DNA of 37,469 nt from Candidatus Mcinerneyibacteriota bacterium (GTDB lineage Bacteria > Macinerneyibacteriota > Macinerneyibacteria > Macinerneyibacteriales > DSCS01), in the NCBI GenBank assembly GCA_016937175.1, contig JAFGWL010000033.1:1-37469 (forward strand). The letters are read 5' to 3'. The notes under the pieces were generated by a model. The model made no database searches. It saw only the letters and a list, made by a program, of their open reading frames with translations, and was not told the origin of the DNA. Shown here piece by piece: positions 1 to 37,469 of this stretch (the stretch's first letter is position 1; every line of letters starts with the position of its first letter). The position numbers and the translations under genes are program-made.

Positions 1-1845
1 CGGATAGGAGATACCCAGGCGAGGCATGACATAGGTCTTGCCTTCTGAGGCGATCTTACCCTCTTCCATGTAGGTCCCCTTGAGGGGATTGCCGGAAGAG
101 ACTTCTTCAAGATGGTCTTTGATGGCCAGGCCCGGATTCTCATAATAATCCACATTGGGATTATAATGTTCCAAACGGGCGCCGACATTGATGATCATAT
201 CTTCCACTTCGATCTTATCCTGGATGTAAGCGTTGAAGTTCCAGGGCTGGACTTCATACATATCCGCTGACACCATCTCATACCGAAGGGAGTTGTAGAC
301 TTCATACTCGATGTCGTCCCTGTTATACATGGCACCGATCTTGAACTGGTTGAAGCGGTCGGCCTGCCAGGTGTAGGCAAAGTTGACCTTGACGGCTTCG
401 TCCTGATACCTGTAGTAGTAAGGAGCGAAACCTGTGTACATCAGCCAGGAATAATCGTTGATGTTCAGGTATCCCAGGTTGACATTGGAGGAATAGACTG
501 AATCGTTATCCCATCCGATGAAATCCGTGTAGTGCATGCCGTTGTTGTCTGTAGTCTGGGCATCATACTGAGAAGAGACGCTCAGTTCATAGAACATGCT
601 GGAATTCAGAGTATGGGTCAAACTCACTGTGTAAAAATCATGGTATGTTACTGAATCGAAATGATCCAGATACCTGTAAGAGGAATGTCCGCCGTACCCT
701 GCTGTATAGGGTGAATAGTTATCAAATCCATGATAGACCTGCCTGTTCATGACAGCGCTGATTTTCATGGTCTGAATGGGGCGGAAGGAAATATTTCCGT
801 AATATTTCCAAGTCCTGTTGTACTCTTCAGGCCTCCATCCATGGAAGAAAGGCTCATAGCCGCTCTCGATGAGCCATTCGGCTGTGGCGTTATCTGCATG
901 GAGGGGATCATTGTAGATGTCAATGAGTTCCTGAAGGTCAACATAATTAGTCCAGAACTTGGCTTCGGGGTGATAGAGGTAATACCCGTTGTCATCATCA
1001 TAGTTGTAAGAGAACGCAAAAGAAGCGTCTTTCAGGAAGGGCACCGGGATGGGCCCGGAGATATAAGCATCGATGATGTCATGGCCGATGTCATCGCCGA
1101 ACTCGGTGATGTAACGGCTTGTCTTATATCCCACTTTTCCGTGGAACTCTTTCTGTCCGCTCTTTGTTACAACCTTGACGATACCGGACATGGCTCCACC
1201 GTACTCGGCGTTGAAACCGCCGGTAACGACTTTCATCTCTTCGATGGCGTCTGAAGAGAGGTTGAAAGCCGAAGTCCCGAAGAGGTTCGAGTTAACAGAG
1301 ATCCCGTCGATAATATAGGCAACTTCATTATCGCGGCCTCCACGAACGTGAAGCTCTCCCCCGCCGCCTGTGACGACACCGGCCTGCTGCTCAAGGACAC
1401 CGGTAACGGTGGGATTGACCAGCTTGGCGATCTGTGTGTTGTCAAAGGTCTTGGATGAAGAGGTGTTGTCCTTCTGGACGATAGGCCTTTTGGCCTGAAC
1501 GATGATCTCTTCACGTCCGGCGACTTTTGCCTCCATGGCGAAGTCTACCGCTGTAGTCGTATCCGCGGATACGATAACATTCTCCTTGGTGTAATCGGCA
1601 TAACCGACGATCATACACTTTACCTTATGGACTCCCGGAGGAACCTGCAGGATAAAGTAGTTTCCGTCAGCCTGCGTAAAAGCACCAAGTGATGTTCCTT
1701 CAATCATAACTGTTGCTCCGGCCAGCGGCTCGCCGGTGGCCTCATCCACAACCCTACCTCTGATTTTTCCGGTAGTACCTGCGAATACAGTAACAGTTAA
1801 GAGCAACATAATAATCATTAGCGCTCTAAGTTTTTTAAAAACCAT
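1..1845 (-). CDS. TonB-dependent receptor with N-terminal carboxypeptidase-regulatory-like domain (TBDR1; 3' end off left edge)
   Basis: Not in the ORF track because it runs off the edge. Reverse-complement read from ATG at 1845 (MVFKKLRALMIIMLLLTVTVFAGTTGKIRGRVVDEATGEPLAGATVMIEGTSLG...) is in frame with the residues at coordinate 1 (GKTYVMPRLGISYP). Signal peptide, plug motifs (HVRGGRDNEVAYIIDG, GGFNAEYGGAMSGIVKVVTKSG), SD AAAGGAG. Paralogous to 6443-9160. Confidence 0.93.
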   Translation of the reverse strand, partial: MVFKKLRALMIIMLLLTVTVFAGTTGKIRGRVVDEATGEPLAGATVMIEGTSLGAFTQADGNYFILQVPPGVHKVKCMIVGYADYTKENVIVSADTTTAVDFAMEAKVAGREEIIVQAKRPIVQKDNTSSSKTFDNTQIAKLVNPTVTGVLEQQAGVVTGGGGELHVRGGRDNEVAYIIDGISVNSNLFGTSAFNLSSDAIEEMKVVTGGFNAEYGGAMSGIVKVVTKSGQKEFHGKVGYKTSRYITEFGDDIGHDIIDAYISGPIPVPFLKDASFAFSYNYDDDNGYYLYHPEAKFWTNYVDLQELIDIYNDPLHADNATAEWLIESGYEPFFHGWRPEEYNRTWKYYGNISFRPIQTMKISAVMNRQVYHGFDNYSPYTAGYGGHSSYRYLDHFDSVTYHDFYTVSLTHTLNSSMFYELSVSSQYDAQTTDNNGMHYTDFIGWDNDSVYSSNVNLGYLNINDYSWLMYTGFAPYYYRYQDEAVKVNFAYTWQADRFNQFKIGAMYNRDDIEYEVYNSLRYEMVSADMYEVQPWNFNAYIQDKIEVEDMIINVGARLEHYNPNVDYYENPGLAIKDHLEEVSSGNPLKGTYMEEGKIASEGKTYVMPRLGISYP

Positions 1846-1969
1846 ACCGCAAACTCCTTTCCTTTTCATAGAAAAAACAACCAACCCAAATTTTTCCATA
1901 AGCTGTTGAACCCCATCACCTCCTTTGGCGAATACACTTTTTTTTCCTCTTTTACACAGTGTTTTATAT

Positions 1970-1998
1970 AGATTAGGTTAATGAATTTCCAGTGTCAA
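1970..1998 (-). promoter_or_regulatory. sigma70-like promoter for TBDR1: TTGACA-17-TAATCT
   Basis: Minus-strand TTGACA (1993-1998), 17-nt spacer, TAATCT (1970-1975); resembles the promoter upstream of the paralogous receptor. Confidence 0.6.
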
Positions 1999-2040
1999 GA
2001 TAATTTTTCGCTTTACGTTGAATTAAATTAGGATAAGAGG

Positions 2041-2067
2041 CGGGTGCGGAGAAGTTCTCCGCACCCG
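2041..2067. terminator. 27-nt perfect inverted repeat (13-bp arms), likely terminator or stabilising hairpin downstream of the PorV-like gene
   Basis: CGGGTGCGGAGAA-G-TTCTCCGCACCCG, 13 nt after the stop at 2080. No strong U-tract on either strand. Confidence 0.6.
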
Positions 2068-2079
2068 TTTGGATAGAAC

Positions 2080-3123
2080 TTAGAAACGGAGTTTCAGCGT
2101 GAAGAGATGGGTCTCTTCCAGCTTGTCATACCCGTTGTAAGCATAATCGACACCGATTCCCAGGCCGGCTGTCATATACTGAAGCCCGCCGCCGAAGGAA
2201 TAGGTGGCATCGATGGAGTCGGCCACTGTGGCCATCCTGTAACCGCCACGGGCGGCTACATGGAACTCTTCGGAGACGTTATAACCGAATTCTCCGCCGA
2301 GGTTCAGCTGTTCGCTGTTATCCACGGGGTTGTAGAAGTCCACAGCGATAGCTGTGGTCATCTCATCGGTCACATAGGGTGTATACATGAAGCCGACACG
2401 AAGCGCCATGGGCAGTTCGTGGTCTTCTGTATACTGGCCGAAGGTGTACTCGTAATCTTCGGCATCACCTGAGCTGGCGTCTTCGATATAGCTGAGGACT
2501 TTATCCAGCTGTCCGCCTTCGAATTTCGGTTTTGTTCCGAAGTTGGCAATACTCAGAGCTGCTGTGAGGCCTTTGATGGGAGTGTGATATTTCACACCGG
2601 CATCCATGGCCACGGCATTGGCAGTCATGTCCCAGATCTTCATGGATACCACTTTCCCGGTGATACCGAAGTCAACGGTCTTGAGCAGCCTTCTTGCGTA
2701 AGTCAGCCCGATAGCTGTGTCAGAAGCGCTGAATGTGGCTCCTGTGCCGTCGGGTTCTGTGATGGTGGTCACTTCCATTTCGGGATAACCGAAATAGGTA
2801 AAGCTTAACGCGAGTTGCGCCATGTCAGACATGGGGAATGAGACGGCCAGATATTCAAACTTGACATCGGCCAGCCATTCACTGTGTGTGAACATGGCTT
2901 CATAATCCTGGACATTGACGAGTCCGGCCGGATTATAATAGAGCGCTGAGACACCCTGGGAAGCAGCGGCACCGGCATCACCCATCCCGACAAAACGGGC
3001 ATCAGGCGCGACTTTCAAAAAGACGCCTGTAGCCTGTCCGGTCTGAGTCATGTCAGCGGCACTTACCGAGGTAGCCAGAGCTGCTATAGCGATAATCGTA
3101 ATGATTACTATTTTCTTTAACAT
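2080..3123 (-). CDS. PorV/PorQ-like outer membrane beta-barrel protein
   Basis: Signal peptide, 'FLKVAPDARFVGMGDAGAAASQGVSALYYNPAGL' motif typical of PorV/UPF0164 proteins, C-terminal Phe, SD GGGGAGG. Downstream of a T9SS cargo gene. Confidence 0.85.
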   Translation of the reverse strand: MLKKIVIITIIAIAALATSVSAADMTQTGQATGVFLKVAPDARFVGMGDAGAAASQGVSALYYNPAGLVNVQDYEAMFTHSEWLADVKFEYLAVSFPMSDMAQLALSFTYFGYPEMEVTTITEPDGTGATFSASDTAIGLTYARRLLKTVDFGITGKVVSMKIWDMTANAVAMDAGVKYHTPIKGLTAALSIANFGTKPKFEGGQLDKVLSYIEDASSGDAEDYEYTFGQYTEDHELPMALRVGFMYTPYVTDEMTTAIAVDFYNPVDNSEQLNLGGEFGYNVSEEFHVAARGGYRMATVADSIDATYSFGGGLQYMTAGLGIGVDYAYNGYDKLEETHLFTLKLRF

Positions 3124-3136
3124 AGACTAACCTCCC

Positions 3137-6100
3137 CTACCTGATGACGGCAAACGTGCCCTCAGTCTTGGTCTCATCATCCACGTAGATCACGTAAATG
3201 TAGATACCGCTCGCCAGATCCTGGTTGTCCTTGTTACGCACATCCCACTCTTCCGTACCGGTTCCGTTGTCATGATGCAGGATCCTGACAATATCGCCGG
3301 CCACAGTGTAGATATAGATGTCACATTCGCCGGGCAGATGTGTGAACTCTGCTTTACGGCTGGTGACATTCTGATCCCAGCTGTTGATGGGGTAGATGGG
3401 GTTGGGGACAACTTTGACTTCAGACAAATCGATCTCGGATGCCTGTGTCATGGCGTAGGTATCCACTTCCCAATACTCGCCGCCGCTGATGATGTCGCCA
3501 TGCTGCTGCATGGTGATCTGTGTACCATCGACGATGGGAGCTTTATAGACGGTATAGTAGATCCGGTCGCCGTCGTCAAAGGCAGCTCCGGCTCCGTCGT
3601 CATAGGTTCCGTAGAGATACATCCCGTTGGTCATCTCTTCGGTCAGGATGTAATCGGGATCTGTCGTGGCAACACCATCTACATAGTTGAATGTCCTTCC
3701 GTAGAGCGTGAAGGCGTTGTCACCGTCCAGGGCTACAGGCAGGTAATCTCCGTAGAGATCCCAGGATGCGCCGTTCCATTTTTCCACGGTGGCGTAATGA
3801 GCCACACCGGCAGCGGTGAAGTTGATCTCGAATTCATCGCCGTATCCGATGGAAGGTACATCCACGTAGTAGGCATCCGTTCCCCCACTGTTCTGTACCG
3901 TGTAGACAGTTCCCACGGCCGTGGTGACAGTGGCCGGGGTGAGAACCCCTGTAGTCCTGTCTTTCAGGAAGAAGAAAGGCAGATCGAACAAGGCATCCCC
4001 GCGTACGACAAGGTCCTCTGTTGCAGGGCCCGCCGTCGTGAGGTCTGTATCAGGATGGATAGAGACACTTCCGCTTGTTCCGGCGTTCCTGGTGACAGCC
4101 CACTCATAGACATCGCTGTCATGGAAGGTCACTCGGAACTGGCCCTCATCAGCGAAACGGGCCGCGTAGAAGTAGGGCTCGATTCCCATGGTGGTGGCAG
4201 CTTCATAACCGTCTGCTGCGCCGAGTTCTGTGACGATTCCGCCTTCAAGGTAGACATCATCGGCATAGGCTTCCGACAGAACCACATAATAACCGTCCAT
4301 GAAGAGACAGTTGTCGATACCGGGCTCAAAGCGCGGTGACCAGTTGAGTCCGAAGAGATCCCAGTGGGTCACCAGCCAGCCGCCGGCATAGCGGTCGCCG
4401 TTGGTGATCCCTTCCAGATAGATATTCTCTCCGGCATAAGCGGTCTCATCCACATCCAGAACGGTCAACTCAAAGACCCCGGGAGTGGAAGTGGCAGCAA
4501 AATCCATGACCAGGTCATGGCCGGTCCCCATACGGGCGGTCCAACCATAATCCCCGACATAGGTCAGGGCTGCTGCGTCATACTCGCCTGCATTAGCCGA
4601 TGTAGTGGCGATGGAATCGTATCCGTAGTCATAAGTTGCTGTAATCGTATACTGGATCCCGTCGATGATCTCTGTCTGGTAGATCTTGTCGTAGGTCGCG
4701 CCGATATTGGGGGCGACAAAGTTCTCCGCCACATACTCGGATGTATCCAGGTCGATGACTGAATAGATGAGTTCATTGGCATGTGACCCGGGCTCTACCA
4801 TGATCCTGTAGGTATGGCCGGTCACAAAATTGGGCTCCATGATGGTGGCTGTGATGGTGCCGGGGTTTCCGCCCACGACCACAGCGCCGCCGTTAGCCGG
4901 TTCAGGGGCCACGGGAGGATTGTATCCCACGGCATTGGTCCGTCCCTGGGCAAAGAGGGTGTCCCCTAAGGATTCCAGAGATTCCGGCGGATTAGGCTGG
5001 GCATCATAAGCCACGACTTTGTAGTAGTAAGGAATACCGTTGATGACATCGGTATCCAGATAGGAGTGCTGCAGGCTGCTCAGATCGAAATCAGCGATCT
5101 CGGTCCAGGGTCCCGCAGGGGACATGGCCCTGTAAACACGGTATCCGGCGAAGTCATACTCGATATAGTCGGGGTCATACACCGCAGAACCCGGATCGCT
5201 GGCCACAGCATAGTAGGGGTCAGGAGTCGTTTCCGCAGCGCTTCCCCAGCTGATGAAGACTTTCCTGTCCAGAGACTGGGCCACTGCAGCGGGTTTCACC
5301 GGTGCAGAGGGGAGAAGCCATTCATTGTCAAAGATAAACTGGGCAGCGATGGAGTTCCCGACAAGCGTCCTGTAAGAGCGCCCGTCAGTCCCGGTGACTT
5401 CGAGAGTCGTGTCATCGCCCAGTTCATAACCGGGGATAATAGCCAAAACGATATTGGCGGTCTCGCCGGGAGCCAGGTCGAAGGGCCCTGTGGTCATCAT
5501 GAACCTCTTGTCGGCGGGGCCGCTGTCCACATCAAAGGGATTGTAGACATCACCGGCCATGTTCCAACCGGACATGAGGTTGTAACGCTGTACATCGTTG
5601 ACCGGCGCTACATCGATGGAGAAGATCTTGAACGCTGTCAGGCCGATGGGGCTTCCTCCTCCGTCATCAGGAGAATCAAGGAAGTCGTAGCCGATATATC
5701 CGGCATGGCCGAAGCTTTCTGTTCCATCGTTGTCGTAGCAGTATCCGATGTTATAGGTGGCGTCATATCCCACCATATCATCGACAGCATTACCTACATC
5801 GGGGTCCTGTACGATACCGAGGTAAGAATCGGTAAGGGTACCGGTGCCTTCATTGGTCACTTCGTAGATTACGAAGATGATGTCGTTGTTGGAGGGATAG
5901 TTCCACTCATAGGTCTTCTGCACCACTTCGATGTTCAGGGGCGTATGGACATTGCCCGCTGACTGAAGCGGAGGGTTGGGGTTAGCATCATGATAGACAG
6001 CATAACTGTCCAGCACCGACTTGATCTCAGCCAAAGGCCAGTCGCCGTCGCTGCTGAGATAGACCTTGTACTGGGAGTCCATGTAACTGGTCCCGATCTC

Positions 6101-6430
6101 ACCGGGAGTGAATTCAGACGAGCCATCGGAGGAGATATATCCGCTAGTGACATATTTTTCCGTTCCGATCATGGCGCCGAACCACATACCGGCTCCGTAG
6201 ATATACTGGGCATCACCGTTCTGATAGGCCCAGTAGCCGCCGGCGGAGGTGATCCCGTCATCCACGCCGTGCTGGCCGAAGTTGTTTACGGTCAACCAAA
6301 ATCCGTTGGCCTTCAACCATTTCAGGTCAAGGCTTTTGTAACGGACTTTCTGTACATCCGGATCCGTTGCCCCGAAGGAAACGGAAAACGCGAATGCGAT
6401 TATCAACAGAATTAAAACTAATTTCCTCAT
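3137..6430 (-). CDS. Large secreted protein with fibronectin type III-like region and C-terminal T9SS type A sorting domain
   Basis: 1097 aa; signal peptide MRKLVLILLIIAFAFSVSFG; FNIII-like 'FAGYRVYRAMSPAGPWTEI...YYYKVVAYD'; C-term 'VKVVPNPIYPINSWDQ...GDIVRILHHDNGTGTEEWDVRNKDNQDLASGIYIYVIY'. SD AAAGGAGGT. Confidence 0.9.
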   Translation of the reverse strand: MRKLVLILLIIAFAFSVSFGATDPDVQKVRYKSLDLKWLKANGFWLTVNNFGQHGVDDGITSAGGYWAYQNGDAQYIYGAGMWFGAMIGTEKYVTSGYISSDGSSEFTPGEIGTSYMDSQYKVYLSSDGDWPLAEIKSVLDSYAVYHDANPNPPLQSAGNVHTPLNIEVVQKTYEWNYPSNNDIIFVIYEVTNEGTGTLTDSYLGIVQDPDVGNAVDDMVGYDATYNIGYCYDNDGTESFGHAGYIGYDFLDSPDDGGGSPIGLTAFKIFSIDVAPVNDVQRYNLMSGWNMAGDVYNPFDVDSGPADKRFMMTTGPFDLAPGETANIVLAIIPGYELGDDTTLEVTGTDGRSYRTLVGNSIAAQFIFDNEWLLPSAPVKPAAVAQSLDRKVFISWGSAAETTPDPYYAVASDPGSAVYDPDYIEYDFAGYRVYRAMSPAGPWTEIADFDLSSLQHSYLDTDVINGIPYYYKVVAYDAQPNPPESLESLGDTLFAQGRTNAVGYNPPVAPEPANGGAVVVGGNPGTITATIMEPNFVTGHTYRIMVEPGSHANELIYSVIDLDTSEYVAENFVAPNIGATYDKIYQTEIIDGIQYTITATYDYGYDSIATTSANAGEYDAAALTYVGDYGWTARMGTGHDLVMDFAATSTPGVFELTVLDVDETAYAGENIYLEGITNGDRYAGGWLVTHWDLFGLNWSPRFEPGIDNCLFMDGYYVVLSEAYADDVYLEGGIVTELGAADGYEAATTMGIEPYFYAARFADEGQFRVTFHDSDVYEWAVTRNAGTSGSVSIHPDTDLTTAGPATEDLVVRGDALFDLPFFFLKDRTTGVLTPATVTTAVGTVYTVQNSGGTDAYYVDVPSIGYGDEFEINFTAAGVAHYATVEKWNGASWDLYGDYLPVALDGDNAFTLYGRTFNYVDGVATTDPDYILTEEMTNGMYLYGTYDDGAGAAFDDGDRIYYTVYKAPIVDGTQITMQQHGDIISGGEYWEVDTYAMTQASEIDLSEVKVVPNPIYPINSWDQNVTSRKAEFTHLPGECDIYIYTVAGDIVRILHHDNGTGTEEWDVRNKDNQDLASGIYIYVIYVDDETKTEGTFAVIR

Positions 6431-6442
6431 CCGCTACCTCCT

Positions 6443-9160
6443 TTAAAAGGAAATTCCCAATCCGAATCTGACGTAACGGGGAGCACCGTAGAATTCCGGG
6501 TTGGCCCCGAAATACTCTTTGTACTTGTTCTCAAAGGTGTAGTCGTCACCGGGATAGGGATCCGTAGCAGCCGCAGCGTTATCGTACAATCCGTTATCAT
6601 CAGGTTCACCTGTGGTGGCATAAACAGACGTTATGTTCACCCAGTTGAAGAGATTGGAGATCGTACAATAGGCCGATACATTGAGCATACGTCCCATCAC
6701 ATCAAACTCAAAGTCTTTGTTAATCCTCATATCCAGGGATTTTGTCCCGGGCATCCTCATGGAGTTCATGGGCCCGGTATTCCTGTTGGTCACATCTTTG
6801 GGAGTGTAAGGAGCACCGGACTCATAACTGAAGAGGAAGTTCACGCCGGCATTCTGCAGCGGTTTCATTCCAAACAGTTCAGGCCCGTCGCCCTTCTGTG
6901 TCCTGATATCCATATTGATCTTCACCGCATGACGGCGGTCGAAGGCCAGGGGATATTTCTTGGCCGGAGGAGTCCTCAACCCACCGGAGACGGTTACGAC
7001 ACCGTAGTAGCCGTCACGCTCCGAAGAGGAGTTACCTGTAGCCCAGGAGAGAGAGTAGTTGATATCTCCGCTGATGTAGTTGGAGTAGAGCTTGGAGAGA
7101 CCGATCTCAAGCCCGCGCACCTGGGCATAACCGCCGTTGGTGTAGAGGGTGTAGGACTTGATGGGATCGGGGATCTCTTCGGTATAGAGGAGGTCGGAGA
7201 TGCTCTTGTAGTAGCCGACCACCGTCATACGCCAATCTTCACCAAGGCGCTGCTCCAAACCCAGCTCGTATGCGATGGTCTTCTGCATATCGAGGTTGGG
7301 GTTCCCGAGAAGCGGATACCCGGGTTTATACCACTCGTCGTTTTCCACATTGGAAAAGAGGTAGTTGAACGTCGGCATCTGGTAAAAATAGCCGTAATGG
7401 AAGTGAAGGACAGACGTATCGGAGATAGGCAGCGCCAACCCGACCCTGGGGCTGATGGCGTATTTAACCTCGGCATCAGCTGTAGGAGAGTCTGTTCCCT
7501 CGATAAAGGCTGTAGGATCGGTGAAATACTTGATGTTGGGATCGAAGTAGTCCATACGAACGCCCACATTGAGGATCATGTTTTCATACTCCAGCTTATC
7601 CTGGACAAACAAGTTGGCCAGCATGGGTTTTACGTTGAAGTCCGTGGTGTAATTGGCACTTGTGGGATAAGAGCAGCTGAAATATTCCAGGTCATGCTTC
7701 TGCACTTCGAATCCGACTTTGATCTGGTTAAAGCGGTTCACCTGGGATGTCAGGTCACCCCTGACATTGATGTAGGAGGCTTCCTGCTGAGAAAAAGCGA
7801 TATAGTGCCCGTCGATGTAGAAGAGGTTGTAGGGGTCAAAGACACGTTCGTCTGTCTCAGTATAAGGATCGATGAAATCGCCGATCTCATCTTCACCAGA
7901 CTGAGGAAGCCAGTCATCCGTGAAATCGAAATACCCGACCATGATACTGTAGAAGGTCCGGGCATTCAGGGTATGGGTCAGCCTTTCGGTGATCAGGAGG
8001 CTTGTGGTCTCGCCTTCCATATACTTATCCAGGTCATACTTATAGCGATGGCTGTAGTATTCGCCCTGGTTGAAAGAACCGAGAATATCCGTCTCACTTT
8101 TCAGCGTCGGCATGAGCTTTCCGCTGAGCTTGAACTGATAGTCATACCCGTTGGCCGCCGTATGAGGCGTCCAGTAGGTGGGGGTCAGGTCTTCGGGAAG
8201 GTTGTCCACCATATCATCATAATCGGGGATACGATGTCCCACGGCATCCCGTTCGGTGTAGCCGAAGGTTCCCATGAAGGCAAAGGGTGTATAGGGAATA
8301 GGCCCTGAGACAAACCCTTTGATGCTGTTAAAGCCATAGTTCAGGTCCAAGAGCCCGGGATCCACTTTGTCGGGCTTGGAGAACATGGCATCGGTCTCAA
8401 CAGTGACCCCGGCGTGGAAATCCTTCCCGCCCTCTTTGGTCACGATGTTGATGATACCGGACATGGCATTTCCGTACTCGGCGTTGAACCCGCCGGTGAG
8501 GATCTGCATCTCCTGAACCGCATCTGTGGCCACATCCAGTGCAGACTGGCCGGTCATGAGGTTCTGTACAGAGAAACCGTTGACATAGTACCCGACTTCG
8601 TTTCCGCGTCCCCCGCGGATATGAAGGCCGCCGACATTTCCGCGTTCTTCATTAGCCGAGTTTTCGACGTTGTTAGTGGCGTTGGACAAGAGGGCTGCGC
8701 CCTTCTGAACCGTTAACACATCGTCAACTGAATCCACGGCCATATTCTTGATCTTGGCCGCATCCACTTTTTCAACTGTGGAAGTATTATCCTTACGGAT
8801 GATCTCCCTTTTCGCCGTAACGGTGACTTCTTCCGTTCCGGCGATCTTTTCCTGTAACTCGATGGTTACATTGGTGGTACTGTCCGCAGAGATGACCACA
8901 TCAGTCACAATCCCTGTGGAGTACCCGACCATAACCGCCTGGAGAGAGTAGACTCCCGGCGGAACCTGGAGGATAAAGAAGGACCCGTCTGCCGAAGCAG
9001 CCGCGCCCAGCTGTGTGCCTTCTACCAGCACAGTGGCTCCAGGCAGGCCTTCTCCCGTCGAGGCATCAACGACTTTGCCCCGGATCTTTCCTGTTGTTCC
9101 CGCGAATGCGACTGCGGAAACCAATAAAATCACAAAGAGAAAAGACAAGAACCTTTTCAT
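6443..9160 (-). CDS. TonB-dependent receptor with carboxypeptidase-regulatory-like domain (TBDR2)
   Basis: ORF track extends to 9241, but ATG at 9160 (MKRFLSFLFVILLVSAVAFAGTTGKIRGKVVDASTGEGLPGATVLVEG) has an SD and a signal peptide. Plug motifs; C-term ...RYVRFGLGISF. Confidence 0.93.
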   Translation of the reverse strand: MKRFLSFLFVILLVSAVAFAGTTGKIRGKVVDASTGEGLPGATVLVEGTQLGAAASADGSFFILQVPPGVYSLQAVMVGYSTGIVTDVVISADSTTNVTIELQEKIAGTEEVTVTAKREIIRKDNTSTVEKVDAAKIKNMAVDSVDDVLTVQKGAALLSNATNNVENSANEERGNVGGLHIRGGRGNEVGYYVNGFSVQNLMTGQSALDVATDAVQEMQILTGGFNAEYGNAMSGIINIVTKEGGKDFHAGVTVETDAMFSKPDKVDPGLLDLNYGFNSIKGFVSGPIPYTPFAFMGTFGYTERDAVGHRIPDYDDMVDNLPEDLTPTYWTPHTAANGYDYQFKLSGKLMPTLKSETDILGSFNQGEYYSHRYKYDLDKYMEGETTSLLITERLTHTLNARTFYSIMVGYFDFTDDWLPQSGEDEIGDFIDPYTETDERVFDPYNLFYIDGHYIAFSQQEASYINVRGDLTSQVNRFNQIKVGFEVQKHDLEYFSCSYPTSANYTTDFNVKPMLANLFVQDKLEYENMILNVGVRMDYFDPNIKYFTDPTAFIEGTDSPTADAEVKYAISPRVGLALPISDTSVLHFHYGYFYQMPTFNYLFSNVENDEWYKPGYPLLGNPNLDMQKTIAYELGLEQRLGEDWRMTVVGYYKSISDLLYTEEIPDPIKSYTLYTNGGYAQVRGLEIGLSKLYSNYISGDINYSLSWATGNSSSERDGYYGVVTVSGGLRTPPAKKYPLAFDRRHAVKINMDIRTQKGDGPELFGMKPLQNAGVNFLFSYESGAPYTPKDVTNRNTGPMNSMRMPGTKSLDMRINKDFEFDVMGRMLNVSAYCTISNLFNWVNITSVYATTGEPDDNGLYDNAAAATDPYPGDDYTFENKYKEYFGANPEFYGAPRYVRFGLGISF

Positions 9161-9198
9161 AAAAGAAACTCCTTTCTTTCTATCCACAACATAAACAT
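9157..9198 (-). other. Putative leader mini-ORF (MFMLWIERKEFLL*) overlapping the TBDR2 start by ATGA
   Basis: In the leader behind an AAAGGAGGT SD-like element; its TGA overlaps the ATG at 9160. Very short, no independent coding support. Confidence 0.2.
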
Positions 9199-9239
9199 CC
9201 AACTCCACACACCTCCTTTCGATTTCTCTGATTATTATC

Positions 9240-9268
9240 AATCTACCTGATTAAATTCACGGAGTCAA
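9240..9268 (-). promoter_or_regulatory. sigma70-like promoter for the TBDR2 operon: TTGACT-17-TAGATT
   Basis: TTGACT at 9263-9268 and TAGATT at 9240-9245 (minus strand), 17-nt spacer. Confidence 0.55.
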
Positions 9269-9349
9269 TATATTTTTTTCCTAAAAATGAATTTTATAAG
9301 GAGAAAATGGCATTAAAATAAATTTCTTTTGGTAACCGAAATATCTTCC

Positions 9350-11191
9350 TCAGCGAAGGAGGACAAAGGGGGCTATGTCTCCATCCAGCTTCACATAGTA
9401 GAGGCCGGAAGGAAGGTCCGAAAGATCCAGGCTCTCACAATCACGGGCCCTCCCAAGCAGGCGTCCACGGGCATCATACAGAAAGACTTCTTCCACTAAG
9501 CTTCCGAAATGGAGGATATCGCTCCCCTTGAGGGGGTTGGGATAGACAAGGCGCCGGCTGTCAGATTCCATGAAAGGCTCTGTGACTGTGATATTTCCCC
9601 TGGCATCCAGGGCTCCCACCCGGCAGACACTCCAGGTCTGGGGGAAAGTCCGGGCAGAACCAAAGGGTTCCTCTGCCCCTCCCGTAAAAACGGCACGGCG
9701 TCGCGTCACTACAGTGACACCCCGGTATTCATTGGCACTTCCGGTGACCTCCACGCGCACACTGCGGACAGACTTGGGAAAAACGAGAGACGCTTCTCCG
9801 GTTCCGGAGAATTGATGACGCTCCTCATACGAGACACCATCACCGGAAACAGAGATCAGGCTTATGTCGCCGGGGGCTATGGCATAGGAGAGGGCCAGCT
9901 CCAGATATCCCGGAGAGGTAATGTCACTGTTTTCAAAGACAACCCCGTCCCCGCCGTTCAAAGTAACACTCATCCCCGAGACTTCCGCCAGGCCGGAATT
10001 GTTTTCCAGCAGGACCAGTTCCAGAGGCGGGAGGAGAAGACTCTCTCCCGCATAGAGACAGAAGGTGACGGGCCCGCTGATGTCATACCAGAGTCCCGGA
10101 TCCACCGAAGAGTAGGAGCGGTGGTTCTCTATCCGGGGAGAGATGAGCATTTCCGGCGGGATGTCCTCTTTTCCGTAGTAAGAGGCCAGCCTTTCCAGCC
10201 AGTGGCAGGCTGCTTCGAAATCGAGCTCGCGGTAACCTGTGAGGCTTGCCTTGAATCCGGCATAATCGGGCGGAAAAAAGAGCGAGACCCCTCCGAATGA
10301 GCTCTCGGAAGTCTCCCGCCGCAGGACAGCGCTCTCCCACCCCGGAAGAAACGAAGCATCGACATCCAAAGCCTGATAATCTATTGTATTGACAGGTGTC
10401 ACTCCTGAAAGAATCCCGCGGTCCCAGCTCTGCGGAGACGAGCCCCCCACAGAAGACGTGACTGCCTGACGCCACAGGGGCCCGGAGACAGCCGCCAGTG
10501 ACCAGGCTGTCCCTCTGTTCACAAAAAGGTCGAAGAGAGCTGTCATGAGCTCTTCAGGGGTCTGCGGAGACCTGGTAAGGAGAGAGGCATAGTCGAAGGC
10601 ATCTGAAGGCAGATTATGGGCAGATGCCGCAAGGATCTCCCCGTAGGGTGCCAAGGCGAAAAAGTTCTCCACCGAGGCCATCCGGCAGGCATCCAGAAGT
10701 ATAAGCGAATAACGGTGTCCGTCAAAGACTGCAGCAGTCGTCTCAGCGCTGAAAAAGATCTCCAGCCCGCTCAAAGCGTCCCAGGCGATGGCATCGGGTT
10801 CTGACATAGTGGAGGCAAACTCGGGATACCAGTTGTTTCCATGCCCCCAGAGGGCTAAGAGAGAAATCCCGCCGGTCCTGCGGGTCTCAGTCCAGTCGAG
10901 AAAATCAGCCAGGGTCTTCTCATCTCCCATATCGGCCTGGGAAAGGAGTGTATCATCCGATTCTCCTCCGCCCCGGAGGCGGCGAACAGTCGTTCCGCCG
11001 TAGGAGGCCTGAAAAAGGAGCCGGTTGGAGGTCTCGGCCGGAAGAGCCCGGGCCCAGTCGTCCAGGGCCTGAGCCTGATCCCCGAGAGTATTGTTTCCTG
11101 AAATATAGATCAGAAGGTCAAAGCAGAAGATAAGCGGAGTCAGGAAAAGAAACCAGACCACCAGGAGGCCGGCTGCCCGTCTATTCTTCAT
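9350..11191 (-). CDS. Clostripain-family (C11) cysteine peptidase with C-terminal T9SS type A sorting domain
   Basis: Catalytic-region motifs 'LLALWGHGNNW' and 'LILLDACRMASVE'; C-term 'LVYPNPLKGSDILHFGSLVEEVFLYDARGRLLG...LDLSDLPSGLYYVKL'. Confidence 0.85.
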   Translation of the reverse strand: MKNRRAAGLLVVWFLFLTPLIFCFDLLIYISGNNTLGDQAQALDDWARALPAETSNRLLFQASYGGTTVRRLRGGGESDDTLLSQADMGDEKTLADFLDWTETRRTGGISLLALWGHGNNWYPEFASTMSEPDAIAWDALSGLEIFFSAETTAAVFDGHRYSLILLDACRMASVENFFALAPYGEILAASAHNLPSDAFDYASLLTRSPQTPEELMTALFDLFVNRGTAWSLAAVSGPLWRQAVTSSVGGSSPQSWDRGILSGVTPVNTIDYQALDVDASFLPGWESAVLRRETSESSFGGVSLFFPPDYAGFKASLTGYRELDFEAACHWLERLASYYGKEDIPPEMLISPRIENHRSYSSVDPGLWYDISGPVTFCLYAGESLLLPPLELVLLENNSGLAEVSGMSVTLNGGDGVVFENSDITSPGYLELALSYAIAPGDISLISVSGDGVSYEERHQFSGTGEASLVFPKSVRSVRVEVTGSANEYRGVTVVTRRRAVFTGGAEEPFGSARTFPQTWSVCRVGALDARGNITVTEPFMESDSRRLVYPNPLKGSDILHFGSLVEEVFLYDARGRLLGRARDCESLDLSDLPSGLYYVKLDGDIAPFVLLR

Positions 11192-12341
11192 GGACCTCCA
11201 CAGGATACTGCTTCATGAGAAGCCCGAAGAGTTCCCTCATGAGATATTCTTCAACATGTGATTTCCGAAGCTCCACAACGGTACGACTCCGGACTGTCCA
11301 CTCACGTCCCTGGTAGCGGGCCGTCCCTCCCTCTTCGGGGAAACGGGCCCTTTCGCCTGGAAAAAGGGTCACAAGCCGGCTCTCTTTACCGTCTGTCAGA
11401 TAGGCCTCTTCCACCAGCCCCTCCAGTTCTTTTCTGGCCCGGGGAGTATGGGTATTGATATAGTCACGCTCATAGACTCCGATGGCGGCGAGATCCCTTG
11501 AGATCTTTCGCAGATAATCCAGTTCCTTTTTAAAGACATCCTCAAGGAAATGCTCCTCCACGAAACGTTTCATCAGAGGAATACGGGCATCCGAGTCAGG
11601 AAGAGTCCCGATCCCGCGGGTTACCTCCTCCACGGTGAAGATGCGGCCCTCATATCCTCCCACCTCCTCCTTCCCATCCCCCTGAAACGCAACAGAGGGG
11701 TCAAAGAAGAAACGTTTCTGAAACTTTAGGTCCTCAAAACCCATGGCCATGGCCAGAGCCGACCTGATCTTAAAGCGCTTTTCATCATCCAATGGAGAGT
11801 GCGCCGTAAGGACCTCATGGACAGTCACATCCAGATAACCGTATTTGGTCTCTATCCCTTTCACCGTCTCCCCGGGAGAGGCCTGGGAGATAAAGAGATC
11901 CGCCGGTTCGGGCAGGTCTCCGGGAGTGAAGAGGATATCCTCCTTGACTGTCCCCTGTTCCGGCGTCAGGGTATATAAAGCGTAGGAGATCCGGAAACTT
12001 TTGTCAAAATAGGGGTCATCCTGGCTCAGAACATCCATAAAGGAGCGGGCTTTTTCCCTGAGGAGATTTTGCAGGACACTCTTTTTAAGGTCCCTGTAGG
12101 CCTTCTCAACCTTGCTCTCCTCCAGGCGCACTTCCCGGGCGGCACGCGCGGCTAAGGCGAACTCGGCAAACTTCTGCAGGGCCATGGAGTCATCATAATC
12201 AAAAAGACGGGTAAAGAGACGGACTTCGCTTTTAGCATAAGTCTCATCTCCTACTGTCAGATAGGGTTTCTCTCCGCATCCTCCCAGGATGATCACCGTC
12301 ATCACTGCCAGCATCACAGATCTTTTCAGGACAAATCTCAT
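11181..12341 (-). CDS. Putative lipoprotein, possibly a divergent SurA/PpiC-type periplasmic chaperone
   Basis: Lipobox-like 'VIILGGCGEK', start-proximal 'YLTVGDETYAKSEV' resembling the start of SurA/PpiC proteins; SD GGGGAGG. Confidence 0.5.
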   Translation of the reverse strand: MRFVLKRSVMLAVMTVIILGGCGEKPYLTVGDETYAKSEVRLFTRLFDYDDSMALQKFAEFALAARAAREVRLEESKVEKAYRDLKKSVLQNLLREKARSFMDVLSQDDPYFDKSFRISYALYTLTPEQGTVKEDILFTPGDLPEPADLFISQASPGETVKGIETKYGYLDVTVHEVLTAHSPLDDEKRFKIRSALAMAMGFEDLKFQKRFFFDPSVAFQGDGKEEVGGYEGRIFTVEEVTRGIGTLPDSDARIPLMKRFVEEHFLEDVFKKELDYLRKISRDLAAIGVYERDYINTHTPRARKELEGLVEEAYLTDGKESRLVTLFPGERARFPEEGGTARYQGREWTVRSRTVVELRKSHVEEYLMRELFGLLMKQYPVEVHEE

Positions 12342-12366
12342 ATCTCCTCCCCTTCACTCAATAATC

Positions 12367-14961
12367 TCACGGAATAAACTCAGCGGCTTTCTCAAGGATC
12401 TCATTCAGGCGGCCGTTCTGTTTCCCTCCGAACCGCGCCATGTCGGGGCGCCCCCCGCCGCCGCCTTCCAGCAAAGCGGCCAATCCCGAGGCTATTTCAC
12501 CGGCCTTGACTTCTCCTTTTAAATCGTCTGTCACCATCACGACCCCGTTGACCTTCTCCCCTTCCGCCCCCGCCAGGACGATGACGCTTTTTCGCGACGC
12601 CCGGTCCTTGACCCGCTGGGCCGTCTCCATGATGACCTTCATATCCCCTTCAGGAAGAAGGGCTGTATAGAGGGAAAGTCCCTTATCACTTTTTCCGGCG
12701 GCTATAATAGCGTCGATATCGGATGAAGCTGATTCCATCTTCAGCTTCTCGATCTCCTTATGAAGCTCCTTTTCCCTTTTGAGCAACTGTTCAATCCTTT
12801 CGGGCAGCTGGCCCTTCTCAGCCTTTACAGCCCTGGAGAGTTCTTCCAGAAGCATCTGATTATCCTGGATATGATGAAGGGCTTCTTCTCCTGTGACCGC
12901 TTCTATACGGCGCACTCCTGCTGAAAGGCTTCCTTCGGAAAGGATGATAAAAGGGCCGATGTCTCCGGACCTTTCCACATGGGTCCCCCCGCAAAGCTCC
13001 ATGGAGACCCCTTCCACAGAGACTACCCGGACCTCGTCGCCGTACTTCTCGCCAAACAGGGCGACCGCCCCCTTCTTACGGGCCTCCTCCTGTCCCATTA
13101 CCGCTGCTGTGACAGGCTTGTTCGCGATGATCGACTTATTGACGATCTCCTCCACAGCGGCCACTTCTTCCCGGCTCATTTTGGAAAAATGGGTAAAATC
13201 GAAACGGAGCCGGTCCGGCCCCACATAGGACCCCGCCTGGTTGACGTGGCTTCCCAGGACCTCTTTAAGGGCTTTGTGGAGAAGGTGTGTGGCTGTATGG
13301 TTCCGGGCAGCGCTCAGGCGGGTCTCCTCATCCACTTTGAGACGGTAAGGCTTCCCCTCTTCCAGGGACTCGCCTCCCTCTCTTATCTTATGGATATGGA
13401 CGCCGCCGGCCTTTTGGGTATCGTAAACGGGCAGCTCTTTATCCCCTGCCAGCAGCCATCCCCGGTCTCCGGCCTGTCCGCCCGATTCTCCGTAGAGGCA
13501 ACTCCTGTCAAAGACAAGGTCCCAGCCCTCGTCGGTCTTTGTCTTAAAAAGCAGGGTCCCCGTCTCTTCCAAGGTATCGTATCCGGTGAAAGAAGTCTCG
13601 GGAAGCCCCTTCTCCACCACATAGAGGTATCGCTTCTCTCCGGACCCTCCAGCCCAGGAGGCACGGCCTCTCTTCTTCTGGTCTTCCATGGCCCTTTGAA
13701 AACCCTCTTCATCCAGACGAAGACCCTGTTCTGAAAGGATATCCGCTGTAAGGTCCACGGGGAAACCATAGGTATCGTAAAGCTTGAAAGCCGTCTGCCC
13801 GGAAAGAACAGACCCGCCCTCATTACGGAGTGTCCGGCACTCCTCTTCCAGAATAGCTATCCCGGCATCCAGGGTATCGAGAAAACGCTCTTCTTCCATC
13901 TTTATCAGGTGCTGGATATGCTGGGCCGCCGGGAGAAGCTCTTTGTAGAAATCTCCGTATCGGGAGACGACGTCTCCTGCCAGCTTGTAGAGGAAGGGCT
14001 TCTTATACCCCAGGATCCTGGACTGCCTCAGTGCCCGCCTCAGGATACGGCGGAGGACATATCCCCGCCCCTCATTGGAGGGGATGACACCGTCGGAGAA
14101 GGCAAAGACAAGGGCCCTGATATGGTCCGCGATGATGTGGAAATGGAGAGCAGTCTTTTCCTCATAGTCCACACCGATATAGTCGGAAGCGGCCCGGATC
14201 AGGGGCTGAAAAAGGTCTGTATGGAAATTATTGGTCTTCCCCTGGAGGATCGAGGCCAGGCGTTCCAGCCCCATCCCCGTATCGATGTTTTTTTTCTGCA
14301 GCGGAGTCAGGCTCCCGTCGGCCTCCTTGTTAAACTGAGTAAAGACCAGGTTCCAGAATTCCACATAGCGGTCACATTCACACCCTGGACGACAGCTCTC
14401 TTTTCCGCAGCCTGTTCCGGGGCCGTAATCATAGTAGAGCTCCGAAGAGGGGCCGCAGGGGCCGGTCTCTCCAGCCGGGCCCCAGAAATTATCCTTATCG
14501 CCTAAAGCCACGATACGTTCAGCCGGAAGATACCTGAGCCAAAGGAGCCGCGCCTCATCATCATCTGTGTGGACTGTCGCCCAGACCCGTTCCGGGTCAA
14601 GCCCGAGCACCTCTACTGTAAACTCCCAGGCATAGGCGATGGCCTCCTCCTTAAAATAGTCTCCGAAAGAAAAATTCCCAAGCATCTCGAAAAAGGAGTG
14701 GTGACGCGCTGTCTTGCCCACATTCTCAAGGTCGCTCTTCTTCCCTCCGGCGCGAAGGCATTTCTGGCAGGAGGCTGCACGGGTGAAGGACAGACGGGCT
14801 GTATCCTTTGCCTGAAAGAATTCTTTGAACTGGACCATACCCGCCGAAGTAAAGAGCAGTGTGGGGTCATCCCGGGGAATAAGAGGGGAAGAGTCGACGA
14901 TCCTGTGCCCCCTCTCTTCAAAGTAATCGATAAATGCTCTTCGAATATCCGCTGCTTTCAT
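12367..14961 (-). CDS. alaS: Alanine--tRNA ligase
   Basis: 864 aa; 'FTSAGMVQFKEFF', 'SFFEMLGNFSFGDYFK', editing-domain 'HTATHLLHKALKEVLG' and 'CGGTHV'. Confidence 0.98.
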   Translation of the reverse strand: MKAADIRRAFIDYFEERGHRIVDSSPLIPRDDPTLLFTSAGMVQFKEFFQAKDTARLSFTRAASCQKCLRAGGKKSDLENVGKTARHHSFFEMLGNFSFGDYFKEEAIAYAWEFTVEVLGLDPERVWATVHTDDDEARLLWLRYLPAERIVALGDKDNFWGPAGETGPCGPSSELYYDYGPGTGCGKESCRPGCECDRYVEFWNLVFTQFNKEADGSLTPLQKKNIDTGMGLERLASILQGKTNNFHTDLFQPLIRAASDYIGVDYEEKTALHFHIIADHIRALVFAFSDGVIPSNEGRGYVLRRILRRALRQSRILGYKKPFLYKLAGDVVSRYGDFYKELLPAAQHIQHLIKMEEERFLDTLDAGIAILEEECRTLRNEGGSVLSGQTAFKLYDTYGFPVDLTADILSEQGLRLDEEGFQRAMEDQKKRGRASWAGGSGEKRYLYVVEKGLPETSFTGYDTLEETGTLLFKTKTDEGWDLVFDRSCLYGESGGQAGDRGWLLAGDKELPVYDTQKAGGVHIHKIREGGESLEEGKPYRLKVDEETRLSAARNHTATHLLHKALKEVLGSHVNQAGSYVGPDRLRFDFTHFSKMSREEVAAVEEIVNKSIIANKPVTAAVMGQEEARKKGAVALFGEKYGDEVRVVSVEGVSMELCGGTHVERSGDIGPFIILSEGSLSAGVRRIEAVTGEEALHHIQDNQMLLEELSRAVKAEKGQLPERIEQLLKREKELHKEIEKLKMESASSDIDAIIAAGKSDKGLSLYTALLPEGDMKVIMETAQRVKDRASRKSVIVLAGAEGEKVNGVVMVTDDLKGEVKAGEIASGLAALLEGGGGGRPDMARFGGKQNGRLNEILEKAAEFIP

Positions 14962-14964
14962 CTC

Positions 14965-15597
14965 TCAGGCCTTCCTTTCTTTCTCCATCCTGTCCAGCAG
15001 GGCGTTGATCTGACCGGCATCAAAGCCCTTCCCCATAAGGTACCGGAAAAGAGCCGCGCGCCACTCCTGTTTTCCCTTCACAGAGCGGTATTTCTTTTCT
15101 GCAGCCCTCTCCAGAGCCTTCTCCTCCCGGTCTGCCAGGGGAAATTCCAAAGCAATGCGGTCAAATAGATCCCCGGGAATCCCTTTTCGGGTCAATTTAA
15201 AGCGTAAAGCCCTCAGGCTCTCTTTCTCATTATAACGGAGATAATCCTTTACGAGTTCCGTATCATCCACAAAACCGTATTCTCTGAGCCGGGAAACCTC
15301 CTGCCGGGCCAGCTCCACAGAATACCCGCGCTCAAGAATATAACGCTCCACCTCTTTTTCCGTCTTTCGGTAACGGCTTACCAGGGCCAAAACCCGGCTG
15401 TGAAGCCTCTCTTCTAATTCAATACGGCGGATCTCTTCGAGAAACTCCGCCGTGACCTCTTTTCCCTTATACAGGTTGAGGAGAGCGATGGTGTTCTCCT
15501 CGACCCCCTCAAAAAATTCCTCGTCTATGAAGAGATTGTAGCGTGTCTTACTCTTCTTCTGCGGTTCCAGAGCCGTAATCTTCATGATCCTTGCCAA
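14965..15597 (-). CDS. recX: Regulatory protein RecX
   Basis: RecX three-helix repeats ([35 protein letters not shown]); immediately follows recA. Start may be 15585 (MKITALEP). Confidence 0.88.
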
Positions 15598-16582
15598 AGA
15601 GCTCTTCGCGGACCTTCCCCTCGATCTCTTCCAGCATCTCAGGAGCGTTCTTCAGGTAATCTTCGACATTATTCTTCCCCTGTCCCAGCCGCATATCGTT
15701 ATAGGAATACCAGGAGCCGCTCTTGTCCATGATACCGAACTCCGAAGCCAGGTCGATGACTTCGCTTATCCGCGAGATCCCCTCTCCGAAAATGATCTGG
15801 ACATGGGCGATCTTGAAGGGAGGCGCCAGTTTATTCTTGACGATCTTCACTTTGACTTCATTCCCGATATCCGAAGTCCCGGTCTTGACCGATCCCGTAC
15901 GCCGTATATCCATCCGGAGAGAGCAGTAAAACTTCAGCGCATTCCCGCCGGTTGTGGTCTCGGGGTTTCCGAACATGATCCCGATCTTCATACGGATCTG
16001 GTTCAGAAAGACAAGGGCTGTCTTGGTCTTGTTGATGACCCCTGTGAGTTTTCTCAGGGCCTGGGACATGAGACGGGCCTGAAGTCCCATATGGGAATCG
16101 CCCATATCTCCCTCGATCTCCGCCCGGGGAGTCAATGCCGCCACAGAGTCTACCACGATGATATCGATGGCTGCACTCCTGACCAAAGTCTCTACAATAT
16201 CCAAGGCCTGTTCGCCGTTGTCCGGCTGAGAGACAAGGAGGTTGTCAATATCCACGCCCAGTTTCCGGGCGTAGACAGGGTCCAGGGCATGTTCCGCATC
16301 GATAAAGGCCGCCACTCCCCCTTTTTTCTGAGCTTCGGCGATGATCTGAAGAGCCAGCGTCGTCTTTCCTGAAGACTCAGGCCCATAGATCTCTGTGACA
16401 CGCCCCCGGGGGATCCCTCCGATTCCCGTGGCATGGTCGATCTTCAAAGAGCCGGTGGAGATAACATCCACATCGAGGTGAAAGTCCCCTCCCAGGCGCA
16501 TGATCGCCCCTTTTCCGTAATCCTTTTCCAATTGTTGTATCGCCTTTTCGAGCATCTTTCCCCTGGCTTCCTGATCTGACAT
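15548..16582 (-). CDS. recA: Recombinase RecA
   Basis: '[20 protein letters not shown]' Walker A, '[19 protein letters not shown]', '[12 protein letters not shown]', '[12 protein letters not shown]'. ATG at 16582 with SD AAGGAGG. Confidence 0.99.
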
Positions 16583-16612
16583 ATGGACCTCCTTTTTGAA
16601 CATCTTTGGGAT

Positions 16613-16640
16613 ATTATAACCATTCGCACAATGAAATCAA
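16613..16640 (-). promoter_or_regulatory. sigma70-like promoter for recA: TTGATT-16-TATAAT
   Basis: TATAAT on minus strand at 16613-16618 and TTGATT at 16635-16640; about 30 nt upstream of the recA ATG. Confidence 0.65.
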
Positions 16641-16709
16641 GCCTCTTCTCCGAAGGCTTCCGGCCGGAAGAAGGGCCCTTCGACGATCTCTGTCAGAGTA
16701 TGAGAGAGA

Positions 16710-16740
16710 GGAGGGGGAGGATCTCCCCCTCCATTTTTTT
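16710..16740 (+). terminator. Rho-independent terminator-like hairpin plus T7, oriented on the + strand
   Basis: GGAGGGGGAG-GAT-CTCCCCCTCC (perfect 10-bp stem), then ATTTTTTT. Confidence 0.6.
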
Positions 16741-18211
16741 AGAAACTGTATTTCAGTGCTATTCCTACCGAGCTCGTATCAGTCCATTCGGCAAAACGTT
16801 TGATGGAATCCACCTGGGCCCCCAGGCCGCCCGCCATGATACCGGCGGCGACATCTTCGGCTGTGGCTCCGCCGAATCCCGCCTCATAAGGTCGCAGGGC
16901 ATCGGCGATATCCTCTGCCACGGCATCTGTGGAGAGTGTATTATCCTTCTTTCCCCTAAGCCCGTAATAGAAGAGGGAAAGGTCCAGCCCCTTCTTGAGG
17001 GGCAGTGTATATTCGGCATGGAAAGCATAGTCCAGGTTTGACACAGCATAGATCACAGGACTGTCTCCACCGAGATCTGTAAAATTCGGCGCCAGCGATG
17101 CAAAGGGGCTGTCAGCCAGGATCCCGGCCAGAAGCCCCTTGGGCAGGCCCTGAAGGCCGTCAAAGGCATCTGTGCTTGCCTTTGTAAAGTCAGCACTGAA
17201 CTGGCCCGGGAGGCCCAGAAATCTGTCGGCGACCAGGCCGTAGGTCCAGAAGGTCCCCTTGATCTCACGGGCCTCATAGGCCTCGCTGGTGGGGATGGCA
17301 TCTCCCTTGACCATCTGGAAACCTACATAGGGCTTATATCCCTTGAAAGTATAGGAAAGCTGGCTGTTATAGATCCTGTGTTTGTATTTCCCCTGATACT
17401 CGTAAATGGTATTGTCTGCCTCTGTCTCGGTAAGTTTGGTCCCGCCGGACTCTCCCGCGACAAACTGGACAGCCCCGTTGAACCCGAATCCGAACTTCTG
17501 AGCTTCCGCCCAGAGGATGGTGTTGAGGGCACTGTCGGCATTCATCCCTGTCCCTATGAGTGATATATCCCCTGCTCCCCGCGCCAGTGCCACACCGAAA
17601 CCTGTCTCAGGAGTGACATGGAAATCCATCTGGATCATAGGGAAGGTGGTCAGGGCAGCAGCTGTGTAGAAGATGAAATCCTCATCTTCGGTATCCCCGA
17701 TGTAAAGATGGGTGTAAGCCGCATTGGCGGTGGCTTTCACCGTGTTGATCCCTACAGAGATCCCGAAAGGGCGCCCGCCCTTCATCTCGAAGGGACGATA
17801 CATGACAAAGAAGTTGTTCACTTCAACGACTTCGTCGGTCCACTCCCGGTCGCTGTTGGCCGGATCGGCCGGGTTATAGTAGTAGGAGACATCAGGGTCG
17901 TTGGCATCCACACGGATCTGAAGGACGCCGAACCAGGGAGAGGCCCCCGGAGTCCCTAATGAAAAGTTCAAAAGCCCGTGGGCTCTGAAATTCTGAGACG
18001 CCCTGTAGTTGGCCCCGGCCCTGTTGAACAAACCCATCTCAGGAGAGTCAAGGGGGGTAGCGAAACCCTCCTGGCTCTTTGCGATGATCACAAAATTCCC
18101 GGAGATCTTCAAATTGTCCAAAAACGATTTCATGCTGTCATCTTGCGCTGTTGCCAGGCCTGAGGCGACAGCCAGGGCCAGACAGAGCAGAAAAAACCTT
18201 TTCAACGTCAT
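16739..18211 (-). CDS. Outer membrane beta-barrel (porin-like) protein
   Basis: Signal peptide MTLKRFFLLCLALAVASGLATAQ, beta-rich sequence, C-term 'SVGIALKYSF'. ATG 18211 with SD AAGGAGG. Confidence 0.75.
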   Translation of the reverse strand: MTLKRFFLLCLALAVASGLATAQDDSMKSFLDNLKISGNFVIIAKSQEGFATPLDSPEMGLFNRAGANYRASQNFRAHGLLNFSLGTPGASPWFGVLQIRVDANDPDVSYYYNPADPANSDREWTDEVVEVNNFFVMYRPFEMKGGRPFGISVGINTVKATANAAYTHLYIGDTEDEDFIFYTAAALTTFPMIQMDFHVTPETGFGVALARGAGDISLIGTGMNADSALNTILWAEAQKFGFGFNGAVQFVAGESGGTKLTETEADNTIYEYQGKYKHRIYNSQLSYTFKGYKPYVGFQMVKGDAIPTSEAYEAREIKGTFWTYGLVADRFLGLPGQFSADFTKASTDAFDGLQGLPKGLLAGILADSPFASLAPNFTDLGGDSPVIYAVSNLDYAFHAEYTLPLKKGLDLSLFYYGLRGKKDNTLSTDAVAEDIADALRPYEAGFGGATAEDVAAGIMAGGLGAQVDSIKRFAEWTDTSSVGIALKYSF

Positions 18212-18241
18212 ATGAACCTCCTTCATAGGCAATAATGATTT

Positions 18242-18269
18242 ATGTTAAGGAGGGGGCGTGACTTGTCAA
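18242..18269 (-). promoter_or_regulatory. Promoter TTGACA-16-TAACAT upstream of the beta-barrel protein gene
   Basis: TTGACA at 18264-18269, TAACAT at 18242-18247 (minus strand). Confidence 0.5.
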
Positions 18270-18315
18270 GGAAAAAGCGAATGGAGTTCACAAAAATTTT
18301 GAGATAATGAGCCGT

Positions 18316-19065
18316 CTAAATAAATGAAATATTTAAGAGTTTTGCTGCCATGAGGATCACTCCGCCCACAAGAACGACTTTGATCCAGCGGTCTCCCTTC
18401 CGTACAGCGAAAACTGTCCCCAGCCATCCTCCGATAGTGTTCCCCACGGCCAGGACCAGGCCGAAGGCCAGGTCGATCTTTCCTCCCCTGAAAAAAACGA
18501 AAAGAGAGGGGAGCATACAGAGCAGGACGATCATGACTTTCAGGCTGTTGATCCTGATGAGTGAGAGCCCGGGAAGCAGAGAGAGCGCAGCGATGATAAT
18601 AAACCCGACTCCCGCCTGGATAAAGCCGATGTAGAGGCCGATAAAAAAGAAAAGCACTGTCAGAAACGGAGTGGGACGGATCTCGCTCCGCTCCCCGCCT
18701 TCGCCCCTCTTTTTAGGCATTAGGATAAGAGTGATGCTCACCAGCATGACTCCGGCGATGATCTTCTGGAAAAGAGACTCCGGGATCTCCAGGGCGATCC
18801 GGGATCCTAAAAACGCTCCGCCCATGGCGGGTACTCCCAGGATCAGGGCCGCTCTCCAATGAAAGTAGCCGCTTTTCTGAAACCGCCACACGCTGGAAAG
18901 GTTCTGAAAGAGAACGGCGATCCTGTTGGTCCCGTTGGCCACGTGGGGCGGAAGCCCGAACATGATGAGCAGGGGAAGCGTGATGAGAGACCCGCCGCCG
19001 GCATTGACATTGATAAAGCCTCCGGCGATTCCGGCCAATAAAAGCAGGATCATTTTCCAGGCCAT
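18316..19065 (-). CDS. TauE/SafE family (sulfite exporter-like) membrane permease
   Basis: 'GGFINVNAGGGSLITLPLLIMFGLPPHVANGTNRIAVLFQN' signature; multiple TM segments; SD AAAGGAGGGG. Confidence 0.88.
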   Translation of the reverse strand: MAWKMILLLLAGIAGGFINVNAGGGSLITLPLLIMFGLPPHVANGTNRIAVLFQNLSSVWRFQKSGYFHWRAALILGVPAMGGAFLGSRIALEIPESLFQKIIAGVMLVSITLILMPKKRGEGGERSEIRPTPFLTVLFFFIGLYIGFIQAGVGFIIIAALSLLPGLSLIRINSLKVMIVLLCMLPSLFVFFRGGKIDLAFGLVLAVGNTIGGWLGTVFAVRKGDRWIKVVLVGGVILMAAKLLNISFI

Positions 19066-19100
19066 AAAGCCCCTCCTTTCAGAACTCTGTCGGTATCCGA

Positions 19101-19129
19101 AGTATAACAGGAAAAGATGAGTGTGTGAA
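19101..19129 (-). promoter_or_regulatory. Promoter TTCACA-17-TATACT for the TauE/SafE gene
   Basis: TATACT at 19101-19106, TTCACA at 19124-19129 (minus strand). Confidence 0.5.
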
Positions 19130-19142
19130 GCCTCTCTTTTCG

Positions 19143-19171
19143 TTGACGGCGTGAGGCCTTTGGCATAAAAT
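19143..19171 (+). promoter_or_regulatory. Promoter TTGACG-17-TAAAAT for the MFS gene; predicts a leaderless transcript
   Basis: TTGACG 19143-19148, TAAAAT 19166-19171; ATG of MDSEK at 19179, 7 nt after the -10 box. Confidence 0.6.
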
Positions 19172-19178
19172 GAACCTT

Positions 19179-20420
19179 ATGGATTCAGAGAAAGCGATTC
19201 TGAAAGATCCCCAGATCACAAAGTTCTCACTTTACGGGTTTTTCAAAAACCTCAAATTCTTTGAACCCTACCTTCTTGTCTATCTTATCTCCAACGGGCT
19301 CACCCTGTTTCAGGTGGGGCTTCTTCAGGCTGTCATGGAAGGGACAGTCTATCTTCTTGAGATCCCCACAGGCCTGATCGCCGACCATTACGGGCGTAAA
19401 AAAGCCCTGATTGCCTCTTTCTTCTTTTATATTGCATCTTTCGCTCTCTTTTTTGCCGGGAGATCCTTCTACCTCTTTGCCGCAGCCATGGTCTTTTTCG
19501 GAATCGGAGAAGCCTTCCGCTCAGGGACCCACAAGGCCATGATCTACCGCTATCTGGATATCAGAGAGTGGGCATCCTTCAAGACACTGGTATACGGCAG
19601 GACCCGCTCATTTTCCCTTCTCGGCACAGCCCTCTCCTCTGTGGCCGCTATCGCCCTGGCCCTGCACCTTCCTGCCCTTCGGGTCATCTTTCTGGCCGCA
19701 GTGGTCCCCTACCTCGCCGATATCCTCCTTATCCTCTCCTATCCCGGGAACCTGGATGAAGAACGCACTCCGGACAAGCCCCCCCTCTCCTTTTTCTCTT
19801 TTAGCGGAGAAGTCTTCAAAACCTTGGGACAACACAAATCTTTACGCCGCGTCATCACCAATTCGGCCCTTTTTGACAGCGTCTTCAAGACAGTCAAAGA
19901 CTATATCCAGCCCATCACCCTGGCCTACCTGGCCCTCCCTGTGGCCTGGAGCTTTGTTTTGGACAAGGAGGCAGGGGAGAAAGTGATCCTGGGCCTTCTC
20001 TATGCGGCCTTCGCCCTGTTCGGGGCCCTGGCGTCCCGTTATGTCCACCGCCTGGTCCCCCGCTTCGGGGTAGCTGGGTTGGCCGACCGTTACGCTCTCA
20101 TCACAAGCTTTCTCTTCTTCGCCATCACCCTTTTCCTCAGACTCGATTTCTTTTTTCCGGTGGTCCTCTTCTACCTTTTTCTCAATATTCTCAAAGACTC
20201 CCGGCGCCCCCTCCTTGTCCAGGCCATCGGGGACCTGGCACAGAAAGAGGGCCGGGCCACAGTCCTTTCTGTGGAAAGCCAACTAAAATCACTTATGACC
20301 ATCCTTTTCGCTCCGCTTTTCGGCCTTCTTGCCCAGACCGTCTCCATTCCCTTCGCTTTTTTAATCCTGGGCGGGATCATGGCCCTCTTGTCCTTTGCCC
20401 TGAAAATCCAAGAAACCTAA
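19179..20420 (+). CDS. MFS transporter
   Basis: ~12 TM protein; 'GLIADHYGRKKALIASFFFYIASF' MFS loop motif. ORF track starts at 19170 (MNLMDSEK), but the -10 box overlaps that ATG, so 19179 is preferred. Confidence 0.85.
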   Translation: MDSEKAILKDPQITKFSLYGFFKNLKFFEPYLLVYLISNGLTLFQVGLLQAVMEGTVYLLEIPTGLIADHYGRKKALIASFFFYIASFALFFAGRSFYLFAAAMVFFGIGEAFRSGTHKAMIYRYLDIREWASFKTLVYGRTRSFSLLGTALSSVAAIALALHLPALRVIFLAAVVPYLADILLILSYPGNLDEERTPDKPPLSFFSFSGEVFKTLGQHKSLRRVITNSALFDSVFKTVKDYIQPITLAYLALPVAWSFVLDKEAGEKVILGLLYAAFALFGALASRYVHRLVPRFGVAGLADRYALITSFLFFAITLFLRLDFFFPVVLFYLFLNILKDSRRPLLVQAIGDLAQKEGRATVLSVESQLKSLMTILFAPLFGLLAQTVSIPFAFLILGGIMALLSFALKIQET

Positions 20421-20431
20421 GGAGGTTCTGT

Positions 20432-20881
20432 ATGAAGAGAGTCGTGACAGTTGTTTTTCTTCTCTTTCTGACAGCCCTTCCCCTGCGGGGGGGCTCCTAT
20501 GACTTCGGCCTGGGGATCATCCTGGGAGAGCCCACAGGGATCACTTTTAAGTATTGGGCCAGCGATAAAGCGGCCTTTGACGGAGCTTTGGCCTGGTCTT
20601 TTTCCAAGGAAGACAAATTACACATCCACGGCGATTATCTCTTTCATTCCCTGAACGCTTATACCCTGGACGAGATCCCTTTCAATCTCTATTACGGGAT
20701 CGGGGCCCGGGTCAAATTCACCTCGGAGACCCAGTTCGGCATCCGATTCCCCCTGGGGACGACCTACACCCCCACTTCCACACCCCTCGAGGTCTTCTGC
20801 GAAATAGTCCCTCTCATGGACCTGGCTCCGGACACCGCCTTCCGCTTTAACGCAGGGCTGGGGATCCGCTATTACTTCTAG
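20432..20881 (+). CDS. Small secreted/outer-membrane beta-barrel protein, uncharacterised
   Basis: Signal peptide, glycine/aromatic beta pattern, C-term 'NAGLGIRYYF'; SD AAGGAGG 10 nt after the MFS stop. Confidence 0.7.
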   Translation: MKRVVTVVFLLFLTALPLRGGSYDFGLGIILGEPTGITFKYWASDKAAFDGALAWSFSKEDKLHIHGDYLFHSLNAYTLDEIPFNLYYGIGARVKFTSETQFGIRFPLGTTYTPTSTPLEVFCEIVPLMDLAPDTAFRFNAGLGIRYYF

Positions 20882-20887
20882 GAGACT

Positions 20888-20924
20888 CCCCTCTCTTCTC
20901 TTGAAGAGAGGGGGGGCCTTTTTT
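20888..20924 (+). terminator. Rho-independent terminator for the MFS/beta-barrel operon
   Basis: CCCCTCTCTTC-TCTT-GAAGAGAGGGG (11-bp perfect stem), GGGCC, then T6. Confidence 0.8.
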
Positions 20925-20945
20925 CATTATTTTAAAAGGACAGAA

Positions 20946-22604
20946 TTAAAAAAGTCCGCTGATATTGCCTTCGTCGTCAATATCGATAGATTCGGCAGCG
21001 GGTTCTTTGGGCAGGCCCGGCATCCTCATGATGGTCCCGCTGATGGGGACCAGAAATCCTGGGCCCGCATTGACAATGATCTCCCGGATCTCCACATCGA
21101 AATTTTCGGGCCGTCCCAAAAGCTTAGGGTCATCTGACAGGGAATATTGGGTCTTGGCCATGCAAATTGCCAGATTATCGTATCCGTTCTTATAGATCTG
21201 TTTCAGGTCGCTGAGAGCTTCTTTACTGTAGATCACAGAGCGTGCCCCGTAGATCTCCCTGGCGATGGTCTCGATCTTTTTTTCCACACTGGCTTCGAGG
21301 TCATACAAAAACCGGAGCCGGCTCTCTTTCGATTCGATCACCTGGACCACTTTCCGGGCCAGCTCTTCGGCACCTTTCCCCCCGTCAGCCCAGGCCTCGG
21401 TGACGATGATATCATAGTGGAGAGCCACGCAACAACTTTTGATGGCATCGATCTCTTCCCGGGTATCGTTTGAAAAACGGTTGATGGCGATGACAGGCTT
21501 CAGCCCGAACTTCACGGCGTTCTCGATGTGTTTTTCCAGATTGATAAGCCCTTTTGCTACGGCATAGGGATCCGGTTTGCCGAGATCGCTCTTGGGAACA
21601 CCCCCGTGGAGCTTCAACGCACGGGTTGTGGCGACCAGGACCAGGGCTTCAGGAGCCAGGCCAGCATAGCGGCACTTGATATCCAAAAACTTCTCGCCTC
21701 CCAGGTCGAATCCGAACCCTGCTTCCGTCACCGCGTAATCGGCGTAGCGGAGAGCCATCCTGGTGGCCAGGACACTGTTGGTCCCCTGGGCAATATTGGC
21801 AAAGGGGCCACCGTGTATAAAGGCAGGCACATGCTCCATACTCTGCACCAGGTTGGGTTTGAGAGCCTCTTTTAAAAGAGCGGTGACTGCGCCGGCGATC
21901 TTCAGGTCGCGGACCGTCACGGGCTTTTTTTCATAGTCATACCCCACAACGATACGCCCGACCCTCTTCTTCAGGTCGGCATAACTCTCAGCCAGGCAGA
22001 GAGTAGCCATGATCTCCGAGGCGGCGGTTATGTCAAAGGAGCCCTCACGGGGAAAACTGCTTTTGGGGCCGCCCAGCCCCACGATGATATGGCGCAGGGA
22101 ACGGTCGTTCATATCCATGACCCGGGGCCACACGATACGCCTGGGGTCCAGGGGGAGAGTCCTCTGGTGAAGGGTATTGTCGATGACAGCGGCGATAAGG
22201 TTATGAGCAGCCGTAATAGCATGGAGGTCTCCGGTAAAATGGAGGTTGATCTCCTCCATGGGAAGGACCTGGGAATAACCGCCGCCTGTGGCCCCGCCTT
22301 TCATCCCCATCACCGGGCCGAGGGAAGGTTCACGCAAGGCGATAGCCGCTTTTTTCCCTATGGAAGCCAGCCCCTGGGCCAGGCCGATGGTGACAGTGGT
22401 CTTTCCCTCCCCTGCCGCTGTGGGAGTCAGGGCTGATACAAGGATGAGATGGCCGTTGCGCCCCTTCTTCTCCAGAGCCTTGAGACTGACCTTGGCTTTA
22501 TACTTTCCATAGGCCTCTACATGATCAGAACTGATCCCAAGGTTCTGAGCGATCTCGGTGATCGGCTTGAGTTCTGTTTTCCGGGCGATATCGATATCAT
22601 TCAT
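20946..22604 (-). CDS. fhs: Formate--tetrahydrofolate ligase
   Basis: 'TPTAAGEGKTTVTIGLAQGL', 'REPSLGPVMGMKGGATGGGYSQVLPMEEINLHFTGDLHAITAAHNL'. Start at 22604 (MNDIDIARK) rather than 22736. Confidence 0.97.
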   Translation of the reverse strand: MNDIDIARKTELKPITEIAQNLGISSDHVEAYGKYKAKVSLKALEKKGRNGHLILVSALTPTAAGEGKTTVTIGLAQGLASIGKKAAIALREPSLGPVMGMKGGATGGGYSQVLPMEEINLHFTGDLHAITAAHNLIAAVIDNTLHQRTLPLDPRRIVWPRVMDMNDRSLRHIIVGLGGPKSSFPREGSFDITAASEIMATLCLAESYADLKKRVGRIVVGYDYEKKPVTVRDLKIAGAVTALLKEALKPNLVQSMEHVPAFIHGGPFANIAQGTNSVLATRMALRYADYAVTEAGFGFDLGGEKFLDIKCRYAGLAPEALVLVATTRALKLHGGVPKSDLGKPDPYAVAKGLINLEKHIENAVKFGLKPVIAINRFSNDTREEIDAIKSCCVALHYDIIVTEAWADGGKGAEELARKVVQVIESKESRLRFLYDLEASVEKKIETIAREIYGARSVIYSKEALSDLKQIYKNGYDNLAICMAKTQYSLSDDPKLLGRPENFDVEIREIIVNAGPGFLVPISGTIMRMPGLPKEPAAESIDIDDEGNISGLF

Positions 22605-24366
22605 CGTCTCCCTCCTTTCCGTAATTAAAGAGAACCCCTGAAAGAAGTTCTTTATTATAGCGCTGGAAATGTTCTCTGATGACATGGACATCGTTGTACT
22701 GGATACTGGATTGGACGATCTGTTTACACTTTTCATATTCTACGGCCCGGATGATCTTTTTCATCTCCAGAAGGTTGGCAGGAGCCACTGAGAGGACATC
22801 AAGGTCCATTCCTATAAGGAGAAGGGCATATTCGGCCATCCCCGCCATCTGGCCGCACATGGCCACAGGAATATTGTTTTGATGGCCGTTGTTGACCACC
22901 ATCTTGATCAGGCGCAGGATCGCCGGATGTATAGGGTTGTAGAGATAGGAGATCTTCTCGTTCACCCGGTCCACCGCCAGAGTGTATTGAATAAGGTCAT
23001 TGGTCCCTATACTGAAAAAATCGACCTCCGTAGCCAGGATATCTGAGATCATGGCCGCTGACGGCACTTCGATCATGATCCCCACCTTGATCTCTTCGTC
23101 AAACTCTGTCCCCCGCTCCTTCAGTTCATCCTTGGCCTCTTCCAGCACCTGCCTGGCCTGGCGGAGTTCATCCATTCCCGAGATCATGGGAAACATAATA
23201 CGCACATTTTTCAGTTTGGAGGCCCGGAGGATGGCCTTAAGCTGAGTCTTGAAAAAATCCTTATACTCAAGGCAAAGGCGGATCCCCCGGAGGCCCAGAA
23301 AAGGGTTCATCTCTTTGGGGACTTCAAAATGGGAGATAAACTTGTCTCCCCCCAGATCCGCTGTGCGGATCACGACCTCTTTGGGATAAATGATCTGAGA
23401 AATATACTGGTAGGTCTCCGCCTGCTCTTCCTCTGTGGGGAGGACATTCCTCATAAATAAATATTCGGTCCGGAAGAGCCCCACACCGTCTGCCCCGTAA
23501 CTGTTGACCAGGTCCGCCTCGTTGACCAGCTCCATGTTGATCTCCAGTTTGATGCGCTTCCCGTCCCGGGTCACGGCCTCTTCATTGCGGAGTTTTTCCA
23601 GGCTTTTGATATACCGGACATACTCCCGGCGCAGAGCCTGGTACTCCTTTACCGTCTCATCGTCAGGGTCCACAATGATCCTGTTTCTGTTGGAATCCAC
23701 AATGATAAGGTCATCGGGCCGGACTTCGCCCAAAAGCCCTGAGACTCCGACGATGGCGGGAACCTCCAGGGAACGGGCCATGATCGCGGCGTGAGACGTC
23801 GTCCCGCCGACTTCTGTGATCAGCCCTCCGATCTTCTTTTTCCCCAGCTCCACCATATCCGAGGGAGAGATGTTATGGGCAACGATGATGAGGTCGGTAT
23901 GGTCTCCGGCCAGTTCCGGGGCCATCTGGATACCAAGGTAATTTTTCAGGATCCGCTTCCCGACATCCAGAAGGTCATTGGCCCTCTCCTTTAAATACTC
24001 GTCGGGCATATTCTCAAAGACTTTGACCAAGCTGTTGAGGGTCTCCGTAAAGGCGTATTCGATGGTCACATGCTCTTCCGAGGCTTTTTTAATGGCCTTG
24101 TCCACCAGGTTGGGGTCGTTCACCAGGAGGATATGCGCATCAAAGATAGCGGACTCTTCCAGGCCGATCTCATGTTTCACCGTGTTTTTGATCTTTTTCA
24201 GCTCTTTTTTCGTCTTTTCTACGGCTTTCCTGAAAAGAGCAGTCTGCTCTTCCAGCTCTTTTTCATCCGCATGGGCCCTTTTGACGTTAAACCCCACCCC
24301 TTTAAGCGGGAGGGCATGGCCGATAGCGATCCCTGACGATGACGGGATCCCGTGAAAGACTTTCAC
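22597..24366 (-). CDS. ptsI: PTS enzyme I (phosphoenolpyruvate-protein phosphotransferase)
   Basis: 'GGTTSHAAIMARSLEVPAIVG' active-site His region, 'SIGTNDLIQYTLAVDR'. GTG start at 24366 overlapping the ptsH stop. Confidence 0.97.
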   Translation of the reverse strand: MKVFHGIPSSSGIAIGHALPLKGVGFNVKRAHADEKELEEQTALFRKAVEKTKKELKKIKNTVKHEIGLEESAIFDAHILLVNDPNLVDKAIKKASEEHVTIEYAFTETLNSLVKVFENMPDEYLKERANDLLDVGKRILKNYLGIQMAPELAGDHTDLIIVAHNISPSDMVELGKKKIGGLITEVGGTTSHAAIMARSLEVPAIVGVSGLLGEVRPDDLIIVDSNRNRIIVDPDDETVKEYQALRREYVRYIKSLEKLRNEEAVTRDGKRIKLEINMELVNEADLVNSYGADGVGLFRTEYLFMRNVLPTEEEQAETYQYISQIIYPKEVVIRTADLGGDKFISHFEVPKEMNPFLGLRGIRLCLEYKDFFKTQLKAILRASKLKNVRIMFPMISGMDELRQARQVLEEAKDELKERGTEFDEEIKVGIMIEVPSAAMISDILATEVDFFSIGTNDLIQYTLAVDRVNEKISYLYNPIHPAILRLIKMVVNNGHQNNIPVAMCGQMAGMAEYALLLIGMDLDVLSVAPANLLEMKKIIRAVEYEKCKQIVQSSIQYNDVHVIREHFQRYNKELLSGVLFNYGKEGDDE

Positions 24367-24370
24367 AAGC

Positions 24371-24640
24371 TTACTCTCCTTCCCCGAATTTATCGTTGAT
24401 GAGGGCTTCGATGGCCTCCATGGCCTCTTCTTCATCATCCCCGCTGACCCTCAGAGTAATGACGTTGCCCTGGGATGCTGCCAGCATCATGACACCCAGG
24501 ATACTCTTGGCGTTGACATCCTGATTTTTGTACTCGATGAAGATCTCTGAATCGAATTTGGTGGCTTCCTGTACCAAAAGAGCCGCCGCCCTGGCATGAA
24601 GGCCCAATTTGTTGATGATCTCGATCTCTTTTTTCAGCAT
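24371..24640 (-). CDS. ptsH: Phosphocarrier protein HPr, with His15 and Ser46
   Basis: MLKKEIEIINKLGLHARAA...VNAKSILGVMMLAASQG; true start 24640, not 24748. Confidence 0.95.
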   Translation of the reverse strand: MLKKEIEIINKLGLHARAAALLVQEATKFDSEIFIEYKNQDVNAKSILGVMMLAASQGNVITLRVSGDDEEEAMEAIEALINDKFGEGE

Positions 24641-25368
24641 AGCAATCCCCCCAGAAGTAAAATGATCATTGTAAGCCCCACGATGAGAATATTGGGCATC
24701 CTCCGCACAAGAAGGATAATCAAAAGAGAAGAGAGAAGAAACGGCCATCCGTATTCCAAACCTTCAGAAAAGAGCCAAATGATACCCAATCCCCAAAATA
24801 CACCCAGCAGAATTATAGCAGTACGCCTTAAAAAATCTACTTTTTTCTGTATTTCCAGCTTTTTCAGGAAGACGATCAAAGACCGTCCGTAACGGTATCC
24901 CACGGTAAGCCCCCTGAACCTGAAGGAGAGGTGGATGATATTATATCCGCTCCAGTAGAGGAAAAGGCCGGCGAAGGCCCAGGGAAGCGATGGAGCGAAA
25001 AAGAGAAAAAAGACTGTGCACAGGATAAAAAAGGGCTTGAGCCCACCCCAGAAAAGAGAATCCCCCAAAGCAGCCAGAGGGCCCATAAGCTTCAATTTGA
25101 TATTCTCGATTTCGTTCACCAGTTCCTCATTTCCCGTCTCGCAATACTCCTCTTCCAGGCGCAGGACCGCTCCGATGATGAAGGAGGCCATGAACGGGTG
25201 TGTATTGAAATAGGTGTTGAACCGCCGGACCTCCTGGCTGCGCTGCCCCTCTTTGAGATTCTCCATCCCGGGCCTGAGGGCGAAAAAAAATCCGGCGTTC
25301 ATCATCTTGTCATAATTCCAGAGGGTCTGGATAAAGAAGGTCCGGAGGAATGTCAAAAAAAGGCCCAT
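24634..25368 (-). CDS. PTS mannose/fructose/sorbose family IID component
   Basis: 'RTFFIQTLWNYDKMMNAGFFFAL', 'RFNTYFNTHPFMASFIIGAVLRLEEE', 'GPLAALGDSLFWGGLKP'. Confidence 0.93.
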   Translation of the reverse strand: MGLFLTFLRTFFIQTLWNYDKMMNAGFFFALRPGMENLKEGQRSQEVRRFNTYFNTHPFMASFIIGAVLRLEEEYCETGNEELVNEIENIKLKLMGPLAALGDSLFWGGLKPFFILCTVFFLFFAPSLPWAFAGLFLYWSGYNIIHLSFRFRGLTVGYRYGRSLIVFLKKLEIQKKVDFLRRTAIILLGVFWGLGIIWLFSEGLEYGWPFLLSSLLIILLVRRMPNILIVGLTMIILLLGGLLC

Positions 25369-26045
25369 AAAACTCCTCCGATAAGAAGCCCTCCGGCCAT
25401 CCCTCCCATAAGATAACCGTTGTTCTTTTTATCATTAAACCTGTCCAGAAGAAAGAGCACTCCCATCACCGGCAATCCTTTCCAGATCATGGCGACATAG
25501 GGCCCTCGAAAAGATATTTCCCAAAAGGGGGCGAGCCAGAGCGTTCCCTTATGGATCAGCCAGGAAAAGAGAAGAATACTGGCCCAGTTGGCCGCCACAA
25601 AGAGGAGAGCCGACAGAGTCCCGTAACGGGAAAAATGCGAATACCGGCCACTCTGCGAAAAGTCCCGAAAAGCCGATTCAGACCACCCGTTATGGAGTTT
25701 TCTAAAAAGGTGATCTATCTCACGCCCCCAGTATCCCGCTAACAGCGAAGGGAAAAAAAGTGCGGGTAAATACCATGCTGAATCCCCCGGGCCCAGGAGG
25801 ACAGCCCCCCAAAAGACTCCGGCTGCAAATCCGGCCGAAGGAGGGATGGAGGCCCCGACAGCCAGACGGCCGAGAAAGACAAACTCGAGGTTCATTCCCG
25901 CCAGAATCCCCTCTTCTGGCCGCCCAGCGGCCAGGCCAAGCATCGGGAGCATAAAAAGAGGCTCCGAGAGCATAAACTGCCCAATATAAGTAACATCGAG
26001 GATAAGGATGGATGCCAGGAGTGTTGAAAGAAGATACAGGGTCAT
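25353..26045 (-). CDS. PTS mannose/fructose/sorbose family IIC component
   Basis: Hydrophobic 230 aa protein between IIB and IID genes; 'PEEGILAGMNLEFVFLGRLAVGASIPPSAGFAAGVFW'. Confidence 0.85.
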   Translation of the reverse strand: MTLYLLSTLLASILILDVTYIGQFMLSEPLFMLPMLGLAAGRPEEGILAGMNLEFVFLGRLAVGASIPPSAGFAAGVFWGAVLLGPGDSAWYLPALFFPSLLAGYWGREIDHLFRKLHNGWSESAFRDFSQSGRYSHFSRYGTLSALLFVAANWASILLFSWLIHKGTLWLAPFWEISFRGPYVAMIWKGLPVMGVLFLLDRFNDKKNNGYLMGGMAGGLLIGGVLWAFF

Positions 26046-26515
26046 AAGAGCTGTAAAAAGTCGCTTTTTTTATCGGTGGGAACGATTCGTCCTTCAATTT
26101 TTATTCCCCGGCGGGCCAGGTCTTTGATCTTTGCCACATCCTCGCTGTTAAGATACACAGCTCGCGTCACCTGGGATTTCCCCGGAGAGAACCGCATCCC
26201 TCCGATGTTCAGTTCCTCGATTTTTACGCCTTTATCGATCAGGTGTTCTACCACATCGGGATTTCTTACAAGGACGATGGTCCGCAACTGGGTATCCCTG
26301 GCCAGGGAAGGGACTTTTCGGGCAGCCTCCTTTTCGTCCATAATATGCAGGCGAAGGTCATAAGGCGCGCTCATCTCCATAAGAGTCCGGTCGAATTCAT
26401 TGGACGCCACTTCATTGTCGATCACCAGAAGATGATTGGCGTCCAGAGCGTTCTTCCATCCCACGGCCACCTGGCCGTGGACCAGCCTGTCATCTACCCG
26501 AAACAATAGGATCAT
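26042..26515 (-). CDS. PTS mannose/fructose/sorbose family IIB component
   Basis: 'FRVDDRLVHGQVAVGWKNALDANHLLVIDNEVA' active-site His motif. Confidence 0.94.
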   Translation of the reverse strand: MILLFRVDDRLVHGQVAVGWKNALDANHLLVIDNEVASNEFDRTLMEMSAPYDLRLHIMDEKEAARKVPSLARDTQLRTIVLVRNPDVVEHLIDKGVKIEELNIGGMRFSPGKSQVTRAVYLNSEDVAKIKDLARRGIKIEGRIVPTDKKSDFLQLL

Positions 26516-26516
26516 A

Positions 26517-26924
26517 TCATCCCTCTCTTCGTCCTTTCCACTCGCTCTTCATGTCCACGACGGACCGCACCCCCTCTTTTCCTATCATATCCCCAATCGC
26601 ATCGGGTTGCAATGTCAACTTTAGCGTATGAAAAGCAATAAGCATGGGAAGATTCACACCGGCGAAAGCCCAAACACGGGGAGATTCCATATGGCGCATG
26701 GCCGTATTGGCACAGCTCCCTCCGAAAATATCGGTAAAAAGGAAAATATCGTCCCCGCTGTGTTCCGTAATGAAGCTTTTGACCTTTTCCCGATAGAGAT
26801 CGATGGAATCCTCCGGTTGAAAACCCAGAACGAAGATCCCGTCCATCTTCCCCACGATCATCTCTGCCGTGGAGATCAGCGACTCTCCCAAGTCACCGTG
26901 TGTCATCACAAGGGCCACGGTCAT
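26517..26924 (-). CDS. PTS mannose family IIA component
   Basis: MTVALVMTHGDLGESLISTAEMIVG (active His), 'FTDIFGGSCANTAMRH'. ATG at 26924 overlaps the whiA stop. Confidence 0.92.
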   Translation of the reverse strand: MTVALVMTHGDLGESLISTAEMIVGKMDGIFVLGFQPEDSIDLYREKVKSFITEHSGDDIFLFTDIFGGSCANTAMRHMESPRVWAFAGVNLPMLIAFHTLKLTLQPDAIGDMIGKEGVRSVVDMKSEWKGRREG

Positions 26925-27811
26925 GATTCCTCCTTCCATTGCTCAAATAGGGCTACGATCCGCCTCAGGCGCGACGAGACCCCGCCCTTGGTCAGGGGAG
27001 GGCGGGCCATTTTCCCCAATTCAGAGAGGGTCGCCCCCGGATTCTCCAAACGGAGCCAGGCGACTTCCCTTAGAGGGGGGGATAAAGCCTCCAACCCCGG
27101 TCCCTTTCTTATCTCTTCCAGGACAAGGCGGATCTTTTCATATCCGTCTACCTGGCGGTTGAGATTGGCCATACTGTAGTTAGTCAGCCGAACGGTCTGG
27201 TCTTTGTCTTTTTTAAACTCCCGGTAGCGGGTAAGCCGTTCGATGGTCTCCTGGCCGCTCAGGCGGTTTAAAAAAGCAAAAAGATGTTCCCCGCCTTTGA
27301 TGAGAAGACGTCCCGGATATGTATAATGCTTGATACCCCACTTGCGCAGTGTCTCCAGAAGGACCTGTGTGAAGGGGCCGGGCTCGCGGATCTCCAGCTG
27401 ATAGCCCTCTTCGAAGTTGACCATATACCCTTTATAAAGGAGGACTTCACGGACAAGCTGCATCCGGCAGCACTCCTTTTTCACAGAGACATCGGGCAAA
27501 AACCCCTCTTTTTCCGAAAAGAGGTTCAGCTCCTGCCAGATAAGCCGCGGGGCATAGATCTGGACCCAGTATTTCTTATCGTCGAAAAGGATCTCAAGGT
27601 CTTTATGAGAAGGGAAGGCCTCTTTGAAGAGACGGATCGTCCTTCTCAGCAAAGCGGGGTCTTCCTTCTTGAACTCCACCATAAACCCCCGTCCGGTAAT
27701 ATGGAGAGTCCCGTAAAGGCGCAGCGCCACTTTCAGGGCCGTGACCAGACAACATCGGCGTGAAGGGATCTCGTTTTTGATCTGTTCCCGGAGGATCTCA
27801 TTGATCTTCAT
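26921..27811 (-). CDS. whiA: WhiA-family DNA-binding protein (DUF199)
   Basis: 'KKECCRMQLVREVLLYKGYMVNFEEGYQLEI', 'NYSMANLNRQVDGYEKI', C-term HTH 'LSPPLREVAWLRLENPGATLSELGKMARPPLTKGGVSSRLRRI'. Start 27811 (MKINEIL). Confidence 0.9.
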   Translation of the reverse strand: MKINEILREQIKNEIPSRRCCLVTALKVALRLYGTLHITGRGFMVEFKKEDPALLRRTIRLFKEAFPSHKDLEILFDDKKYWVQIYAPRLIWQELNLFSEKEGFLPDVSVKKECCRMQLVREVLLYKGYMVNFEEGYQLEIREPGPFTQVLLETLRKWGIKHYTYPGRLLIKGGEHLFAFLNRLSGQETIERLTRYREFKKDKDQTVRLTNYSMANLNRQVDGYEKIRLVLEEIRKGPGLEALSPPLREVAWLRLENPGATLSELGKMARPPLTKGGVSSRLRRIVALFEQWKEES

Positions 27812-28760
27812 GGTTCTGCCGTGTCTTATCACGTATCTGTTTGATCATGGAAGTGGCCAGCTTCATGGGAGTGTCATAACCCCTCTTTTTGGCATATTCG
27901 TTTTTGGCGATGACTTCGATGACTGTACTGATACTCTTGCCGGGGGTCACAGGTACCGTATACATTGGCAGGTCGATCCCCAGGAGACGATACCGCTCCC
28001 TGTCGATCCCCAGCCGTTCAAAATGTTTCTTTTTATCAAAGAGTATCAGGCTGACCACACAATCGATCTTTTTTTCCTCCGTCACCGCTTTGAGGCCGTA
28101 AAGCTCTTTGATATCGATGATCCCCACACCCCTGATCTCGATATAGTGTCTGCCCAGTTCACGGGATTCTCCGAACAGGCGGTTTTTGACCCGGCGGACG
28201 AGGATACTGTCGTCGGCGACCAGGCGGTAACCCCTTCTGACCAGTTCCAGGGCACACTCACTCTTTCCGATGCCGCTCTCCCCGATGATGAGTATCCCCT
28301 GCTCAGCAACATCAACAAAACAGCCGTGCATGAGGGCCTCACGGGCGAAGAGGTCTTCCAGGATATCGAGAAGAGAGAACTGTAATTCCTGATAGGGAAG
28401 AGCAAAGAGGAAAATGGGGATCGCATGCCTTCGCGCAAACTCTTCAAGATCCCCGTCACAGTGGACACTGTGCTGGATGATGAAAGCCAGTGCCCTGACA
28501 TCAAGGAAGCGGTTGAGCACCTCTTCCTTTTTTTCCGGGGAAAGGGTATTAAAATAGGCCACCTCCCTTTTGGTGAGGATAATCAGCCTCTCTTCGGGAA
28601 AATAGTCCCAATAACCGGCCAGGGCGATTCCGGGCGAAACAAAAATAGGAGATGAGATGGAGCGGTCCAGCCACTCCATCTCGCCTTTAAACTCAAAGGG
28701 AAGGTCGTTTTTTTCCAGTTCGCGATAGAGGTCGCGGACAGAGACTTTTTTATCCATCAT
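27798..28760 (-). CDS. hprK: HPr kinase/phosphorylase
   Basis: Walker A 'LIIGESGIGKSECALELVRRGYRLVADDSILVRR', 'EIRGVGIIDIKELYG', 'YTVPVTPGKSISTVIEVIAKN'. Confidence 0.97.
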   Translation of the reverse strand: MMDKKVSVRDLYRELEKNDLPFEFKGEMEWLDRSISSPIFVSPGIALAGYWDYFPEERLIILTKREVAYFNTLSPEKKEEVLNRFLDVRALAFIIQHSVHCDGDLEEFARRHAIPIFLFALPYQELQFSLLDILEDLFAREALMHGCFVDVAEQGILIIGESGIGKSECALELVRRGYRLVADDSILVRRVKNRLFGESRELGRHYIEIRGVGIIDIKELYGLKAVTEEKKIDCVVSLILFDKKKHFERLGIDRERYRLLGIDLPMYTVPVTPGKSISTVIEVIAKNEYAKKRGYDTPMKLATSMIKQIRDKTRQNHEDQ

Positions 28761-29302
28761 CAGAATTTTGGATCGATGAGTCCGAAATTCCCGTCCTTTC
28801 TTCTGTAGATGACATTGACCCGCTGACGGGACTCATTGAAAAAAACGAGAAAATCATTATCCAGAAGGTCCAGCTCCAGGGCGGCTTCATCTACCGTCAT
28901 AGGCTTTTTGACATACCTGTCGACCTGGACCACATGGTGTCCCGAGGAGATCTCCACTCCTTCGAGCAGGGCACTTTCAGCGATTTCTCCCAGGGACTCA
29001 CCATTCCGTTTCCTGTCCACGCTCTTATCTTTGATCTTTTTAAGCTTTCTGGCCATGATGTCCATACAGGCATCAATGGATTTATAGAGATCGTCCGTCT
29101 CCTCAGAGACATGCAGTGTACTCCCGGCTGTCTGAAGAGTAACTTCCACGATATGCCGCAGTTTCTCGACGCTGAGGATCACATTCGCCGACAGGATATG
29201 ATCGTTAAAATGCTCCAGTTTGGTGATCTTTTCCTCCAGGTATTCCTTAATAGCGTTGGTCACCTTAATGTTTTTCCCGGTCACATTCATCTTTACAGCC
29301 AT
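28760..29302 (-). CDS. hpf: Ribosome hibernation promoting factor, long form
   Basis: N-term 'NVTGKNIKVTNAIKEYLEEKITKLEHF', C-term extension 'KPMTVDEAALELDLLDNDFLVFFNESRQRVNVIYRRKDGNFGLIDP'. Confidence 0.95.
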   Translation of the reverse strand: MAVKMNVTGKNIKVTNAIKEYLEEKITKLEHFNDHILSANVILSVEKLRHIVEVTLQTAGSTLHVSEETDDLYKSIDACMDIMARKLKKIKDKSVDRKRNGESLGEIAESALLEGVEISSGHHVVQVDRYVKKPMTVDEAALELDLLDNDFLVFFNESRQRVNVIYRRKDGNFGLIDPKF

Positions 29303-29376
29303 AAGGCCTCCTTTCGTTCATCGAGCATTTTTACGCTCAGGCTCGCCGGAACACTCCCGGCAGGCCCTCATCTTTG

Positions 29377-29405
29377 ATTATACACCCGCCCCCTTTTTCT
29401 GGCAA
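29377..29405 (-). promoter_or_regulatory. sigma70-like promoter for hpf: TTGCCA-17-TATAAT
   Basis: TATAAT at 29377-29382, TTGCCA at 29400-29405 (minus strand); marks the start of the hpf-hprK-whiA-PTS-fhs unit. Confidence 0.65.
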
Positions 29406-29413
29406 CGGGATTT

Positions 29414-30736
29414 TCACGCCAGATGGATCGCCCTGAGGAGAGCTCCTTCAGCCGCTTCGGCTACTGCTTCGCTCAATGTGGGATGGGCGTGGACCGTTTC
29501 GGCCACTTCTTCCAGGGTGAGTCCGTTGGCCACCGCCAGAGCTCCCTCATGGATGAGATCTGAAGCATGAGGCCCGATGATCTCCATCCCTGTCACCTTT
29601 CCCTCTTCATCAGCGACGATACGGACATACCCCTCACTCTCTCCTGCCCCGAGGGCCTTGCCGTTGGCCGAAAAGGGGAATTTCCCCTCCCGGGCCCCTT
29701 CGGACGCCCCCACCACGGCGATCTCGGGGTGGGTGAACACAGCCCAGGGGATGGCGTTGTAATTGACCCGGCTCTTGATCCCGGCAATATTTTCCACGGC
29801 GACGATCCCTTCTTTGGAAGCCACATGGGCCAGCTGAGGGGAAGCAAGAAGATCCCCGATGGCATAGACCCCTTTGAGGGATGTTTCCATGGTCTCTGAG
29901 ACAGTGATAAAACCATTTTCTGTACGGATACCGAGTTTTTCCGTGTCTATCCCCTTGAGGACCGGCCTTCGTCCGATGGCCACCAACATCTTCTCTGCCC
30001 GGATCACTGTCCCGTCATCCAGAATGATCTCTCCCGGAGCTACTTTTTCTGCTTTCCGGGATGTGAAGACCTCGACGCCCTTTTTCTTCAGCATCGATTT
30101 TAAACGGGTCCCGATCTTCTTATCCAGAGTCGGAAGAAGAGAAGGCTGCATCTCGATCAACGAGACCTTTGTCCCCAGATGAGCCCAGATACTGGCAAAC
30201 TCCACCCCGACGACTCCTCCTCCGATCACAGCCAGGGAAGAGAGGGGCTCAGAGCGGTCCAGAAGCGCTGTACTGTCCATAGTAAAATCACGAATATTCA
30301 GAAAACCGGGGATCACAGGTTCCGAACCCGTTGCCAGGATGATGTTTCGGGCCTGATAACTCTTTCCCGCCACTTCAACACTTCCCGGGCCTGTCAACCT
30401 TCCCTCTCCTGGGATCACTTCTATCTTTCTCTTTTGCAGGATCCGTTCGATTCCCCGGACCAACTGATCCACCACTTCATCTTTTCTTTCCACCATCCTG
30501 CGAAAATTCAATGAGAGAGTCCCCTCAAGATCGATCCCGAAATGGGAGGCCTCCTGCATCTTCGCATAAAGTTCGGCCATGGCTACATAAGTCTTGGTGG
30601 GAATACACCCTACATTGAGACAGGTTCCTCCCACACGCCCCTTCTCCACGAGAGCCACATCCACGCCCAGCTGAGCAGCCCGGATCGCAGCCACATATCC
30701 TCCGGGGCCTGCCCCTATAATGATAAGGTCTTTCAT
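29414..30736 (-). CDS. lpdA: Dihydrolipoyl dehydrogenase
   Basis: 'IIGAGPGGYVAAIRAAQLG', redox motif 'GGTCLNVGCIPTKTYV', 'HAHPTLSEAVAEAA'. Overlaps the rpoN stop. Confidence 0.95.
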   Translation of the reverse strand: MKDLIIIGAGPGGYVAAIRAAQLGVDVALVEKGRVGGTCLNVGCIPTKTYVAMAELYAKMQEASHFGIDLEGTLSLNFRRMVERKDEVVDQLVRGIERILQKRKIEVIPGEGRLTGPGSVEVAGKSYQARNIILATGSEPVIPGFLNIRDFTMDSTALLDRSEPLSSLAVIGGGVVGVEFASIWAHLGTKVSLIEMQPSLLPTLDKKIGTRLKSMLKKKGVEVFTSRKAEKVAPGEIILDDGTVIRAEKMLVAIGRRPVLKGIDTEKLGIRTENGFITVSETMETSLKGVYAIGDLLASPQLAHVASKEGIVAVENIAGIKSRVNYNAIPWAVFTHPEIAVVGASEGAREGKFPFSANGKALGAGESEGYVRIVADEEGKVTGMEIIGPHASDLIHEGALAVANGLTLEEVAETVHAHPTLSEAVAEAAEGALLRAIHLA

Positions 30737-32094
30737 TGTCTCCGCTCCTTCCTGGGGGGTATATGTATCATCCCCCGATATTTGTTCACAGCTCTGCGGC
30801 TGACCTGATATCCTCTTTTTTCAAGCTCAAGGGCGATCTCCTCGTCGGTCAGGGGATCTTTCTTATCTTCCCGGTCCACCATCTCTTTGATAGCCTGGAG
30901 GATAAGCGTCCGGGAGACCTGTTCTCCGTGCGTGGAGGAAACGGTCCCGGCCACCCCTGTAAAAAAGATCCCCAGGGGGAAAAGGCCGAACTCTGTCTGG
31001 ACAAATTTATCTCTGACGGCCCGGCTTACCGTCGAAGGATGGACCTCCATGAGTTCTGCTGCTTCTGCCTGTGTCAGGGGTTTTAGATGGGAAAACCCTT
31101 TCTCAAAAAATCCGCGCTGCTTTTCGATGAGGGCCTCCCCCAAGCGCCGGAGAGTCTCCCGGCGCCGGTCAAGCGCCGTTTTGATCATCACATAGTTCTG
31201 ATAATATTTTTTAAGGAAGTTCTTCCCCTCCTGCCCCATTTCCGAAGAGCGCATCATCTCCACATAACGGGAATTGATCGTAAAGTACGATTGATACTTC
31301 TCGCTGACTTCAGCCCGAAACCCCTCCTCGGTCCTTCTTATGAAGAGGTCGGGAAGTACAAGCGAAGCGGGCAAGTCTTCCTCGGGAAGAGGGCGGGGCG
31401 AAAGGGACGACAATATCCGTTCTATCCTTGAAGCTTCACCGGCCTCAAACCCGTACCCATCGAGGGCTTCATGAAAATCCTTGCGCCGTATGGCTTCGGC
31501 CTTTTCTGTCACGATCCTCTCCAGGAGAGGGTCTTCGAGTCCCCGGGCCTGAAGCTGCAGCCGGTAACATTCTTCCAGGCTCCGGGCTCCCACGCCCGGA
31601 GGAGCCAGGAGAAAAAAAGAGCCAAGAACCTCTTCAAAATCCTGCTCTGAGATCTGATACTTCTCCATAAGTTCGCTCTGTGAGGAGAGAAAGCCGTTTT
31701 CATCAAGTCGGTCCAAAATATCCTCCAGAATAGCCTTTTTTTCTTCCGGTATCCTGGAAAGCCGTATGTCTCTCAGCAGAAGGTCGGACCATTCTTCCGG
31801 ACGGGACAAGCTTTCCATAAAACTATCAGGGTTGAAATCCCGGGGCAGATGGGAAGAAGCACTTCGGGTATAAAGGTCCCAGTTCTCGTCAAAACCGCTG
31901 AAACTTTCCCCGTCTTCGGGAAGAGAGACGGCTTCCTGGGCAGGGACAGGCTCCAGAAAGGGATTTATCTCAGCCTCTTCTTTGAGATATTCCTGCAGGT
32001 CAAGCTGATTCCTGTTTAAAAGCTCCAGACTGATCTTCTGCATCACCGTCAGGCTCAACTGCTGTTTCTGTTGGAGGGAGAGCTCATTTTTCAT
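30733..32094 (-). CDS. rpoN: RNA polymerase sigma-54 factor
   Basis: Q-rich region I '[22 protein letters not shown]', HTH '[39 protein letters not shown]', RpoN-box-like 'SRRAVNKYR'. Confidence 0.95.
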
Positions 32095-32834
32095 AGCCTG
32101 AATTTTTCCCCCAGATAGATCTTTTTGGCTGTTTCGTTTTCGATGAGTTCCCCGGGAGTTCCTGAGACGAGGATCCGCCCCTGGCTGAGGATATAGGACC
32201 GGTCTGTGATACTCAATGTCTCCCGCACGTTGTGGTCTGTGATCAGGATCCCCAGGCCGGAATCCTTCAGGCCGTTGATCAGGTCCTGTATCTCTCCCAC
32301 AGCGATGGGATCGATCCCGGCAAAAGGTTCGTCCAGAAGGAGAAAAGAAGGCCGTGTGATCAGGGCCCGGGCGATCTCCACCCTGCGTCTTTCTCCCCCG
32401 GACAGCATATATCCCTTGTTTTTCCTGACATGGCCGATCTTGAAGCGCTCCAGTAGTGATTCACGCTCCGCCCTGATAGTTTCCACATCCGAAGTGACCG
32501 TCTCCAGGATGGCCTCAAGGTTCTCTTCCACGGTCATATCCCTGAAAATAGAGGCTTCCTGGGGAAGATAGCTTATCCCTTTCCGGCAGCGCAGATACAT
32601 GGCTTCTCCGGTAAACTCTTCCCCGTCGATGTGGATCGTCCCTGCATCAGGCTTAATGATCCCCACGATCATATAGAAAGAGGTAGTCTTTCCCGCTCCG
32701 TTGGGGCCCAATAGCCCCACGACCTCTCCGGCCTTTACTTCGATGGTGACATCGGAGACGACCGGCCTTTTATTATAGATCTTCTTAAGCCGTTCTGCTT
32801 TGAGGACCCTTTTTTTCTCTCTATTCTCCGTCAT
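32091..32834 (-). CDS. lptB: LPS export ABC transporter ATP-binding protein LptB
   Basis: '[19 protein letters not shown]', '[15 protein letters not shown]', '[22 protein letters not shown]'. ATG at 32834 ([10 protein letters not shown]). Confidence 0.96.
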
Positions 32835-33705
32835 GGTTTTCTTCCTTCCCTCCGGCCTCCAGGCCCGTGACAGATCCCCCGGCCTCGCCTGTGAGCAGGA
32901 TCTCCTCCGGCTCGGTTCCGATAAACCGGACATCCATAGACTCCCCGTGAAAATGGTTCACGCTCTCACTGGTCTCCAGAGCGCCCCGGACATCCCCCCG
33001 GGCCAGGATAAGGTCCAATCTGTTTTCCCCGCCGAAAAAGAGGCTCAGGCTGTGACTTTGAAGATGAATGGTCCTCCCCTCGCCTGCCCACAGCAGATCA
33101 CCATGGCCTGTAATCACCAGGGATGTGATACGGGCTCCCTCCTCAAGGGTGATCTCCATCCGGTCCCCCCCGATATAACGCCCCTCCATGGAGAGGTAAG
33201 GAACTCCCTCCAGAAGGACAGAGTCCTGCGGCCCGGTAACCGTCATGGAGTCGGCCAAGCCCACATAGGGACTGCTTTCAAAAACCACATCCCCCGTAAA
33301 ACACATCTCCCCGTCTCCTCTGATGAGGGCTTTTCGGGAGGAGACGTTTATCGTCTCACTTTTCACCCGGACCTCCCCTTCCAGCTCGGCAGCACCTCTC
33401 TTAGTATCATAAAACAGAGTATCCGCCTGCATCTCATAACCTTCTCTCCGGACAAGGACATTCCCCTCCATGGAGATAAGTCCATTGGATTCGCTATAGA
33501 CGACCCGGTCTCCCCTGTAACGGTCTTCACCGTTGGCAAACGAAACGTTCCCCTCAAATACCACCCGGGTCTCGGGAGCTCCGTAAAAGACTTTGGATCG
33601 ATCGGCATGGATAAGCTCCCAGGAGCCGGGAGGCATATCTCCCCGGACAATCCCGGCAGCTAGCAGGAGGAGAGAGACGAGGGGGAGGAGGCTATTCTTT
33701 CCCAT
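32821..33705 (-). CDS. lptA: OstA-like LPS transport protein (LptA-type)
   Basis: Signal peptide; OstA repeats '[23 protein letters not shown]', '[24 protein letters not shown]'; between lptC and lptB. Confidence 0.82.
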
Positions 33706-34213
33706 GGGGCTGGCTTATCACGATCTCGCTGGTGGCCAGGTCTACGGTCATCCCCTGGCCTTCCAGGGTGCTTGTCCCCCGGACCACGCGCACAGGGTCC
33801 CGGCTGATGATCTTGTCGTCCCCGGCTTTATATTGAACCCGCTCCGTATAGACTGTGGTGCCTTGAGAGATGTTCTTCAGGATGACATTCCCCTGGAGAG
33901 TGACATCATTCGTCTTGAGATAAATAGTTCCCCGGTCACTGGTCACGATATGTTCCACATCGCCTTCGGGTGAGAAAAAAGAGATCTTGACATTCTCTCC
34001 CCGGACTTCCCCTGTCTCATCTTCATGCTGGACAAGGGTATCGGCGAGGATCTCCCAAACGCGCGTACCGCGGTCTGTATAAGTCAGGCTCATCCCCTTC
34101 TCAAATACCTGGCCCGGCTCGGCAGAACCGGTATCCTCTGAAGGTTTCTCCTGCCGGCTACAGGAAGCCAGAATAAAAACAATCAGGACGATGCAGAAAA
34201 AATATTGTCTCAT
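33692..34213 (-). CDS. lptC: LptC-type lipoprotein
   Basis: Lipobox-like 'FILASCSRQ', 'KGMSLTYTDRGTRVWEILAD...', 'TSDRGTIYLKTNDVTLQGNVIL'; upstream of lptA/lptB. Confidence 0.82.
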   Translation of the reverse strand: MRQYFFCIVLIVFILASCSRQEKPSEDTGSAEPGQVFEKGMSLTYTDRGTRVWEILADTLVQHEDETGEVRGENVKISFFSPEGDVEHIVTSDRGTIYLKTNDVTLQGNVILKNISQGTTVYTERVQYKAGDDKIISRDPVRVVRGTSTLEGQGMTVDLATSEIVISQPHGKE

Positions 34214-34219
34214 GGCTTC

Positions 34220-34247
34220 ATTATAGTGAAAAAAAGCCCTCTTTCAA
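34220..34247 (-). promoter_or_regulatory. Promoter TTGAAA-16-TATAAT abutting lptC; predicts a leaderless transcript
   Basis: TATAAT at 34220-34225 (minus strand), only GAAGCC between it and the ATG at 34213; TTGAAA at 34242-34247. Confidence 0.65.
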
Positions 34248-35368
34248 TATTCTTTTCTCTCTTTACGGTAAAGAGCAAAGAGCTCTTCCTTCTTTTCGAT
34301 ATTTTCTTTGATCTGAAGGATATGGAGACGGTCCAGACAGCGTCCAAGATCAGCCCCCGACACACCGAATTCTTCCGCGGCCTCGTACCCGTCTACCAGA
34401 GGGGATGCAAACCGGCGGATATCTTCGATGAGACGCCCTTTCTCCTTCTCCCCTTTAATAGCACAATAACCGGAAAAAAGAGCGAGAAGAGGGGCCGAAG
34501 CCCTGTGGAAGAGAGGCAAAACCTCGTCAGGGGAGATACGGACGAAAGAGAGCAGGGCCCTGACAAATTCCCGGTCTCTTCCGGAGAAACGGAAACGATC
34601 CAAAAAATCCGGCAGACTGCCTTCTTTTTCGTTTTCCCTGAAAAAAAGAAAGAGATTGAGAAGATAATCCTTACTTCCGCATCGGGGGAATTCAACCGCC
34701 CGGAAAGCTCCCAGAGACTCGAAGACCCCTATCTCCGCCATATCCCTCAAAAGAGACGGGGAGAAGCAGGCAAAGATCTTGATGAGTTCGTCTTTGATAC
34801 GCTCGGGTGAGACAGACGGGAGCTTGGAGGCCGATTCTCCGGCCAAAGCCAGAGTCTCTTTTCCATACCCGAAACCCAGACTGGAAGAGAAGCGGAAGAG
34901 ACGAAGAACACGCAGGGGGTCCCGTAAAAAAGAGTCCGGGGCCGTCTCCCTGAGAAGTCTTTTTTCCATGTCAGAGAGCCCGCCCAGGGGGTCATGGAGA
35001 ACCCATTCTCCCCCTTCCAGGTTCATGTAGAGAGCATTGACGGTAAAATCCCTGTGCGATGCATCGTCATCAAGGGTGGCGCCTGAAAGCGGCTGAAAAT
35101 CAAGGATCAGGGACTTGAAGCAGAGGCGTAATGTGGAAAAGCCCTTGTTTTTAAAGGGAATCGTTTTAAAACGGACATGGCGCTGCAGATCCCTCACTAC
35201 CTCTTCAAAACCTTCTCCCTCGTAAACAAAATCGATATCGTTAAACGGGCCTCTTTCAAGGAGCTTGTCCCGGACAGCCCCCCCCACGGCGAAAAGGCTA
35301 AGCCCTTTACGGGCGGCCAGGGAAGAGACCAAAGGGATCAGAGGATTTTGAAAGCCCCTATTCTCCAT
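34244..35368 (-). CDS. CCA tRNA nucleotidyltransferase / poly(A) polymerase family protein
   Basis: 'FAVGGAVRDKLLERGPFNDIDFVYEG', 'HRDFTVNALYMNL...HDPLGGLSDMEKRLLRET', 'FLRDPLRVLRLFRFSSSLGF'. Confidence 0.93.
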   Translation of the reverse strand: MENRGFQNPLIPLVSSLAARKGLSLFAVGGAVRDKLLERGPFNDIDFVYEGEGFEEVVRDLQRHVRFKTIPFKNKGFSTLRLCFKSLILDFQPLSGATLDDDASHRDFTVNALYMNLEGGEWVLHDPLGGLSDMEKRLLRETAPDSFLRDPLRVLRLFRFSSSLGFGYGKETLALAGESASKLPSVSPERIKDELIKIFACFSPSLLRDMAEIGVFESLGAFRAVEFPRCGSKDYLLNLFLFFRENEKEGSLPDFLDRFRFSGRDREFVRALLSFVRISPDEVLPLFHRASAPLLALFSGYCAIKGEKEKGRLIEDIRRFASPLVDGYEAAEEFGVSGADLGRCLDRLHILQIKENIEKKEELFALYRKERKEY

Positions 35369-36101
35369 ACAGCTCCCTGTAATACTTTTTCCCCTTCTCC
35401 TTCATCGCCCGGTCAGAAAAACACTCTTCCCGTGCAAGGCGCCGGCACAGGGTTGCCCGCTCCTTTGTGATCCCTCTTTTTTCGTAAAACCGGAACAGAA
35501 GGCTATCTGCTTCTTCGGGAGGAATCGCCTCCTCAAGGATCACGTGCCAGAGGGCATAACCGCTGTGGTGTAAGGCCAGAGAAGAGGTGTCCCAGAGAAC
35601 CGGCGAACCTTTCACCACACCCAACGTCTCCGGCCCCGGGATCAGAGAAGCCTCCACATCTCCGGGCGCGGTTGCTTCTTCCGGTTTATAAGCTCTCCCT
35701 TTTTCCAAAGGAGCCGTGCTTTTCCGGCTGAGTTCTTCCAGAAAGTCGAGAAGCTGCAGGAGGGTATCTTCTGCCTGTCCGACCCCCCCATCTTCATCGG
35801 GTATCCCGGCCAAGCGCTGTAAAAAAAGGTGTTCCTGATTGATAAGCTGAAGATGGAAAAGAGGCTCCGGCAGAAAAGGGCTTCCCGCCCTGTTTTCCCT
35901 TTCCAGGACCGCCTGCGCCCGGAAGGGCTCCATCTGTTTCAGGAGAAGAGATTCTTTTACCCTGTTTTTGAACTGAACCTGGAGAAAGAGGCCGTACATT
36001 CCTTCTCTGTCGGCAAAAGGACGGCTCTTCAAAGATCTGACAGGGGCCCCGTAGTAGACTTGCAGGAGGTTTTTAATAAAAGCGTCTCGGACCTTATTCA
36101 C
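35358..36101 (-). CDS. Uncharacterised protein; possible degenerate APH-like kinase fold
   Basis: 247 aa ORF in tight operon with DUF896 and CCA-enzyme genes; no family recognised with certainty. Confidence 0.7.
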   Translation of the reverse strand: MNKVRDAFIKNLLQVYYGAPVRSLKSRPFADREGMYGLFLQVQFKNRVKESLLLKQMEPFRAQAVLERENRAGSPFLPEPLFHLQLINQEHLFLQRLAGIPDEDGGVGQAEDTLLQLLDFLEELSRKSTAPLEKGRAYKPEEATAPGDVEASLIPGPETLGVVKGSPVLWDTSSLALHHSGYALWHVILEEAIPPEEADSLLFRFYEKRGITKERATLCRRLAREECFSDRAMKEKGKKYYRELYGE

Positions 36102-36315
36102 CCGGGCCGCCCTTTCCCGGGGCTTCTTTATCGGTCTTTCCGGTATACCGGATCCCCTTCAGCTGAGCCTGCAGAGAGGCTCTGACCCCGGCAAGATACT
36201 CTTCCCGTAAGGCTTTCTGCTCCTCTTCTTCTTCGGGAGTCAACCCCTCCTCCTTCTTCTTATGCCAGAGAAGATTGATGCGTTCCACTAAACGGTCAAA
36301 CTCTTCAGACATCAA
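36094..36315 (-). CDS. DUF896 (YnzC-like) small protein
   Basis: 'FDRLVERINLLWHKKKEEGLTPEEEEEQKALREEYLAGVRASLQAQLKGI' matches the DUF896 pattern; SD AAAGGAGG. Confidence 0.87.
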   Translation of the reverse strand: MMSEEFDRLVERINLLWHKKKEEGLTPEEEEEQKALREEYLAGVRASLQAQLKGIRYTGKTDKEAPGKGGPGE

Positions 36316-36330
36316 TCCTCCTTTTTGTCC

Positions 36331-36358
36331 ATGATAAGGATTCTGGAAGAATTTTCAA
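36331..36358 (-). promoter_or_regulatory. Promoter TTGAAA-16-TATCAT for the DUF896 operon
   Basis: TATCAT at 36331-36336, TTGAAA at 36353-36358 (minus strand). Confidence 0.5.
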
Positions 36359-36834
36359 TGAAGATCTTTCACGGAATAAGAGACGAGACGCTTTTCCTCA
36401 TAGGTCAGCGAGATATCAAAGCGCTTCCCCTGAAGGACAAAAGGGGTAAAGACCTTGTCTCCCTCCCACATGGGCAGGGAGTGAAGCTCCTGAGCCGGGA
36501 TCCAGCCAAGAGTCCCTTCAGGGCCGGCTGGAAGGAGAGTTCCCGTAAAACGGGTACACAAAAAGACAAAATCCACCCACTCCCCTCCGAAAGGGGAATT
36601 CCCCGCCTGGGGAAAATGGAGGAAACCCAGGAATTTCAGAGACCTGGCCGTAAGCCCCGTCTCTTCAAAGAGCTCTCTGCGGGCACAGTCGGGAATCGAT
36701 TCGTTGGGCTCCCTCTTCCCGCCCGGGGCGACCCAGAGGCCCTCATGCATATCATCCTTTTTTTTGTTTCTGTGTAACATAAGATAATGCCCCCGTTTTC
36801 TGACATAGACGAGGACGCCGATGTTTGTCTTCAT
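36355..36834 (-). CDS. NUDIX hydrolase (8-oxo-dGTP diphosphatase-like)
   Basis: NUDIX box 'GKREPNESIPDCARRELFEETGL'; 'FPQAGNSPFGGEWVDFVFLCTRFTG'. Confidence 0.93.
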   Translation of the reverse strand: MKTNIGVLVYVRKRGHYLMLHRNKKKDDMHEGLWVAPGGKREPNESIPDCARRELFEETGLTARSLKFLGFLHFPQAGNSPFGGEWVDFVFLCTRFTGTLLPAGPEGTLGWIPAQELHSLPMWEGDKVFTPFVLQGKRFDISLTYEEKRLVSYSVKDLH

Positions 36835-36850
36835 AATCCCTTTCCTCTGT

Positions 36851-36879
36851 CAAAAAGGAAGGGAGCCGAAGCTCCCTTC
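36851..36879 (-). terminator. Rho-independent terminator with UUCG tetraloop, downstream of the right-edge gene
   Basis: Minus strand AAGGGAGC-TTCG-GCTCCCTT followed by CCTTTTTG. Confidence 0.8.
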
Positions 36880-37469
36880 TTATTCCGCATTATAGGTCAC
36901 AGAGGGTGTAATGGTCCTCCTAAAGACCGCTGTGGCACCAGTCTGAGATGCTGTCACCAGGATGACCTCGAAACTGATATTGAAGTCTGTGGTGAATCCG
37001 TAATCGATGGTCCCGTCGCTCTTTTTATAGGCGTTCAGGGCATCCGGAGGCAGGTAGATCTTCTCCCCCCGCTCCCACTTGAAGGGGATGATGGAGAGAA
37101 GGGCCACTTTTTCGGCAATGATCTTGAAATCCGGGGAGTATCCGGAAGTCCCCGCAAGATGAGGCTTGTAGAGACGGCGGACAAGGTAATGCCACTTGAA
37201 CCTCTTTCCGCCACGTTGAAACCAGTCCGATTCAGGGACCAGAAAATAGGAGACATGATAGCCCACCACGGCGTTGACCACATCGGGTTCCTCACCGTCC
37301 AGCCCGTCTCCATCGGTATCCAACCCGTCCCTGTCGTTGTCTTCAGCGATTCCGTCATAGAGGATACGCCCGTCTCCGTCGTCGTCGCGGTATTCCAGGA
37401 AATAGGTGTCCCGGATATTGGTATCCGACCCCGAGTGGCCGGCTTCATAATCGGCATCGTTCAGCCCCA
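36880..37469 (-). CDS. C-terminal part of a secreted/extracellular protein with Asp-rich Ca-binding-like repeats (5' end off right edge)
   Basis: Open frame extends beyond the listed TTG start at 37323: GLNDADYEAGHSGSDTNIRDTYFLEYRDDDGDGRILYDGIAEDNDRDGLDTDGDGLDGEEPDVVN.... Confidence 0.75.
   Translation of the reverse strand, partial: GLNDADYEAGHSGSDTNIRDTYFLEYRDDDGDGRILYDGIAEDNDRDGLDTDGDGLDGEEPDVVNAVVGYHVSYFLVPESDWFQRGGKRFKWHYLVRRLYKPHLAGTSGYSPDFKIIAEKVALLSIIPFKWERGEKIYLPPDALNAYKKSDGTIDYGFTTDFNISFEVILVTASQTGATAVFRRTITPSVTYNAE

Follow-up and report, generated by a model that had tools for sequence, protein, structure and literature searches.

In described systems of type IX secretion (T9SS), the C-terminal domain (CTD) of PorU is retained on the barrel PorV and that of PorZ on PorQ, and cognate PorV-like barrels may protect CTDs (PMC10202324). 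All type A CTDs are said to share a single PorV, and type B cargos use a cognate barrel whose gene comes immediately after their own (PMC12618676); in the F. johnsoniae pairs SprB-SprF and Fjoh_3952-Fjoh_3951, a cargo gene is followed by the gene for a FadL-superfamily barrel, proposed to be a dedicated shuttle and anchor (PMC12618676, PMC9143113). SusCD/RagAB systems consist of a TonB-dependent receptor with an N-terminal CarboxypepD_reg-like extension and one surface partner, a lipoprotein, encoded alongside. The locus described here shares features with each of these, and we found no description of its triplet of receptor, cargo and barrel in open-access papers.

The window, by which we mean the whole stretch of DNA that was analysed, is an entire contig of 37,469 nucleotides from a MAG of a Candidatus Mcinerneyibacteriota bacterium, so that TBDR1 is truncated by the contig start (Table 1). 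The open frames of the cassette lie head to tail exactly as in the original prediction, separated by 12 nt between TBDR2 and cargo (6431-6442) and 13 nt between cargo and barrel (3124-3136), with TBDR2 sitting within a longer frame that opens at 9241. The perfect hairpin near the cassette end is likewise present, its arms (2041-2053 and 2055-2067) being 100% complementary over 13 bp with 1 nt between them; no terminator-like match was reported at the palindrome, and terminator-like matches across 1850-9500 are at chance level (6 versus 6.2). A promoter proposed to belong to the second receptor is unsupported, because promoter-like matches in the same interval are also at chance level (7 versus 7.2). 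The protease encoded just upstream of TBDR2 is a doubtful member of the cassette.

Table 1. Features of the cassette and its surroundings, with domains of the cargo in residues (aa).
Feature	Position	Strand	Basis or remark
TBDR1, paralogous TonB-dependent receptor lacking its C-terminal part	1..1899	-	contig edge after 633 aa; TBDR2 sister; ortholog in G001 (78%)
Block: PorV-family gene, cargo, TBDR2, C11 protease, 386-aa lipoprotein	2033..12405	-	missing in G001
Perfect palindrome, 27 nt (13-bp arms, 1-nt centre)	2041..2067	.	after stop codon of PorV-family gene; T-tract absent
PorV/PorQ-family outer-membrane barrel, 347 aa, cassette branch; proposed dedicated shuttle and anchor	2080..3123	-	NF033709
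Cargo, 1097 aa, multi-domain	3137..6430	-	family alignment, models
Cargo: signal peptide	N-terminal		
Cargo: conserved N-domain, predicted beta-supersandwich	about aa 36-370		
Cargo: FnIII-like domain	about aa 380-480		
Cargo: variable middle, low model confidence	about aa 490-1000		
Cargo: T9SS C-terminal domain, cassette subtype	about aa 1000-1097		
TBDR2, opening gene of the cassette; Plug domain, CarboxypepD_reg extension at the N-terminus	6443..9160	-	profile matches
Clostripain-family (C11) protease with T9SS type A tail	9350..11191	-	just upstream of TBDR2

The survey sampled by receptor only, taking the 80 with the greatest similarity to TBDR2, and gene order was counted for 52 receptors that come from named genomes and have 6 kb or more of DNA downstream. 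A cargo-family gene and then a PorV-family gene follow on the same strand in 51 of the 52, both gaps are shorter than 500 bp at 48 of these 52 loci, and the median gaps are 18 and 15 nt; the triplet anticipated for related genomes is thus syntenic. Cassette loci are spread over about ten bacterial phyla, among them Calditrichota, Marinimicrobia, Ignavibacteriota, KSB1, Zixibacteria, WOR-3, Balneolota and Rhodothermota; Roseithermus sacchariphilus is a cultivated carrier. Looser relatives of TBDR2, beyond the 80 surveyed, may stand outside cassettes. Trees of the partners agree, with Mantel r of 0.90 for receptor and cargo and 0.79 for receptor and barrel. The agreement holds among paralogous cassettes (33 pairs from 10 genomes; r of 0.89 and 0.80, respectively), whereas shuffling the partners inside each genome gives 0.42 and 0.52 (p of 0.0005 and 0.0085). 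Conserved as a genetic unit, the triplet is also inherited as one. Other genes for T9SS-tailed proteins frequently flank it.

Both receptors score above cut-off for CarboxypepD_reg and Plug domains in profile searches and, as proposed, are paralogs, placed as sisters with tree support of 100. TBDR2 matches the Plug model PF07715 with 37.5 bits (cut-off 23.9) and the barrel model PF25183 with 40.8 bits (cut-off 30). It resembles SusC/RagA in being a TonB-dependent receptor with an N-terminal CarboxypepD_reg-like extension and one surface partner encoded alongside, but differs in scoring just 79.7 bits against the SusC model TIGR04056, far under the cut-off of 368.25. The partner, moreover, is not a lipoprotein but a putatively T9SS-exported protein of about 1100 residues that comes with its own barrel. 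Profile searches found no SusD-family lipoprotein among the cassette and flanking proteins scanned, in agreement with the earlier statement that SusD is absent.

The barrel had been called PorV-like, which is right as to family but not as to orthology. It scores 178.3 bits against NF033709 (PorV_fam, cut-off 90), a model matched by 30/30 cassette barrels, yet falls below the cut-offs of both core PorV (NF033710, 65.8/250) and PorQ (NF033711, 96.7/220), to the latter of which it stands nearer. At 1e-20, PorQ is matched by 27/30 cassette barrels and PorV by 14/30; PorVs encoded next to PorU reach 208-244 bits with the PorV model. In the tree, the window barrel groups with other cassette barrels rather than with PorU-adjacent PorVs, on a branch of its own apart from the generic single-copy family. 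Labels change only twice on that tree, against 19.7 times when shuffled, and the one outsider within the cassette branch is located at a contig edge. Several cassette genomes also retain a core PorV adjoining PorU. The PorP/SprF barrel model was absent among cassette matches up to E = 1, and the generic model OMP_b-brl_2, used as a PorV probe, returned unrelated matches.

The cargo was predicted to bear a T9SS tail, which is clear in the family alignment although its scores lie under threshold (TIGR04183, 18.2/23; PF13585, 18.2/27; NCBIfam and Pfam, respectively), and neither TIGR04183 nor PF18962 exceeds the cut-off by which a type A tail is assigned. Cassette CTDs separate from the other T9SS tails of the same loci with an AUC of 0.976 (97.7% in cross-validation), and Por_Secre_tail matches are found in 2/34 cassette cargos versus 49/51 neighbouring T9SS-tailed proteins. 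By sequence, the cassette tails form a separate subtype related to ordinary T9SS tails. The PorZ model is matched by 22/34 cassette cargos; the match of the window cargo (NF052228, 26.1 bits against a cut-off of 260) is confined to the CTD region. Description of this CTD as PorU-like was dropped as a sequence statement: by HMM comparison PorU CTDs are nearer to ordinary tails than to the cassette tail, so a "PorU/PorZ-like" label derives solely from the NCBIfam PorZ match. A type B CTD model was absent among cassette matches up to E = 1. A GK-hydrophobic motif near the CTD end, sought as a conserved PorV-binding lysine, occurs in only 47/80 cassette cargos.

The FnIII domain attributed to the cargo has no Pfam match, but a beta-sandwich with an FnIII-like sequence pattern in the model at about residues 380-480 suggests one. 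Neither Pfam nor NCBIfam models matched the N-domain. As the full-length model (pLDDT 58.8) was unreliable in its middle region, the N-domain was modelled separately from 91 sequences (pLDDT 83.4). A fold search with this model retrieved beta-supersandwiches of the GH94/GH116 type (best E 4e-7), a partial match with a TM score of about 0.35-0.39 by query. Folds of the beta-supersandwich type are also known outside carbohydrate proteins, as in YidC. Several of the 51 neighbouring T9SS-tailed proteins contain CBM9, CBM20, CBM4_9, CBM48 or GH domains, which may simply mirror what T9SS usually exports.

The N-domain family is associated with T9SS: SprA is present in 26/27 genomes with the N-domain and in 13/89 without it (Fisher p 3e-15). 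The window's own genome encodes an SprA-like frame of 1692 residues matching three SprA segments, the best with 123 bits against a cut-off of 200; PorU was not found there.

We lean towards the reading that the products of the three genes make up a single outer-membrane machine, in which a T9SS-delivered cargo held on a dedicated barrel is the partner of a TonB receptor. The CTD and the co-occurrence with SprA suggest that an SprA-like translocon, encoded elsewhere in the genome, would export the cargo by way of its CTD. Gene pairing, co-inheritance, the CTD subtype and the separate barrel branch point to collection of that CTD by the barrel encoded right after the cargo instead of by general PorV; the barrel would keep it uncleaved as a permanent membrane anchor, in the manner of PorQ with PorZ, PorV with PorU and SprF-like barrels with type B adhesins. 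The anchored cargo may then sit beside or over the receptor and capture or present a substrate, the role of SusD for SusC, and the receptor would import it with TonB energy. The N-domain fold and the CBM- and GH-bearing neighbours hint at a glycan, or a polymer bearing glycans, as the most likely substrate. Counted against this reading are the sub-cut-off SprA match and missing PorU in the window's own genome and the partial fold match of the N-domain. The original proposal that the cassette couples receptor, displayed cargo and PorV-type partner thus stands as to the genetic unit, its co-inheritance and its barrel branch, while physical contact among the proteins is inferred.

Like PorZ-PorQ and PorU-PorV, the cassette pairs a secreted CTD protein with a PorV/PorQ-family barrel, and it approaches PorZ-PorQ in its barrel scores and PorZ-model match; unlike them, both its proteins fall below equivalog cut-offs, propeller and C25 domains are lacking, and cassettes are numerous in each genome, the receptor almost always alongside. 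It shares gene order and a proposed dedicated barrel with type B cargos and their PorP/SprF partners, but has a PorV/PorQ-family barrel, a type-A-like CTD and a TonB receptor in front. With canonical PorV and type A cargos it has the barrel family and general CTD fold in common, but every cassette carries a barrel and a CTD subtype of its own.

Identical gene order would also be shown by a functionally linked old operon whose products are needed under the same conditions: an ordinary T9SS cargo, such as a surface enzyme or adhesin, a shuttle barrel that releases it, and a receptor that imports the product without contact. The T9SS-tailed genes that often border the cassette fit such co-regulation, which we regard as unlikely but deserving serious consideration, given a distinct CTD subtype beside a distinct barrel branch, partner trees that match within genomes, and cassettes that bring their own barrel even where the same genome keeps a core PorV adjoining PorU. 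The almost invariable linkage of receptor to T9SS pair might instead mean that the receptor serves export or display, its TonB energy releasing or seating the cargo-barrel complex. Release of the substrate-carrier complex is indeed the energy-requiring step of T9SS, but it is thought to be powered by the system's own motor (PMC10994853), and a Plug with an N-terminal extension is of the import-receptor type, which makes this improbable.

It is very improbable that the barrel is a FadL-type channel taking up a hydrophobic ligand from the cargo beside a separate TonB route. PorV-family proteins are related to FadL, and TodX and TbuX give weak matches in the barrel profile search, but PorV of the T9SS translocon is the best match by far (1e-36) and, as noted, the family model hits every cassette barrel. 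Chance adjacency or an assembly artefact, conceivable for a MAG contig whose edge truncates a gene, is refuted by synteny: dozens of unrelated assemblies, one of them the complete chromosome CP030158, have the genes in identical order, and the probability of this explanation is negligible.

With somewhat more doubt than confidence, we extend the one-machine reading to a third T9SS sorting branch, with its own CTD subtype and PorV/PorQ-like anchors, that would build TonB importers in which a T9SS-exported capture subunit replaces the SusD lipoprotein, and that would be a main design for nutrient uptake in Marinimicrobia, Calditrichota, KSB1, Ignavibacteriota, Zixibacteria and relatives. If true, one outer-membrane device would unite TonB import with type IX secretion, two systems hitherto regarded as separate, and the idea that a single PorV suffices for all type-A-like cargos would fail outside the well-studied Bacteroidota. 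A large unannotated surface-protein family of abundant uncultured marine and sediment bacteria would gain a function, and many natural cargo-barrel pairs would become available for working out how a CTD chooses its barrel.

The suggestion that TBDR1 heads a second cassette is indirectly supported, across an assembly gap. In G001, a genome of the same genus, 100 bp separate the end of the TBDR1 ortholog from a contig edge, and another contig edge has a PorV-family gene and the tail of a cargo in fitting orientation; the joining DNA is unassembled in both genomes. The counterpart of the latter contig in the window's own genome, C59, breaks a few kb short of the PorV-family gene, and because of this gap no second cargo was found in that assembly. 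Window positions 2-2032 and 12406-29252 have their aligned counterparts side by side in one G001 locus, the block between them being absent there between TBDR1 and alaS. Recent foreign insertion of the block is unsupported, its G+C being 0.534 against 0.532 for the rest, and loss from G001 is equally likely, because TBDR1 and TBDR2 are old sister duplicates.

The window is one complete contig (C47) of a 1.88-Mb genome, G000, assembled in 71 contigs, and the head-to-tail order and short gaps originally described for its receptor, cargo and barrel genes were confirmed in their coordinates (Table). A perfect palindrome does follow the cassette, but without a T-tract, and promoter-like and terminator-like sites around the cassette show no excess over chance, which gives no support to the separate promoter proposed for TBDR1. 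Directly upstream of TBDR2 is a T9SS-tailed protease of the clostripain family (C11).

Table. Features of the window and of related loci.
Feature	Position	Strand	Remark
TBDR1	begins 1899	minus	receptor paralog, truncated at contig start
Block wholly absent from G001	2033-12405
Palindrome	2041-2067		perfect, 27 nt
PorV/PorQ-family barrel	2080-3123	minus	13-nt gap after cargo
Cargo, 1097 aa	3137-6430	minus	12-nt gap after TBDR2
TBDR2	6443-9160	minus	heads gene triplet
C11 protease	9350-11191
OMP_b-brl_2 array, five neighbouring matches	G000 C59, 1110-4516
OMP_b-brl_2 array, four matches	G000 C30, 65071-67770
Small CTD-like protein and PorV-family gene	L020, 8257-9599; L077, 9870-11203
PorV-family gene to GWxTD gene	G001 L075, 11098-14233

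The order receptor, cargo, barrel recurs at loci picked by cargo match in genomes of other groups. Because loci so picked are biased toward that order, the genome collection was also searched with the receptor only, and the 80 best loci were annotated with profiles built in this analysis. Among these, 52 receptors have 6 kb or more of sequence on their downstream side, and for 51 of them the next genes are a member of the cargo family and then a barrel, with both gaps under 500 bp in 48; the cargo lies within 500 bp of the receptor for 74 of 78 receptors with at least 600 bp downstream. A few of the phylum labels in the survey (Planctomycetota, Verrucomicrobiota) are MAG assignments as given. 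Two or three tandem cassettes occur in other genomes (L066/L067, L061, L086, L159, L169), each with its own receptor and cargo and mostly its own barrel. At L167, from a MAG labelled Planctomycetota, where transfer or misassignment is possible, two cassettes lie on opposite strands.

Tree distances of receptor, cargo and barrel agree across 80 complete triplets (Mantel r 0.72-0.90). Since species history alone could produce such agreement, the comparison was repeated on cassettes within the same genome only; r was 0.78-0.89, above partner shuffling within genomes (p 0.0005-0.0085). The cassette is inherited as a unit. It is also a unit associated with T9SS: among 116 genomes, SprA is present in 26 of 27 with the cargo N-domain vs 13 of 89 without it.

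The cassette has barrel and CTD subtypes of its own. Its barrels form one tree group, with moderate support at the base (83), distinct from both the PorU-adjacent PorVs and the rest of the family; the one outsider it contains lies where its contig ends and may be a truncated cassette. The partner described as PorV-like belongs to this group. With the PorV model, PorU-adjacent PorVs reach 208-244 bits; cassette barrels score far lower, and nearer PorQ. Cross-validated profiles tell cassette cargo tails and the other T9SS tails of these loci apart with an accuracy of 0.977, and the Pfam tail model matches 49 of 51 neighbour proteins vs 2 of 34 cassette cargos.

In the members scanned, the cargo N-domain (about 36-370) has no consistent Pfam or NCBIfam match, and no solved chain was matched by sequence. 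Its structural model (pLDDT 83.4, pTM 0.80) is a partial match to the beta-supersandwich found in YidC and in enzymes such as GH94 and GH116; because the catalytic barrel of GH94/GH116-type enzymes is absent, the model makes binding more likely than catalysis. T9SS-tailed neighbours of cassettes often carry CBM or GH domains, which hints at glycans as substrate, although such domains may be general for T9SS.

PorU and PorZ retain their CTDs and remain on PorV and PorQ, and CTD protection by cognate PorV-like barrels has been suggested (PMC10202324). Type B cargos depend on a cognate barrel whose gene usually comes immediately after their own (PMC12618676), and T9SS substrates exit SprA in complex with a carrier barrel (PMC10994853). 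The cassette fits the same cargo-barrel logic as PorU-PorV, PorZ-PorQ and the type B pairs, with a new subtype pair and an added TonB receptor. Our proposal, on these grounds, is that T9SS and the cassette barrel together supply a TonB importer with its surface subunit: the cargo would be exported through T9SS, anchored by the barrel and held in contact with the TonB receptor, which would import the substrate. Each part is a member of a known superfamily, and the pairing of a cargo with a barrel and that of a receptor with a partner are each known designs; a search of open-access papers found no description of all three together.

Elsewhere in G000, contig C27 carries an SprA-like frame of 1692 aa. 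A PorU search of G000 and its two closest relatives gave nothing near cut-off; the C11 protease, of the same clan as the PorU sortase (C25), is a conceivable stand-in. G000 has three PorV-family genes over cut-off (C47, C33, C40) and three Plug receptors, TBDR1, TBDR2 and one on C30 beside which no cassette was seen; a cargo search of the genome returned no second match. Two arrays of OMP_b-brl_2 matches occur in G000. G000 and the same-order genome G002 share a pair in which a protein of 123-130 aa, consisting of hardly more than signal peptide plus CTD-like domain, directly precedes a PorV-family gene.

TBDR1 and TBDR2 are sisters in the tree (support 100) at about 35% identity, so their sequences point to an old duplication. 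In the same-genus genome G001 the TBDR1 ortholog (78%) adjoins alaS, and the window block around the cassette, whose G+C matches that of the rest, is therefore absent there. Between the end of that ortholog and the edge of contig C7 there are 100 bp. At the end of contig C32, in fitting orientation, lie a PorV-family gene and a cargo tail with 44% identity; the homologous G000 contig, C59, extends as far as the GWxTD gene and stops within the gene beyond it. This indirect evidence is most simply read as placing TBDR1 at the head of a second cassette, as predicted, with the joining DNA in an assembly gap in both genomes. Both assemblies break inside the presumed TBDR1 cassette (right end of C59 and window position 1; ends of the G001 loci L075 and L076), which may reflect strain variation or repeats. 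After the PorV-family gene of G001 come genes for a PPIC-type PPIase lipoprotein, a protein of 331 aa and a GWxTD protein. A 386-aa lipoprotein that lacks a Pfam match has a similar setting in the window block.
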